Positions 1 to 64,000 of a stretch of DNA of 64,000 bases are shown in pieces. The DNA is from Acidobacteriaceae bacterium (GTDB taxonomy: Bacteria; Acidobacteriota; Terriglobia; Terriglobales; Acidobacteriaceae), in assembly GCA_003160215.1 (NCBI GenBank), contig PLQW01000154.1, positions 45,012 through 109,011 on the forward strand, written 5' to 3'. The notes under the pieces were generated by a model. It searched no databases and was not told the DNA's origin. It worked only from the letters and a program-made list of their open reading frames with translations. Every line of letters begins with the position of its first letter. Position 1 is the stretch's first letter. A program made the position numbers and the translations under genes.

Positions 1-205
1 CGATCATCAGGTGGCAGTCGAGAGGGACATCCACCGCTTTACGTAGCGACGCGACCACCGGAGGCCCGATCGTAATATTGGGCACAAAATGCCCATCCAT
101 CACGTCAACATGGAGGAGGGTGGCCCCACCTCGCACCGCCTCATTGGCATCCTCGGCCAGGCGGGCGAAATCAGCCGACAATATGGACGGCGCTATCTCG
201 ATCAA
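1..205 (-). CDS. rpe: Ribulose-phosphate 3-epimerase, N-terminal part (gene continues off the left edge)
   Basis: Reverse-strand translation from a TTG start at 203-205: [51 protein letters not shown]..., the classic RPE N-terminus. Confidence 0.9.
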
Positions 206-271
206 GACAAAACTTCTCTCGCGAGCATTTAGTCAGATTTTAGCACGGGAACAGGGCCAGCCGTATGCCCG

Positions 272-412
272 CTAAGTGGTTGAACGCAACGGCCCTAGTG
301 TGGGTGTCGTCCGCACGAGGTTGCAGATCTGGTGTTCGTGAGGCTCGCGCACCTCGAGCACGAACAGGTCATCGCCGGCGTCGAGCTGCCGCTTCAATTC
401 CTCGGGGGTCAT
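272..412 (-). pseudogene. Truncated rhodanese-like domain fragment (46 aa)
   Basis: Translation MTPEELKRQLDAGDDLFVLEVREPHEHQICNLVRTTPTLGPLRSTT*; rhodanese N-terminal half only, no CxxGxR active-site loop. Confidence 0.55.
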
Positions 413-421
413 GCGACCTAA

Positions 422-1801
422 CTAACGGACGGTCGAACCCGCGGCCCCATTGCGCGGCCTATCATCATCAACGACGACCCAAGTTCTTCCGTCGTCGGTT
501 CGGCCAGTCGTCCAGCGACCATAGGAACACCATGCTCGGAACCCGTTCGAGAAATAAGGAGCCGGCCACTTCAAACCATTGAACTGCTCAGCCACGCCGA
601 CAGGTTCAACCGACAACGGATCAGTCGGCATGGCAGGCGCATCCACGCCGGGGCTGAATGCCGTCATCTTTCCTGGATCGTAATCCGAAGGCCGATCCGC
701 TCGCTTCACCGCACCCCGGTGCTCAATGCGTCTTTCAGCCTCAATCATGATTTCGCCCGGCTGAAATTTAACGGTGGCCCGATACACAACCTCACCGTTC
801 AGTTGGTCGGGCCGGAACCATAAGAACGGGCCGTCTAACCTCGTCCAGTCGTGTTCATATTTCCGCGCTATCAGGCTGCTGTCGTTGACCTCATCCGCGA
901 GTTCAATCCACGAGGGGTCCCATTCCTTCCGGTCCGCTGTCAGATACACCGGAAACTGCTCCACCTCGAAGGTTGTACCCTTCCGCTTCATTACGACGAC
1001 GTCGGTCCTTTCCTCAAACTCCTGCTTGGCGAGGGGCCAGTCAACATCTCCTGGGCGGTACAGGAAAAGGACCGCAGTTTCACCGTCCGGGATGATCTGC
1101 AGCGGCAATTGGTGCTTCAGCCGGTTCGTGAAGTCAACCATGTCGGGCGGCGGAGAATCCGCCTTGTCGGCCCATTTCGTCTCGATTCGAACCAGGGCGA
1201 GAGTCATGGCATACAACTGTAACGCCTGCTTAAAGGAGAGACTCGTTTTCGGCGTCCGATACTTCACCACTTTTACCGTGGTCGCGGGTACCGTTAACTT
1301 GTCGACGGCTTTGCGCAGCTCGTCCAGCTTCCAGGTGGAATAATCCTCCAGCGCCATGGTTGGCACTAATTCGTCGTGCAGATTCTTCAGCGGACCGGAT
1401 AGTTGGGATTCAGGAAGCGACCAAATCATGCACAGTAATGGCATGGGGCTAAGAGAGGGATCTTCGTTCGCATAGCTTGCAAAGAATCGGCGATCAGCTG
1501 GATCCTCAGGATGAACTTTCTTCTCGGCTCCCACGGGGCTCGTACCCAGAGTTGGGAAGTACTTGTGAATCAGGTCCCAGCCCGTTTGGTTCACCCTTAA
1601 AAGCGCTTCCGTCACTCTGGCCACCGGCTCGGCTTTGCTGTCGTATGCGTCAATGTCCTCGCGATGAAGTCCTAGCATGCTATAGGGAAGCTTCGGCCTG
1701 TCGGGATTTTGTTTCTTTTGGCCAGGAACTCCCCAAGCCATGCCAGGCAACAAACTCAGAACAAGAGTTCCCGCAATACGAACTTTTGCCCAGCCAACCA
1801 T
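422..1801 (-). CDS. Secreted hypothetical protein (459 aa)
   Basis: Long ORF with signal-peptide-like N-terminus (VRIAGTLVLSLLPGMAWG); no family recognised. Confidence 0.65.
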   Translation of the reverse strand: MVGWAKVRIAGTLVLSLLPGMAWGVPGQKKQNPDRPKLPYSMLGLHREDIDAYDSKAEPVARVTEALLRVNQTGWDLIHKYFPTLGTSPVGAEKKVHPEDPADRRFFASYANEDPSLSPMPLLCMIWSLPESQLSGPLKNLHDELVPTMALEDYSTWKLDELRKAVDKLTVPATTVKVVKYRTPKTSLSFKQALQLYAMTLALVRIETKWADKADSPPPDMVDFTNRLKHQLPLQIIPDGETAVLFLYRPGDVDWPLAKQEFEERTDVVVMKRKGTTFEVEQFPVYLTADRKEWDPSWIELADEVNDSSLIARKYEHDWTRLDGPFLWFRPDQLNGEVVYRATVKFQPGEIMIEAERRIEHRGAVKRADRPSDYDPGKMTAFSPGVDAPAMPTDPLSVEPVGVAEQFNGLKWPAPYFSNGFRAWCSYGRWTTGRTDDGRTWVVVDDDRPRNGAAGSTVR

Positions 1802-1811
1802 CCAGTCGACC

Positions 1812-2198
1812 TTATTCGCTTGTCAGCGGAAAACCCTTCTCTCGCCACTCGCGAATGCCACCATCCATGGAGGCGACATTCGTGTATCCCATTCTTTGCA
1901 GGGCGTCAGCAGCCAGCGCGGAGCGGAATCCGCCACCGCAGTACAAAACCAGGGGGGTGCTCAGGTCGGGTACACGCTGCTCCACGTCCCGTTCAAGAAT
2001 TCCCTTGCCAAGATGCACGGCCGCCGGTAAGTGGTCTTTCGTCCATTCGTTGTCCTCGCGGACATCGATGAGAAGAAAGTCTGCATTGCTGTCCAGCATT
2101 TGCTTCACATCGTCCACGGTTATTTCGCGGACACGCTGCTTGGCGTCCTTAACGATGTCTAGAAATCGGGGAGAGTGATGAGGTGCCATGCGGAACAT
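1812..2198 (-). CDS. Rhodanese-like domain protein
   Basis: FLLIDVREDNEWTKDHLPAAVHLGKG ... VLYCGGGFRSALAADALQRMGYTNVASMDGGIREW. Confidence 0.85.
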   Translation of the reverse strand: MFRMAPHHSPRFLDIVKDAKQRVREITVDDVKQMLDSNADFLLIDVREDNEWTKDHLPAAVHLGKGILERDVEQRVPDLSTPLVLYCGGGFRSALAADALQRMGYTNVASMDGGIREWREKGFPLTSE

Positions 2199-2356
2199 GA
2201 TAGCGCGAAAAATAGCGTCAACGGCTTCCGGCTACCTCACCATGACCAAGAACGGTCCCGCCCTAGCCAAAACCAGGCTAGAACGGGCACCCCATGTCTC
2301 TCGGGAAGCGGCCAGGATGGGGCACCCCGAGCGCCGGCTGATCGGGCACTGCAAAA

Positions 2357-3505
2357 TCAGTGCTCCGGGATCGCGTGTTGTTCCTCGAAGCAAGACTCCA
2401 AGTTCTTGAGGTCTACGGGAACACGGGCCTGTGCGCCTTCTGGGGCAGCGCGGAGATATTGGACAGGCCACGAAATCGGCTGCCCCAACTCACGGGCTGC
2501 GCGCAATGGCCAATAGGGATCGCGCAGGAACTCGCGGGCGATGATGACTGCGTCCGCCTGTCCGGTTGCGACGATATGCTCGGCCTGAGCAGGAGAGACG
2601 ATCATCCCGACTGCACCAGTCATGATTCCGGTTTCCCGGCGGATCTTCTCAGCAAACCGCGTCTGATAACCCGGACCGACCGGAATCTGAGCGTGGGCCA
2701 CGTTGCCACCGGAAGAACAATCGATCAGGTCCACTCCGATTTCCTTCAGCCGCCGGGCAAGTTCAACCGACTGCTGAATGTCCCAGCCGCCATCGATCCA
2801 ATCGGTGGCGGAAATGCGCACGAACAGCGGTGCGCCTTCTGGCCATGAGGACCGAACCGCAGCCACGATCTCGCGCAATAGTCGAGTGCGATTCTCGAAG
2901 GAACCTCCGTAAGCATCCTGCCGTCGATTACTCAGCGGCGACAGGAACTCATGAATCAGATACCCATGAGCAGCATGGATCTCAATCACCCGGAAGCCAG
3001 CCTCGCAGGCGCGGCGTGCAGCCTCCGCGAAAGCGGCCACGATCTCCTGGATGCCGTCGCTGGTGAGGGCTTGCGGCTTGGGATAGTGATCGGCGAAAGC
3101 CACTGCGCTGGGGGCCACGACATTGGTCCATCCGCCTGCGTTTTCGGGGACTGTTCCGAGGCCTTCCCATGGCCGGTAGGTACTGGCTTTGCGTCCCGCA
3201 TGGGCCAACTGCATCCCGGCCACACTGCCTTGCTCACGAATGAAGCGGACGATTCGGGCCAGCGGCGCAATGTGATCGTCACTCCAGATACCCAGGTCCT
3301 GCGGACTGATGCGGCCCTCGGGAACAATGGCAGTTGCTTCGGTAAGCACCAACCCAGCCCCACCCACGGCGCGGCTGCCCAGATGCACGAAATGCCAGTC
3401 GTTGGCATATCCGTCGGTACTGGAGTACTCGCACATAGGCGAGACAAACACACGGTTCGCAAACGTGAGATCTCGAATCGAGAGCGGATCGAACAGGTGA
3501 GCCAT
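2357..3505 (-). CDS. NADH:flavin oxidoreductase / Old Yellow Enzyme family (NamA/YqjM-like)
   Basis: MAHLFDPLSIRDLTFANRVFVSPMCEYSS...; HAAHGYLIHEFLSPLSNRRQDAYGGSFENRTR. Confidence 0.92.
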   Translation of the reverse strand: MAHLFDPLSIRDLTFANRVFVSPMCEYSSTDGYANDWHFVHLGSRAVGGAGLVLTEATAIVPEGRISPQDLGIWSDDHIAPLARIVRFIREQGSVAGMQLAHAGRKASTYRPWEGLGTVPENAGGWTNVVAPSAVAFADHYPKPQALTSDGIQEIVAAFAEAARRACEAGFRVIEIHAAHGYLIHEFLSPLSNRRQDAYGGSFENRTRLLREIVAAVRSSWPEGAPLFVRISATDWIDGGWDIQQSVELARRLKEIGVDLIDCSSGGNVAHAQIPVGPGYQTRFAEKIRRETGIMTGAVGMIVSPAQAEHIVATGQADAVIIAREFLRDPYWPLRAARELGQPISWPVQYLRAAPEGAQARVPVDLKNLESCFEEQHAIPEH

Positions 3506-3576
3506 GGGTCTTACACTGCCTCTCTAAATCTTCTGAAGATGTATTCTGATCGGCCCTGAGCCGAAGGAGGGCAGAA

Positions 3577-4113
3577 TCAAAGGTCCTCTTCGTCGTCGGC
3601 CAGTTCTTCGCCGGGATACTGGGCCTGGTAATAGAACTCCAGCTCCTTGTCGAGCTTAGCCCAAAACGCCGCATCCCTGACCGGAGGCGAGTCATTGCGC
3701 AAGGAGTGCTCTCGTGAGGTAGCTCGGAGGGTGAGCATCTGGTTCAGAGCATCCAGCAGGCCCCAGTCGTCGGCCCGCCAGCTCTCCACCGGCTTGTTCT
3801 TGTAGGCCAGCATTTTCCTGGCGAGTTCGTCAGTCTTGATGTTGCGAAGTACGGGATACAGCTCGGCCCAGAGCCGTGGGGTGTACTCGTCATCCACAAA
3901 ACGCAGCGGCATTTCCATTCCGTCATTTTGATTGCCCCCTGCGTGAACGGCAAGCTTTATGTTCGTACCGCGCCTCCTGTGACAACTACCGGCGTCGGGA
4001 TTCCGTTTGCAACACTTTCGGCGACAGTAGCGTTCCAGGTGCCGGCGGACCGCAGAGCACCTCCGATGGGAGATCCCTCGCGCCAAACCCGGGCGCTCGT
4101 AATGACAATTCAT
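3577..4113 (-). CDS. Hypothetical protein (real start probably the internal Met near 3915)
   Basis: ORF; acidic C-terminus; in-frame MEMPLRFVDDEYTPRLWAELYPVLRNIKTDELARKML. Confidence 0.5.
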   Translation of the reverse strand: MNCHYERPGLARGISHRRCSAVRRHLERYCRRKCCKRNPDAGSCHRRRGTNIKLAVHAGGNQNDGMEMPLRFVDDEYTPRLWAELYPVLRNIKTDELARKMLAYKNKPVESWRADDWGLLDALNQMLTLRATSREHSLRNDSPPVRDAAFWAKLDKELEFYYQAQYPGEELADDEEDL

Positions 4114-4139
4114 TAAGCTGCGATTGCCGCTAAAGCCCG

Positions 4140-4703
4140 CTAGAACCTTTCCCGCAATCTACTTGCAGGCCCGCTTCCCCCTTCGCTGATAGCTGCTACT
4201 GAAGATGAAATGAGCAGCGCGGCGGTGCCCCCCAGGAGCAGTCCGAAAACAAACCGGATTGCCAGCCAGTTGCCGTGCAGGCCAGCCAATTCCGTCATCG
4301 CGTCGCAAAGATTGAGCGCAGCAGCCGCGATGAGGAGGCGCAAAGCAATCCTGCGCGAGGTGCGAACGAGCAGGCCCAAGGCCGCCCCCAGATAGATACC
4401 AAGACATCGCGAGCACACAGCCACGCTGCCGCCGAAAATCCAGAAAGAGCGCTCCGGCCGCTGGTGGCAGATGATCGCGAAACCGCGCTCCAGTGCCAGC
4501 CCCATCGCCAACAAACCGTGCGTCAAGAAATAGGGAGCAGCAACAACGGCGGCCACCAGCGTCAGTGGAACTAGAGGCCACCAGTTCCAGCGGAGAGCAG
4601 CAGTGCCGCGCGGCGAGTCTTGAAGGGCCGCAGCTTTAGCTGCGCCGTTAGGAGGTGGAGAAGGAACGGGCTTAAGAGGGTGTGTGAGAACCAAACTTGG
4701 CAT
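4140..4703 (-). CDS. DUF2085-like membrane protein
   Basis: ALERGFAIICHQRPERSFWIFGGSVAVCSRCLGIYLGAALGLL: CHQxPERSF...CSRCxGIYxG signature; multiple TM segments. Confidence 0.75.
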   Translation of the reverse strand: MPSLVLTHPLKPVPSPPPNGAAKAAALQDSPRGTAALRWNWWPLVPLTLVAAVVAAPYFLTHGLLAMGLALERGFAIICHQRPERSFWIFGGSVAVCSRCLGIYLGAALGLLVRTSRRIALRLLIAAAALNLCDAMTELAGLHGNWLAIRFVFGLLLGGTAALLISSSVAAISEGGSGPASRLRERF

Positions 4704-4855
4704 TTGCGAGTGGAATCTCCTAGCGGAAAATCCAGCGCCGCAGGCGCGGAATAGTCTAGCCCAGCACGGAGCCGCAGGCGGAGTGCTGGGTAGAGTGGGA
4801 AATAGATCCGAGTCCCGTAGGGACGACAGACGTTCTCACACACGCTCTTTAGCCC
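4668..4855. repeat. MITE-like interspersed repeat, copy A (TIR-bounded)
   Basis: Left end GGGCTTAAGAGGGTGTGTGAGAAC; right end GTTCTCACACACGCTCTTTAGCCC, whose reverse complement matches except at two positions; internal module CCGTCCCTACGGGACTCG (reversed orientation). Confidence 0.7.
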
Positions 4856-4974
4856 AGGCAGGAGGTGATCTAAACGGCGAAGTCCCTCAGCGGCTTAAAG
4901 CCGCGCCCCTTCAAAGCTTACTGTCCCTGCGGCAAACCGATACGAGGTCGCGACACGGCCGCTAAAGGCCCTTA

Positions 4975-7104
4975 CTATCCGGCCAACGCATCCCGTAACA
5001 TGGCTGACAATTCCTCGGCGTTGTCGACCGGCGGGCGGCAGGCAAAATTCGTGCACACAATCGCCACCGACGGCTTCGCCTTCAACGCAGGAAGATTGGG
5101 GATGGTTTCCGCCAGCACTGGCGGCAAGTTCTGAGCAACGGCCTCGCTGTCGGTCAGGTGAACCACCGACTTGTTGACCGCGAACGGGGCAGCTGCGGCC
5201 TTCAGAAGCTCGGCCGCCTTCTGGTCTTCGCCGACGATGACCGCCTGGGTGTGCGGCCGCGACATCCAGGTCGCCGCAATGCCATAGGTCCCGGCGTAAA
5301 TGCCGAACTGCTCCGCCATTACGGCAAAGACCTGGAGCGTGTCTTCCGCTTTGTCGCGATACCTCGGATCGTTGGTATAAGCGTGCAAGCGCAACAACGC
5401 AATCGCCGCGCTGGGATTGCCGGCCGGAGTGGGCGCATCCTGAAAGGGCTTGCGCCGCACCGACAGGGCTCCCAGCTTCAGCTTGTCTTCCAGGGTGGCT
5501 TCGGTATCGAAGAATCCTCCCGAGGTGGCGTCGCCGAAACGGCGGACCATTTCATCGGCAATCTGTTGCGCGAATTTGAAATAGCTCATGGCGCCCGTGA
5601 CTTCATACGCGTCAAGGCAGGCCAGCGCGGTGAAGGCATAATCGTCCAGCAGGCCGCGCACAAAGCGCGCTGCAGCCTTGACGTCGCCGTAGGCGATGAC
5701 GTGCGCGAGGCCACGTTGCGCGTCCCAAGCTTCCGACAAAATTCGGTCGAGCGAGCGCAACGCAAACTTGCGGGCGTCATCGAGGCCGAGGACCTGGGCG
5801 GCCTGCAAGTACGCCGAAACGCACATCGCGTTCCAGTTGACATACACGGTCTTGTCAACGAAGGGCGTCGGCCGCTGCAGTCGGGCAGCGTACATCTTCG
5901 TCTTGGCCGCCGCGAGCAGGTCAAGCACCTTGGACACATCGAGCCCCATACGCGAAGCAATTTCCTCGGGCAGCGCCCGTATCCACAACACGTTCTTCGC
6001 CGGATCGTGATGCATCTCGCCAGCCTGCTCGATGTCGAAATGCAGCGCGGCTGCCTGGAATTCCTCGTCGCTCAGGACCGCCTTGGCTTCCTCGACGGTC
6101 CAGGTGAAGTAGTCGCCATCGTCATCCAGATTGATGTCGGCGTCCTGCGAGGCGTAGAAGCCGCCGTGCTCGCGATCGCTCAGCCACTCATCCATCCAAC
6201 GGACAATGTCGCGGGCCACGTGCGCGTAGAACTCATGGCCGAATACCTGGTAAGCGTGGACGTAATTCTTCAGCAGCTCGGAATTGTCGTACGACATTTT
6301 TTCGAAATGCGGCACGATCCAGCGCTCGTCCACCGAGTAGCGATGAAAACCACCCGCGAGCTGGTCGTAGACCCCGCCTTGCGCCATTTTCGTAAGCGTG
6401 GTGGTGACGACGGTGGCGACGCGTTCCTCGCGGGTGCGCACGTACCAATCCATCAGCAGATCGAGCGAAGCAGGATGGGGAAACTTCGGCGCGCTGCCGA
6501 AGCCGCCGTTCTTCTCGTCGAAGATGGGCAACGCCGATTGCACCATGATGCCGACCAGGCTCGGCGAAAGCTCCTCCTGCCGCCCGGCATAACCTTCGGC
6601 GGCCGCCAGCATGCTCATGGTTTCGCCGGCGGACTTCCGTACTTCGTCGCGGCGCTCGCGATAGGCGTCCGCAATCGCCAGCAGGATCTTCTTAAAACTG
6701 GGACGGCCCCAACGGTCGTCAGGCGGGAAATACGTGCCGCCGTAAAAGGGATGGCCGTCGGGTGTCAAAAAAACGGTCAGAGGCCAACCGCCAGTGCCGG
6801 AGATGGCCGATACCGCGAGCTGATAGCGGCTGTCCACATCGGGCCGCTCGTCGCGATCGACCTTGACCGCGACGAATTGCTGGTTGATGATCTCGGCGGT
6901 GTCGGCGCTCTCGTAGGATTCGCGGTCCATGACGTGGCACCAGTGACACCACACCGCGCCGATGTCGAGCAGAATTGGCTTGTTCTCGCGCTGCGCCGTG
7001 GCGAACGCCTCTTCGCCCCACTCGTGCCATTGGATGGGCTGGTGCATGGCGGAGCGCAGGTAAGCGGAGGACGCTTGCGACAATGAGTTGGTCGCCTCAG
7101 GCAT
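4975..7104 (-). CDS. DUF255 / thioredoxin-domain protein (YyaL/SPATA20 family)
   Basis: IQWHEWGEEAFATAQRENKPILLDIGAVWCHWCHVMDRESYES; start chosen at MPEATNSLSQ rather than the ORF extension. Confidence 0.9.
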   Translation of the reverse strand: MPEATNSLSQASSAYLRSAMHQPIQWHEWGEEAFATAQRENKPILLDIGAVWCHWCHVMDRESYESADTAEIINQQFVAVKVDRDERPDVDSRYQLAVSAISGTGGWPLTVFLTPDGHPFYGGTYFPPDDRWGRPSFKKILLAIADAYRERRDEVRKSAGETMSMLAAAEGYAGRQEELSPSLVGIMVQSALPIFDEKNGGFGSAPKFPHPASLDLLMDWYVRTREERVATVVTTTLTKMAQGGVYDQLAGGFHRYSVDERWIVPHFEKMSYDNSELLKNYVHAYQVFGHEFYAHVARDIVRWMDEWLSDREHGGFYASQDADINLDDDGDYFTWTVEEAKAVLSDEEFQAAALHFDIEQAGEMHHDPAKNVLWIRALPEEIASRMGLDVSKVLDLLAAAKTKMYAARLQRPTPFVDKTVYVNWNAMCVSAYLQAAQVLGLDDARKFALRSLDRILSEAWDAQRGLAHVIAYGDVKAAARFVRGLLDDYAFTALACLDAYEVTGAMSYFKFAQQIADEMVRRFGDATSGGFFDTEATLEDKLKLGALSVRRKPFQDAPTPAGNPSAAIALLRLHAYTNDPRYRDKAEDTLQVFAVMAEQFGIYAGTYGIAATWMSRPHTQAVIVGEDQKAAELLKAAAAPFAVNKSVVHLTDSEAVAQNLPPVLAETIPNLPALKAKPSVAIVCTNFACRPPVDNAEELSAMLRDALAG

Positions 7105-7204
7105 GAATCTTGAGTCTAGCAGGGAAGAGAGGGGCGCGTGGTCGAACTCAGCGGGTAAACAAGAGCGAGGGACTAGCCCTCGCTCGATGGCGCCATACCG
7201 AGAT

Positions 7205-7705
7205 TCAGCCTTGGATGTGGGCTTCCAGAAACCACAGGTCCTTATCGGCCGCTCGCGTGACTTCGGTGAACAGATCGGCGGTGGCTTTGTCGCCAAGCTT
7301 GTCGGTTTCGTCGATGGCAGTGCGCGCAGCATTGGCAAGAGTGGCAAGCCGCTTCACCAGTGCTTTCACGTGCTCCTCACCCTTTACGGCATTGAAGTCG
7401 TATTCCTTGATGGAAGAGTCAGCGGCCGCCTGGCGGGCCGTTCCATTGGCCACTCCACCGAGCTGGGTGACGCGCTCGGCGATCAGGTCCGACTGATCTT
7501 CCAGATGGCTGGCGATGGAATCGAACAGTTCATGCAATTGGAAAAACTGGAGTCCCTTCACGTTCCAATGCGCGTGCTTCACTTGCGTCTTCAGATCGAC
7601 CGCGTCGGCGAGACGCGCGTTCAGAATTTCGATGACTTTGGACTTCGTGTCTTCCTTAAGATTGACGCTGCTGGAAAAGTGAACTTCGGTAGTTGCGGTG
7701 GGCAT
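7205..7705 (-). CDS. dps: Dps family DNA-binding ferritin-like protein
   Basis: LADAVDLKTQVKHAHWNVKGLQFFQLHELFDSIASHLEDQSDLIAERVTQLGG. Confidence 0.9.
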   Translation of the reverse strand: MPTATTEVHFSSSVNLKEDTKSKVIEILNARLADAVDLKTQVKHAHWNVKGLQFFQLHELFDSIASHLEDQSDLIAERVTQLGGVANGTARQAAADSSIKEYDFNAVKGEEHVKALVKRLATLANAARTAIDETDKLGDKATADLFTEVTRAADKDLWFLEAHIQG

Positions 7706-7880
7706 TATTTCCTCCTGAGCGGCCGTTCTCTCGGTCGCTCTCTGGTTTGCATTTTATGTATTGCCGGGAATGGCGTCATTCACCGGACTATCACAGCGCT
7801 ATGACCCTAACACCCGGATCGGTAAACTATCTGTTCTGCATTGCTCGGCGGTACTTCAGCAAAACGTATCCTCTACTTGG

Positions 7881-8543
7881 ATGATGGAGCCGGCCGTGAA
7901 GAGTCAGGAAGCGTTGGCAAGAATCGTAGAGGGTGTGAAGAAGTTTCAGGCCGAGGTTTATCCCGCTCAACGAGAGATGTTTGAGAGCCTGAAAGGCCGC
8001 CAGCAGCCCATGGCGATGTTCATTACATGCGCCGATTCCCGGGCGGTGCCCAACCTGTTCACGCAGACTGGCCCGGGCGATTTCTTCGTCGAGCGCAACC
8101 CCGGCAATTTTGTGCCTCGTTATGGCGATTTCGTAGGTGGCGTTTCGGCGGGCGTCGAATATGGCATGCTCGTGCTGAAGGTACCGTTGGTCATCATCTG
8201 TGGCCACACCGACTGCGGCGTGATGAAAGGCCTGCTGCACGAGGAGGAAGTCAATGGCCTGCCCGCGATGCAACAATGGATGCGGCACGCCTCCGAGGTC
8301 CGGCAGCGCATCATGCGCGATCACAGCGACGCTGCGCAAGCGGAAAAGCTGCGCCTGATCACGGAGTATAACGTGCTGGCGCAGGTCGAGAACTTGAAGA
8401 GCCATCCCAGCGTCTATACGCGTATTCTCAGCGGCGAGTTGGATGTTCGCGGCTGGGTTTATGACATTGGCGATGGCTCAATCTGGGCGGCCGATCCCGA
8501 GAGCGGGAAATTCGCAAGAATCGGAGGAGAATCCGGCCATTAG
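7881..8543 (+). CDS. Beta-class carbonic anhydrase
   Basis: MFITCADSRAVPNLFTQTGPGDFFVERNPGN...VIICGHTDCGVMKGLL; CxDSR and HxxC motifs. Confidence 0.92.
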   Translation: MMEPAVKSQEALARIVEGVKKFQAEVYPAQREMFESLKGRQQPMAMFITCADSRAVPNLFTQTGPGDFFVERNPGNFVPRYGDFVGGVSAGVEYGMLVLKVPLVIICGHTDCGVMKGLLHEEEVNGLPAMQQWMRHASEVRQRIMRDHSDAAQAEKLRLITEYNVLAQVENLKSHPSVYTRILSGELDVRGWVYDIGDGSIWAADPESGKFARIGGESGH

Positions 8544-8597
8544 ATGAAGAAGATAGGCGTCCTGATGTTTACGACGGTTGAAGAGAGCATGCAAAGG

Positions 8598-8652
8598 CTG
8601 TGCCGTCCCTGAAGGGACTCGACTCATTTCTCACTCTACCCAGGGCTCACGC
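8598..8652. repeat. Internal module of the interspersed repeat (no intact TIR seen)
   Basis: TGTGCCGTCCCTGAAGGGACTCGACTC...ACTCTACCCAGGGCTCACGCCC, shared with 25721-25790 and 20699-20743. Confidence 0.6.
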
Positions 8653-8826
8653 CCAATGGCGCTGACCTAAGGGCAACCGATACACCCTTGGCAATGATGA
8701 TGATCAGCGCCTTGGGCGCGTAGAGAACCTGAGTGCCTCGGACCCGGCACAACAGCCGCAAGGACGAGATTGGATGCGAGCCGCTCGGCTTGAATGCCGG
8801 GCTCCCACCTAACAACTCCGCTGCCC

Positions 8827-10944
<2,118 letters not shown>

Positions 10945-11153
10945 GCGTAGTGGACCCGGGACGGGCCAACAGGATGGATAGCAGAAAGCGGGAAGAACAG
11001 CAAGGAGAAGCTGCAGTTCTGTTCGTGGCAGCTTACCCAGCACTCACGTGCCGGGCTAGGATTGTTCGGCCCTGCAGGCTGGGGTTCTTGCCATGTACGC
11101 CCTCCTAGCGAAGCCAGGGCGGGGCGGAATCATCGGCCCGAGCAGCGAGTGTT

Positions 11154-12155
11154 TCACCGGTTCGAAAGCAGCTCGCGCGCGATGCGCGCGTATAGATCAA
11201 TCGCCTCCAGCAATTGCCGCTTCTCGATGTACTCGCCTTCGGTGTGGGCCACGTGGATTGAGCCGGGACCAATGAGCAGTGGCTTGCCCCAGTTCGTCAG
11301 CGCGGGAATGTCGGTGGTAAAGGCGGCAATCATGGTCTCGATGCCGGGGACAGTAGTGAACTCCATGTAGGGGATCTCAAGTTTGAACTCGGCTTCGGCT
11401 TTGCCGGCGACTGCGGCGGCGATCTGCTGCCGCAACTCCTGCGCCGGTCCGACCAGGCGAAAGAGCAGATGCGCACGCGCGTGGTCGGGAATGACGTTGG
11501 GCGCACGGCCTCCTTCGATGAGGCCGATGTTCATGGTGCATGGGCCGGCCTTGGGATTGTTGGGCAGATCGAGCGTGCGAAGGTTTTCCAGAGCATCGAG
11601 GAGCTTTTCGATCGCCGACTCACCCAGCTCGGGATAGGCCGAGTGCGCCATCCTGCCGCGCGCCACCAGCTCGACGCGCAGCGTGCCTTTCGACGCCACC
11701 GCCAGCTTGTTCTCGGTAGGCTCGCCGTTGATGAGGAACTTCGTGCCGCGAGGCTGCTGGTTGGCGGTCTGCGCGCCCTGACTGTCGCGCTCCTCGCCGA
11801 CCAGAAAAAGCAGACCCACGTGGAGGGATTCGCCCTTCAGCTTTTCGGCGGCTGCGATCTGCGCCACGATGATGCCCTTGGCGTCGCAGGAGCCGCGTCC
11901 GTAGATGCGGTCGCCGGCCTCGGAGGAAGGCACGAATGGCGGCACCGTGTCCATGTGGGTGGAAAATACCAGATCCGGCTGGGGATGGCCGGGTTGGGTC
12001 GCCCAAACGTTGAAGCGATCGCCCTCGACCTTCATGCGCTCAACTTCATAGCCAAGCTGCGCCAGTTCACAGGCGAGTAGCTCCGCTACCGCGGCTTCTT
12101 GTCCAGTGGTGGACTCGATGTCGATCAGCTTGCGTGTGAGGGCAAAAACGTCCAT
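11154..12155 (-). CDS. M20 family peptidase (ArgE/DapE/acetylornithine deacetylase-like)
   Basis: VFSTHMDTVPPFVPSSEAGDRIYGRGSCDAKGIIVAQIAAAEKL. Confidence 0.9.
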   Translation of the reverse strand: MDVFALTRKLIDIESTTGQEAAVAELLACELAQLGYEVERMKVEGDRFNVWATQPGHPQPDLVFSTHMDTVPPFVPSSEAGDRIYGRGSCDAKGIIVAQIAAAEKLKGESLHVGLLFLVGEERDSQGAQTANQQPRGTKFLINGEPTENKLAVASKGTLRVELVARGRMAHSAYPELGESAIEKLLDALENLRTLDLPNNPKAGPCTMNIGLIEGGRAPNVIPDHARAHLLFRLVGPAQELRQQIAAAVAGKAEAEFKLEIPYMEFTTVPGIETMIAAFTTDIPALTNWGKPLLIGPGSIHVAHTEGEYIEKRQLLEAIDLYARIARELLSNR

Positions 12156-12429
12156 CTGCGAAGGATAGCGTATTGCGGCGCCCCGCCGCAGGGTGAGAGT
12201 TGTTTCCGCTATCGGGGTCCTTCGACTGCGGCGGCCCGGGGGCCGTCTCCTGGTGACGGGCATCGCCTGGGTGGTCGCGTTCAGGGCCATGCGTCCGAGC
12301 AGCCGGTGGGGACAAGTCGTGGGTAACATTGTTTCGGAATGGACGCAGATCCTGGGGCTCGTCCTGATGACCAAGCGGCTGCTCGAAGTCGGCTCGAAAG
12401 AGAGTGCGCGCTAAAATGAGGGTATTACG

Positions 12430-12530
12430 AAATGGGTGCCGCCGCTCCGCGGCTCCGCGAAGTTTTCCACTTGACCAGGCGCTCGCGCGCCTGGCTCACC
12501 CCATTACCGCCGGGCATACGGAGCGGCAGT
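12430..12530. repeat. Nested imperfect palindrome / intergenic repeat
   Basis: Core hairpin CCAGGCGC-TCGC-GCGCCTGG (12475-12494); outer arms GCCGCTCCG / CGGAGCGGC and AATGGGTG / CACCCCATT. Confidence 0.6.
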
Positions 12531-12562
12531 AAACGCATCCTAATAAGATCAAGGGAGGATCA

Positions 12563-12784
12563 ATGCGTCCATTAGCTTGGATCGGAATTGTCGTACTGGT
12601 GCTGGGAATTCTCTCATTCGTCGTGCCGTTTCCCACCAGCCAATCCCATGGCATCAAAATGGGAGATGCTTCCGTAGGCATCACCACCCACCACGATGAA
12701 AAGCTATCGCCCGCAATCGGGGGTGTGCTTTGCGCCGCCGGAGTGGTGTTGCTGATTGCGGGATCGCGGAAGGCCGCTGCGTAA
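12563..12784 (+). CDS. Small membrane protein (DUF3185-like)
   Basis: 73 aa with two hydrophobic segments: LAWIGIVVLVLGILSFVVPF, LSPAIGGVLCAAGVVLLIAGSRK. Confidence 0.6.
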   Translation: MRPLAWIGIVVLVLGILSFVVPFPTSQSHGIKMGDASVGITTHHDEKLSPAIGGVLCAAGVVLLIAGSRKAAA

Positions 12785-12928
12785 TTGTTAAGCCGGCTTC
12801 GCAGTTGTGCCTGCGCGGATCGGCGTTTCGGTGACCCGGACGTGTGGAGATGCCATTCGCAGAAACGACGCCGAAGCCATGCTCGTTGCTTTATACGGGC
12901 GATGAAGACTTCAGTTCCGCGTTGACGG

Positions 12929-14194
12929 CTATTCGTACCGCAAGGCTTCGACTGGATCGAGCCGGGAGGCTTTCACCGCCGGATAGATTCCGAAGAACAG
13001 GCCGACGCTCATCGCCATCAACACCGCGGCAACTACCGCCCAGATGGGGACCGAAGTGGGCATCGAAGGGAAGACCAGCGGCAGGGCGGCAGACGCAGCC
13101 ACTCCCAGCAAGACTCCCACCAGCCCACCCAGGCCGGTCAGCACCACGGCTTCGGTAAGGAACTGGCGGATCACGTCGCCCCGCCGCGCGCCAATCGCTT
13201 TACGTATCCCGATCTCGTGCGTGCGCTCGGTTACCGACATCAGCATGATGTTCATCACACCGACACCGCCAACCAGCAAGCCAATCGAGCTGACCACAAT
13301 GGTCATCAGCGCCACCGTGCTCATGATCTGGCGGAAGTTGTCGGCGATGGCTTCGGCGCTGCTCAGACCGAAATTGTCTGGCTTGTCGAAGGGGACGTTG
13401 CGCCGCCGTCGCAGCAGGCCGCGGACCTCATCTTCCGCTTCATCCTTGTGGCCGGCATAGGCCTCCGCTCCCAGAAAGTGCTCGTCGGCTGCAGGGTAAT
13501 GCTTGCGATAGGCGTTGTAAGGAACTTTGACCACGCGATCGGCGGTCTCATCCTTGAAGAGCTCGCCTTTGCGCTTCTCCAGCACGCCGATGACCTGATA
13601 GGCAACGCCGTCCACCAGAATGGTTTTGCCGAGGCCGTCGTGAGCGGGAAAAAAGTTCTTGTCGATTTCGTCGCCGATGACCGCGACGTCCAGCCTGTGG
13701 GAGTCTTCAAACTCGGTAAAGAAGCGGCCTTGCGACACGTGCGCGTTGTACACATCAGGATAGGAAGTGGTGGCGCCGCTGTAATCGAGGTTGGAAATCT
13801 CCTTGGAGCCGTAGCGTGCGACTTGTAAAGCCCCCGGCCCTCCACGTTGGTCGGGATTGAAGCGGGGGAAAATCTCCGCCGTCACGTACTTGACGTGCGG
13901 GCACTCTTCCTGGATGGCCTTGGCGTCTTCCAGGCTCAGCGGCTTGCGGGCGCGCTGTTCCGCCGTCATGCGTCCGAAAGAAATGCCCATGTCGAAGCGA
14001 AAGATGAAGAGCGTGTTGGTGCCGTAATCGTCGAGATAGCCCGACACGTCGCGACTGACGCCGACCAGGATGGAGGCGACAAAGATCATGGCCGCGACGC
14101 CAATCACCACCCCCAACACGGTCAGGAAGGAGCGGGTCTTGTGCTCGCGCACTGTCTCCAAGGCCATCCGCGAGTTTTCACCAAAGTTCAGCAT
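12929..14194 (-). CDS. ABC transporter permease, MacB/FtsX type
   Basis: VLGVVIGVAAMIFVASI...VGGVGVMNIMLMSVTERTHEIGIRKAIGARRGDVIRQFLTEAV...DPVEALRYE. Confidence 0.92.
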   Translation of the reverse strand: MLNFGENSRMALETVREHKTRSFLTVLGVVIGVAAMIFVASILVGVSRDVSGYLDDYGTNTLFIFRFDMGISFGRMTAEQRARKPLSLEDAKAIQEECPHVKYVTAEIFPRFNPDQRGGPGALQVARYGSKEISNLDYSGATTSYPDVYNAHVSQGRFFTEFEDSHRLDVAVIGDEIDKNFFPAHDGLGKTILVDGVAYQVIGVLEKRKGELFKDETADRVVKVPYNAYRKHYPAADEHFLGAEAYAGHKDEAEDEVRGLLRRRRNVPFDKPDNFGLSSAEAIADNFRQIMSTVALMTIVVSSIGLLVGGVGVMNIMLMSVTERTHEIGIRKAIGARRGDVIRQFLTEAVVLTGLGGLVGVLLGVAASAALPLVFPSMPTSVPIWAVVAAVLMAMSVGLFFGIYPAVKASRLDPVEALRYE

Positions 14195-14300
14195 AAAAAA
14201 CCAGGGGCTAGGTGTTAGGGGCGAGTGGGTAGTGGGTGGATTGTGTCTCTGGTCGCGTCATCATCTCTTCCCTAATCCCTAACCCCTGACCCCTAGCCCC
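14195..14300. repeat. Inverted-repeat intergenic spacer between the two permease genes
   Basis: ccaggggctaggtgttagggg ... cctaatccctaacccctgacccctagcccctag. Confidence 0.5.
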
Positions 14301-15562
14301 TAGTTCTCGTACCGCAACGCCTCGATCGGGTCCAGTCGCGCCGCTTTGCGCGCGGGATAGACGCCAAAGAATATTCCCACCGCTGACGAGATTGCGATCG
14401 CCAGCACCACCGCGGAGATGGGCACCGCCATCGGCACCGGGGTTGTGCTGCGCACGATGACCGACAGAATCCATGCGATCAGAACGCCGATGGCGCCGCC
14501 CACCACCGCCATCACCGTCGATTCGACCAGAAACTGCATGAGAATGTCGCGCTTCCTTGCTCCGAGCGACTTACGTATACCGATCTCCCGGGTCCGTTCC
14601 GTGACCGACGCCAGCATTACGTTCATGATCACGACTCCGCCGATCACCAGAAAAATCGAGACCAGCCCTACCATGCCGGAAGCCAGCGTGCCCGTGAGGC
14701 TCTGCCATAGGCCCATCAAACTGTCGCTGCCCAGGATGCCGAAGTTGTCATCGTCGTTGGGGGCGAGGTGGCGGCGTGACCGCATCAGGACTCGGGTTTC
14801 TTCCTGCGTGCGGGCAAGCCACTCCGCCCCGCGCGCCTGAATGTTGACGCTCAACGAATTATTGCGCCCGTACATCTTTAGCCAGGTCTCGATGGGTATA
14901 TAGACGAAGTTGTCCTGCGATTGTCCGAAGGTGTTGCCGATTTTTTTTGCGACCCCGACCACTTGGAACTCTTCCCCATCGATCGCCATGGTTTTGCCTA
15001 GAGGATCGGTATTGGCAAAGAGCTTGTCGGCCACATCGGCGCCGATCATGCAAACCATGTCGCGGTGCTGATTATCGCTGTCGGTAATATACCGTCCAGT
15101 CGCGACCTCTTCCACGTCCATGTCCCCAATGTTGGCCGTCACTCCCCGGATATTGACATCCTCTAGGTTTTGACGCTCGGCGCGGACCTTTGCCGTGCGC
15201 CGCGCTTCCACTCCCACAGCTTTGGGAAGCTTCAGATTGCCGCGCATCGCCTCGAAGTCCTCCCAGGTAATGTCGCGATTACGCCGGGTCGCCTTCAGCA
15301 ACTCCTTCGAATCGCTGATGATGGGAAACTTCATGACCAGAAAGACATTGGATCCCAGGTTGGCGATGCGGATGGCGAAATAGCCGTTCATCCCGGCGAT
15401 GAGAGCGACCACCAGAATGAGCGTGGAAACCGACAGAATAATGCCCAGCAACATGAGAAACGAGCGCAGCTTGTGCGCCAGCATGGTTTGCAGCGCGATT
15501 AGGGTCGGCTCGCGGAAGAAGCTGCCGTGACGAAAAGTGCGCTTAGAAGTTGAAGAATCCAT
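14300..15562 (-). CDS. ABC transporter permease, MacB/FtsX type
   Basis: IGGVVIMNVMLASVTERTREIGIRKSLGARKRDILMQFLVEST...DPIEALRYEN. Confidence 0.92.
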   Translation of the reverse strand: MDSSTSKRTFRHGSFFREPTLIALQTMLAHKLRSFLMLLGIILSVSTLILVVALIAGMNGYFAIRIANLGSNVFLVMKFPIISDSKELLKATRRNRDITWEDFEAMRGNLKLPKAVGVEARRTAKVRAERQNLEDVNIRGVTANIGDMDVEEVATGRYITDSDNQHRDMVCMIGADVADKLFANTDPLGKTMAIDGEEFQVVGVAKKIGNTFGQSQDNFVYIPIETWLKMYGRNNSLSVNIQARGAEWLARTQEETRVLMRSRRHLAPNDDDNFGILGSDSLMGLWQSLTGTLASGMVGLVSIFLVIGGVVIMNVMLASVTERTREIGIRKSLGARKRDILMQFLVESTVMAVVGGAIGVLIAWILSVIVRSTTPVPMAVPISAVVLAIAISSAVGIFFGVYPARKAARLDPIEALRYEN

Positions 15563-15680
15563 GCACCGAACCGCTGAGTTTGGGTATTTTCACGTCTCCC
15601 GCCAACACGGACGCATCCCTACGTACGTAAAATCCCGGTAATTTGTTTCAGTGGAGACAGTTTAATCCTGAAATCGTATC

Positions 15681-15737
15681 GGGCGATAGAGCGTGCGTGA
15701 GAACGTGTTTTGAGTTCTCACACACGCTCGAAAAGCC
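15681..15737. repeat. Minimal hairpin copy of the interspersed repeat (two TIRs, short loop)
   Basis: GGGCGATAGAGCGTGCGTGAGAAC-gtgttttga-GTTCTCACACACGCTCGAAAAGCCC. Confidence 0.65.
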
Positions 15738-15891
15738 CGAAACGCAGATCCCTCGCCGGCTGAAGCCGGCTCTCAATGACAACAACGCAAACAAAGGACT
15801 TAGCCGGACGATCTTGCAGAGTTGTCATTCCTGTTTCAACCTGCTCCAGCAGGTCCGTTGCTCGGGATGACAATGATAAAGGGCTTAGACG

Positions 15892-16051
15892 CGGGCCTAA
15901 AGAGGGTGTGTGAGAACTGTGTCGTCCCTTAACCACCCCAACAAGCGCAAAAGCGGCGAACTGGGGACCCCGCCTACGGCGCTGGACTTTCACCCATCCA
16001 GTCCAGTGGCAAATGCCACGTTTGGTTCTCGCACACGCTCTGAAAGGCCCG
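15892..16051. repeat. MITE-like interspersed repeat, copy B
   Basis: Left CGGGCCTAAAGAGGGTGTGTGAGAAC; right GGTTCTCGCACACGCTCTGAAAGGCCCG (inverted). Confidence 0.65.
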
Positions 16052-16112
16052 CACTACTTGTACGTCCGTTTTTCAGCAGCCGGTCCAAGCCGCTACCCCG
16101 AAGGTTTAGGCT

Positions 16113-18371
16113 TCATGGCAAAATGCCAATGGTGACCTGTACCGCGTAATTGTGCCCATCATCGCCCACGCAATTCAGGTTGAAGGTCTGGCTCTGGCCG
16201 GCGATCAAGGACAGCGTTAGGAAGCCCGACTCATCCGTGGAATAGGATATCCCGGCCCCAACTACCACGCAGCCATTGTCTTTGACGCCTTCGGCAACCC
16301 ACCATAGGTCGACACTATCGGTTGAGTGTACCGTCGTAGTCACATAGGTTGGCGACTTGATATAGGTACCATCGTGCGCCTCTTCAGCGCCTACCTGGTT
16401 CATGATCGCCTGCATCCTGAGGAGCGTGGGAGAAGTATTCCCTATCGTATAGGTCAGGCTGGCGCTCATTTCGCCATCGCAGTAGAGATCGAAGCGGTAG
16501 AAGCCATCCTTGTCCAGAGGTCCTATGTCCACGAACTGGTCCGCAAGACTCCAGTTGCTGGCTGTCGTAACTAGATTGGGAGATACAACTCCAGGCGGAA
16601 AAGTCGCCTCGATGGCGCACGAGACGAACGAAGCGTCGGCGCCCCAACTAATAACCGGCGCCGAGCCTGCGGCCAGCGGATAAGGACTGGCATCGTTGGG
16701 CGGATCGGAAACGTACTGCCTGGGACTGAAGTTAGAAGCGATCCAAGCTCCCTTGTCCGGGGAAGGATTGGGATTCAACGAGGCCAGACGCTCGCGGCAG
16801 GGACCTACGCATTGTGCCGGCTTACCTTTCTCGATCTCGCCGGGACAATCGCTCTTCTTGCCACAAGCTTTACCGTCGTTCGCGCCGCCAACGCACTTGC
16901 CACCCTTGCCTTGCTTGTCCATGCAGGCCTTCAGAAGGTTAAGGTCATCCAGATAGGTCTTGTCCCAATCGTCCGCATTGTCCAAGCCGTGCCCCGGAGG
17001 CATCCAGTAAGCGATCTGAAAGCCGGTGCCATCTTTGATCTTGGCAGGAGTGTCGAAGGTAGACTGAGGAGGAATGGCCTGCCCTGTGGACCAGTCCAAC
17101 CAATGCAGGAAAGTCTGATATTCATTGCCGGAACCAGGGATCCCCAGATTTTCAAACGGCAGATATGGGTCCTTGTCTGGCGTGTGAGCCCGGTCGTGTA
17201 TCTGGTGACACGCTGTGCAAGTTCGCGCGCTCGTGTTCGGAGGCAGGAATCCATCTCTGGCGATGGTGGTGAACGCAGGCTCCAGCCATTTCTTTGGCAA
17301 TCGCGTACCGTCATGCACATTGATGGCAACGTCAATGCCCCATCCTTCGTTCTTGTAGGGCCGGTTGGGACCATCCTTCAGATTAGCTTTATTCGGGTCG
17401 GCCTTCTTGTCCTTGGTATTAATCGTATTGTCGATCCACCGGCTGTTCATCCACGGCCCGTTATCGTGGCAGCGAACGCAGTTGAGCTTGGCTGTGTCGT
17501 AGGGTTGCCACCAGAACTTTTCGCCCTCAGCCGTTTCCGGAGCCGGTATGTGGGTCCCATCACAGCGGGGTTCGTCCGGTTTGCACGTCCCCTTGCCCGC
17601 GCAATCACTGTCGGACTTGCAACTCTTGGTCAGATCGCCGGTACAAGTTCCTGTGCAAGCTGAGTCGTTTGTTTGAAACCAGCAAGTCTGACCGTTCTTT
17701 TTGTTCTGAAAGATCATGGCAATGTCGGTAAAGTTCTTGTCACCGTCATCCCAGCTCGACTTCTTGCGGCACTGCAGCGCGCCGGTGACATCCTCGTTGG
17801 GCTTGCCGTCCAATCCCGTGAAGCCGCTAAGCTTCTGCAGGTAGCTGTTCCCATAACATTGCTTCCCCGAGTTGGGCAGCCACGTGGGGAAATCGCACGA
17901 ATCTGGGAAGGTGTCTAGGCGATCTCTGTTCTTGCCACTCCCATCTGAGACGCACTTCTCGTATAGTTCGGGATGCAAGAGGTCCTTCGGACAGTAGATG
18001 TCGAGAATCCTTCGCTTCGCCGGCGTTCCGGCGGTCCGTGACGTCACCAATTGGTAGCCGTCCTTGCACTGGTACACCTTGCCCTTACGCACGGTTTCAC
18101 TCAACGGCTTGATCTCCAGCTTTTGGTAGCAGGCGATGGCATACACCGTGATGTTGTTGTCGTTGGTGCACTCGAATGCGTCGCCCTTGTCATCGGTTCC
18201 ACAGATCGTGGGATCGGCGGTGCAGTCCTTGCCGTTCTTGGGCCCACCGGCGCAATACTTGGTTTTGGTTTGTGCCTGACTCGGGGTTGCGAACACCGCG
18301 AATACCGACAGGCTGAGGATCGCCGCGAAAACGTTGCCACAGAGCAGAGATAGGAAGCTGGAATTGCGCAT
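16113..18371 (-). CDS. Secreted Cys-rich protein with two CxxCH (heme c-type) motifs
   Basis: Signal peptide MRNSSFLSLLCGNVFAAILSLSVFAVFATPSQAQ; CVRCHDNGPW and CTACHQIHDRAH; Cys-rich repeats such as CTGDLTKSCKSDSDCAGKGTC and CVGGANDGKACGKKSDCPGE. Confidence 0.8.
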   Translation of the reverse strand: MRNSSFLSLLCGNVFAAILSLSVFAVFATPSQAQTKTKYCAGGPKNGKDCTADPTICGTDDKGDAFECTNDNNITVYAIACYQKLEIKPLSETVRKGKVYQCKDGYQLVTSRTAGTPAKRRILDIYCPKDLLHPELYEKCVSDGSGKNRDRLDTFPDSCDFPTWLPNSGKQCYGNSYLQKLSGFTGLDGKPNEDVTGALQCRKKSSWDDGDKNFTDIAMIFQNKKNGQTCWFQTNDSACTGTCTGDLTKSCKSDSDCAGKGTCKPDEPRCDGTHIPAPETAEGEKFWWQPYDTAKLNCVRCHDNGPWMNSRWIDNTINTKDKKADPNKANLKDGPNRPYKNEGWGIDVAINVHDGTRLPKKWLEPAFTTIARDGFLPPNTSARTCTACHQIHDRAHTPDKDPYLPFENLGIPGSGNEYQTFLHWLDWSTGQAIPPQSTFDTPAKIKDGTGFQIAYWMPPGHGLDNADDWDKTYLDDLNLLKACMDKQGKGGKCVGGANDGKACGKKSDCPGEIEKGKPAQCVGPCRERLASLNPNPSPDKGAWIASNFSPRQYVSDPPNDASPYPLAAGSAPVISWGADASFVSCAIEATFPPGVVSPNLVTTASNWSLADQFVDIGPLDKDGFYRFDLYCDGEMSASLTYTIGNTSPTLLRMQAIMNQVGAEEAHDGTYIKSPTYVTTTVHSTDSVDLWWVAEGVKDNGCVVVGAGISYSTDESGFLTLSLIAGQSQTFNLNCVGDDGHNYAVQVTIGILP

Positions 18372-18675
18372 CGCCTTCTCCTTGTTGGCCCGGAATGCGG
18401 GGCACAACGTCGCTTTTTGGCGGACCTTTGTTACGCCGCGCGAACCGCGCTATTGGTCGTGACATGATCTCTGAAGGTCCGCTCCATCCGAACTCAGCGA
18501 CGCGGCTCACTCTTGCACCGCGTGTGCCATTGCGCGGGCTTCTGCCGCCCCGCGCCCGTCATCCCCCGATTTCTAAGCGAGTTGCCGAACTAAAGGACTG
18601 CTCTGGCAGTGGCCGATTGTCGGGGAGTACGCTGTGCCGGATCAACCAAACGGTTTAAACCCTATCCGATTGGTT

Positions 18676-18691
18676 TGGCACCAAAGTTGTA
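18676..18691 (+). promoter_or_regulatory. Candidate sigma-54-type promoter
   Basis: TGGCAC-CAAAG-TTGTA; GG and the -12 dinucleotide have correct spacing but the -12 is GT rather than GC. Confidence 0.35.
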
Positions 18692-18786
18692 ACTTGTGCC
18701 CTTACTGGCGATATCCCTAGTCTGTGACACAGGTTAGAATGCAAGGGCCGATTCCTGGACGAAGAGCTTCCCCTGGAGCCCAGGCG

Positions 18787-20646
18787 ATGAATCCGAGACT
18801 CGAAGCTGTCACCGGCCCGCTCACAGGTGCGATCATCCCGATCGCCCGCGACCGTGTCTCGATCGGCAGCGATCCCTCTAATGAATTAAGCATTTACGAC
18901 GCTTCCATCGCCAGGAACCACTGCCTGCTGACGCGGCGTGAAGAGGCGATTGTGGTCACCGATCTCGACAGCCCGCAAGGTACCTTTGTCAACGGAGTCG
19001 CGGTCAAGGAGCGGGTTCTGGAGGATGGAGACGCCCTTCGGATTGGGGAGTGTGAACTGGTTTACCGAAATGGCAGCGAGATTGCAACAACCAGTGCAAC
19101 CCTGAGTGCTGTGAGGCATGAAGTGATTGATCTCCGGCCCGAGCCGCTTTACCATCAGCCCCCAATGCCGCCACTACAGGTGACCGACGTCGGCCGCATG
19201 GCTCGGGACTTGAACGCGCTATTTAAGATCGCCAACGCGATCAATTCGCAACGCGATCTTGAGTCGCTGCAAAAAAGTGTCTTGCAGCTTCTCTTCGAAG
19301 TAGTACCGGCCGACGCCGGCGCCATTCAGATTATTGACAACATCGAACGTAATCCAACTTCCTCCGTGAGCTGGAAACGCGAAGACCGTCTCGTGCCCGA
19401 CTTTACCGTCCGGCACGAGATGGTACTTCGAAGTTTGTGGGAGCGCTCGGCAGTTGTGGCCGATCTTTCCGCCACAACGCGGCAAACAGAGAAGGTGCTC
19501 TGCGTGCCGCTGGTGGCCCTGCAAAAAACCATTGGCGTCATCTACCTGGTTTGTTTTTCTCCCACTGAAACTTTCGAACGAGACCACATAAATTTTGTGA
19601 GTTCGGTTGCCGCCATCGCGGCCGTGACCCTGGAGAGCGTTCAGGCGATGGAGTCGCTGCGGGCTGAGAACTGGCAGCTAAGACAGCAATTGGCGGCCGA
19701 CGAACCCATGATTGGCGAAAGCCTGCAGATGCTGCAACTGGCCGAAACCGTGGGCAAGGTGGCCAACGGCGATTCCGCGGTCCTGGTCCGTGGCGAAAGT
19801 GGAGTGGGCAAGGAGATTGTGGCCCGCGCCATCCATCAGAAGAGTTCACGCTCGGCACAACCGTTCATCGCCATCAATTGCGCGGCGATCCCCGATACCC
19901 TGATCGAAAGCGAGCTGTTCGGCTACGAAAAGGGCGCCTTCACCGGCGCCGTGGCCAGCAAGCGGGGAAAGCTTGAACTGGCGGCGGGAGGCACGCTCTT
20001 TCTGGACGAGATCGGAGAACTCGATACCAAGTTACAGGCGAAACTGCTCCGCGTCTTGCAGCAGAAAGAGTTCGAAAGAGTGGGAGGCACATCCACCCTG
20101 CGCTTCAACGCGCGCGTGCTGGCCGCAACCAATAAAGACCTGGAAAAAGCCATCAACGCTCGTGAATTCCGCCAGGACCTTTTCTACCGCCTGAATGTAG
20201 TCTCGGTTTCCGTACCTCCTCTGCGCGAGCATCGCGAAGACATTCCGCTGCTGGCCATTCACTTCGCCAGAAAGTATGCGCAGCGGCTTTCCCGTCCCTT
20301 CAAGGGAGTCTCGGCAGAAGCGCGTGCCTTGTTGGTGAGCTATAGTTGGCCGGGAAATGTCCGCGAGCTGGAAAACGCAATTGAACACGCCCTGGTCATG
20401 GGCACCTCCGATTCCATCCTTCCCGGCGATTTGCCAGAGTCGTTGTCGAACGACGATCCAGCCGGGCAGGGTGCGAGTGAGTATCAGGATGCGGTGATGC
20501 GCTTCAAGCGGCGGCTCATCCGGGATGCGCTGAAGCATACGGGCGACAATTGTACCGAAGCCGCTCGCGTGCTGGGAGTGCATCCTAATTATCTGCACCG
20601 GCTGGTTCGCAAGCTGGGAATTAAGACTGACTCCACAACAGAATAG
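18787..20646 (+). CDS. FHA-GAF-AAA+ sigma-54-dependent transcriptional regulator with Fis-type HTH
   Basis: FHA N-terminus (RVSIGSDPSNELSIYD); GESGVGKEIVARAIHQKSSRS, ELFGYEKGAFTGA (GAFTGA loop); C-terminal HTH. Confidence 0.93.
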   Translation: MNPRLEAVTGPLTGAIIPIARDRVSIGSDPSNELSIYDASIARNHCLLTRREEAIVVTDLDSPQGTFVNGVAVKERVLEDGDALRIGECELVYRNGSEIATTSATLSAVRHEVIDLRPEPLYHQPPMPPLQVTDVGRMARDLNALFKIANAINSQRDLESLQKSVLQLLFEVVPADAGAIQIIDNIERNPTSSVSWKREDRLVPDFTVRHEMVLRSLWERSAVVADLSATTRQTEKVLCVPLVALQKTIGVIYLVCFSPTETFERDHINFVSSVAAIAAVTLESVQAMESLRAENWQLRQQLAADEPMIGESLQMLQLAETVGKVANGDSAVLVRGESGVGKEIVARAIHQKSSRSAQPFIAINCAAIPDTLIESELFGYEKGAFTGAVASKRGKLELAAGGTLFLDEIGELDTKLQAKLLRVLQQKEFERVGGTSTLRFNARVLAATNKDLEKAINAREFRQDLFYRLNVVSVSVPPLREHREDIPLLAIHFARKYAQRLSRPFKGVSAEARALLVSYSWPGNVRELENAIEHALVMGTSDSILPGDLPESLSNDDPAGQGASEYQDAVMRFKRRLIRDALKHTGDNCTEAARVLGVHPNYLHRLVRKLGIKTDSTTE

Positions 20647-20698
20647 CTGCCGCTAGTACGACAATGTGGGATGCGGGCCTGATACCGCTGCAGTGAGA

Positions 20699-20743
20699 GC
20701 TATGCCGTCCCTGAAGGGACTCGGGTTCAGATACTCCACCTAC
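20699..20743. repeat. Internal module of the interspersed repeat
   Basis: agctatgccgtccctgaagggactcgggttcagatactccacctaccca. Confidence 0.55.
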
Positions 20744-20930
20744 CCACCGTTGAGTCTGTACCGCGATCAGCACAGCAGCTTCCAGCGCAACGATCAACAC
20801 TGGACGCGGGCAGAAGAACTGGCGGGTCGGCAGGATCCCACGCAGTTAGGCCGGGTGCTGGAAGAGCTGGGCATGCAAGCCCTGCTTGTCGGCCCGCAAG
20901 CCGCCCAAAATCCATGCCTACGCGGGATGG
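20744..20930 (+). pseudogene. Transposase remnant (integrase-core, ISNCY-like)
   Basis: PPLSLYRDQHSSFQRNDQHWTRAEELAGRQDPTQLGRVLEELGMQALLVGPQAAQNP resembles the recalled LYxDxHSxFQRxD...GRxLxELG...SPQAKGR segment of ISNCY/rve transposases. Confidence 0.6.
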
Positions 20931-21270
20931 CCAGCAGTGTGAGGGCTTGGCTGCTCGTTCTTGTCTTTAAATTTGAACAGCCGTCGTCGTGCGGTGGGAA
21001 TGTGGGAGTCGCCGTCCTTTGGCGCCGTCATTTCCACCGCAGTCTTCCAATTCCGAACGGCTACGGGGGTGAAGTTTCGTTGCAGTTATAGGGTCATTTT
21101 TTCGTTGCAACGACATCGCACAGGCAAAGCATTGCCGCATCTCCGCCGCTGTGATACCTTCTCCGAACCTGTACCAATCTGAATTTCCCTTACAAGCAAA
21201 CAACGGTGTGATCGCCAAGGCTTGAGGAGTGGACTGACTGGGTGGGAAGCGTGGAGGCCAGGGAGCAAAC

Positions 21271-22797
21271 ATGATAACGGCAGAGAATCGCAAGTGGTGG
21301 GTGGTAGCTGCGATGGCGCTGCCGCTGTTCATTCTCACGATTGATTTCTTTGGCATCACAGTCGCTCTTCCATCCATCGGACACGATCTGAGGACGAGCA
21401 CGACGGGGCTGGAATGGACCATCAATGCCTTCATGCTGGCCTTTGCGGCACCGCTGCTTGCCGTCGGACGGCTGGGCGACATCATTGGCCGCCGAAAAGT
21501 ATTGCTCATCGGCACCGTGATTTTTGCGATCGGCTCGGCATTGTGCGGGGTGGCCGAGAACGACTGGTGGCTGATCGCTGCACGCGCCGTGCAGGGTCTC
21601 GGCGCAGCCATGTTCTTCTCCAACTCGCTGTCCATTGTGAGCAACGCCTTTCCCGCAGAGCAGCGCGGGGTGGGCATTGGTGCGTGGTCTTCCATTGGGA
21701 CCATCGGCTCGGCAATCGGTCCTTTGGTGGGCGGCGTGTTGACGCAATACCTTTCCTGGCACTGGTTCTTCCTGGTGAATATCCCGATTGCCGTGGTGGC
21801 CATCGTTCTGACGCTGGTGGCGGTGCCGGAATCGCGAGATGAGACTGCGCGTGGAGTGGATCTGGCCGGGTTCGTCACCGTGACGGTCGGCTTTGTTCTC
21901 TTAGTAGTGGGTGTCGAGCTTGTCGATAGTCTGGGCGCCGCATCGCCCATCGTGATTGGTGCGCTGGTCGCAGGGGCCCTGGTGCTGGTGCTTTTCTATG
22001 CGATCGAGTCGCACATCAAGAATCCGCTGGTGGAGTTCGGCATTTTTGAGAACTGGAGCTTTGTCGGGACTTCGGGTGTGGCGGCAATCGCTAATTATGT
22101 TTTCGGCGCCTTGACCTTTTTCATGACCCTTTACCTGCAGCACGTGCTCAATTTTTCGCCCGTGAAAACCGGCCTTGTTTTCCTCGCTTACACTGTGCCT
22201 TTTATTCCGATGTCAACCGTTGCCGGACGCGCCTTGCGTCCCTGGGGTGCGCGCCTGTGCATGACGATTGGCATGGCCTTGGTTGCCATCTCTTTCGCGG
22301 TGTTCGCCTTTATCAGTCCCGCCAGCGGCGTCATGCTTTCGGTCGTGGGGCTGGTCGTCCACAGTGTCGGCCAGGCCTATGCCTACAACATATCCACGGC
22401 CGCGGCCATGGACCTGGTTCCCGCACAGAAAGCCGGCGAAGTTTCGGGATTGATTTCAACCATTCGCATGATCTCCCTCGTTTTTGGAGTGGCGGTGACC
22501 GGCGCACTCTTCAAGACCCTCGAGAAGAGGAAGTTGTTCGATCTCTTCGCGGCCGCCGGCAGGAATCTGACCCTGGCCGAGCGGGCGGAGGTGAAAGGGC
22601 TCCTTTCGGGTTCCGTGGATGCGCAGGCCAAGTTAGCTGCGCTGGTGCCTGAGGCGGCCCACCAGATGGAAGGCATCGTGCACGGCGCATTTGTGCACGG
22701 GCTGGACGGAGTCATGGTGCTTTGCCTGGTGCTTTCGCTGGTGGGCGTCGCTTCCGCGCTGCTGGTTAGCGAGAAGAAAGCGGGTCAGAACAAGTAG
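21271..22797 (+). CDS. MFS transporter, DHA2/EmrB-QacA type
   Basis: 14-TM-like hydrophobic profile; LGDIIGRRKVLLIGTVIFAIGSALCG; ALPSIGHDL. Confidence 0.92.
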   Translation: MITAENRKWWVVAAMALPLFILTIDFFGITVALPSIGHDLRTSTTGLEWTINAFMLAFAAPLLAVGRLGDIIGRRKVLLIGTVIFAIGSALCGVAENDWWLIAARAVQGLGAAMFFSNSLSIVSNAFPAEQRGVGIGAWSSIGTIGSAIGPLVGGVLTQYLSWHWFFLVNIPIAVVAIVLTLVAVPESRDETARGVDLAGFVTVTVGFVLLVVGVELVDSLGAASPIVIGALVAGALVLVLFYAIESHIKNPLVEFGIFENWSFVGTSGVAAIANYVFGALTFFMTLYLQHVLNFSPVKTGLVFLAYTVPFIPMSTVAGRALRPWGARLCMTIGMALVAISFAVFAFISPASGVMLSVVGLVVHSVGQAYAYNISTAAAMDLVPAQKAGEVSGLISTIRMISLVFGVAVTGALFKTLEKRKLFDLFAAAGRNLTLAERAEVKGLLSGSVDAQAKLAALVPEAAHQMEGIVHGAFVHGLDGVMVLCLVLSLVGVASALLVSEKKAGQNK

Positions 22798-24014
22798 ATC
22801 AGGTTGATGGCCGATGTGAACTGCTGGCCGACGAGAGTGTCGCGCCTTTGAAACACGTTTTTGTTCGACAGATCCAGACGAATCTCCCCGCGCACCGCGA
22901 ACTTGCCGTCCAGCTTCTTCAGACGCCGGTCGAGGTCCGAGAACTTTGCGGCCATGTCGTATTCCGGAGTCAACGTGTATCCCTGAAGGGTCTGCGGCAC
23001 TCCGGTACGAGTACCTCCACCGTCGTTGAAAACTTCTCCCCGAAAAGCCAGCGAGAATGGTTTCGTTAGGTTGTACTTGGCATACCCGGCCAAGCCTTTC
23101 CAGATTGCGTCATGGCCAACGGCGACTCCGTTCTCCTCGTGGGCGTAGAGCGCATCGAAACCGAGGTTCAGCTTCGAAGTCGTTTTCCAGCTGCCTACGA
23201 CTTCGTATGCGCTGCGCTGGTCGTAATCGTTCTTCGGGCGCTCCGGGCCATGAATAAAATTGAAGTACAGCGCTGTGGTCTTGGTTGGAGTCACCGTTAT
23301 TTGTCCGCCCACCGAGTAACCATGATTCAACCTTTGAAACTCATCCCATCCATTCGTCACTAGCAGCATTTCGGAAATCTTGCTGGTGAACGCGTAGGTG
23401 GCTTTCACTCCGGTATGCGTAAACGGCACACCGAAGCCGAAGATGAATCCGCGGCTGAATTCGTCGTTGTAACCGTCATACCCGCCGATGATCTCCGACC
23501 CCATGTGAGTGGCAAACTTCCCGGCATCGAAGCGCAGTCCCTTGCCCAGAGGCGCGATGTAACTGAGGTACATCTCAGGAATATCGACGTGATGGGCTAT
23601 CCCGGTCTGGCAGTTCCGGAACAAGCCGTAAGCCGCAGTGACCTCCGGAACGCCGGAGCCGGCGATCAGGTTGAAGCGGAACCCAAACTGGTTGGGCTTT
23701 TCAATGGCGCGCTGGATCACCAGTTGCGCCATGTCAAGCTGAGGATCGTTGTCGTTGAAATCGAAGACGCGGAATTGGTTCAGGCGAGAGCCAGGCTGGT
23801 TGGTATTGTACTCGTACGATAGCGACAGGAAACCGTTCGCGGTGATCCCGCGCCACCATGCGTGAGTTTCGGGGGTGCCGGCCGGATTAGCCGATGCCAG
23901 TCCTGCGGCGACAGGGTTCTCCTGTGCACCCAAAAGCAGGGGTGAGAGCAACATCACCCCTGCCAAGGTAACGCTTCCCAGGAACCGGCCAAACGCGACG
24001 AGCGTCTCCGCCAT
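22785..24014 (-). CDS. Outer-membrane beta-barrel porin (OmpL-like / BBP2 family)
   Basis: Signal peptide then GFLSLSYEYNTNQPGSRLNQFRVFDFNDNDPQLDMAQLVIQRA; terminal aromatic YLF. Confidence 0.8.
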   Translation of the reverse strand: MAETLVAFGRFLGSVTLAGVMLLSPLLLGAQENPVAAGLASANPAGTPETHAWWRGITANGFLSLSYEYNTNQPGSRLNQFRVFDFNDNDPQLDMAQLVIQRAIEKPNQFGFRFNLIAGSGVPEVTAAYGLFRNCQTGIAHHVDIPEMYLSYIAPLGKGLRFDAGKFATHMGSEIIGGYDGYNDEFSRGFIFGFGVPFTHTGVKATYAFTSKISEMLLVTNGWDEFQRLNHGYSVGGQITVTPTKTTALYFNFIHGPERPKNDYDQRSAYEVVGSWKTTSKLNLGFDALYAHEENGVAVGHDAIWKGLAGYAKYNLTKPFSLAFRGEVFNDGGGTRTGVPQTLQGYTLTPEYDMAAKFSDLDRRLKKLDGKFAVRGEIRLDLSNKNVFQRRDTLVGQQFTSAINLIYLF

Positions 24015-24016
24015 CG

Positions 24017-25318
24017 CTATTCTCTGGTGCCGACCAGATCTCCCTTTCCGTCGATCCGCTCAATCAGATCGTGGGGTTCGCCTTGAAACAGCTCTTCCAC
24101 TTCGAGGGTCTCATAGGCGTGCTCACCATGAATGGATTCATCCAGGCCGAGTTCTTCGCTCATCTCTGTGACTTTGACCGGAGTGAACAGGTTAATGACC
24201 CATAGCATGCCGTAGGTGAAAGCGAATGCCCATACGGAGGAGAAGAGAACCGCGACCACTTGTTTCACGAAGAACGACGGGTTGCCATACAGCAAACCAT
24301 TCGTGCCCGCGGGATTGAACGCTTTGTTGGCGAACAGTCCCAGCATAAGGATGCCGAGGAAGCCACCGACTCCGTGCACGCCCCAAACATCGAGTGCGTC
24401 GTCCCAGTGCAGGTGGTTCTTCATTTCGACCGCGAAGTAGCAAACCACGCCTGACACCAGTCCAATGATGACGGCCGTGGTGGGCGAAACATAGCCCGCC
24501 GCGGGAGTGATGGTCGCGAGTCCGGCGACCGCGCCGGTGAGAAGTCCGAGGAACTTGGGCTTTCTCTCCCGGAACCAGGCCACCGCCAACCAAGCCACGG
24601 CGGCGAACGAAGCGGCGATATCGGTATTAAGGAACGCGGTTGCGGTCACCGAGTCAACCCGCATTTCGCTGCCGGCGTTGAAGCCGTACCAGCCGAACCA
24701 CAACAGTCCCGTGCCCAAGGCAACTAGGGGAATGCTGTGGGGGCCGCGATCGAGTATCCGGCGCTTGCCTACGTAGAGGACAGATGCCAGTGCAGCCAAT
24801 CCGGCAATGTTGTGCACCACGATGCCACCGGCAAAGTCGAGCACTCCCCAGCGCTGTAGGATTCCGCCGCCCCAAACCATGTGCACGAAGGGGAAGTAAA
24901 CGAAAGTGAGCCACGCCGTCAGAAACAGGCAGTAAGCCTTGAAACTCACGCGGTTGGTGAAGGCCCCCGAAATGAGAGCTGGGGTGATAATGGCGAACAT
25001 CATTTGATAGGCGATGAAAACCATCATGGGAATGGTGTTGTTGGGCGACGCCGTGGTGAGATCAATGCCGCGCAGGCAGGCGTTATGAAGGTTGCCGATG
25101 ATGCCGTGCCAGTCACCGCTGAAGCACAGCGAATATCCGTATAGATACCAGATGACGGTCGTCCAGCCCATCGAGACGAAGCTCTGGATCATGATGGCCA
25201 GAACATTCTTCCGTCCTACCAGCCCGCCATAAAAGAAGGCGAGGCCTGGGGTCATGAGCATGACCAGGCTGGTGCACAAAATCATGAAACCGGTATTACC
25301 GGTGTCAAGGTGAAGCAT
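24017..25318 (-). CDS. amtB: Ammonium transporter
   Basis: MTPGLAFFYGGLVGRKNVLAIMIQSF...DDALDVWGVHGVGGFLGILMLGLFA. Confidence 0.95.
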   Translation of the reverse strand: MLHLDTGNTGFMILCTSLVMLMTPGLAFFYGGLVGRKNVLAIMIQSFVSMGWTTVIWYLYGYSLCFSGDWHGIIGNLHNACLRGIDLTTASPNNTIPMMVFIAYQMMFAIITPALISGAFTNRVSFKAYCLFLTAWLTFVYFPFVHMVWGGGILQRWGVLDFAGGIVVHNIAGLAALASVLYVGKRRILDRGPHSIPLVALGTGLLWFGWYGFNAGSEMRVDSVTATAFLNTDIAASFAAVAWLAVAWFRERKPKFLGLLTGAVAGLATITPAAGYVSPTTAVIIGLVSGVVCYFAVEMKNHLHWDDALDVWGVHGVGGFLGILMLGLFANKAFNPAGTNGLLYGNPSFFVKQVVAVLFSSVWAFAFTYGMLWVINLFTPVKVTEMSEELGLDESIHGEHAYETLEVEELFQGEPHDLIERIDGKGDLVGTRE

Positions 25319-25599
25319 GAGAACCTCCAGGAGATAAAATGCGGCAGAAAGTTAGCTCATCGCCCCGACAGGAGCGGGACTCGAGGGAAGCGCTAGCACA
25401 GTGACTGCCGGAAGATCGGAAACCGGAGAGGCAGTCGGCAACGCTTTGGGTAGGCAATCCCCTCTTCACGTTCGAGACGAGCAGGCTATGGAATGCAATC
25501 GCGTATAAGGGCGAGGGGAGCGTACTATGCCTCGTAGCAATGTCCGAAAAGCAGCATCTGCCGCCCCATAAGTTTCTTCTTCTGGTGTAGCGGAATCTG

Positions 25600-25613
25600 T
25601 GTGACGCGTCACA
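25600..25613. promoter_or_regulatory. Perfect 14-bp palindrome upstream of amtB
   Basis: TGTGACGCGTCACA. Confidence 0.4.
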
Positions 25614-25695
25614 AGATGGGGTGATAACGGGCGGTGAGCTTGGAAGATCTAGGGCGATTTGAGGTGGGGTTTATCCGCTTTTGATGAGTACAGCA

Positions 25696-25876
25696 GGGCT
25701 TTTTAGGGGGTGTGTGAGAACTGTGCCGTCCCTGAAGGGACTCGTTGATTTTTTTGGACTTTACCCAGGGCTTACGCCCTGGGCTAATATTGTTTCGCCC
25801 CTGCGGGGCTAGATTTTGCGCAATTCGTTCCACCCTGACAACTCAAAACGAGTTATCACACATACGCTCTAAAGGC
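25696..25876. repeat. MITE-like interspersed repeat, copy C (most complete)
   Basis: Left GGGCTTTTTAGGGGGTGTGTGAGAAC; right GTTATCACACATACGCTCTAAAGGCC; internal CCGTCCCTGAAGGGACTCG, ACCCAGGGCTTACGCCCTGGGCT, CCCCTGCGGGG. Confidence 0.7.
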
Positions 25877-25881
25877 CGGCT

Positions 25882-26613
25882 CTACCTAGGAGGCACACCA
25901 GCGCTGGAACCGCTGTGGCCGTCTGGCACAGCCAACTTCGCCAGCTTGCCGACATTCGGCACTTCCAGATCGGGATGGGCTTGGACCCGCTTGGTGGCTG
26001 TCGCCTCTTTGCCCTGTCTGCGATTGACCCACACGGTGGCAATCTCTAGGGCATGCGCGGGTACCACATCGTGGTACAAGCTCTCGGCAACATGCAGCAG
26101 GCGCTCGCGCGGAATTTGGAAGCGGCGTAACAACGCCTCGAAATTATTGAACGACGGTTTGTAACTGTGTACTTGTTGAGCGGTTACCACGGCGTCGAAA
26201 CATGCCTCCAGCTTCGGCGCAGTGTAGGCGAACAAGTCGTCGTCAATATTGGAAAGCACGGCCAGCTTGTAGCGGGACTGCAAACGGCGCAGTGCGGGGA
26301 CCGTATCGGCAAAGGGCTGCCAGTTTCGGATCGATTCCGCCAGTCCGTTGGCCTCGGCGGTGCCGACGGAGAAGTGCAGCTCGCGAGCGAAGTCGCGAAC
26401 CACCTGTGCCAGCACCTCGCGATAGCTGCGGTAGGGACCGCTTTGGGCGCGCGGCTCCAATTCCGAATAGAGATTGAGAATCTGGGCGTCGCTGAGCGCG
26501 TGGCCCTTGCTCTCCAGCAACGGACGCAAGTAGCTGAGCAGGCCGGTTTCCCAGTCAATCAATGTGCCGTAGCAGTCGAAGGAAAGCCATTCAAAGCGTG
26601 CGAAATCTATCAA
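25882..26613 (-). CDS. HAD family hydrolase (haloacid dehalogenase type II-like)
   Basis: FEWLSFDCYGTLIDWETGLLSYLRPLL...LAVLSNIDDDLFAYT...SYKPSFNNFEALLRR. Confidence 0.85.
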   Translation of the reverse strand: MIDFARFEWLSFDCYGTLIDWETGLLSYLRPLLESKGHALSDAQILNLYSELEPRAQSGPYRSYREVLAQVVRDFARELHFSVGTAEANGLAESIRNWQPFADTVPALRRLQSRYKLAVLSNIDDDLFAYTAPKLEACFDAVVTAQQVHSYKPSFNNFEALLRRFQIPRERLLHVAESLYHDVVPAHALEIATVWVNRRQGKEATATKRVQAHPDLEVPNVGKLAKLAVPDGHSGSSAGVPPR

Positions 26614-27806
26614 AACGACGATTTTCCCGTGCCGGCCACCGGCGTTACCTTGTGCGAAGCAAACTCGCGCTCGAGCGCTTCCAGGGGAGACGGCTCCGGC
26701 TCTTTTTCGGCCGGTTGCGCGGCGGCGCTTTCAGGTTGGGCCTCGACGTTTTGGACGACTGCGGGTTCCGGCGAGGTATTTCCGTTGCCGGCAACTGCGG
26801 CCGACTTTCGCGCCTCCGCCTCTCGCGACGCGGACAGGCCCTTTTCCAGAAATTTCTTGGTATTCAGCAGCGGACGCGCCAGCGATGGGTTGTAGCTGGT
26901 CCACGGGCTGTCGTAATCGGCCTCACGCTCGAACTGTGCGCGCATGCTCTCCATCTTGGAGTCGAGATCGTCGAGATAGTGCAGCATGAGCGCCTCGGGA
27001 AACATAGGCAGTTTAGGCGAACCAAATTCATAGTGCCCGTGATGGCTGATGATCATGTGCTCGATCAGGATCTTCAACTCGCCGGGAAAGCCGGGCAGAT
27101 GCGCGAGCTTCTCGTGCAGCATTTCCAGTTCGATGATCATGTGTCCCAGCAACTGGCCCTCGGTGGTGTACGCAATCGAGCGCTGATACGCGAGTTCGTG
27201 CAGCTTTCCAATGTCGTGCAGGAAGGCGCCGCTCAGCAGCAGGTCGCGGTTCACCTGGGGATAGTTGCGGGCGGCAAGGTCGCAAACGGTAAACAGCGAG
27301 ACCACGTGGTCGAGCAGCCCGCCGACAAACGCGTGGTGCAGCGTCTTGGCCGCGGGCGCGTTCTTGTACGCGGCGACGATCGCCTCGTCGGCCATGAATT
27401 CCTGGAGCAGCGATTTCAGCCAGCGATTCTCGAAGCTCTCGACGAATTCGCTCAGCGTGCGCCATAGCCCATCAATGTCCTTCGAGGTCTTGGGAAGGTA
27501 GTCGGAGTAGTCGATCTCCGGATCTTCCAGCTTGCGCAACTTGTGGATGGTGAGCTGCCAGCGCCCGTTGTACTTGTGGACCACGCCCTTCACTTTGACA
27601 AAGTCGTCCTGCTCGAACGAATCAAGGGTGTCGGCGACGTTGTCCCACATGTTCGCCTGCAGTTGGCCGCTGCGGTCGGCCAGAGTGACGGAAAGGTAAA
27701 GTTCACCATTTTTTTTGGACTTCACCTGCTTGGCAGCTACCACGAAGAGCGAGGTGATGGTCTGGTTCTCCAGCCGGGCGCAATCGCAAATGTAGAATTC
27801 CTTCAT
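26610..27806 (-). CDS. OB-fold + HD-domain 3'-5' exoribonuclease (YhaM-like)
   Basis: VTLADRSGQLQANMWDN (OB fold); LSGAFLHDIGKLHEL and ISHHGHYEFGSPKLPMFPEALMLHYLDDLDSK. Confidence 0.88.
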   Translation of the reverse strand: MKEFYICDCARLENQTITSLFVVAAKQVKSKKNGELYLSVTLADRSGQLQANMWDNVADTLDSFEQDDFVKVKGVVHKYNGRWQLTIHKLRKLEDPEIDYSDYLPKTSKDIDGLWRTLSEFVESFENRWLKSLLQEFMADEAIVAAYKNAPAAKTLHHAFVGGLLDHVVSLFTVCDLAARNYPQVNRDLLLSGAFLHDIGKLHELAYQRSIAYTTEGQLLGHMIIELEMLHEKLAHLPGFPGELKILIEHMIISHHGHYEFGSPKLPMFPEALMLHYLDDLDSKMESMRAQFEREADYDSPWTSYNPSLARPLLNTKKFLEKGLSASREAEARKSAAVAGNGNTSPEPAVVQNVEAQPESAAAQPAEKEPEPSPLEALEREFASHKVTPVAGTGKSSF

Positions 27807-27959
27807 AGCGGGACCTGCGGGCACATCGCGACAAGACAATGCGGCCAGGGGTTCATGGTATCGCACTTGGCGGTGGATGGCGCCAGAGAAACGCGGGAAC
27901 GCCAACCGCGGTAGAAGGAAGGGCGTCTCCCCGCGCGTCCTTCAGACTAAGAGCTACAG

Positions 27960-28090
27960 ATAACCACAGAGATACCGAGGCACAGAGAAGGACGAAATCG
28001 ATCACGGATATTCACGGATTCTCGCGGATTTGATTTTGAGGTTCTTGACTGGAACAAAATCCGTGTTCATCCGTGAAAATCCGTGGTCAA
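27960..28090. repeat. Intergenic inverted repeat
   Basis: ataaccacagagataccgaggcacagagaa ... atcacggatattcacggattctcgcggattt ... aaaatccgtgttcatccgtgaaaatccgtggt. Confidence 0.65.
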
Positions 28091-28180
28091 AACAAGCCGG
28101 TTGCGGCGGCAATAAGAATGCCATGTTCTAATTCAAAAAGGCGCACCGCAGCGCGCCTCCCGGTAACTTAATCGCTGAAA

Positions 28181-29320
28181 CTAAAAGAGTCCCAGCTTCT
28201 TCTTTTTCTTCACCTTCGACGAGCCTTCGGTCGCGGTCGTGGTGTAGATCGGTTTGGTTTCGTTGGGGCTGGCGCCGGTGTCGACGTAGCCGGCCTTGAT
28301 GTCAATGTAGGCATCCTCGCGCAGCTTAGTCAGGTAATCGCGTAACGAGGGCTGCATCTTGGTCATGTAGATCTGTTCTTGAACCCGGTTCTCCACTTCT
28401 TTCAAAGGAGGAACACCGGGGGTCTGGTGTTCGGTGATCTTCAAGATGACCCATCCCTGATTGGTGCGGACAGGCTCGGTGTAGCCACTCGGGTCCATGG
28501 TGAACACCCGTTGCTCGAGCTCTTTGGAGAGGGTACCGCGCTTGAAGTACTCCAGATCGCCGCCCGCGGCGGCAGTCGGACCGTCTGAGTATTGTTTGGC
28601 CAGGTCCTCGAACTTGCCACCCTTCTTCAACAGGTCGTAAACCTTGTCCGCCTTGGCCTTGGCTGCCGCGACCACTTCCGCGCTCGGGGCCACCGGCAGC
28701 ACTTCCTGCCCCTTCTCCGTCTTCACCGCCGGCTCCTTCTGGGTGGAAATCAGGATCTCGCTCATGCGAACTTGTTCAGGGCGCTCCATCTCGGCTTTGT
28801 GCTGGTCGTAGAACTGCTGGATCTCCTGCTGCGACACCGTGATGTGCCCGCCCACTTCCTGGCTAATCACGCGTTGCGAGATAATGCTGTTCTTCATGTT
28901 CTGTTTGAATTCTTCCCAGGAGACGCCCTGCGCCTGGGCCGCCTTCTCCAAGTCTTCCATGGATTCGGCGTGCATCTGTTTGCGCAGCTCGTCGAGCCGC
29001 TTGACCACCTCAGTGTCCGCGGAGATCGCCAACTCCTCGCCTTTTTGCAGCAGCAGTTGCTGGTCAATGAGGTCGCGGAGCAAGTCCTGCTCGCGCTCCT
29101 TGGTGTCGGAGCCCAAACCGGAGGAGTCCGGCTGGCGGGACTCGGCAAGCAATTGTTCGCGGCTGCGGCGCAGATCGGCCCGGGTGACGATGTTGTTGTT
29201 GATCCGGGCGATGATTTCCTCGACGACGGTTTCGTCCTGGCCGGCCGATTGGCTGGATTGGGCAATTACCAGGGGAGCACCCAGGAATATCGCGAACAGA
29301 AGCACAGCAAATTTCTTCAT
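28181..29320 (-). CDS. Parvulin-type peptidyl-prolyl isomerase (SurA/PrsA-like)
   Basis: Signal peptide; EEIIARINNNIVTRADLRRSREQLL; FEDLAKQYSDGPTAAAGGDLEYFKRGTLSKELEQRVF. Confidence 0.9.
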   Translation of the reverse strand: MKKFAVLLFAIFLGAPLVIAQSSQSAGQDETVVEEIIARINNNIVTRADLRRSREQLLAESRQPDSSGLGSDTKEREQDLLRDLIDQQLLLQKGEELAISADTEVVKRLDELRKQMHAESMEDLEKAAQAQGVSWEEFKQNMKNSIISQRVISQEVGGHITVSQQEIQQFYDQHKAEMERPEQVRMSEILISTQKEPAVKTEKGQEVLPVAPSAEVVAAAKAKADKVYDLLKKGGKFEDLAKQYSDGPTAAAGGDLEYFKRGTLSKELEQRVFTMDPSGYTEPVRTNQGWVILKITEHQTPGVPPLKEVENRVQEQIYMTKMQPSLRDYLTKLREDAYIDIKAGYVDTGASPNETKPIYTTTATEGSSKVKKKKKLGLF

Positions 29321-29580
29321 CGAATACCTGATCAGGCGGGCCTATACACGGGAAGTCTCACCTGGGACCAAAATCGCTTACTCGTTGGAGCTATTCTACC
29401 GTGTCTGGCCGTGTCGTGCTGGCCGACAGCGGCAGCGGAGAAATACTGCGCCCCCGGCGGGCTAGAGAGGCTGCTGAAAAAGTCATTTCGAGGTACCGCA
29501 GGGGCTAGCGCTCCAGCGGTTCCAGGATTGGCGTATCCGCTTGCACTACCCAAGGTACAACCACTCTGGAATCGCTCGCA

Positions 29581-29710
29581 GGTCACATGGAGAGAATGTC
29601 ATCAGTGTTGATGATCAATTCAACTTTGCGCCGCTCAGCCCCACGTCTAACCTCATCCATGACTGGCCGTGCTCCGGTACCCGTGCCGACCACCAAGCGA
29701 CGGCATTTCC
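29581..29710 (-). pseudogene. Partial, internally deleted copy of the Mth938-domain gene (compare 39703-40050)
   Basis: KCRRLVVGTGTGARPVMDEVRRGAERRKVELII then a jump to the sequence before the stop (cattctctccatgtgacctg versus cattctccatgtgacctg). Confidence 0.75.
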
Positions 29711-29790
29711 TCCGATAAGGATACAGCCGGAAAAGGCCCGACCTGTCAGCATCGCATGATGGAGGGGGAGAGTTGTCCTGAGGGCACGCC
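29711..29790 (-). promoter_or_regulatory. Candidate structured leader, copy 1
   Basis: Reverse complement (gcgtgccctcaggacaactct..ccatcatgcgatgctgacaggtcgggccttttccggctgtatccttatcggag) aligns along its length to 36625-36706. Confidence 0.35.
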
Positions 29791-29856
29791 TCCAGAACCT
29801 CAATGAGGTCGTGACAATCGGTTGGACCGGACATCACGTCCACCGCAGGCGCTATT

Positions 29857-30843
29857 GTGACCCGCCTCACAGCAACGCAATGCTCGCCCGGGCGAGAATG
29901 GGGCATGATCTCCAGCACAGCCGCACGCACCAGACAGGAAATAACGAACTTCGCCGAACTCCGCCGTCGCGCTCAGCCGCTGGGTCCCAAACGTGTTGCG
30001 ATAGTTGCGGCGGACGGCGAGGTTGCCCTGACAGCAGCCGATGGCGCGCTGCATCTTGGGATTGCCATTCCAGTGCTGATTGGCAACGAGCGAAAAATTC
30101 GCGCCAAGGCGGAGGCGCTCGGGCTCTCTGGCTTGATCGCCGGGGCAGAGTTTGTCAGCGCAGAGGATGCTGCAACCGTCGCGATACACATGGCGCGCGA
30201 TGGCCACGTGGACCTCTTGCTGAAAGGGCATCTCCGCACAGATGAACTCTTGCGAGCCGTGCTGGACAAGCAGGCTGGCCTGCGGACGGGACGTCTGTTA
30301 AGCGACGTGCTCCTCTACGAGGACAAGCTCGCGGGTGAGATCAGATTGGTCGGCATCACCGATGGCGGCCTGAATGTCTCGCCCAACCTGGAGCAGAAGA
30401 AGCAAATCGTGCAAAACGCAATCGAGGTCATGCGTTGCCTGGGACTGGCGCGTCCGAAGATCGCCCTCATGAGCGCCACGGAAGCGGTCAGCGAGTCGGT
30501 GCCCTCGAGTATGGACGCCAGGCTGCTTACCGAGATGGGAGAGGCCGGGCAGTTCGGTGACGTCGAGGTCTTCGGCCCGCTTGCCCTCGATTGCGCACTT
30601 TTGGAGTCTGCGGCGCAGGCGAAGGGCATCGCGCATCCAGTGGCAGGTCATGCCGACTGCATGGTGGTCCCGAACATCGAGGCGGGCAACCTTCTTGGAA
30701 AATCCGTGAAGTATTTGGGCGGCTCGCAGTGCGCGCACGTGGTGGCTGGCGCGAAGGTCCCGATCCTGATTCCATCGCGCGTGGAGAGTGTGGATGACAA
30801 GGTGAACTCCATCGCTCTGGGGGTGATCTTTGCAGGCCGGTGA
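29857..30843 (+). CDS. ptb: Phosphate butyryl-/acetyltransferase (true start possibly 29907)
   Basis: DLLLKGHLRTDELLRAVL...GITDGGLNVSPNLEQKKQIVQNAIEVMRCLG...VPNIEAGNLLGKSVKYLGG. Confidence 0.88.
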   Translation: MTRLTATQCSPGREWGMISSTAARTRQEITNFAELRRRAQPLGPKRVAIVAADGEVALTAADGALHLGIAIPVLIGNERKIRAKAEALGLSGLIAGAEFVSAEDAATVAIHMARDGHVDLLLKGHLRTDELLRAVLDKQAGLRTGRLLSDVLLYEDKLAGEIRLVGITDGGLNVSPNLEQKKQIVQNAIEVMRCLGLARPKIALMSATEAVSESVPSSMDARLLTEMGEAGQFGDVEVFGPLALDCALLESAAQAKGIAHPVAGHADCMVVPNIEAGNLLGKSVKYLGGSQCAHVVAGAKVPILIPSRVESVDDKVNSIALGVIFAGR

Positions 30844-31936
30844 ATTCAGGATTCTCGCGATTAACCCAGGTTCCACGTCCTCGAAGATGGCTCTGTACGC
30901 TAACGAGCGCCCTGACTTCGTCAAGAACATCCGGCACTCCGATGCCGAGATGGCGCAGTTTCATGGACGCCCGGTTCTCGATCAGCAACAATTTCGCTCC
31001 GCGCAGATCGAAGCTGCACTCAGTGAGGCGGGACACAACGTCCGCGAGCTTGATGCGGTAGTAGGACGGGGCGGCCTTCTGCCCGCATTAGCCAGCGGTA
31101 CCTACGTTGTGAATCAGGAAATGCTCGATGAGTTGCGCCTGGCCAGACGCGGCGAACATGCTGCGAACCTTGGCGCCTTTCTGGCCTACGGCATCGCGCA
31201 AAAGGCCAGCATACAAGCCTACGTCGTCGATCCAGTGAGCGTTGACGAGTGGTCCGAGTGTGCGCGCCTTTCAGGATCGGCGCTGCTGGAGCGCCAGTGT
31301 TTGTCGCACGCCTTGAATTCGAAGGCGGTGGCCAAGCGTTACGCTCGCGAGCGCGGCGAACGGTACGAGTCGCTGCGGCTGATTGTGGCGCACTTGGGCA
31401 GCGGGATTTCGGTTTCCGCACACGAAAACGGCCTCATGGGGGACGTGACCAATTCGAGGGAAGAAGGGGCATTTTCCACGGAGCGAGCCGGCGGAGTTCC
31501 CGCGATGCAGTTGGTCGATCTCTGCTTCAGCGGCAAGTACACACAGAAGCAAGTGGAAGGGCTGCTGTTCCGCGACGGCGGACTGTACTCCTATCTCGGC
31601 ACGAAAGACCTGGTGGAAGTGGAGCGCCGCATTGCGTGCGGCGAGGCAAAGGCCAAGACCGTGTTCGATGCGATGGCCTATCAAATCGCGAAAGAGATCG
31701 GGGCGATGGCGACTGTCCTGCACGGACGCGTGGACGCTGTGCTCTTCACCGGCGGCATGGCGCATTCGCAGCGTTTGGTCTCGACGCTAACCGAGTCCGT
31801 AAGTTGGATCGCTCCTATCACCGTTTATCCGGGCGAGGACGAACTGCAGGCGCTCATGGAAGGCGCATTGCGAGTGCTGCGCCAGGAAGAGCAATCAAAG
31901 ACTCTAGCGCTCGGGTGCAGTGCCGTCGAGATTTAA
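30830..31936 (+). CDS. buk: Butyrate kinase
   Basis: ILAINPGSTSSKMALYANE...VVGRGGLLPALASGTYVVN...VAHLGSGISVSAHENGLMGDVTNSREEGAFSTERAG; TTG start overlaps ptb. Confidence 0.92.
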   Translation: MQAGEFRILAINPGSTSSKMALYANERPDFVKNIRHSDAEMAQFHGRPVLDQQQFRSAQIEAALSEAGHNVRELDAVVGRGGLLPALASGTYVVNQEMLDELRLARRGEHAANLGAFLAYGIAQKASIQAYVVDPVSVDEWSECARLSGSALLERQCLSHALNSKAVAKRYARERGERYESLRLIVAHLGSGISVSAHENGLMGDVTNSREEGAFSTERAGGVPAMQLVDLCFSGKYTQKQVEGLLFRDGGLYSYLGTKDLVEVERRIACGEAKAKTVFDAMAYQIAKEIGAMATVLHGRVDAVLFTGGMAHSQRLVSTLTESVSWIAPITVYPGEDELQALMEGALRVLRQEEQSKTLALGCSAVEI

Positions 31937-32227
31937 AGCGACGGCCTCAAAGATCCGGATCTTGGGCTTCCCATCGATCACCTTGGAAAGGATCTTCAGC
32001 ACTTGCGCGTAGACGTTGGCGTCGTACGCTTCTGCATTGCTCTTGTTGTCCCACAGGCTCATAGAAATCCGTTCCAGATTGCCGGGATTTGACAACGTAA
32101 TTTCGCCCTTGAAACCCTTCTGCTTGCGAAGCAAAGGAAGGACCTCGTTCTCGAGTGTCTGGGCGAACTCAGCAGCCATGTTGAGCGATTTCACGCGGAA
32201 ATGAGCATTACGTGCGAACATCTTCAA
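31904..32227 (-). CDS. ABM-like (antibiotic biosynthesis monooxygenase-like) small protein
   Basis: ARNAHFRVKSLNMAAEFAQTLENEVLPLLRKQKGFKGEITLSNPGNLERISMSLWDNKSNAEAYD. Confidence 0.6.
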   Translation of the reverse strand: MKMFARNAHFRVKSLNMAAEFAQTLENEVLPLLRKQKGFKGEITLSNPGNLERISMSLWDNKSNAEAYDANVYAQVLKILSKVIDGKPKIRIFEAVALNLDGTAPER

Positions 32228-32520
32228 CCTCCTCTTGAGAACAGCGACGGGTGCTGCACGGCCAACTGCAGCGACTGGCTAATCTTTGTGGGCGTTGGCA
32301 TGCCCAGCCGAAGGTGTGACCTTTAGGTCTCACATAATATAGAGATACGACGAAGCTGCAAACCGAGAACAACCTCAGTGGGTCGCCAGTCCTTCAAAAT
32401 GAGCGCCTCGTTCTGCGAGATTCTCGCGGTTTCTGTGCGGGCGGCGGTTGCCGAAAGCACCGGTTCACGATATGCAACGCAACAGTAACGAATGAATACT
32501 GGGCACGGATATAACGTGGG

Positions 32521-32536
32521 TCACATTGACGTGTGA
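32521..32536. promoter_or_regulatory. Inverted repeat TCACA-N6-TGTGA
   Basis: TCACATTGACGTGTGA. Confidence 0.35.
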
Positions 32537-32644
32537 CGGTGGTGGTTGGCCGGGGGACCGGTTACCCAAACCCGAATATCCCGATCTGCCGTGCGGTTGC
32601 ACCAGAGCGCAACCCAGGGGGCTGTCAGCAGTAGACCACTCATA

Positions 32645-32660
32645 AGTGACGTGTGTCACT
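32645..32660. promoter_or_regulatory. Inverted repeat AGTGAC-N4-GTCACT
   Basis: AGTGACGTGTGTCACT, perfect 6-bp arms. Confidence 0.4.
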
Positions 32661-32749
32661 GATAACAATCGCCGCGGCATCTGAAATTGAAGGTTCCAGC
32701 GAGAAGACTTTTAGAGGATTTATGCACACCAGGCGAGTATAACTAAGGC

Positions 32750-32953
32750 CTCGTGTTCCGGCTGGCAACCAAAGGCTCCGGTTGGGTGCTTTCACCGCGC
32801 TACAGTTTTCAAGCAGGAGATGATGGCGCTTATCCCCAAGCCAGAGTAATCATCGGTCAATCGGGGAATATGTATGGGACGACCTTGGCGGACGGAGGCG
32901 GCAGGCGCATCAGTAGCTGCGGTACTGTCTACGAGCTATCGCCATCCCAATAG
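32750..32953 (+). pseudogene. Remnant of a GloVer-type tandem-repeat secreted protein
   Basis: VFRLATKGSGWVLSPRYSFQAGDDGAYPQARVIIGQSGNMYGTTLADGGG...SSCGTVYELSPSQ: one GTVFxL...LYSFxGGxDGAxPxAGxxxDxxGNLYGTTxxGG-type unit, no N-terminus. Confidence 0.6.
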
Positions 32954-32965
32954 GAGCTTGCCAGA

Positions 32966-34672
32966 ATGAACCCATCCCCATCGAATCCAGACCTGAATGC
33001 TTTCCTGAGTGCACGCGATTTTCTCCTGCAACATCGCAACGACTACGAATTCGTTTACCGGAAGTTCCGCTGGCCCCAGCTTACGCAGTTCAACTGGGCG
33101 CTGGATTATTTCGACGGCTATGCCCGCGGCAACCAAAAGACGGCATTGTGGATTGTGGACGAGAATGGCTCGGAGTTGAAACTGAGCTACGACCAAATGT
33201 CGCACCGCTCGAATCAGGTAGCCAACTTCCTTCGCAGAAATGGTGTTCGCCGCGGCGATCGCATCATCGTTATGCTGCCCAACGTAGTGGCGATGTGGGA
33301 GGTCATGCTCGCTTCCATGAAGCTGGGCGCAGTCGTCATTCCGGCGGCGACTCTGCTCACCCCAGACGACCTCAAGGACCGCCTTACCCGAGGACAGGCG
33401 CGCCACGTGATCACCAATGCCGCCTTCACAGGGAGGTTCTCGGAGCTGCCAGGCGATTATTCGCGTATCGTCGCGGACGAGCCCGTCGACGGTTGGGTCT
33501 CATACCCGGACGCCTATCGGGAAGAGGAAACTTACGTACCTGACGCAGCGACAAAGGCGACCGATCCCATGCTGCTGTATTTCACTTCCGGCACCACGGC
33601 CCAGCCGAAACTCGTGTTGCACACCCATCAGAGCTATCCTGTCGGTCACCTTGCCACCATGTATTGGATCGGGTTGCGCCCCGACGACGTCCACCTCAAC
33701 ATCAGCTCTCCGGGTTGGGCCAAGCACGCGTGGAGCAGCTTCTTCGCGCCGTGGAATGCAGGCGCAACCATCTTCGTGCACAACTATGCACGATTCGACG
33801 CTAAGAAAACCCTCGAAGTGGTTTCCCGCTGCGAAGTCACCACGCTGTGCTCACCCCCAACGGTATGGCGTCTGCTGGTGCTCGAGGACCTGGGCGCGTA
33901 TCCCGTTAAGTGCAAGGAACTGGTGGGCGCCGGAGAACCGCTCAATCCGGAAGTCATTGAGAAAGTCCGGCAGGCATGGGGCTTGACCATTCGCGACGGT
34001 TTCGGACAGACCGAGACCGTGCTCGTCATCGGCAACTTTCCCGGACAGAAAGTCAAGCCAGGTTCCGCCGGTGTGGCCGCTCCGGGACACGACATCGTTT
34101 TGCTGGACGCCGGGGGGAACGAATCTACCGATGGCGAGATCGGCATCCGCCTGAATCCCGCGCCCATCAGCTTGATGGCTGGCTACGTGGATGACCCTGC
34201 GCGCACCGCGAGCGTCATGGAGGGAGGGACCTATCACACCGGCGACATCGCCAGCCGCGACGCCGACGGCTACTACACGTACGTCGGGCGTGCCGATGAC
34301 GTGTTCAAGTCCTCGGATTATCGCCTCAGCCCTTTCGAGCTGGAGAGCGCGCTGATTGAGCATCCTGCGATCGCGGAAGCCGCTGTGGTGCCGGCGCCGG
34401 ACGCAATCCGCTGGAATGTTCCCAAGGCATACATCACCCTGAAGCCTGGCGTATATCCGTCAAAAGCGGTGGCGCAAGAGATTTTTGTATTCATTCGCAA
34501 GCGTCTGGGGCCTTACAAACGGATACGCCGGATCGAATTCGCCGAGCTGCCCAAGACAATTTCCGGCAAGATTCGCCGAACCCAACTGCGGTCCGAGGAG
34601 AAGACCGACCGGCCCGTGGAGGCAAGGCGCGAGTTCGAGTATTGGGAAGAAGATTTTCAGGAGTTGAAGTAG
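32966..34672 (+). CDS. AMP-dependent acyl-CoA synthetase (medium-chain/benzoate-CoA-ligase-like)
   Basis: MLLYFTSGTTAQPKLVLHTHQSYPVGHL...DGFGQTETVLVIGNFPGQKVKPGSAG...GRADDVFKSSDYRLSPFELESALIEHPAIAEAAV. Confidence 0.9.
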   Translation: MNPSPSNPDLNAFLSARDFLLQHRNDYEFVYRKFRWPQLTQFNWALDYFDGYARGNQKTALWIVDENGSELKLSYDQMSHRSNQVANFLRRNGVRRGDRIIVMLPNVVAMWEVMLASMKLGAVVIPAATLLTPDDLKDRLTRGQARHVITNAAFTGRFSELPGDYSRIVADEPVDGWVSYPDAYREEETYVPDAATKATDPMLLYFTSGTTAQPKLVLHTHQSYPVGHLATMYWIGLRPDDVHLNISSPGWAKHAWSSFFAPWNAGATIFVHNYARFDAKKTLEVVSRCEVTTLCSPPTVWRLLVLEDLGAYPVKCKELVGAGEPLNPEVIEKVRQAWGLTIRDGFGQTETVLVIGNFPGQKVKPGSAGVAAPGHDIVLLDAGGNESTDGEIGIRLNPAPISLMAGYVDDPARTASVMEGGTYHTGDIASRDADGYYTYVGRADDVFKSSDYRLSPFELESALIEHPAIAEAAVVPAPDAIRWNVPKAYITLKPGVYPSKAVAQEIFVFIRKRLGPYKRIRRIEFAELPKTISGKIRRTQLRSEEKTDRPVEARREFEYWEEDFQELK

Positions 34673-34724
34673 AAGCCCAGCGCGAGATGCTCCTATCCCC
34701 GGACCGCCATTCACTGACGGTGGT

Positions 34725-34760
34725 TCGCCGGCGCCGGTCCTACCATGGCGCCGAACCCAA
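34725..34760. terminator. Possible hairpin terminator after the acyl-CoA synthetase gene
   Basis: ggttcgccggcgcc...ggcgccgaacc with a 3-nt bulge; no T-tract. Confidence 0.25.
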
Positions 34761-34800
34761 TCAGCCAACCTTGAGCCGGCACCACTTGGATCAGCGATCG

Positions 34801-35136
34801 TTAGGACACCGTTGTCTTCTTGCTCTTCTCCGCCCACCTCTGCTTCATCAATTCCGATAAGCGTTTCCGTGCAGCGGGGCTCATGGGCTTACGCTTGGGA
34901 GCCGACTTTCCGTGCCAGGTTGCCCAGCGTTTCTTCATCGCTTCCGAGATGCGCTTGCGCGCGGCTGCGCTCATACCACGACGCTTCTTGCCCGGTGCTG
35001 GTGACGCCTGTTTCGCTTTAGGCGGACGTCCGCGGCGAACTGAAGACGGCGAGGTGAGTCCTTCAAGTGCGGAGATGGCCTGGTCAATTCGATTGCGTTC
35101 GACCTTGAGATTTGAGACTAGGGTTTGGATGTCCAT
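34801..35136 (-). CDS. Small basic AT-hook / histone-H1-like protein with duplicated motif
   Basis: VRRGRPPKAKQ (AT-hook); GMSAAARKRISEAMKKRWA and PMSPAARKRLSELMKQRWA. Confidence 0.7.
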   Translation of the reverse strand: MDIQTLVSNLKVERNRIDQAISALEGLTSPSSVRRGRPPKAKQASPAPGKKRRGMSAAARKRISEAMKKRWATWHGKSAPKRKPMSPAARKRLSELMKQRWAEKSKKTTVS

Positions 35137-35482
35137 GGAGTCCTTTCGAATGCTTCGCCGAGCATTGTAGCAGTCGGGTCTTAAATCCACACGGAGCTTG
35201 ACTCATCTAGAACGCGGGAGACCTATGGGATTGTTAGGACGGGTCAGCGCGACATCACGGAAGCTGGCGCTGCTGGAACGGGTACTGGAGAGGGTCGAGG
35301 AGGCGGGTGCCCTGGTCTGAAGGCTGTCCCCGCAGCGGCGGCGCTTCGTCAACATCACCTGCGGTGCAGATGACGAAGAGAGAGGTATCCCCGTCAAGCG
35401 CGATGACGGTCTTGTTAAACGCCTGCCCATCAAAGTATTTAGTTTTGCGTGGTACCCTATTGCTTCTTGAGGAGGAGGAGTC

Positions 35483-35917
35483 ATGAAAATCTTAATGGGA
35501 ATTGACGATTCAAATTTCTCAGGGGATGTGTTAAGGGCTATTGTCACGCAGTTTCGGACTGAGCATACCGAGGTCCGGGTCTTGCATGTGTTGCAGCCGA
35601 TTGCGCCGGCTCCCCCGCAAATGGCGTCAGGCTACGCCCCTGAGTTGGAAGACCAGAAAAAGCCAGCCCGTGAGTTGGTCGAGCGAATTGCGAAGGAGCT
35701 GCGTAGTGCAGGATTCAAGGTGGACGCCGCCGTCGAGGTAGGTGACATCAGAGAGAGCATCATCGATTCCGCGGCAGCGTGGCGTGCCGATCTGATCGTC
35801 GTTGGTTCGCATGGGCGGGGAGGCATCCAGCGTTTCTTGCTGGACAGCGTGGCCGAATTTGTCGCTCGCCATGCCAAGTGCTCCGTAGAAATCGTTCGCA
35901 CGCCAGTGAGTAGCTGA
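35483..35917 (+). CDS. Universal stress protein (UspA family)
   Basis: MKILMGIDDSNFSGDVLRAI...ADLIVVGSHGRGGIQRFLLDSVAEFVARHAKCSVEIVR. Confidence 0.92.
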   Translation: MKILMGIDDSNFSGDVLRAIVTQFRTEHTEVRVLHVLQPIAPAPPQMASGYAPELEDQKKPARELVERIAKELRSAGFKVDAAVEVGDIRESIIDSAAAWRADLIVVGSHGRGGIQRFLLDSVAEFVARHAKCSVEIVRTPVSS

Positions 35918-35929
35918 CGGACAGGGAGA

Positions 35930-36505
35930 CTACTCAACTTTGCCCTTTTGGACGAGTTCCACGGGCATGTGGCTCAGCTTGGCAAAAACCCGACGCAGTT
36001 GTAGCAGAGGCCACCAATCGTAAAGATAGATCTGCATGGGTCGCCACATGGCGACCCATCCGGCAATCGTTAGGCTCTCCCGCACGACGGCAGCCCAAGT
36101 GCCCGCCTCATGACCTAACAACATTTTGCTGAGGAATAGACACGCAGCCAAGAACAGCAGCCCGATGAAAAGACTGGTGCGTCCCTGTCTTAGGAGGCGC
36201 TTGAACTCCAAGTCAGTGATTGTGGCGCGATGAGCAAAATGGTTGTGGACGGCCGTCCTGATCAGTTCTTTGGGGTCTTCGGCCGGCCACTGCTCCAAGT
36301 GGATACGCAATTTGATCGGAGCGTTAGGAGGGAATTCTTGGGCCCAGCTTACGATAAATTCTTCCGCGTCGTCGTCGAGATCCTTTTCAATGAACGGAGA
36401 AGGGTCCATCGAATTGAAGAGCTGGTTCGTGTCGCGCAGTTTCAGGCTTATGGTGTGCGGGTGCCCCCGCTCCGTCGCGGCAGTGTTAGAGAATGAAAAA
36501 CGCAT
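35930..36505 (-). CDS. Membrane-associated hypothetical protein
   Basis: ORF with hydrophobic segments (TSLFIGLLFLAACLFLSKMLLG; SLTIAGWVAMWRPMQIYLYDWW); start likely the internal MDPSPFIEK. Confidence 0.6.
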   Translation of the reverse strand: MRFSFSNTAATERGHPHTISLKLRDTNQLFNSMDPSPFIEKDLDDDAEEFIVSWAQEFPPNAPIKLRIHLEQWPAEDPKELIRTAVHNHFAHRATITDLEFKRLLRQGRTSLFIGLLFLAACLFLSKMLLGHEAGTWAAVVRESLTIAGWVAMWRPMQIYLYDWWPLLQLRRVFAKLSHMPVELVQKGKVE

Positions 36506-36624
36506 ACGAAACTCTCTGCTATCAAGGGCATCTCAGATGAAATGCGCTTGACCAACAATGATGTTGGCATCGGCCGGAAATTCCATGCGAACCGGCTTGA
36601 TCTCGATCATAGTTGGGACTCCGC

Positions 36625-36706
36625 CCGTGCCTACAGGATAACCCTCACCTTTCCATCACGCAGTGCTGCCGGCCAGGCACCGCCTGGTTGTATCCTTATC
36701 GGAGTA
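36625..36706 (+). promoter_or_regulatory. Candidate structured leader, copy 2, upstream of the aminotransferase
   Basis: cccgtgcctacaggataaccctcacctttccatcacgcagtgctgccggccaggcaccgcctggttgtatccttatcggag; hairpin CCAGGC-ACC-GCCTGG enclosed by AGGATA...TATCCT. Confidence 0.35.
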
Positions 36707-36736
36707 CTAATATGCCCAAGGAAGGGAATAAACGTC

Positions 36737-37954
36737 ATGAGTCTTAGTCAGCTTGCCCGGTGCATCCGGGAGTCGGCGACTCTCAAGCTGAATGAAACCG
36801 CGGCCCTGCTGCGCGACAAAGGAGAGCCAATCATTCACCTGGGAGGCGGCGAACCCAAGAGTAAGGCCCCCATTGATGCAGTGATCAACTGCGCGGCACT
36901 GCTGAACACTGGAGAAATCCGGTACACGGCGCCCGATGGGATTCCTGCGTTGAAGAAAGCCATCATTCGCTATACCGAAGAGCACTACAAGAAGATTGCG
37001 TCGGCAGACAACGTGATTGTTTCGGGCGGCGCCAAGCAGGCACTGATGGTGCTGCTGCACGCCATCCTGGATCCCAAGGAAGAAGTGATTTTCCCGGCGC
37101 CCTACTGGGTCAGCTATCCGGAGATGGTGAAGCTCGCCGGCGGTGTTCCGGTGCCAGTGACCGCCGAGGACGGAACGTTTTTCCCAACGGTCAAAGAGAT
37201 CGCGGAGGCATGCGGTTCCTACACCAAAGCCATCGTTCTGAACAGCCCCAATAACCCTTCGGGTGCCATGTACTCCAAGGATTTCGTCCAGGAGATGGTC
37301 GAGTTTTGCGAGAAGCGGAGCATTTATCTCATCATGGACGACATCTACAACCGCTTAGTGTTCGACGGCAAGAACGCGCCCATCGCCTACGACTTCATGA
37401 AGGCGCCGCTCGAGCAATCGAAGCTGGTGGTGATCAACGGGGTATCCAAGATGTATGCCATGACCGGCTTCCGCATCGGTTGGGCGATCGCTAATAAACC
37501 GCTGATCGAGGCCATGGCGACCATCCAGTCGCAACAGACCTCCGGGCCTGCTTCCCCATCGCAGTGGGCAGCCGTGGGCGCGCTCAACGGTGTGCAATCG
37601 TCGGTCGAGAGCCTGCGGGTCACGCTGGAGAATAACCGGAACGTGATGATGGACCGCTTGAAAGCTTTCGACGGCGTCAAAGTTCACAAGCCGGACGGCA
37701 CCTTTTACTGCTTCCCGGATTTCAGCGCATACATGAAGGATTCGCAGAAGCTCTCCCATTTCCTGCTCGAGAAAGTACGCGTGGTCACGGTGCCGGGCAA
37801 GGAATTCGGCTTCGAGGGGCATCTGCGGCTGAGTTACTGCGGCACCATCCGCGATGTTACCGAGGGCGTAGATCGCATCAAGTGGGCGCTCGATCCGAAT
37901 TCGTCCAACGAACTCTACCTCGGCGACCGCAAACTTGTGAGGGATTGGCTATGA
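36737..37954 (+). CDS. Class I/II pyridoxal-phosphate aminotransferase (aspartate aminotransferase-like)
   Basis: VLNSPNNPSGAMYSKDFVQEMVEFCEKRSIYLIMDDIYNRLVFDG...VINGVSKMYAMTGFRIGWA. Confidence 0.93.
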   Translation: MSLSQLARCIRESATLKLNETAALLRDKGEPIIHLGGGEPKSKAPIDAVINCAALLNTGEIRYTAPDGIPALKKAIIRYTEEHYKKIASADNVIVSGGAKQALMVLLHAILDPKEEVIFPAPYWVSYPEMVKLAGGVPVPVTAEDGTFFPTVKEIAEACGSYTKAIVLNSPNNPSGAMYSKDFVQEMVEFCEKRSIYLIMDDIYNRLVFDGKNAPIAYDFMKAPLEQSKLVVINGVSKMYAMTGFRIGWAIANKPLIEAMATIQSQQTSGPASPSQWAAVGALNGVQSSVESLRVTLENNRNVMMDRLKAFDGVKVHKPDGTFYCFPDFSAYMKDSQKLSHFLLEKVRVVTVPGKEFGFEGHLRLSYCGTIRDVTEGVDRIKWALDPNSSNELYLGDRKLVRDWL

Positions 37955-39612
37955 ACATCTACCTCGACGTGCAATCTCCCGCTGTAAAAGAGGCAGGGAC
38001 GCTGGCCAGTGCCTACGGCCTGGCAAACCACGGGCTGGTGAATCTGCGGCGTGCCTACTGGAATCTGCCCACGCCGGCGCTTTACGAGGAGAGTATTTTC
38101 CGTTCCGAGGGCAGTCTCTCGCACCTCGGACCACTGGTGGTGAACACCGGCAAACACACCGCCCGCGCCGCGGCCGACAAATTCGTGGTACGCGAGCAAT
38201 CCACCGAGGAGAAGATCTGGTGGGGCCAGTACAACCGGCCATGCACCAGCGAGAATTTCAGCGCGCTGCTGGCGCGCCTGCAGGGCTACTTGCAGGGGCG
38301 CGATGTTTTCGTGCAGGACTGCTTCGCTGGGGCCGACCCGGAGTACAGCCTCCCCATCCGCATCATTACGCAAAAGGCGTGGCACAGTTTGTTTGCGCGC
38401 ACCATGTTCCTGAAGATTCGGGGTCAAGACGCACTCCAGCGGCATATGCCCGAATTCACCGTAATAGCGGCGCCCTCGTTTCAGGCCTCGCCCATGGTGG
38501 ACGGCACGCGTACGGAAACCTTCATCGTTATTAATTTCCGGGAACGACTGGCCATCATCGGTGGCACCAGCTATGCCGGGGAAATCAAGAAGACCATCTT
38601 TACGGTGCTGAATTTCCTGTTGCCGCTGCAAGGCGTACTCTCCATGCACTGCTCGGCCAACGTCGGCGCCGATGGCGATGTCGCCATTTTCTTCGGGCTT
38701 TCGGGCACCGGCAAGACGACGCTTTCCGCCGACCCCAAGCGACACCTGATCGGCGACGACGAGCATGGCTGGAGCGACAACGGAGTGTTCAACTTCGAGG
38801 ATGGCTGCTATGCCAAGGTGATTCGTCTTTCGCCAGAGGCCGAGCCGCAGATTTATGCTTGTACGCGGCAGTTTGGGACCGTGCTGGAAAATGTCACCTT
38901 CGATGCGGTCTCGCGGCATTTGGACTTGAATGACTACACGGTGACGGAGAACACCCGGGCGGCTTATCCGCTTGCTTACATCGCGAATCACCTGCCGGAG
39001 AAGCGCGCAGGGCACCCGCAGAACGTTATTTTCCTCACCTGCGATGCCTCCGGTGTGATGCCACCCATCTCCAAGCTCAGCCCGGACCAGGCGATCTACC
39101 ATTTCATTTCCGGCTACACCAGCAAGATTGCCGGCACCGAGATCGGGCTTGGTGTGGAGCCCGAGATGACCTTCAGCACGTGCTTCGGTGGCCCGTTCAT
39201 GGTGCACCACCCGCTGGCCTATGCGGAGCTGCTGAAGAAAAAGATCCAAAAGCATGGCGCGCACGTGTGGCTGGTGAATACGGGCTGGACTGGCGGACCG
39301 TTTGGCGTTGGCAAGCGCATCAGCATCCATCACACCCGCGCGCTGCTCAGTGCCGCACTCAGTGGCTCACTGCTCAAGGTGGCGTACAAGAAAGATCCGG
39401 TTTTTGGCTTCGATGTGCCACTTCAATGCGAGGGAGTGCCGTCGCAGATCCTAGATCCGGCGAATACCTGGCCGAGCCGGGACCAGTATTTTGACAAGTA
39501 CGATGCGCTGGCGGCCCGCTTCATCGAAAACTTCAAGCTGATGATGGCCGAGTGCCCGGAGCACATACTCCAGGCCGGGCCGAAGCGTCTCACGACAGGG
39601 TTGGTTCGCTGA
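37951..39612 (+). CDS. pckA: Phosphoenolpyruvate carboxykinase (ATP)
   Basis: FFGLSGTGKTTLSADPKRHLIGDDEHGWSDNGVFNFEDGCYAKVIRLSPEAEPQIY; ATGA overlap with the aminotransferase. Confidence 0.95.
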   Translation: MNIYLDVQSPAVKEAGTLASAYGLANHGLVNLRRAYWNLPTPALYEESIFRSEGSLSHLGPLVVNTGKHTARAAADKFVVREQSTEEKIWWGQYNRPCTSENFSALLARLQGYLQGRDVFVQDCFAGADPEYSLPIRIITQKAWHSLFARTMFLKIRGQDALQRHMPEFTVIAAPSFQASPMVDGTRTETFIVINFRERLAIIGGTSYAGEIKKTIFTVLNFLLPLQGVLSMHCSANVGADGDVAIFFGLSGTGKTTLSADPKRHLIGDDEHGWSDNGVFNFEDGCYAKVIRLSPEAEPQIYACTRQFGTVLENVTFDAVSRHLDLNDYTVTENTRAAYPLAYIANHLPEKRAGHPQNVIFLTCDASGVMPPISKLSPDQAIYHFISGYTSKIAGTEIGLGVEPEMTFSTCFGGPFMVHHPLAYAELLKKKIQKHGAHVWLVNTGWTGGPFGVGKRISIHHTRALLSAALSGSLLKVAYKKDPVFGFDVPLQCEGVPSQILDPANTWPSRDQYFDKYDALAARFIENFKLMMAECPEHILQAGPKRLTTGLVR

Positions 39613-39702
39613 GCGCAGACCCATGCGGTGGGGGCTCCGCAGCCGCCACCGCAGACGTCCGCTGCGGTCCGCAAAAAGTCCATCCGAGATCGGAGGCCCG
39701 CC

Positions 39703-40050
39703 ATGAAGTTCGAGCAGTTATCATTTGGGCAAATTCGGATCGATGGCGTTGACTACGGCCATGACATCGTGATCGACCGAGGAGAGATTCGCAAGCGCAA
39801 GAAGAAACCATCCAAGAAGTTTCGGGACAGTTTCGGTCACACGCCGCTCTCTCTGGAAGAGGAGATACCGTGGAAATGCCGCCGCTTGGTGGTCGGCACG
39901 GGCACGGGAGCACTGCCAGTCATGGATGAGGTTAGACATGAGGCTGAGCGGCGCAAAGTTGAATTGATCATCCTCTCAACGGAAGAAGCCATGGATCTCT
40001 TGAAGCGGCGCGCAGAAAGCACCAATGCCATTCTCCATGTGACCTGTTGA
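39703..40050 (+). CDS. Mth938-like domain protein (DUF498/NDUFAF3 family)
   Basis: MKFEQLSFGQIRIDGVDYGHDIVIDRGEIRKRKKKPSKKFRDSFGHTPLSLEEEIPWKCRRLVVGTGTGALPVMDEV. Confidence 0.85.
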   Translation: MKFEQLSFGQIRIDGVDYGHDIVIDRGEIRKRKKKPSKKFRDSFGHTPLSLEEEIPWKCRRLVVGTGTGALPVMDEVRHEAERRKVELIILSTEEAMDLLKRRAESTNAILHVTC

Positions 40051-40525
40051 GCATTAGATCCGCCCGACCCCGAGCCAGGCCTCACCAGCACCCTGCGCCG
40101 ATGGCAATTTCATGTGCTTAAAACCTAAGAACAATCCCCAGCACACGTCGTAGAACGAACGTCTTCGATCGAGAAGCTGGGATCACCGCTTCGGCGAGCT
40201 GTACTTCTACGAAATGCCCACTCTTGTGCCAAGTCGACGATTTGCTTCGCATTAAGGTGCGGTTGCGATAGGCGCGCCAATTCGACGGTCTTAGCTTGCC
40301 TTCATCACACAAAGCTGCGACTTCCATCACCGCGCATTCGACTTCAACGAAGCTATTATCCGTAAGGTTTTGTCTGCCCAAGATCCGATGCAGCGCAGCA
40401 CGGGTTCTTAGGGTGCGCTCTGTACTCATTCAACACGCACGGCTGACGGGTCCCACCTGCTCCGGGTGCATGAGCAAGTCGATGTTGTCGTCAACATTCA
40501 CCTTGCGAACATCAATGAGGAAATC

Positions 40526-42289
40526 ATGAAAACACTGAGAGAACGATTCGCTCGCCGGCGCCTTGAGGCCGCAGTCGCGATGTTCGCAGCCGCATCCTCG
40601 TGCGCCGGATTGGCCCAGAACATCCGCGGCTCGGCCACCGGGCCGACCACGGCTCCGGGCTTCGACCATCCCGGACAGTACCTGCACCTGCAGGACGTGA
40701 AGCCTGCCGACAACATGTATCCGGTTATCCTGCATCCGGAGCAGGACGCGGAAGCGCGGCAGAAGCTCGCGGCTTTGGAGAAGAAGACGGGCAAGAAACC
40801 AAACATCCTCATCTTTTTGATGGACGACGTGGGCTGGATGGATCCGGGATTCAACGGCGGCGGCGAGGCCGTGGGCAATGCGACACCGGTGATGGACAGG
40901 CTGGCCAATGCGGGCCTGATCTTCACTTCCGCCTACTCGACCCCGTCCTGCTCGCCCAGCCGCGCCACCATCATGACCGGACAAAACCCTCTGCACCATG
41001 GCATTCTGCGGCCAGCAATGTACGGCGAAGCTGGCGGGCTTGACGGCGCAACTACCATTGCGACGCTACTCAAGAGACAAGGCTACGTAACCCAGGGTGT
41101 CGGTAAATGGCACGTGGGCGAGAACCAGGCCTCGCTGCCGCAAAACGTTGGCTTCGACGATTACGTCGGCTTCCTCGGTGTTTCGGACATGTACACCGAG
41201 TGGCGCGACGAGTATTTCAATCCCGAAATCGCCCTGTCGCCCGCGCGCTTCGCCATGATGGAGAAGGACCACTTCAGCCACAACGAAGTCCACTGCACTC
41301 CTGCTAACAAAACCAACTGCGAGGACGGCCGCCTCATTGACCTCACCTACCTTAAAGACCTGGATAAGCACTGGCTCGATACCAGCCTAGCCTTCCTTGA
41401 CAAGATGAAGGGCAGCAAGCAACCGTTCTTCCTCTATCACGCCACGCGCGGCTGCCATTTTGATAACTATCCTTCGGACGAATGGGCGGGCAAGTCCATG
41501 TCGCGCACCTCTTACGGCGACTGCATGGTGCAGATGGATTATGTACTGGGGCAGATCTATGACAAGTTGCAGCAAATCGGCGAATTGGAGAATACGCTGA
41601 TCATTCTCAGCTCCGACAACGGGCCGGAGTGCGAGATCCCCCCGCATGCCCGCACGCCGTTCCGCGGCTGCAAGGGTTCGAGCTGGGAAGGCGGCGTGCG
41701 TGTACCCACCTTCGCCTACTGGAAAGGCATGATCCATCCGCGCCGCGACGATGGGTTGTTCGATTTCGCCGACGTTATGCCGACAGCACTGTCGCTGGCG
41801 GGTGTTCCCGGCGCCAATCTGGCCGGTCTGTTCCCCAAGACCACTTACATTGACGGGGTGGACCAGGCCTCATGGCTGGTAGCGAACGATGGCCACTCGG
41901 CCCGCCGCAGCCGTCCCTACACCTTGAACCAGTACTTCGCCGCCATGCGCATCGATGAGTTCAAGTACGTCTGGACCGGCGAGATAGAGAATGGAGTCGT
42001 ACAGAAAGGCGACTGGGGCGGTTTCAGCGGTCTGATTTTCGTGGACTCGGGTGGCGCGATCATGTTCAACCTGTACACTGATCCGAAGGAAGACGTCAAC
42101 ATCGGTATACGCCATATTCCTGCGATGACTCCTGTTGGGGCGGCCGCAGCCTGGTACATGGAGGAACTGATGAAGTATCCGCCGCAGTTCAAGATCGGAT
42201 TCCTGTCCAATAGTCCGGCGTTGTATGAGCTGGCACCAATGCTCAAAAAGATGGCGCCGAAGAACGGGACTGGCACGCCCAAAAACTAA
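40526..42289 (+). CDS. Sulfatase (arylsulfatase family, Cys-type active site CSPSR)
   Basis: PNILIFLMDDVGWMDPGFNGGG...YSTPSCSPSRATIMTGQNPLHHG...IILSSDNGPECE. Confidence 0.93.
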   Translation: MKTLRERFARRRLEAAVAMFAAASSCAGLAQNIRGSATGPTTAPGFDHPGQYLHLQDVKPADNMYPVILHPEQDAEARQKLAALEKKTGKKPNILIFLMDDVGWMDPGFNGGGEAVGNATPVMDRLANAGLIFTSAYSTPSCSPSRATIMTGQNPLHHGILRPAMYGEAGGLDGATTIATLLKRQGYVTQGVGKWHVGENQASLPQNVGFDDYVGFLGVSDMYTEWRDEYFNPEIALSPARFAMMEKDHFSHNEVHCTPANKTNCEDGRLIDLTYLKDLDKHWLDTSLAFLDKMKGSKQPFFLYHATRGCHFDNYPSDEWAGKSMSRTSYGDCMVQMDYVLGQIYDKLQQIGELENTLIILSSDNGPECEIPPHARTPFRGCKGSSWEGGVRVPTFAYWKGMIHPRRDDGLFDFADVMPTALSLAGVPGANLAGLFPKTTYIDGVDQASWLVANDGHSARRSRPYTLNQYFAAMRIDEFKYVWTGEIENGVVQKGDWGGFSGLIFVDSGGAIMFNLYTDPKEDVNIGIRHIPAMTPVGAAAAWYMEELMKYPPQFKIGFLSNSPALYELAPMLKKMAPKNGTGTPKN

Positions 42290-42300
42290 ATGGAAAAAGC

Positions 42301-42326
42301 ATGGGGCCGCCGCAACGCGGCCCCAT
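42301..42326. terminator. Perfect 10-bp hairpin between sulfatase and maturase genes
   Basis: ATGGGGCCGC-CGCAAC-GCGGCCCCAT followed by TTTCC. Confidence 0.65.
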
Positions 42327-42413
42327 TTCCTAGACGGGCTAGTTCGCAATCTTTGTTCGGCTGAGTAGCAGCCCATCGAAGGAAAACACAATAGAGCAGA
42401 GGACGCCGCTGGC

Positions 42414-43691
42414 ATGAAAAACTATGTACCGGCTTCGGATTTGTCGCCGTGGCCCGCGCCACCGGGTGGAGCACGCGCCTACCACGCGATGATTAAGCCC
42501 ATCGGGGCCATCTGTAACCTGGACTGCACCTATTGCTATTACCTGCACAAGAAGGAGTTGCTGGGAAGCGATAGTAAGTTTCGCATCTCCGACCAGATCC
42601 TCGAAGCGCACATCAAGCAGTACACCGAAGGGCAGGACCGGGACGAGGTTGTCTTTTCCTGGCAAGGCGGCGAGCCGACCCTGCTCGGCTTGGACTTCTT
42701 CCGCAGGGTGGTCGAGCTCGAGCAGAAGTACAAGAAGCCAAGCCAGCGCATCGAAAACGATCTGCAAACCAATGGCACGCTGCTGAACGATGAATGGGGT
42801 ACTTTCCTCAAGCAGCATGGCTTCCTGGTCGGCCTCAGTATCGACGGTCCCAAGGAACTGCACGACATATATCGCATTGCCAACGACGGTAACCCGACCT
42901 TCGACAAGGTCTTCGCCGCCGCACAGATGCTGCAGCGGCATGGCGTGCCGTTCAACTCTCTGACGGTTATCAACCGCCATAACGCCAGGCGGCCGCTCGA
43001 TGTCTATCGCTTCCTGAAAAACGAAATACGTCCGCGGCAGATGCAGTTCATCCCGTGCGTCGAGCCCAAGGTCTTCCGCAATTTTGCGCCGCACAAGTGG
43101 GACCGGGCCACGCTGCCGATCTACGACTCGCCCGGCGCGCATCCCGAAAATCCGGACTCCGTCGTCACCGACTGGTCCGTCGATCCTGACGATTGGGGCT
43201 ACTTCCTCTGCAAGGTCTGGGATGACTGGTACCGCCGCGACATCGGCAAGGCCTTCGTCAACCTGTTTGAGACGGCGGTGGCGCAGTGGGTGGGTCAGGA
43301 GTCGCAGCTCTGCATCTATCACGAGTTCTGCGGCAAAGGCATGGCGCTGGAGCACGACGGCAGCCTCTACTCCTGCGACCACTACGTGTATCCCGAATAC
43401 AAACTGGGCAACATCTTGCAGACTTCCAGCTCGCGGATGGCTTTCTCGGAAGAGCAGAAGGCCTTCGGCTTCGCCAAGTTCAATACCCTCCCACAGCGCT
43501 GCCGCGAGTGCCATTACCTGTTTGCGTGCAATGGCGAGTGTCCGAAGAACCGGCTGATTCGAACTCCGGACGGTCAAGCCGGCCTGAACTACCTATGCAG
43601 CGGGTTGGGCAAGTTTTGGCGACACATCGATCGCGATGTACAGGATATCTGCCGCCGCATCGCACGCGGCGAGCTGCTCCGGCCGAAATAG
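42414..43691 (+). CDS. Anaerobic sulfatase-maturating enzyme (radical SAM, SPASM)
   Basis: AMIKPIGAICNLDCTYCYYLHK (CxxxCxxC); VVFSWQGGEPTLLGLDFF; C-terminal Cys cluster CRECHYLFACNGECPKNR. Confidence 0.93.
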   Translation: MKNYVPASDLSPWPAPPGGARAYHAMIKPIGAICNLDCTYCYYLHKKELLGSDSKFRISDQILEAHIKQYTEGQDRDEVVFSWQGGEPTLLGLDFFRRVVELEQKYKKPSQRIENDLQTNGTLLNDEWGTFLKQHGFLVGLSIDGPKELHDIYRIANDGNPTFDKVFAAAQMLQRHGVPFNSLTVINRHNARRPLDVYRFLKNEIRPRQMQFIPCVEPKVFRNFAPHKWDRATLPIYDSPGAHPENPDSVVTDWSVDPDDWGYFLCKVWDDWYRRDIGKAFVNLFETAVAQWVGQESQLCIYHEFCGKGMALEHDGSLYSCDHYVYPEYKLGNILQTSSSRMAFSEEQKAFGFAKFNTLPQRCRECHYLFACNGECPKNRLIRTPDGQAGLNYLCSGLGKFWRHIDRDVQDICRRIARGELLRPK

Positions 43692-43714
43692 GAATGACAT
43701 TCGCATCGCACCGC

Positions 43715-46240
43715 TCACTGCGGCGCGGTCAGCACGGTTTGGTAGGGATCGAGCACTAACTGCTTCACCTCCGCGGGAGCGGAGATGCTGAAGTGCGACT
43801 CTTCGCCTTCAGCGAAGACGCGGCCCAGATAGATCTGTTGCTCTCCCGTCACGCCGTAGACCGGAACGCTGGTCACCAGGTCCGGTGGCGCCAATTTCTG
43901 CCGGATGACTCCGCTGACCTTCATCGCCCCGGCGCCGCGCGCCATCTTTACCTCGGCAACATCGAGTTGCGGGAATGCGGTGCCGTTCACCCATCCATCG
44001 AAAAACCAGTCCAGCGACTTGCGGTCCTCAAACCACAATGCGGGTGGCAGTACTGCTTCGATGGCCTGCTGGAAATCGGTGTTAGTGATCTCTTTCTCCT
44101 GATAGCGGTCCACGATGTTGCGCAACAGGGCAAGAAAAGCCGTGTCGTCGCCATCAGGTTTTTCCGGGGTCCGGGATGCGTCGCGCAACATGCACCGCAG
44201 CATGTGAATGAGCCAGGTGCCGCGGCTATAGGTAATGATTTCGTATCCATTGGGGAAGTGCGATGAGGAAAGACGGACGCCCAGGGTCACCGGACCTGCT
44301 TCTACGTTGGGCCGGCCCTCCTTCGATTTGGACGCCAACCAGTTTCGATAGGTTTGCAGCATCAGCTTCGCGTCCGCGGGGCGGGTGCGTTCCAGCAGCA
44401 TCAGCGAACAGTAATTTGCCAGTCCTTCCATCAACCACTGCTCGTGATAGCTGGCCCACGATACTTTATCTCCAAACCACTGGTGGGCAAGTTCATGCGG
44501 CATCATGACATCCCCGTAGATGATCTGGTCGGCTGGCGGAAGCTCTAAGGCTTCGCGCTGCTCCGGGCTCAGATAGACGTAACTGGAAAGGAAAACCAGT
44601 CCCGGCCATCCCTGGCTGTCGGTACTGGGATTTTCGGCCAGCGCGAGCGTGCTGAAGGGATAAGCGCCCAGCGTCTGCGAAAGTGCGGTCAGTGTTTCCG
44701 CCGCGCTGTCGGCAAGCAATTGGCCTCGGCTCGCAGCGCTGGGGAACGGCTCCGGCTTCATCCCCGAGGTCCCCGAGGCCAGCAGCGATTCGGGCCCCGG
44801 CGAGGTAGCGACTACGCCGGGAGGCATGATTTTGATTACGCCACCGCGCGCAGAGTAGGCGTCCACTTCGACATCGCCAGACTTCGCTACACTGCGAACG
44901 TAGACGCCCAAGTTGAATCCGGCGATAGGAATAGGTTTCTCCGTGACCCAATGGGCCAGGAAGTCGCTACCCTGTCGCTGCAGCGAAACCAGTTTCCCGG
45001 TAGCCACTACCGTCCAGGGTTCAGGAAAGCGGAAGGTGACATCGTAATTGGTCATGGCGATGCCGCGGTTGGGATACCAAGTCCCGCGTGCACCCGCGTA
45101 GAGCAGTCCGCCGCCCGCATCCGATAGCACCGAGCCGGCATAGCTGAAGCGCAGGGGAAAATGCGCTCCCGCCTGTAACGGCTGGGGAAAGACGACCGCG
45201 ACAATATCGTTGCCACGCCGCGACATCTCGCTGCCTTCCACGGCTTCGTTCTGGATGTACTCCAACGGCTGGCCGTCGGCGTCGACCTGCTTCAGTTGCA
45301 GGTAGCGGGACAGTTCGAAAAGCACAAGGCGCGCGCCGCCTTGTTTCACGTCCACATCGAGCGTTGCCTCCGCCGCCAGGTCCCGAGGCGGGTCGAGCTT
45401 TCCGGTGATCGTGTACTTGTTGACGGTCAGGACGTCCCGCGTCCACGCCGGGCCGTTGGGTCCTTCGAAGCGGGTATTGGAAAGCGGGGTCTTGCGCAGC
45501 GACCGCATGGGGAAACTCATCCACAGGTCGTAATAGGTCTGCTGGTTTTGTGTGGAAGCATTGCCCACCACGATTTGCTCTGGACTGAGGGAGTCGAAAT
45601 AGACGTCGAACACACCGTAGTGTTCGCCCAATATGCGAGCATGCAGCAAACGATCGCCCAAGGAAGCTGCTTCGCTAGCCGCTGGCATGGGCAGCGCACC
45701 GGTGAACGAAATGCACAGCCGCATGGCGTCGATCTGCGCGAGCGCGCGTGCCGTGGCATCAGCGTGGGTGAAGAATGCTGCGGCATCGGCCGGCGGGCGC
45801 AGATACGGCTCCAGGTCCTTCGCCGTGTTGTCGTTGAAGCGCAGATACGCCGACGCGAATTTCTCTTCCAGCACGCCGGCGCCGATGAAGCGGCCGAGTG
45901 ACGCCCGCTCCATGCGGTCCGGAGGACGCACCAGCACCTCGCCTTCCCCTTCAAAGTAGGCACCCGTCACTTTGCCATCGACCGACTGGGTAAACGCGAT
46001 GGTGCCGTCGTTCAGCCAGATGTGAACATCCTCGCGATTGATCTCCGCCTCGCGGATCTGGAACACCCGTTGGGGATCGAGTCCTACGTTGCGTAGCGCG
46101 CGATACAACGGCAAGACCGGTCCGGAGGTCAGCGGAATCGATTGCGCCTGTACCGCCGCGCCCAGTGTGCCCAGAGATATGCCCAGGAGAAGGAGAGCGC
46201 GGGCCTTCGAACCAACCACCAGTTTGAAGTGCAGCGTCAT
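43715..46240 (-). CDS. M1 family metallopeptidase
   Basis: MMPHELAHQWFGDKVSWASYHEQWLMEGLANYCSLMLLE (HExxH...E); signal-like N-terminus. Confidence 0.88.
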   Translation of the reverse strand: MTLHFKLVVGSKARALLLLGISLGTLGAAVQAQSIPLTSGPVLPLYRALRNVGLDPQRVFQIREAEINREDVHIWLNDGTIAFTQSVDGKVTGAYFEGEGEVLVRPPDRMERASLGRFIGAGVLEEKFASAYLRFNDNTAKDLEPYLRPPADAAAFFTHADATARALAQIDAMRLCISFTGALPMPAASEAASLGDRLLHARILGEHYGVFDVYFDSLSPEQIVVGNASTQNQQTYYDLWMSFPMRSLRKTPLSNTRFEGPNGPAWTRDVLTVNKYTITGKLDPPRDLAAEATLDVDVKQGGARLVLFELSRYLQLKQVDADGQPLEYIQNEAVEGSEMSRRGNDIVAVVFPQPLQAGAHFPLRFSYAGSVLSDAGGGLLYAGARGTWYPNRGIAMTNYDVTFRFPEPWTVVATGKLVSLQRQGSDFLAHWVTEKPIPIAGFNLGVYVRSVAKSGDVEVDAYSARGGVIKIMPPGVVATSPGPESLLASGTSGMKPEPFPSAASRGQLLADSAAETLTALSQTLGAYPFSTLALAENPSTDSQGWPGLVFLSSYVYLSPEQREALELPPADQIIYGDVMMPHELAHQWFGDKVSWASYHEQWLMEGLANYCSLMLLERTRPADAKLMLQTYRNWLASKSKEGRPNVEAGPVTLGVRLSSSHFPNGYEIITYSRGTWLIHMLRCMLRDASRTPEKPDGDDTAFLALLRNIVDRYQEKEITNTDFQQAIEAVLPPALWFEDRKSLDWFFDGWVNGTAFPQLDVAEVKMARGAGAMKVSGVIRQKLAPPDLVTSVPVYGVTGEQQIYLGRVFAEGEESHFSISAPAEVKQLVLDPYQTVLTAPQ

Positions 46241-46416
46241 GAGTGCTTAATCAAGGATGCTACGGGAGGCGGGTGCTTGTCATCTCGCGGCAGGATGCTT
46301 TTTCGCCGTTTCAGTGAGACAAGGAAATACGTAGACTACGTGATGCGAAGAGGGCAGGTGAGCTTTCAGGCTTCCACCTGCCCTCGTGAACGATCCAACC
46401 GAACCAGGGCCGCCCA

Positions 46417-47800
46417 CTACGGCGCGAAGTAGCTGGAGATGTCGAGGATCAGTTGCGTGAGCCCCGACGCAAACGCATCAATCTTTCCGTTGTTGGTGGG
46501 CACGATTGCCATGTTCGAGGTGATCATGCCGTCTATCGCATTCAAGGTCGAGGCCAAGGGCCGCTGCTGGCCATCTGGCCACAAGGTCAGATATCCTAAC
46601 GGGCCTTGCGGGACCACGGTCGCGTTCAGCACATAGGCTCGCGCCTGGCTGGATGGTGCACACGGGCCGTCCATCACATCAACCGGCGGACTCAGCGTCC
46701 CGCTGAAGGGTCGACCGGTGCCGATCTTTCGCTTGTCCAGGACGCGGCAAGGTGCAAGCATGTACAGCGATAGACCGCCGGTAACCGGAGGCGCGAAATA
46801 CCCGTCGATGTCGACCACCAGGTCGGTATCGTCACTGGGATAGACAGCGATGTCACCACCCGTACCGGCCGGCACAATGGCTGCATTGGCCACGATGGTT
46901 CCAGTCAAATCGTTCAGCGTGGAGACCACGGGTCGCGGCTGACCCGTTTGCCACACTGTCAGATAGCCCAGAACATGTTTCGGCACGACCGTGAAGTTCA
47001 TGGAATACGCCTGCGCGCTGGCTGGAATATTGCAGGCACTCGCCTCGAGCACAGGAAAATCCCGCTCTTGCCGGTTCTGCAGGTAGGGCCCCCCGAGATC
47101 GCCAATCGGATTTCGAGTGTCCGCCACACGGCAAGGCGCCAGAGGATAAAACGCGAGCGCCGAGGGACTTGGCGCTGCAACGAAGTAGCCGTCGATATCC
47201 AGCACGATATCGGTGGTATTCGTGGCGTAAATGTCGATAGCCTGTGCATCTCCAGCCGCCACGATGGCGGCGTTGGCCTTGATCCGGCCGTCGAGCGAGT
47301 TCAGGGTGGAGATCCGAGGCCGAGTTAGCCCGCTGGGCCATACCGTAAGGTAGCCGAGAGGGCCAGCCGGAACGGTGGTGACATTGAGCGAATAGGCGGC
47401 CGCCAAGGAAAGACTTGCACAAGGGGGATTCGCCGATTGCGCCAACTGCGGAAGGTTAAATGTCTGGGACGTGCCGCCCTGAATCGGGCCGCCGCCACCG
47501 ACCCCGGCCGGGTATCAAGCAGACGGCACGGAGTGATGGGAATGAACTGCAGAGCAACGGGAATGTTGAAGATTGCCGTAACGTTATGATCGCTGGTAAC
47601 GGCCAAGGTGCAACTGAAGCCGAAACTCAAGTCGCAGCCACGCCATCCTGTAAATACCGAGCCGGGCGCGGGCGCCGCTGTCAGGGTCACCGGCGTCTCA
47701 TAGTAGTAGCTGTACGAACACGTAGTTCCACAGTTGATGTATCCCTGGTTCCGGTTTCTTGCGATCCGTGATTTGGCGGCAGTTGCGCTGCATAGGAGTC
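46417..47800 (-). pseudogene. Frameshifted secreted repeat protein (CRxxDTR / LGYLTVWPxG / DIDGYFAP repeats, preceded by an InlB-B-like repeat)
   Basis: Frame 1 (46417-47445 plus upstream): GGGGPIQGGTSQTFNLPQLAQSANPPC...; frame 2: NCGTTCSYSYYYETPVTLTAAPAPGSVFTGWRGCDLSFGFSCTLAVTSDHNVTAIFN...PCRLLDTRPG; frames meet near 47495-47505. Confidence 0.7.
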
Positions 47801-47885
47801 AGCGGACTCGACCCCGTTGGAGAGTATTTTTTAGCGATCCGCAACCGGGCCGAGCACGCCAACTTCATTTGGGAGAGATCAGTAT

Positions 47886-48032
47886 ATGAGCCAGCTGAAA
47901 TTCGGCACCGCCTACGTCGACAAAGGCACCGAATACTACGAAGCAAAATACCGTTGCCATCAGACGAAATGGCTGCAAAAAGAGGCAGCCGCTCTCAACT
48001 TGCAACTCATTCCAACACAAGGAATTGCTTAA
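47886..48032 (+). pseudogene. 48-aa ORF resembling the C-terminal tail of a transposase
   Basis: MSQLKFGTAYVDKGTEYYEAKYRCHQTKWLQKEAAALNLQLIPTQGIA*; similar to recalled YVxxGxxxYExxYRxRxxxxLxRxAxxLGxxLxP tails. Confidence 0.45.
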
Positions 48033-48263
48033 TGAGTTTCTGGAGAGCGCAGCCGAAGGGTCCGCCTCCAAGCCGTTCACAATAATCAGGAGCGTTAGAT
48101 CCTTGCGGTCTGCTTGCACGAAATACAGCTGACGCGACAACGAGCCTTCTTGGAATAGGTCTAGGGAGGTTTATTGATGGGGGTTTTCAGAGGGCCCGAT
48201 CGCAGCCCTCGAAGAATGGTTTGCTTACGCAACCGCTTCGTTCTGGGGCGCTGAAACTGCGCG

Positions 48264-49106
48264 CTATGCAATCCCCTTCCCAAGGAATTTCACCAGCTCG
48301 GGGTTCACCTCGTCTGCGTGTGTCCAAGGTATGCAGTGCGGCCCATCCTTCACCACCAATAAACGGGCTCCCGCGATCAGCTTGGCGGTCCGAAGTCCCG
48401 AGGCGGCGATAGGCAAAATCCGGTCCGCATCGCCGTGGATGACCAGCGTGGGCACGTCGATACGGGTCAGGTCCTTGCGGAAGTCCTCATACCATGTTGG
48501 CACGCAAGCGAGACTGGCCGCGGCCGAGGCGCCAGCTGCGACGTTCCAGCTGGATTGGACGGCCTGATCGCTAACGCGCTTGCCCAGCAGGAGGTCCGTG
48601 TTGTAGAAATTCTTGAAGAAATCGGCGAAGAACGCGTAACGGTCTGCGGCGACGGCCTTCTGGATTCCCTCGAAGACACTGCCGTCCACGCCTTCCGGGT
48701 TGTCCGCCGTCTTCAGCAGGAACGGCGGAATCCCCGAGATGATTACCGCCTTGCTTACGCCCTTCGATCCGTATTTCCCCAAGTAGCGCGCCACTTCGCC
48801 GCCACCCATCGAGAAACCAACCAGTGCGAAATCGCGCAGGTTGAGCTGCGTCACGAGTTTGTGCAGGTCCTCGGCGAAGGTGTCGTAGTTGTAGCCGGTA
48901 GTTGGCTGGCTGGACTGGCCGAACCCTCTGCGGTCATACGTGATGACACGGTGACCCGCCGCCAGAAGCGCTGCGACCTGCTTCTCCCAGGAAGCACCGC
49001 TCAGTGGATATCCGTGGATAAGGACAACGGGACCACCCGAGCCATGGTCCTCATAATAGAGATCGATGTTGCCGGAGTTTTCCTTACCGACCGTAGTGAA
49101 TGGCAT
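48264..49106 (-). CDS. Alpha/beta hydrolase (non-heme chloroperoxidase-like)
   Basis: LYYEDHGSGGPVVLIHGYPLSGASWEKQ...ALVGFSMGGGEVARYLGKYG (GFSMGG). Confidence 0.92.
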   Translation of the reverse strand: MPFTTVGKENSGNIDLYYEDHGSGGPVVLIHGYPLSGASWEKQVAALLAAGHRVITYDRRGFGQSSQPTTGYNYDTFAEDLHKLVTQLNLRDFALVGFSMGGGEVARYLGKYGSKGVSKAVIISGIPPFLLKTADNPEGVDGSVFEGIQKAVAADRYAFFADFFKNFYNTDLLLGKRVSDQAVQSSWNVAAGASAAASLACVPTWYEDFRKDLTRIDVPTLVIHGDADRILPIAASGLRTAKLIAGARLLVVKDGPHCIPWTHADEVNPELVKFLGKGIA

Positions 49107-49182
49107 AGAGATTCTCCTCTCTTGGCTGCGGGTTGGGGCTTGATGGTTGCCGGTTGCGGGTTTGCGGGCCTTCAGTTTGAAT

Positions 49183-51873
49183 CTACTTCTTGACTGTTTC
49201 CTTTTCCAGCGTCTCCAGCTCTCGGGTCAGTTGCTCGGCTTGATCGCGAAGACGGTGGAGGCGCTCAGATAGCGTGGGTACATTTTTTTCGCTCGCTGTC
49301 GAGGCGGGCGTGGGAGTAGAAGCAACTGCGGCCGGCGCTGGTGCCGCCGTTAGATCGGCCAAGGCCTGGTCGAAGGTATCCCGGTAGATCAGCCGGTCGC
49401 CCATGGCCAGCACTACCTTCTTGAGCTGTGGCATACGGGCTTCGGTTGCCTGGATGTAGATGGACTCAAGGTAAAGGAAGCCACCCGTCACAGGGAGAGC
49501 GATAATGTTTCCACGCAACACGTGCGAGCCTTGTTGGTTCCACAGCGTGAGGTCCTTGGAGATGTTCTGGTCCTGGTCGATGCGCGATTCAATCTGCATG
49601 GGGCCGTACACTAACTGCTGCTTCGGCAGTCGATAAAAGATCAGTTTCCCGAGCTGGTCACCATCGCAACGAGCGGCCATCCACCCGATCAAGTTGTCCT
49701 TGCCCCGTGGGGTAAAAGGCAGAATCAGCAGGTACTCGGGGTTCTTCTCCCCAGGCAAGGTAGCCACGACGTAGGTGGGCGTTACGGCCTCCGGTTGTCC
49801 AGACTGGCCGAATAGGTCGCGCGCGATCTCCCAAATGTCTTCCTTGTTGTAGAACACCTGGGGATCGCGCATGTGAAAAATTCGGTACGCCTCTGCCTGC
49901 GTCTGAAAAAGAGCCTCCGGATAACGGGCGTGCCGGCGCAGATCGGCTGGCATTTCTGACGCCGGGAGGAATAACTTTGGGAACAGCTTCTGGTAAGCCT
50001 GGATGATGGGGTCGCTCGGATCGAAGACATATAGGGACATCTTCCCCGTGTAGGCATCCACGGTAGCTTTCACCGCATTGCGAATGTAATTTGCGCCTTC
50101 CTCAAGTCCGGCTACAGGAAGTGGCGCCGAATACGGATGAGAAAGAGAAGTTGTATAGCCGTCCACCATCCAGACCAGACGGCCGTCATCGGTAATCACC
50201 AGGTAAGGGTCCGGGTCCCAGTGCAAGAAACCGGCCAGATGCGCCAATCTGGCTTTCACGTTGCGATAAATCATCATGCGACTTTGCCCAGTCAGATAGC
50301 CGGTGAAAACAATGTTCGGCTCGCCCTGGGAGATTGCGGCGGCAACCTTCAGAGGAAAGGAACCAACCGGGAAGCCGCCCGTGCCCTGGTAGGTTGAATA
50401 CTTGTTCTGGTCGCCGGAAGGATAATCGAACTCTTCGCGGGCGGTATGGACAAAGACTGGATCTTGCGTTCTCTCGCCAAAGTAGATCTCCGGCCGTGTG
50501 AGCTGAAACCCAGGCGATTTGATCTCGGGCGGAGCGTTCTCGATGAGTAGGACGGGCAGGCCATCGGGCGTAATTTTGTTGACCTCGGCAACGACTGCGC
50601 CAAAACCGTGGGTATAAATGAAACGAGGATTGATCCAGCTCTCGCTCGCCTCGGCGGACAACTGGGTGACGTCAATTTCGCGAGGAGATAGCAGTACCTG
50701 CTTGATCCGGCCGTTGATGAAATAGCGATCGACGTCAGTTTGGGGGAAAGTGTAATAGGGGCGCAGCGCTTGGATCTGAGTGATGGTCGCGCCGTAGGCT
50801 CGAAGGTCCCAGAGCCGAGCATTAGCGAGCAGCGTTGCGTCCTGGACAGGGTCGACCACGCCCTGACCGGAAGGTGTGAAAGCGCGTTCCGTGGCGTTTC
50901 GATTGAGGCCAAAGGCTGCGGTGGTCGCCTGGATGTGGCGCTCGATGTAGGGCCGTTCGATCGAGATCTCATTCGGTCGCACGTAGACAGCGCGAACAAT
51001 GGCTGGCAACGCCAATTGCAGGACAAAACATGACATCACCAGGATGACCGCCTGCTTGAACTTTGACATCCAAACTAGCGGCAGCGCCGCTAAAGCGGAA
51101 ATAATGAGGAGCCAGCGCAGAGGGAGAGTAACTTTTTCATCCACGTAATCGGCGCCGGTCATGAAGGCGTGAGAGTTGAACAAAAGCTCATAGTTGCCCA
51201 GATAAACCCAGGCAGCAAAACCCAGCAATAAGATCACTGCAATTATGCGGAAGAAAGGGGTGCGAGTGGCGCCCGGCAATCGTAAGTAATCCCCAATGTT
51301 GATAGGTCCCGCTGGCCGATCGATCAGCCGGTAGCGGACCCGCTCGAACAACTGCCATCCACGGGCCGTGGCCCAGAACAGCAAGGCGGAAAGAATCGCC
51401 AGCACAAACAGAAATCCGAGTAGCTCCGAATAGAAAGGCAGATCGAATAGGTAAAACGGCAAGGCATGCGAGAAAACATGGTCCTGCCAAGCGTCGGGAG
51501 GGGCGGCGAGACCGCGCGACCCGAAAAAGCGCATGACTGTCCAGAAGTCAATCGAGGAGGACGCGAACAACATCGCAATCAGGGCCAGGCCGATCGGAAT
51601 CAGGCGGAAGTACAGGGGGTAATCGCGTTGCCGGATGCCGGCGAAGTGCAGTCCGCGCGCATGGGCTACGTAGAGCGCGATGAAGGCCACCAGGGTACCC
51701 GCCGCCGCGGGGGCAATGCTGTACCACAGCATGCTCACCCACGTATTGACCTGCGCAACCTCTTTCCACCAGTTGTACTCAATGATGAAATTGGCAGCCG
51801 TCGGGATTGCCCAACCGATAAAAGCCAACGATAGTAATACAAGGATGAAAACGCGGATATGTGAAGGACGCAT
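49183..51873 (-). CDS. UPF0182 family membrane protein
   Basis: NWWKEVAQVNTWVSMLWYSIAPAAAGTL...; ERPYIERHIQATTAAFGLNR; GDRLIYRDTFDQALADL; Met chosen at MRPSHIRVFIL. Confidence 0.9.
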   Translation of the reverse strand: MRPSHIRVFILVLLSLAFIGWAIPTAANFIIEYNWWKEVAQVNTWVSMLWYSIAPAAAGTLVAFIALYVAHARGLHFAGIRQRDYPLYFRLIPIGLALIAMLFASSSIDFWTVMRFFGSRGLAAPPDAWQDHVFSHALPFYLFDLPFYSELLGFLFVLAILSALLFWATARGWQLFERVRYRLIDRPAGPINIGDYLRLPGATRTPFFRIIAVILLLGFAAWVYLGNYELLFNSHAFMTGADYVDEKVTLPLRWLLIISALAALPLVWMSKFKQAVILVMSCFVLQLALPAIVRAVYVRPNEISIERPYIERHIQATTAAFGLNRNATERAFTPSGQGVVDPVQDATLLANARLWDLRAYGATITQIQALRPYYTFPQTDVDRYFINGRIKQVLLSPREIDVTQLSAEASESWINPRFIYTHGFGAVVAEVNKITPDGLPVLLIENAPPEIKSPGFQLTRPEIYFGERTQDPVFVHTAREEFDYPSGDQNKYSTYQGTGGFPVGSFPLKVAAAISQGEPNIVFTGYLTGQSRMMIYRNVKARLAHLAGFLHWDPDPYLVITDDGRLVWMVDGYTTSLSHPYSAPLPVAGLEEGANYIRNAVKATVDAYTGKMSLYVFDPSDPIIQAYQKLFPKLFLPASEMPADLRRHARYPEALFQTQAEAYRIFHMRDPQVFYNKEDIWEIARDLFGQSGQPEAVTPTYVVATLPGEKNPEYLLILPFTPRGKDNLIGWMAARCDGDQLGKLIFYRLPKQQLVYGPMQIESRIDQDQNISKDLTLWNQQGSHVLRGNIIALPVTGGFLYLESIYIQATEARMPQLKKVVLAMGDRLIYRDTFDQALADLTAAPAPAAVASTPTPASTASEKNVPTLSERLHRLRDQAEQLTRELETLEKETVKK

Positions 51874-52094
51874 AAAAGCGATCTTTGAGTGTCCACCAGT
51901 AGCGCCGCTTCGAGGCCAAGAGGACACATCTTGAGCGACGCGGCATCGCTATTAATGCAGATGGACGAAATCGTATCACAGGCCCCATAGGGAGCGAGAC
52001 GTGCTCCACGGAGCCTGACATTCAGGGCCACGTGCTGGGTGTCTCCCATCCTGTACACGGGAACGTTTTGAGCGTTCCGTGGGAGACGGCGGAG

Positions 52095-52427
52095 AATCCC
52101 AAGGCTCCGGCTCTGTTTCCTTACGGCGGCTTTGACTCGCTTCTCGTAGGCGGCGAGCGCTCTCGCGATGGGCAAACGTTCTTCGCTCGCCGTATTGTCG
52201 CGTTCTTACCACAACTCCGGCGCCGGCGGTTCCGCGTGGCACTGCGCAGCTGCGATTTCTACGACGACCGGGCAGTGTGTCGCGACGTGCGCCGCAAGAT
52301 CGAGTTCTGGCTCGCTCCAGCCGCCGCCGTGTGGCAGACGATGCAGCGGATGCAAGCGGCGATGGACTCGGCCACACACCAGCAGTTGGCCAGCAGACGA
52401 ATTGACGGGCATGTAGTAAGCTATTGA
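52095..52427 (+). pseudogene. Truncated paralogue of the island gene 54675-56315
   Basis: APALFPYGGFDSLLVGGERSRDGQTFFARRIVAFLPQLRRRRFRVALRSCDFYDDRAVCRDVRRKIEFWLAPAA versus APAVFPYGGVGSLLVVGEPSRDGQTFFARRILAFSPELRRRRFHVPLRRCDFYDDRALCRDARRKLEFWLDPAA. Confidence 0.85.
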
Positions 52428-52438
52428 CATTACGCCGC

Positions 52439-52531
52439 GGAGAGGTGGCCGAGTGGCTGAAGGCGGCGGTTTGCTAAACCGTTATACGGTCAAAAGCTGT
52501 ATCGGGGGTTCGAATCCCCCCCTCTCCGCCA
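52439..52531 (+). tRNA. tRNA-Ser (anticodon GCT), CCA encoded
   Basis: GGAGAGG/CCTCTCC acceptor stem; anticodon loop TTGCTAA; long variable arm; GGTTCGAATCC T-arm; G + CCA at 52528-52531. Confidence 0.97.
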
Positions 52532-52561
52532 GACTTTTTATTTTCTTTGACTTGAACAGCT

Positions 52562-53749
52562 ATGATACCTTTGGTGATACCGAAAACCAAAGGTCGCCGT
52601 CAAGTGAACAAGGAAGTCAACCTCACTAAGCGTGTCAAAACGTCTCAGGGTTTGCGATTCTGTCCCGTCGTCATATCAGCTAATGGCCGGGTCAAACCTG
52701 ATTACATCCTCGTTGGCGGCGAGGAACAGCGCCATCCCGAGGGTGCCTATTACCTGGAATGGTACGAGGGCAGCAAACGCATCCGGCAGTCGGTCGGAAG
52801 GGACGCCGGCGTCGCCTCCGTACGGCGCCACCGTCAGCAACAGATTCTAGGCAGCAAAGCAGCAGGCATTAAGCTTGTTGATGAGGGTCAGGATGGCGGT
52901 CTGTCGTTGGCCGTCGCTGTTGCCAGCTACCTCGAAGATGTCAGGATCAGTAAGAAACCTAAGACCTATGCTGCCTACAAGACCGCCCTCGAGTATTTTC
53001 TCGAATCCTGCAATAAACCTGGTGTCATGGAGGTTGAACGTCAAGATCTCCTCCGCTTTTCAGCTTTCTTGCGCGACATCAAAAAGCTCCAGCCGCGCAC
53101 CGTCTACAACAAGTTCGAAAATGTGATGTCCTTTCTGAAGGCCAATAACATCCGCGGCCTCGCCAGCAAAAATGACTGGCCCCGCTACGTCGAGGATGAA
53201 CCCGAAATCTACGAGCGCGAGGATCTCGATAAATTTTTTGCTTCGTGCGAAGAAGACGAGCGTCTATGGTTCGAGTTCTTTCTGATGACCGGCATGCGGG
53301 AGCAGGAGGTGATGCATACGACGTGGGCCGAGATCAATTTCAACCGTGGAGTCGTCAATGTTCGCTATAAACGTGAGTACGGGTTCTCGCCCAAAGCCTA
53401 CAAAGGCCGTGAGATTCCCGTCCCGAACAAGCTCATTCACGCTTTGAAGAGATGGAAAGCGAAGGGCGATCTTGCGTGTCCTCTCCTGTTCCCAACTGCT
53501 GGGGGCAAGCCCAAATTGGACTTTCTCGATATCTGCAAGGCGATCGCGCAGCGCGCGAAGCTGAACCCCGACGACTTTTGGTTGCACAAGTTCCGAGCAA
53601 CGTTCGCAACGTGGGCGCTGTGGGGTGGTGTGGATTTGCGAACGGTACAGCAGTGGATGGGGCATTCCGATATGGAAAGCACCATGCGATATCTGAAGCC
53701 AAATCGAAGTCAGGCCGTGCGAGAAAAAGTTAACGCGATGTTCGGTTAG
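52562..53749 (+). CDS. Tyrosine-family site-specific integrase
   Basis: FLMTGMREQEVMHTTWAEINF...DDFWLHKFRATFATWALWGGVDLRTVQQWMGHSDMESTMRYL; 30 bp downstream of the tRNA. Confidence 0.93.
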   Translation: MIPLVIPKTKGRRQVNKEVNLTKRVKTSQGLRFCPVVISANGRVKPDYILVGGEEQRHPEGAYYLEWYEGSKRIRQSVGRDAGVASVRRHRQQQILGSKAAGIKLVDEGQDGGLSLAVAVASYLEDVRISKKPKTYAAYKTALEYFLESCNKPGVMEVERQDLLRFSAFLRDIKKLQPRTVYNKFENVMSFLKANNIRGLASKNDWPRYVEDEPEIYEREDLDKFFASCEEDERLWFEFFLMTGMREQEVMHTTWAEINFNRGVVNVRYKREYGFSPKAYKGREIPVPNKLIHALKRWKAKGDLACPLLFPTAGGKPKLDFLDICKAIAQRAKLNPDDFWLHKFRATFATWALWGGVDLRTVQQWMGHSDMESTMRYLKPNRSQAVREKVNAMFG

Positions 53750-53829
53750 AAATCAGCTCTGGTCAACTGACGACAACCTGTTGTTGTAACTTCTGTACTG
53801 ACAGGCCGAACGCCACTAGTCCAAACCTT

Positions 53830-54393
53830 CTACGCTTGTCTGAGCCATCGTGCGACAACTCGTGGGTCAAATCGGACGGCCGTGCCGATCCGAAAACTGG
53901 GAAGTTTGTTGGCTTTTGCGAGTTTGTAGATCGTGACCTCGCTTACTTGCAACAGCTGCGCCAGGTTTTTTGCGGTGAGTGCATGAGCGATCGTTTCGAG
54001 TCGTTCGGGAAGAGAGCGTGAAAGGTCAGCTGGATCGTCCGCTTTTAGGACGTGCAGCTTTCGCCTAGCAATCTTTCCGTTTCGCACTCGAAAACGTGGA
54101 TGCTCCACATCTGAGATATCTGCCGAATTGTGACCAGTTTCGGTATCTAGCATTGCCGGTGCCTTCGCTGCGGTTAAGTTACCCGGCGTTCGAAGTCGCA
54201 GGTTTCGAGCGCTGCCACCTTGGGGTGAAGTGCCTCGCGGCAACAGTGAACGGAACCCTTCGCCGGTAGAACTTTTTGCCCGCCCACCGTCAGACATATT
54301 TATCGTGGTCTCTGGCAATCCCGGGCCGTTCGTGCGCGTTCCGGTTTCAGTCAGCGCGAAAAGCAGCCCCTCCAGCGCTCTTCTTAACTTCAA
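53830..54393 (-). CDS. Excisionase-like HTH DNA-binding protein
   Basis: C-terminus ALTAKNLAQLLQVSEVTIYKLAKANKLPSFRIGTAVRFDPRVVARWLRQA (MerR/Xis-type HTH). Confidence 0.75.
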   Translation of the reverse strand: MKLRRALEGLLFALTETGTRTNGPGLPETTINMSDGGRAKSSTGEGFRSLLPRGTSPQGGSARNLRLRTPGNLTAAKAPAMLDTETGHNSADISDVEHPRFRVRNGKIARRKLHVLKADDPADLSRSLPERLETIAHALTAKNLAQLLQVSEVTIYKLAKANKLPSFRIGTAVRFDPRVVARWLRQA

Positions 54394-54674
54394 ATTCAGT
54401 AGTAGTCAAACGGACTGGTCGCCACCGACGCTACCGCACTGAAGGATTTCGGGTGGGTTCGTTCGTACGTTGGCGGAAAGGCCAAGCGGATTTTGCTCAG
54501 AGTGTTCTCGCTGCAAGATTCTGGTACTCGGTCTCTCAAGACCAGCGGCCTGAATCTGGCGGCATGATCGTCAACAAGATTTTTTCACCAATCACAGTTT
54601 GACTGGTAACAGCACCCGGTGCGCCGGAAGCCGCAGCCAAGACGGAGAATGAGGGGTCAGAATTGGCCCATGAT

Positions 54675-56315
54675 TCACCAGGCGATGGCCGCCGCAGAGT
54701 CGACCTTCTCACCGATGCGCTGTCGGACTTCCTTGAGCCACGCTCTTGGATTGGTGCCATGAATCACGCGCCCCAGAAAGCCCAGCCGCTCGGCGGCATT
54801 GTTGTGGTTCCTCCGAATGTCGTCCTTGGTGATCCTGGTATACAGGGCAAGAAAACTGTCCATATTCCGAGGTTTGGCGAACACATAAGTCGCGTGGCCG
54901 AGCTGAGGGGTTTCAACAACGACAGCTTTCTCAACGTCGAAGATGTATTCGTCCCGAAACAAGTAGATCCGGCGTGCCCGGCGTGACAGCTGGCGATAGA
55001 AGAACGGGTCATAATCCGCACGCCAGCTGACCTGTGCGACATCAAAGTCACCGGGAAGATGTAGCCCGGAACACATTCGCTCGAGCTCCGTTTTCTCGAC
55101 CGCCCGATGTTCCAGGCACAGGCGGATCTGATCAAGAGCCTGTGAGTACTGACCAAAGCGGTGGTGAGTTGTTCGCGCCGTCTCCAATTGTTGCCGGAAA
55201 TCGGCTGAGAGTTTGACCTCCAGCCGGCTCGGCAACGCAGTCTCCCAAGTAGTGAGTTCCCACTCGCCTCGACGTTTGCGGCATTTGCCAGTTTGTACGA
55301 ATGTGCCCTCGACCTCGATTTTCGTTGCAAGTAAATGTTTCCACTGATTCCACGTGCGGTCCCAGAGCGTGTGGAGGGCGGCTGGATCAAGCCAGAACTC
55401 GAGCTTTCGACGCGCGTCGCGGCACAGTGCGCGGTCGTCGTAGAAGTCGCACCTACGCAGTGGAACATGGAATCGTCGGCGCCGGAGCTCCGGCGAAAAC
55501 GCAAGAATGCGACGAGCGAAGAATGTTTGTCCGTCCCGGGAAGGCTCGCCGACAACGAGTAGAGAGCCAACTCCACCGTACGGAAATACCGCAGGGGCCT
55601 CGGGGTCGGCCAGAAGCGCGTCGTAGCAGGCGCGCAATTCCGGCTGGCCGACGATGTTGAAGGCCCGCTCTAGCGCCAGTCGCTGGCTATGCGGTGCGCC
55701 TGCCGTTTTGAGTTCTAAGTCGCGCAGCTTGAAAGCGACGCGCAGCTCAGAGGGAGAAGCGCTGTCTGGAATATGCAAGATCTCGTACAGGGTCTGATGA
55801 TCGAGCCTGCCGTCGGCATGGGGCAAACGATAGAAGTAATCGCATAGGACCTCGCAGGGCAGGAAAACCGTACCGACGCCAAGGCCTCCGTGGTGAACTT
55901 CGGCCGAAACAAAGTGTTGATTTCGTTTGTCCGGTTTGGGCTGGCTGACGTAAGCGATTGGCACGTGGTAGAGATAACCCTTGGGGCCGGCACCCGCATT
56001 CTTAGTGATCAAGATCTCTGTACCAACCGCGTCTCCTTTCGGGACCGGAAAAGCGATGTCGTCACCGATAGCGACGTGAGATCCAATGAAACGGGACACC
56101 AAGAGCTTGGTTCGATTGGCGAACACACAGCTAGCGAGTCTCTCCTGCCGCTGGACGCTCACCACACGCTCGCAGCAGATGGGAGAGGACGAGGACGAAG
56201 TGGACGGCGTCGTAGGCATACGTTCGGCGGGCATTATAGGGTCGTCTTGCCAAAGTCCAAAACGCGGCATGGCGCATTCCAGTGTGCTTCCTGTAGAATT
56301 TCGAAAAGCCGCCAC
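54675..56315 (-). CDS. Unknown multidomain protein with a J-domain-like segment lacking HPD
   Basis: LYEILHIPDSASPSELRVAFKLRDLELKTAGAPHSQRLALERAFNIVGQPELRACYDALL, then the conserved block shared with 52095-52427. Confidence 0.6.
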   Translation of the reverse strand: MAAFRNSTGSTLECAMPRFGLWQDDPIMPAERMPTTPSTSSSSSPICCERVVSVQRQERLASCVFANRTKLLVSRFIGSHVAIGDDIAFPVPKGDAVGTEILITKNAGAGPKGYLYHVPIAYVSQPKPDKRNQHFVSAEVHHGGLGVGTVFLPCEVLCDYFYRLPHADGRLDHQTLYEILHIPDSASPSELRVAFKLRDLELKTAGAPHSQRLALERAFNIVGQPELRACYDALLADPEAPAVFPYGGVGSLLVVGEPSRDGQTFFARRILAFSPELRRRRFHVPLRRCDFYDDRALCRDARRKLEFWLDPAALHTLWDRTWNQWKHLLATKIEVEGTFVQTGKCRKRRGEWELTTWETALPSRLEVKLSADFRQQLETARTTHHRFGQYSQALDQIRLCLEHRAVEKTELERMCSGLHLPGDFDVAQVSWRADYDPFFYRQLSRRARRIYLFRDEYIFDVEKAVVVETPQLGHATYVFAKPRNMDSFLALYTRITKDDIRRNHNNAAERLGFLGRVIHGTNPRAWLKEVRQRIGEKVDSAAAIAW

Positions 56316-56375
56316 GTCAGCGCCATTCGCGATGTTCTGAAAAATTCTTGATCAGCAGGCCCGGTATTTAAGTCG

Positions 56376-59087
56376 GTGAGGATTGGTGTCCCAAGGGGAG
56401 TAGTATTTGCGGCGGCCCTGGTTGCGGTCGTAATTCCTGTCTCGCGCTACGCCTACACCTGGTTCCGCGACATTTCTGCCGCCAAACACATCAATTACAG
56501 CGGTTTGGAGCATCCGGAACGTTCCACGGATCCGCAAGTCCTCCTGGCGGAAGCCAATCGCCTTTACTGGCTAAACAACGGGCCAAGAGCTGCCCCGTTG
56601 TACGCGAAAGCCGAGAGTCTCTTCGCAAGTCGAGGCGATGCCAGGAATGAGCTCTACGCCAAGATTGGACGCCTTAGATCGGAAGCCGAGACGATGTCAT
56701 TCGTCGAGCTCTCGCGATTCTTGAACGACCAGTTGCAGAACCCGATCATGCGTAACGATCCCAGGTTGCGCGTCTGGTGCCTCGCCGCAAAGGGGTACAC
56801 CGACATCGAGATTGATTATCGAGCGGAGAAACAAGACTGGTCGGAGGCCCAGCAGATCGCAACGAGTCTCGGGGACAACCGTTTGGCGACCAGGGCCTCG
56901 GGTGAATTGGGCGTAATCGCCTTCCTGGAGGGAAATTCCGGCCGGGCGGCGAAGCTCTTGGGCGGAGCCCTCGTCTCAACGATGGCTAATGGCGACGAGG
57001 GCGGTCAGATTCGCTTTCTGGAAATGATAGGAAACGGCCTGGTCGAGGTCAACCGCACCTCCGATGCCCTGATGTTTTTTGAGAGGGCCATCAAGATAGC
57101 GGAGGCTGACGAAGATTCGGGACTTCCTTTCATGGGGTACGAAGGAAAGGCGCAAGCGCTAGTTGCGTTAGGGAGGCCAGATGAAGCAAAGAGAGTGCTC
57201 CAGGGCGCACTTGCGAAGGCCCGATCGCAGCAGAAACGCGGGCATGAGGCACAATTGCTGATTGTCCTCGGCAAGCTCGCGGCGCAAACCGGAAACAAAC
57301 AAGAGGCCATCGCCGATTTGGAGGATGCGGGGCAGTTCGCAGCAAGAGTCCAGTTCTACCGAATGGAAGCTGACGCCATGTTCGGGCTGGCGAAACTTTA
57401 TCGTGATTCCGGAGATCTCGCCACCGCAGACGCCCGTGCGACACAGGGTCTGGTTGCAAGCCAGCGTGTTGGCGATCGTTACTATGTACCGCGGAACTTG
57501 ACGATTTTGGCTGACCTCAAAGCACGGCGCGGGCGCATCCCAGAAGCGAAGGCACTTTACAAGCATGCCGAAGACGTCATCGACGGCATGCTTGGCGGCG
57601 ATGACTCCTATTGGAACAGCTCCATCGCCGCGGCCATGAGTCAAACTTACCTCCAACACTTCGAACTCGTTGCGAAGGAGGCTGACACAGCCGGTGCGTT
57701 TCAAATCTTGGAGCGCGTCCGAGGACGAACTCTGGCTAGCGCTTTGGGAGACAGAAAGGCAGATCCGCAGGCAGGGTCTACGGAAGCTACGACACTGGAC
57801 AGTTACGTTGCTACTACGCAAACCCGCCTGATGCAGACCAATAGTCCCGTCGAGCGTGAAAAGCTGCTCGATGCTCTGGCGGAATACGAGTGGCGGTTAC
57901 GGTTGGCGTGGAACCAGGGAGATCAGCGCTTTCCTATCGATCCAGCACCACTGACCCAGGTTCAACAGAGTCTGAGGTCAGACGAAGCGCTACTCGAGTA
58001 CGTACTCGACGAGCCGAACTCCTTCTGCATTTCCATTACGCGTACGACCGCAAACCTGCGTGTGCTACCGGCTGGTCGCAATCAGATCGAAAAACTGGTC
58101 CAGCGGTACGTTGATGAAATCCGCGCGAAAAAAGCTGGTGTTGAAGAGGCGAAGCAACTACAGGCGTTTCTTGTGCAACCGATTCCTGAAACATCCACGG
58201 GCAAACGATTCATCGTTGTGCCGGACGGCATATTGAACCTGTTGCCTTTCGAAGCGCTACGGAATACCGAAGGGCAGTATCTGTTAACGTCCGATGTCAT
58301 CAGCTATGCTCCCTCGGCCACCGTTCTTGATGCGCTGCGCAGGGGGGACAACCAGCAAGAAGCCCCTCGACCGTTTCTCGGAGTGGGCGACGTTGCTTAC
58401 GACAATCAAGGCCGCGCCAGGGAAAGAATCCCGGCTTCTGAGACACTGCGGGGTCGGTTCGTTCGCGGTTTTGCTGACTTCGTCGGAATGCCCCTTCATG
58501 ACCTGCCGCAGACACGAGAAGAGGTCGAGAGCATTAGTAGAATTGTGGGAAAGGGCGCAGAAACCCTGTTTGGTGTGAGCGCTACCGAGACTGCATTCAA
58601 GAAAGAACCGCTTGACCAGTTTCGCGTGTTGCATTTGGCTGTCCACGGCTTCGCCGACCCGCAATTCCCCGAGCGATCAGCGTTAGTCCTTGGGGCCGAC
58701 CCGAAAGCTGGTGAAGACGGTTTGCTGCAGGTGCGAGAAATCAAGAAGTTGCGATTAAACGCCGAGCTGACGACTCTTTCTGCATGTGACACGGGAGTGG
58801 GCAAATTGCAGGGAGAGGAAGGCGTCAGCGATTTGGCGGAGGCCTTTCTGGCAGCTGGCGCGAAAACCGTTGTTGCGAGCCTGTGGAGCGCGGATGACAC
58901 GTTTGCCAGTGCACTGATGGAACGCTTCTACCAGCGTCTAGCGCTTGGAGAGGAGACGAGTTCGGCGTTGCGAGGCGCCAAGCTGGACCTGCTGGCGAAA
59001 TACGGTGAACAAGTGAGCCCATTTTATTGGGCAGCATTCGTAGCGATTGGGGACGCATCAACTCCTATCAGGATTGGGGCGCAATGA
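56376..59087 (+). CDS. Membrane-anchored TPR-CHAT domain protein
   Basis: N-terminal TM (VVFAAALVAVVIPVSRYAYTWF); TPR-like region; CHAT motifs VLHLAVHGFADPQFPERSALVLG and LTTLSACDTGVGKLQGEEGVSDLAEAFLAAGAKTVVASLW. Confidence 0.92.
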   Translation: MRIGVPRGVVFAAALVAVVIPVSRYAYTWFRDISAAKHINYSGLEHPERSTDPQVLLAEANRLYWLNNGPRAAPLYAKAESLFASRGDARNELYAKIGRLRSEAETMSFVELSRFLNDQLQNPIMRNDPRLRVWCLAAKGYTDIEIDYRAEKQDWSEAQQIATSLGDNRLATRASGELGVIAFLEGNSGRAAKLLGGALVSTMANGDEGGQIRFLEMIGNGLVEVNRTSDALMFFERAIKIAEADEDSGLPFMGYEGKAQALVALGRPDEAKRVLQGALAKARSQQKRGHEAQLLIVLGKLAAQTGNKQEAIADLEDAGQFAARVQFYRMEADAMFGLAKLYRDSGDLATADARATQGLVASQRVGDRYYVPRNLTILADLKARRGRIPEAKALYKHAEDVIDGMLGGDDSYWNSSIAAAMSQTYLQHFELVAKEADTAGAFQILERVRGRTLASALGDRKADPQAGSTEATTLDSYVATTQTRLMQTNSPVEREKLLDALAEYEWRLRLAWNQGDQRFPIDPAPLTQVQQSLRSDEALLEYVLDEPNSFCISITRTTANLRVLPAGRNQIEKLVQRYVDEIRAKKAGVEEAKQLQAFLVQPIPETSTGKRFIVVPDGILNLLPFEALRNTEGQYLLTSDVISYAPSATVLDALRRGDNQQEAPRPFLGVGDVAYDNQGRARERIPASETLRGRFVRGFADFVGMPLHDLPQTREEVESISRIVGKGAETLFGVSATETAFKKEPLDQFRVLHLAVHGFADPQFPERSALVLGADPKAGEDGLLQVREIKKLRLNAELTTLSACDTGVGKLQGEEGVSDLAEAFLAAGAKTVVASLWSADDTFASALMERFYQRLALGEETSSALRGAKLDLLAKYGEQVSPFYWAAFVAIGDASTPIRIGAQ

Positions 59088-60316
59088 ATCTGACTCTGGA
59101 CAAACGCAAGAAGATTTTCGACAAGGTCTGCCGGTTGGTGGAAACCAAACATTTCAACCCTGCAATGAATGGGGTGGATTGGAATGCCCTGGTTCAGAGC
59201 CGAAGGGATCGAATCCTTGCGTGCGATGGGGCTGAGGCATTCGAGAAGGAAGTGCATAAGTTGGTGGCAGAACTCAAGACCAGCCACACCGGGTTCCGGC
59301 ACGCCGGAATGCGCAATATACCGGCGAGACACGCAATCAATGCGACTTTGCAACGCTTCGCTGTGAATGGGACGGAACGCTGGATGTTTCAGGATGTGCA
59401 CAGAGGTGGCCCAGCGTACTTAGCCGGGATAAGACCGGGAGATTTGTTGCTCGGAACGGGCGAGCGAGAGATTCGCCCTCCAGAAGATCTAACGTTCTCT
59501 GCTGGAGGGTCAGCGGAACTTGCGATTGAACCGCTGCACGGAGACGTCGAGTGGGTGAAGCTTCGGCTGCCCATGCCGAAGTCCAAGAAGCACCCCGTAA
59601 CCGCGCCCGAAGCAGTTCATGCGGAGATGCTGACCGATCAAATCGGTCTGCTTAAAGTGGCCATGTTTCCCGGCGCGATCGGAATCGATGTCGCCAAAGA
59701 CATAGATCGGGGAATTGCGGCTCTCAATGGTTGTAGCCGTCTCATCGTCGATTTGCGCGGCAATACAGGTGGAGGAATCGGAGGGCTGCGGCTGATGAGC
59801 TATCTGACTCCCGGCAAATTGGAGGTCGGCTACAGCCTGACTCGAAAGCGCAGGGAGCGTGGGTATCGAAGAGAAGAGCTGACCCGTTTTGGACGAATTC
59901 CGTCTCGCAAAGGCACCCTCTTTTGGCTCGCTGCCCGATACGCCCTCGTGGACAAGTCCATCCTCGTAGTTACGGAGGGACTTGGGCCACGTCGGTTTCA
60001 CGGACACGTTGTCCTGATGGTAAACGAGCACACTGCCAGCGCTGGTGAAATGGTGGCTGCTTTTGCAGAGGAAAACAACCTGGCAACCATCGTGGGAACC
60101 AAGACCCCTGGTCGTTTGCTGAGCGGAGGCGCCTTCAAGGTCGGTCACGGCTACATTCTGGGGTTGCCAGTTGCTGGGTATCTGACCTGGCAGGGCAGGA
60201 TGTTGGAAAACAATGGGATCATTCCGCGCGTTTCTGTTGAATTATCACGAGAGGCGCTGCGGGAAGGCAGGGACACGCAATTGGAAAAAGCGGTCGAGAT
60301 CGTCAAGAGCTTCTAA
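59084..60316 (+). CDS. S41 family (C-terminal processing type) peptidase with PDZ-like segment
   Basis: GGPAYLAGIRPGDLLLGTGE (PDZ); LIVDLRGNTGGGIGGLRLMSYL; VLMVNEHTASAGEMVAAFAEENNLATIVGTKTPGR (Ser and Lys motifs). Confidence 0.88.
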   Translation: MNLTLDKRKKIFDKVCRLVETKHFNPAMNGVDWNALVQSRRDRILACDGAEAFEKEVHKLVAELKTSHTGFRHAGMRNIPARHAINATLQRFAVNGTERWMFQDVHRGGPAYLAGIRPGDLLLGTGEREIRPPEDLTFSAGGSAELAIEPLHGDVEWVKLRLPMPKSKKHPVTAPEAVHAEMLTDQIGLLKVAMFPGAIGIDVAKDIDRGIAALNGCSRLIVDLRGNTGGGIGGLRLMSYLTPGKLEVGYSLTRKRRERGYRREELTRFGRIPSRKGTLFWLAARYALVDKSILVVTEGLGPRRFHGHVVLMVNEHTASAGEMVAAFAEENNLATIVGTKTPGRLLSGGAFKVGHGYILGLPVAGYLTWQGRMLENNGIIPRVSVELSREALREGRDTQLEKAVEIVKSF

Positions 60317-60621
60317 TTGAGACCCAAATTGAGTGTGAAGCAGTCTTGCAATAGATTTCCCCGCATGTCCGCGAAGCCGATTCGCTAGCGCCGCCGCGCC
60401 CCTGTTAAGGAGCGACCGGCCCATTCCACATCCCGGTTTCAGGATTGCTTCGGCATTGCTAACCATCCGGTCGTAAAGTGACGAGAAGGGCAACCGAAAT
60501 CGGTGTGGCCTGTCTCACGGACTCCGAGTTGTGACACTGCCCTGTACAAACTATATGATTTGCACGTTCCACTCAGATAGACTTTTCTGAAGCCAATGCT
60601 TGCTGCCACTCGAGCTGGGTC

Positions 60622-61692
60622 ATGCTGATCGACACCGAACGCAATGCGAATGTGTATCGGCAGATGGTCGAAGCTATCAGATCCGGTCGTCCGTTTGGAT
60701 TTGGCGGTGCGGGGGTGAGCGCAGGACTTGGTTATCCATCTTGGGTCCAGCTGATTAATCGCCTAGCCGAAGAGGTCCGAAGAGTTCGCGGCGACGACGT
60801 GGTCGATCTGAATGGCCGTCCGTTGAGGCTTGACGACATTCGCGACGTGCGCCCTTTACTCATCAGGGCTGAAATACTGAAGCACAACCTCGGCGAACGG
60901 TACTTTGAATTCATGAGCGAGACATTCGGGCCAGTCGATCGAAATGCTGATTCCATCGATGACCTAGTCGCGCTACCGTTCAAGCACTTATTGACTAGCA
61001 ACTATGATCCGGCCCTCGAACGTGCAATGGTGAACGGGGGTGGCAATGCTCATTCAATTTGCCTCGTACCGGAGGAGATCGCTGATTTCATCAATCACCG
61101 CGGCGAGGTCAACTACGCCCGTCGCGTTGTGCATGTTCACGGCAGATACGACCGTCCCGACACCCTAGTTCTCACCGAAGCAGATTACGCCCGCTGTTAC
61201 AACGCCAATGAGATTCGAACGTTCTGGAACATCATTGCTGTTGACGAGATCTGTGTTTTCCTTGGCTTTTCGTTCGCAGATGACGACCTTACAGACGGCT
61301 TTAACCTAATGAACTTCCAGAGGCTTAACCGGCAATTTGCGGGAGTCCGTCACTATGCCTTAGTCGCGATCGAAGACCCGACCAAAGAAGTTGGTGAACG
61401 CATGGTTTACAACATGCGTTACGGGGTAGAGCCTGTTTTTTTCATTAGGCAAGATGCACAATTCAGCGGGTACACCGCCGCGCTGAGGCAGATTCGACGC
61501 GACGTCCTCCCGCGCGCGGCTGCCGTGATCAATCCACAGGTCACCGCGCCTCGACTCGCTCCTGAAGGAGTCGTGCCCGTAGAAGCGCCCGCCGATGCAA
61601 ATCGAGGCCCCGCAGTGCACCGTGACCTTGCAGCTCTTGAACAAATCACTGAACGGAACATCCAGCTTCAGGTTGACGGAGACCTTGAATGA
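60622..61692 (+). CDS. SIR2-family protein (SIR2_2-like)
   Basis: IRSGRPFGFGGAGVSAGLGYPSWVQLINRLAEE; LLTSNYDPALERAM; VVHVHGRYDRPDTLVLTEADY; CVFLGFSFADDDL. Confidence 0.88.
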   Translation: MLIDTERNANVYRQMVEAIRSGRPFGFGGAGVSAGLGYPSWVQLINRLAEEVRRVRGDDVVDLNGRPLRLDDIRDVRPLLIRAEILKHNLGERYFEFMSETFGPVDRNADSIDDLVALPFKHLLTSNYDPALERAMVNGGGNAHSICLVPEEIADFINHRGEVNYARRVVHVHGRYDRPDTLVLTEADYARCYNANEIRTFWNIIAVDEICVFLGFSFADDDLTDGFNLMNFQRLNRQFAGVRHYALVAIEDPTKEVGERMVYNMRYGVEPVFFIRQDAQFSGYTAALRQIRRDVLPRAAAVINPQVTAPRLAPEGVVPVEAPADANRGPAVHRDLAALEQITERNIQLQVDGDLE

Positions 61693-64000
61693 TGCGAATC
61701 ACCAGACCCGAGTTAATGGAGCGCCTCGAGGAGTCGGCCTCACTGGGTTCGTTACTTGTAGTTGGAGAACCCGGATCTGGCAAGACGTGGCTCTTAACAG
61801 AGTTCGTCAAGCGACGTAAGTCGGCAGGAGACACCGTAGTACTGATTCGTGCGGAAGACCATGCTGTACGTTCGCTATCAGAATTGCAGGTGAGTTTGGG
61901 GGTGTCCGATATTGCTGGCGCTCTCGGTACGGTTCATAAAACCTCATATCTCGTGATCGACTCGCTAGACGCGCTTCGTGCTGAATCTTCGCAGAGAGCA
62001 TTCCGAGACCTAATTCGACTTGTGACTCGCCAGGCTCCTCAATGCCGGATAGTGGCTAGCATGAGAAGCTTTGACGCACGCCAATCCGTGGAATTTCATT
62101 CTCTGTTCCCACCGCAGGCCGAACCGGTGTTAGGGTCTCTCGCAATACCAGTGCGTAACCTCCCTGTGCCGCGGCTTGATGACCAAGACCTTGAACAAGC
62201 GTGCGCAAGCGACGCACGTCTCACCCCTGTGGTTGAGCATGCGTCCGCGGCAGCGGCCGAGCTATTACGTGTCCCATACAATCTCTGGCTCGTCATCAGA
62301 CTTCTTGACTTAGGGGTCACAGTGGATTGGTTTTCGACGGTGCAATCTGACGTCCAGCTACTTGAGTCTTACTGGAGGCACCGAATCGACTCAAAAACGG
62401 ACGCAGCAGATCGACAATCTCTGTTGACGGAACTTACTAATCGCATGGTGGGCACAAACACTCTCTCCGTTGCAACCCGTGACGTGTTGCCTGTGGCGGC
62501 TCCCAAGCAGCTGCAAACACTTCTAAGCGACGAGGTGCTGTATCAGAGCGCCACGGGGAGATTGTCTTACGCCCACAATATCCTTTTCGATTTTGCTGTC
62601 GCCCGTCTTTTGATTGATGAGGAGAATCTTACCGAATTTATTAGCGACCAGCCGGCCAGGAGTATCTTCTATCGACCGAGCATCGCCTACTTCTTGACCC
62701 GCCTATGGTTTGTTGATCGTGCTGTGTTCTGGTTGGTTACACAGAAGCTCTTCTCTATGGGTGACACGATTCCACCTCGCGCGATGGTCGTCGCGGGAAA
62801 CGTTCTCATCAACGTCGTAACTAGTGACGAAGACCTCGAACCGCTATTTCACCTTCCATCACAAGTTCGCGTAATAGCGACGCTATTTCTGTTGCGTGCG
62901 ATGCAAGCATTTGATTCTCTGGCGTCTAGGAAGCAAAAGATTTGGACCAATCTCCTTTGCCGCCTCGCAACCGAGCCTCACATCCAGTTCATCAATGAGT
63001 ACATCGGACTGCTAGACGTAGCGTCTACCGCAAATCCGAATGATGAAGCACTGCTTCGCGCGTCGATACGATACTTGAAGTGGATGTGGGAAGAAGCAAA
63101 GCGAGTCAAAGCGGCACAGACCCAGGAACTCAGCTCGCTTGCTGCTGCTAGAGTCATACCAATAGTTGCAAGGCTGTTCGCAGCTAACTCCGCCGAGGCT
63201 GGTCAGGCGTTGCGCTTCGTCTTAGATCGATTCGGGGAACCAACAGCCGCTGCAAACGAAGCATATTGGTTGGCGAACAACGTCGACCATTTTCTGGCGT
63301 TAGACCCCGAATTGGTGGTTGATCTGTACCGCAGAGTCTTCGCACACGAAGAACGGTCCCAGGAGCGTACTCGAATGGGCGGCAGCGTCGTGCTAGCAAT
63401 GACCAGCACTCGTGCGCAAGATTTCTCGATGACTTATTACATTCTCGGTCAGAAATACAAAAAGGTGCTGGAACATGACCTGTTCATAGCGGCACGGGCT
63501 GCAGCAGAAGCGATAAACGGCGAGGTCGAAAGGCGAGAAGGGGATACCGTTAGCAAATTGGGCGTCTACGATACTAAGATCGTGCTGTACGGGGTAGAGA
63601 GTCGATTGAGATCGGACAGAAGTGAGATTTGGGATCAAGGCTACAGAGATTCTGAAGGCCTCGCAATACTCCAGCAGCTCCTACAGACGCTCTCAGAAAA
63701 CATCGCAGCGAGCAGAATCGCAGAGGTTCGCTACCATGAAATCGTTGCGACTATTGCATCTGCGAACCGCTACGCCGTGACATGGAAACGCTTCCTCGAA
63801 CACTGCGAGCATCAGCCAGAGTTCTTGGCATATTCAACAGATTTGCTTCTCATTCCTGAGTTGCTAGCGGCCCCCGAGACAACGGTCGCGGCGGGACAAG
63901 CGATCCGAACTGGTTTTACCAACGTGAAGGTGTCTGCAGCCTGGCGTTCTGAAGTGCAGAACGCTATTTTACGAGTGCCGACATGTGCCGTTGTTCACGT
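61689..64000 (+). CDS. Large P-loop NTPase (STAND/AAA-like), incomplete at the window end
   Basis: Open frame read by hand to 64000 with no stop: MMRITRPELMERLEESASLGSLLVVGEPGSGKTWLLTEFVKRRK (Walker A) ... TSYLVIDSLDALR (Walker B); absent from the ORF track because it has no stop in the window. Confidence 0.85.
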   Translation, partial: MMRITRPELMERLEESASLGSLLVVGEPGSGKTWLLTEFVKRRKSAGDTVVLIRAEDHAVRSLSELQVSLGVSDIAGALGTVHKTSYLVIDSLDALRAESSQRAFRDLIRLVTRQAPQCRIVASMRSFDARQSVEFHSLFPPQAEPVLGSLAIPVRNLPVPRLDDQDLEQACASDARLTPVVEHASAAAAELLRVPYNLWLVIRLLDLGVTVDWFSTVQSDVQLLESYWRHRIDSKTDAADRQSLLTELTNRMVGTNTLSVATRDVLPVAAPKQLQTLLSDEVLYQSATGRLSYAHNILFDFAVARLLIDEENLTEFISDQPARSIFYRPSIAYFLTRLWFVDRAVFWLVTQKLFSMGDTIPPRAMVVAGNVLINVVTSDEDLEPLFHLPSQVRVIATLFLLRAMQAFDSLASRKQKIWTNLLCRLATEPHIQFINEYIGLLDVASTANPNDEALLRASIRYLKWMWEEAKRVKAAQTQELSSLAAARVIPIVARLFAANSAEAGQALRFVLDRFGEPTAAANEAYWLANNVDHFLALDPELVVDLYRRVFAHEERSQERTRMGGSVVLAMTSTRAQDFSMTYYILGQKYKKVLEHDLFIAARAAAEAINGEVERREGDTVSKLGVYDTKIVLYGVESRLRSDRSEIWDQGYRDSEGLAILQQLLQTLSENIAASRIAEVRYHEIVATIASANRYAVTWKRFLEHCEHQPEFLAYSTDLLLIPELLAAPETTVAAGQAIRTGFTNVKVSAAWRSEVQNAILRVPTCAVVH

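Follow-up and report, generated by a model that had tools for sequence, protein, structure and literature searches.

What is done by two proteases of different families that are encoded by overlapping genes on mobile DNA of an Acidobacteriaceae bacterium? The genes lie in a 64,000-nucleotide stretch of DNA that was analyzed as a whole (hereafter, the window). The initial annotation proposed either a cascade in which one protease activates the other, or the release of the second protease as a toxic effector by the first.

Sequence features of the two proteases

The upstream gene (positions 56376–59087, + strand) has a GTG start codon and encodes a TPR-CHAT protease of 903 aa, with whose N-terminus the starts of the homologues line up in the alignment. 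Its product matched Pfam family PF12770 (CHAT; 232 bits, E = 1e-68) across residues 591–893 (58146–59054, +), as well as TPR_12 and TPR_MalT, in agreement with the TPR-like region described earlier. The apparent His/Cys catalytic motifs also held up on comparison, as the candidate catalytic residues His757 (HLAVHG; 58644–58646, +) and Cys804 (SACDTG; 58785–58787, +) are invariant in the aligned homologues. The domain and the invariant dyad place the protein, as judged from its sequence, among the CHAT (caspase-HetF, clan CD) proteases; no close relative was found among PDB sequences. The claimed N-terminal transmembrane (TM) segment corresponds to a single hydrophobic segment in the hydropathy profile (residues ~3–21; 56382–56438, +). 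Alignment revealed signal-peptide-like N-termini in three homologues (L032, L034 and L039), and for the clade of the window protein itself, charge leaves the topology ambiguous.

The downstream gene (59084–60316, +) encodes a protein of 410 aa that was assigned to peptidase family S41 on the basis of both domain and fold: it matched Peptidase_S41 in Pfam (E = 1.6e-25; Tricorn_C1 was sub-threshold), and its AF2 model (pLDDT 88) matched the folds of CtpA, CtpB and D1P (E ~ 1e-20). A PDZ-like stretch (residues 104–131; 59393–59476, +) was recognized by PDZ_6 with E = 1.7e-5, below the cut-off. Prediction confirmed that the protein lacks a signal peptide, and identified no TM segment either; none of the S41 family members has a predicted signal peptide.

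The initial annotation credited the S41 protein with intact Ser/Lys motifs, of which only the Ser was retained after alignment. The candidate nucleophile Ser319 (60038–60040, +), His68 (candidate general base; 59285–59287, +) and Glu375 (60206–60208, +) are strictly invariant in 17 S41 sequences, the most distant of which is 38% identical to the protein in the window. In CtpB the triad is Ser309/Lys334/Gln338, which puts Lys at position Ser+25 and Gln at position Ser+29 (PMC3808539), whereas in the window protein alignment to 6vbb places Arg344 (60113–60115, +; R, Q or E across the family) at the first of these positions and Gly348 (G, A or S) at the second. The Lys noticed earlier is K340, which lies at Ser+21 and is not conserved. 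The alignment therefore rules out a canonical Ser/Lys active site, and the Ser-Lys-Gln triad of the S41A C-terminal processing peptidases was not found in this protein. The activity of the S41 protein is uncertain because the canonical Lys is absent. Ser319, His68 and Glu375, which we take to fit a Ser-His-Glu site of the Tricorn/CPAF type, suggest a Tricorn/CPAF-like candidate catalytic type; comparison of the N-terminal His region with Tricorn/CPAF structures gave no convincing PDB sequence match.

Conservation of the CHAT-S41 pair

The stop codon of the CHAT gene overlaps the start codon of the S41 gene as ATGA (59084–59087, +), exactly as first annotated, consistent with translational coupling. 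The adjacency, whose loss the initial annotation would have counted as refuting its proposal, is kept at 22 loci across Acidobacteriota (the window included), beyond what chance would give, and 13 of these have the identical 4-nt overlap. Mobile DNA of soil Acidobacteriota carries CHAT-S41 as a conserved pair of genes, and a linkage so strongly conserved makes it very probable that the two proteases cooperate.

A phage or plasmid origin was rejected, as no S41 homologue was present in PLSDB or IMG/VR and phage records gave only weak matches (23–39%). The predicted topology complicates direct activation between CHAT and S41, in that an export signal is clear in several CHAT homologues and absent throughout the S41 family.

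A membrane anti-sigma factor and an ECF-like sigma factor near the pair

In 17 loci, the same transmembrane anti-sigma/ECF-like sigma gene pair was identified no more than 10 kb from CHAT-S41. Nine CHAT-S41 loci, mostly on short contigs, have no anti-sigma gene within this distance; in L019 the nearest is 36 kb away. Among 297 genomes of the phylum, the S41 family occurs in 12 and the anti-sigma family (counted at E<1e-40) in 11, with nine genomes sharing both (Fisher p = 2.7e-13). In the window genome the sigma/anti-sigma pair is located just past the window end, beyond cargo genes for SIR2 and STAND proteins that put ~6.7 kb between CHAT-S41 and the anti-sigma gene. From their positions in L002 (15561–16328 and 16325–16933), the anti-sigma and sigma genes would occupy the equivalent of 67049–67816 and 67813–68421, respectively, both on the − strand. 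The anti-sigma gene adjoins the S41 gene in L033, L035 and L037, and in L039 the sigma, anti-sigma, CHAT and S41 genes form one co-directional run, overlapping or nearly touching. Gene distances covary (r = 0.80 for CHAT-S41, 0.75 for CHAT-anti-sigma and 0.70 for S41-anti-sigma), although shared vehicles alone can give such covariation.

Members of the anti-sigma family share the invariant pattern GC...H-x3-C-x2-C and one TM segment with a positive inner flank, and the AF2 model predicts a helical head, a TM segment and a beta sandwich. The H-x3-C-x2-C motif, single TM segment and adjacent sigma gene identify them as Zn-type (ZAS) anti-sigma factors; no Pfam family matched them. The neighboring gene product scored 42.5 bits (E = 5e-11; cut-off 42.9) against the sigma70-ECF model TIGR02937 in the window genome, and 37.1 bits in L033. 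Sigma/anti-sigma pairs also occur without CHAT-S41 (twice in G274, in G196 and on contig C210 of the window genome itself); CHAT-S41 is therefore not obligatory for the sigma system. No promoter motif common to the sigma, CHAT and T4SS genes was found; a conserved TTGACA-type block is present upstream of the sigma genes in one clade and absent upstream of CHAT. A literature search yielded no description of a CHAT-S41-anti-sigma module.

The recurrence of a membrane anti-sigma factor and a sigma factor as partners on conjugative elements favors a switch run by regulatory proteolysis over a pair that releases a toxin, and the proposal that CHAT sets free S41 as a toxic effector found no support. 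We infer cleavage and give roughly even chances to the reading that CHAT and S41 act on the membrane anti-sigma factor, freeing sigma to control genes of the mobile element.

The mobile element and its cargo

A tRNA-Ser(GCT) gene (52439–52531, +; tRNA prediction) is the probable site of island integration, and a tyrosine recombinase/integrase gene (52562–53749, +; Phage_integrase, E = 2e-23) lies directly 3′ of it. Profile and homologue searches showed that a 546-aa protein encoded between the integrase and CHAT genes (54675–56315, −) has a paralogue in a second element (G000:C210). No attR repeat of ≥12 bases was detected downstream on the contig, and the other matches in the genome proved to be different tRNA-Ser genes.

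The CHAT-S41 pair is adjoined by a SIR2-like gene (60622–61692, +; SIR2_2) and a gene for a STAND-like ATPase (61689–64000, +), which extends beyond the window end (its product in L002 has 1333 aa) and corresponds to PADLOC candidate PDC-M54A (E = 8e-185). The cargo slot contains TmtA (Tiamat) and Schlafen genes in L034, and genes for an LmuB-like (Lamassu-like) SMC protein and a phosphoesterase in L025. The suggested defense-island context is thus borne out as far as defense-like cargo beside the pair is concerned, and not in its other respects. SIR2-STAND was rejected as a functional partner, as phmmer found a SIR2 homologue at none of the other CHAT-S41 loci searched. The pair itself is not covered by PADLOC: CHAT gave a match to BovA (Borvo) of 19 bits (9e-5) over 57 aa, and S41 gave none.

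Such cargo, and the role of CHAT proteases as defense effectors in Craspase and SAVED-CHAT (PMC9729208, PMC11229360), would suit an anti-phage abortive module, in which CHAT, once its TPR region senses a trigger, would activate S41 or cleave a host target and so arrest the cell, the sigma/anti-sigma genes being nearby core machinery. The paralogous element G000:C210 has sigma/anti-sigma without CHAT-S41, as separable cargo would. However, it is the anti-sigma gene, and not SIR2-STAND, that is kept beside other CHAT-S41 pairs; this, the near-touching co-directional genes of L039, the export signals of several CHAT homologues, and the lack of a PADLOC model or toxic domain in CHAT-S41 leave this explanation a serious alternative, though an unlikely one.

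In about 11 related elements (L025/L100, L027/L101, L033, L034, L035, L037, L097, L040, L069, L070 and L071; VirB4 of L040 was assigned by position) the sigma/anti-sigma operon is divergent from a conjugative trb/VirB4 T4SS operon. This proximity, and the presence of the CtpA-LbcA and Prc-NlpI enzymes (S41 proteases with TPR adaptors) among the best structural neighbors of the S41 model, would fit an envelope or T4SS-assembly protease complex without a sigma role, in which the TPR part of CHAT adapts S41 for trimming of cell-wall or transfer proteins. We regard this as distinctly unlikely, since the S41 family, unlike CtpA and Prc, lacks signal peptides, the neighbor in close relatives of the window is LysR instead of a T4SS, and such a complex offers no reason why the pair is linked to anti-sigma genes of this family. 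No T4SS genes were found on the window contig, which carries tRNA-Ser and the integrase. Least probable of all, and very improbable, is that CHAT alone is catalytic and S41, as a pseudo-protease, serves as a scaffold or as an adaptor for substrates: the triad Lys and Gln are indeed replaced, but Ser319, His68 and Glu375 are invariant, as a different but intact triad would show.

Comparison with known systems and proposed mechanism

In type III-E Craspase, TPR-CHAT Csx29 cleaves Csx30, an inhibitor of the ECF factor CASP-sigma (PMC10028731). The loci described here resemble it in the His-Cys CHAT dyad and in the linkage of a TPR-CHAT gene to genes for an ECF-like sigma and its inhibitor. They differ in several ways: a Zn-type anti-sigma factor of the membrane takes the place of Csx30 as inhibitor, CHAT is tethered to the membrane or exported, S41 is present as an additional, coupled protease, and the genes appear to travel on a conjugative element. 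Protein profile searches detected neither Cas7-11 nor any other Cas family among the scanned neighbors of the examined loci, and the window CHAT protein falls far short of a Csx29 assignment (20.8 bits with the NCBIfam model, against a cut-off of 300). A defense-linked protease is likewise found in CalpL/CalpT/CalpS, where CalpL cleaves the anti-sigma factor CalpT (PMC11417357), and in SAVED-CHAT, which works via a proteolytic cascade (PMC11229360), but those proteases are different and no SAVED domain, cyclic-nucleotide sensor or CRISPR protein was seen here. The S41 protease CtpB takes part in regulated intramembrane proteolysis (PMC3808539), and the DegS/RseP-RseA and CtpB-SpoIVFB systems share with the present one a PDZ-protease in transmembrane signaling that ends in sigma activation; CHAT would stand in for DegS, and S41 has neither signal peptide nor Ser-Lys-Gln triad. 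Prc-NlpI and CtpA-LbcA also combine an S41/PDZ fold with a TPR partner, but they are periplasmic, and their TPR partners are lipoproteins that have no protease domain.

In the preferred reading, regulatory proteolysis, CHAT-S41 would be the proteolytic half of a four-gene module on integrative or conjugative elements of Acidobacteriota, comprising an ECF-like sigma factor, an anti-sigma factor (Zn-type head in the cytosol, single TM segment and an Ig-like beta domain outside), a membrane-tethered TPR-CHAT cysteine protease and a translationally coupled S41/PDZ serine protease. CHAT would be activated when either its TPR region or the outer anti-sigma domain senses a signal, and would clip the anti-sigma factor; S41, cytosolic by prediction, might then degrade or trim the leftover fragment or a partner. 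The freed sigma would switch on element genes, namely those for transfer and possibly neighboring defense cargo, by a logic that resembles that of Craspase or DegS/RseA but does not involve CRISPR. The full version of this scheme, in which an outward-facing TPR-CHAT and a cytosolic, non-canonical S41/PDZ protease jointly dismantle the anti-sigma factor and the ECF sigma commands both conjugative transfer and defense cargo independently of CRISPR, is put forward tentatively, as a somewhat doubtful possibility.

To our knowledge, CHAT proteases have been linked to sigma/anti-sigma pairs only in CRISPR loci. The same arrangement, plus a second protease, on conjugative elements suggests a possible origin of the Craspase output branch; if the proposal is correct, the two-protease switch would be the counterpart of the Craspase sigma branch on mobile elements, or the source from which that branch evolved. 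It also provides a testable candidate for the way in which these elements sense stress and time transfer or defense in Acidobacteriota, a phylum whose mobile-element biology has been little studied.

The CHAT-S41 gene pair

The window (G000:C2:45012-109011) is part of a draft genome from Acidobacteriota, Terriglobia-like according to its nearest named relatives. The gene for the TPR-CHAT protease (56376-59087, + strand; GTG start) encodes a protein with a CHAT domain (Pfam, E=1e-68) and TPR repeats, and its stop codon overlaps (ATGA) the start of the S41/PDZ peptidase gene (59084-60316, + strand; Pfam Peptidase_S41, E=1.6e-25). The presence of both ORFs and of the overlap, proposed in the initial annotation, was confirmed, as was the N-terminal TM of the CHAT protein (a single one is predicted). 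The suggested His/Cys motifs of this protein also hold, since His757 and Cys804 are invariant across the aligned homologues.

The catalytic residues of the peptidase CtpB are Ser309, Lys334 and Gln338 (PMC3808539). In the alignment, the positions corresponding to these residues are occupied in the S41 protein by Ser319, Arg344 and Gly348, and the earlier description of its Ser/Lys motifs as intact was thus incorrect. Ser319, His68 and Glu375 are all invariant in 17 aligned members of the S41 family, which makes it plausible, as judged from the sequence, that the peptidase uses a triad other than Ser-Lys-Gln, of the Tricorn/CPAF kind. The structure predicted for the S41 protein (AF2, pLDDT 88) has a fold like that of CtpA, CtpB and D1 protease.

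Conservation of the pair

The S41 family was found in 12 of the 297 genomes of the phylum that were sampled (search with the family set, A1; E<1e-30). A scan of genome contigs identified 12 further clear relatives, all of them (12/12) in Acidobacteriota. A CHAT gene directly adjoins the S41 gene in 22 loci. The order CHAT to S41 with the ATGA overlap is found in 13 loci, and the genes are closely spaced in the remaining co-directional ones; at L033, L035 and L037 the pair is convergent. Each locus that departs from this pairing is a contig end, a decayed copy or, in one case, a remote exported S41.

A membrane anti-sigma factor as the third partner

Clustering of the neighboring genes revealed a recurrent membrane protein (a predicted anti-sigma factor) with a GC...H-x3-C-x2-C motif, a single TM and a beta domain on the outer side, whose gene adjoins an ECF-like sigma gene. 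The anti-sigma gene is located at most 10 kb from CHAT-S41 in 17 loci. In the genome under study, the anti-sigma and sigma genes lie just past the window end (67049-68421 in equivalent coordinates; 15561-16933 of the extended locus L002), preceded by SIR2, STAND and 5'-3' exonuclease genes. In locus L039, sigma, anti-sigma, CHAT and S41 form a single co-directional block.

The S41 and anti-sigma families co-occur among the 297 genomes: nine share both, out of totals of 12 and 11, respectively (Fisher p=2.7e-13). CHAT, S41 and anti-sigma also show correlated evolutionary distances (r=0.70-0.80; p about 0.001 in a Mantel test), a correlation that could be explained by shared vehicles alone. The combination of CHAT, S41 and anti-sigma is real and conserved; no description of it was found in the literature searched.

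In the closest relatives of the window (L098, L099, L022 and L029), a LysR-type regulator gene is divergent to the sigma gene and replaces the T4SS operon.

Mobile elements and their cargo

In about 11 elements, the sigma/anti-sigma operon is oriented divergently to a trb/VirB4-type T4SS operon; three of these elements have no CHAT-S41. Diverged sigma/anti-sigma members that face T4SS operons and have no CHAT-S41 with them were observed in loci L069, L070 and L071. The window carries tRNA-Ser(GCT) followed by an integrase gene; neither attR nor a T4SS was found on its contig, and the term "conjugative" is therefore supported for the relatives only. A fragment (52032-52427, + strand) directly upstream of the tRNA gene is similar to the 546-aa protein encoded at 54675-56315 on the - strand (FPYGG..SLLV.GE.SRDGQTFFARRI), and is probably a relic of an older insertion at the same tRNA.

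The same genome contains a second, paralogous element (L072; G000:C210:54000-67807), with an integrase-like gene, sigma/anti-sigma genes, a gene for a 507-aa homolog of the 546-aa protein, and no CHAT-S41. Another locus (L043; G000:C183:28500-39156) is a broken copy of the CHAT-S41/anti-sigma module: S41 is reduced here to a decayed fragment, and a C-terminal piece of the anti-sigma factor is fused to a transposase-like sequence.

The slot beside CHAT-S41 holds defence-like genes. In L002 these are a SIR2 gene (9134-10204) and, as a separate gene, one for a 1333-aa STAND-like ATPase (10201-14202; match to PADLOC candidate PDC-M54A over almost the entire STAND part, E=8e-185); no such SIR2-STAND neighbor was found at the other loci searched. 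At 10140-13736 in L034, a Tiamat-like TmtA gene (E=1.6e-125) and, after it, a Schlafen AlbA_2 gene lie between S41 and anti-sigma, and an LmuB-like SMC gene occupies the slot elsewhere. The main rival explanation is that CHAT-S41 is itself an anti-phage effector carried as cargo.

A putative proteolytic switch

The best-supported reading of our analysis is that CHAT-S41 acts as a regulated proteolysis switch on the anti-sigma factor; we infer all of its cleavage steps. CHAT first, and then S41, would dismantle the anti-sigma factor, whose loss would free sigma. Direct precedents are provided by the Craspase system (Csx29-Csx30-CASP-sigma; PMC10028731), by CalpL/T/S (PMC11417357) and, for S41 peptidases, by CtpB signalling (PMC3808539).

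Since the anti-sigma factor has a domain on either side of the membrane, it would be a natural shared substrate if CHAT were outside and S41 inside. The CHAT proteins of L032, L034 and L039 are predicted from their sequences to carry signal peptides and look exported, and the charge pattern of those of L033, L035, L037 and L038 favours an N-in/C-out orientation; in the clade of the window itself this pattern is ambiguous. No export signal was detected in any S41 family member checked, in agreement with the lack of an obvious signal peptide noted initially.

Two weaker alternatives are that the TPR part of CHAT forms an NlpI/LbcA-like adaptor complex serving envelope or T4SS proteins, and that S41 is an inactive scaffold.

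The toxin-releasing cascade proposed in the initial annotation is disfavoured, given the recurrent anti-sigma/sigma partner: instead of a toxin cascade, the combination represents a variation on the protease/anti-sigma/ECF-sigma theme. The sigma/anti-sigma pair itself looks like a general regulator for the conjugative elements of Acidobacteriota.
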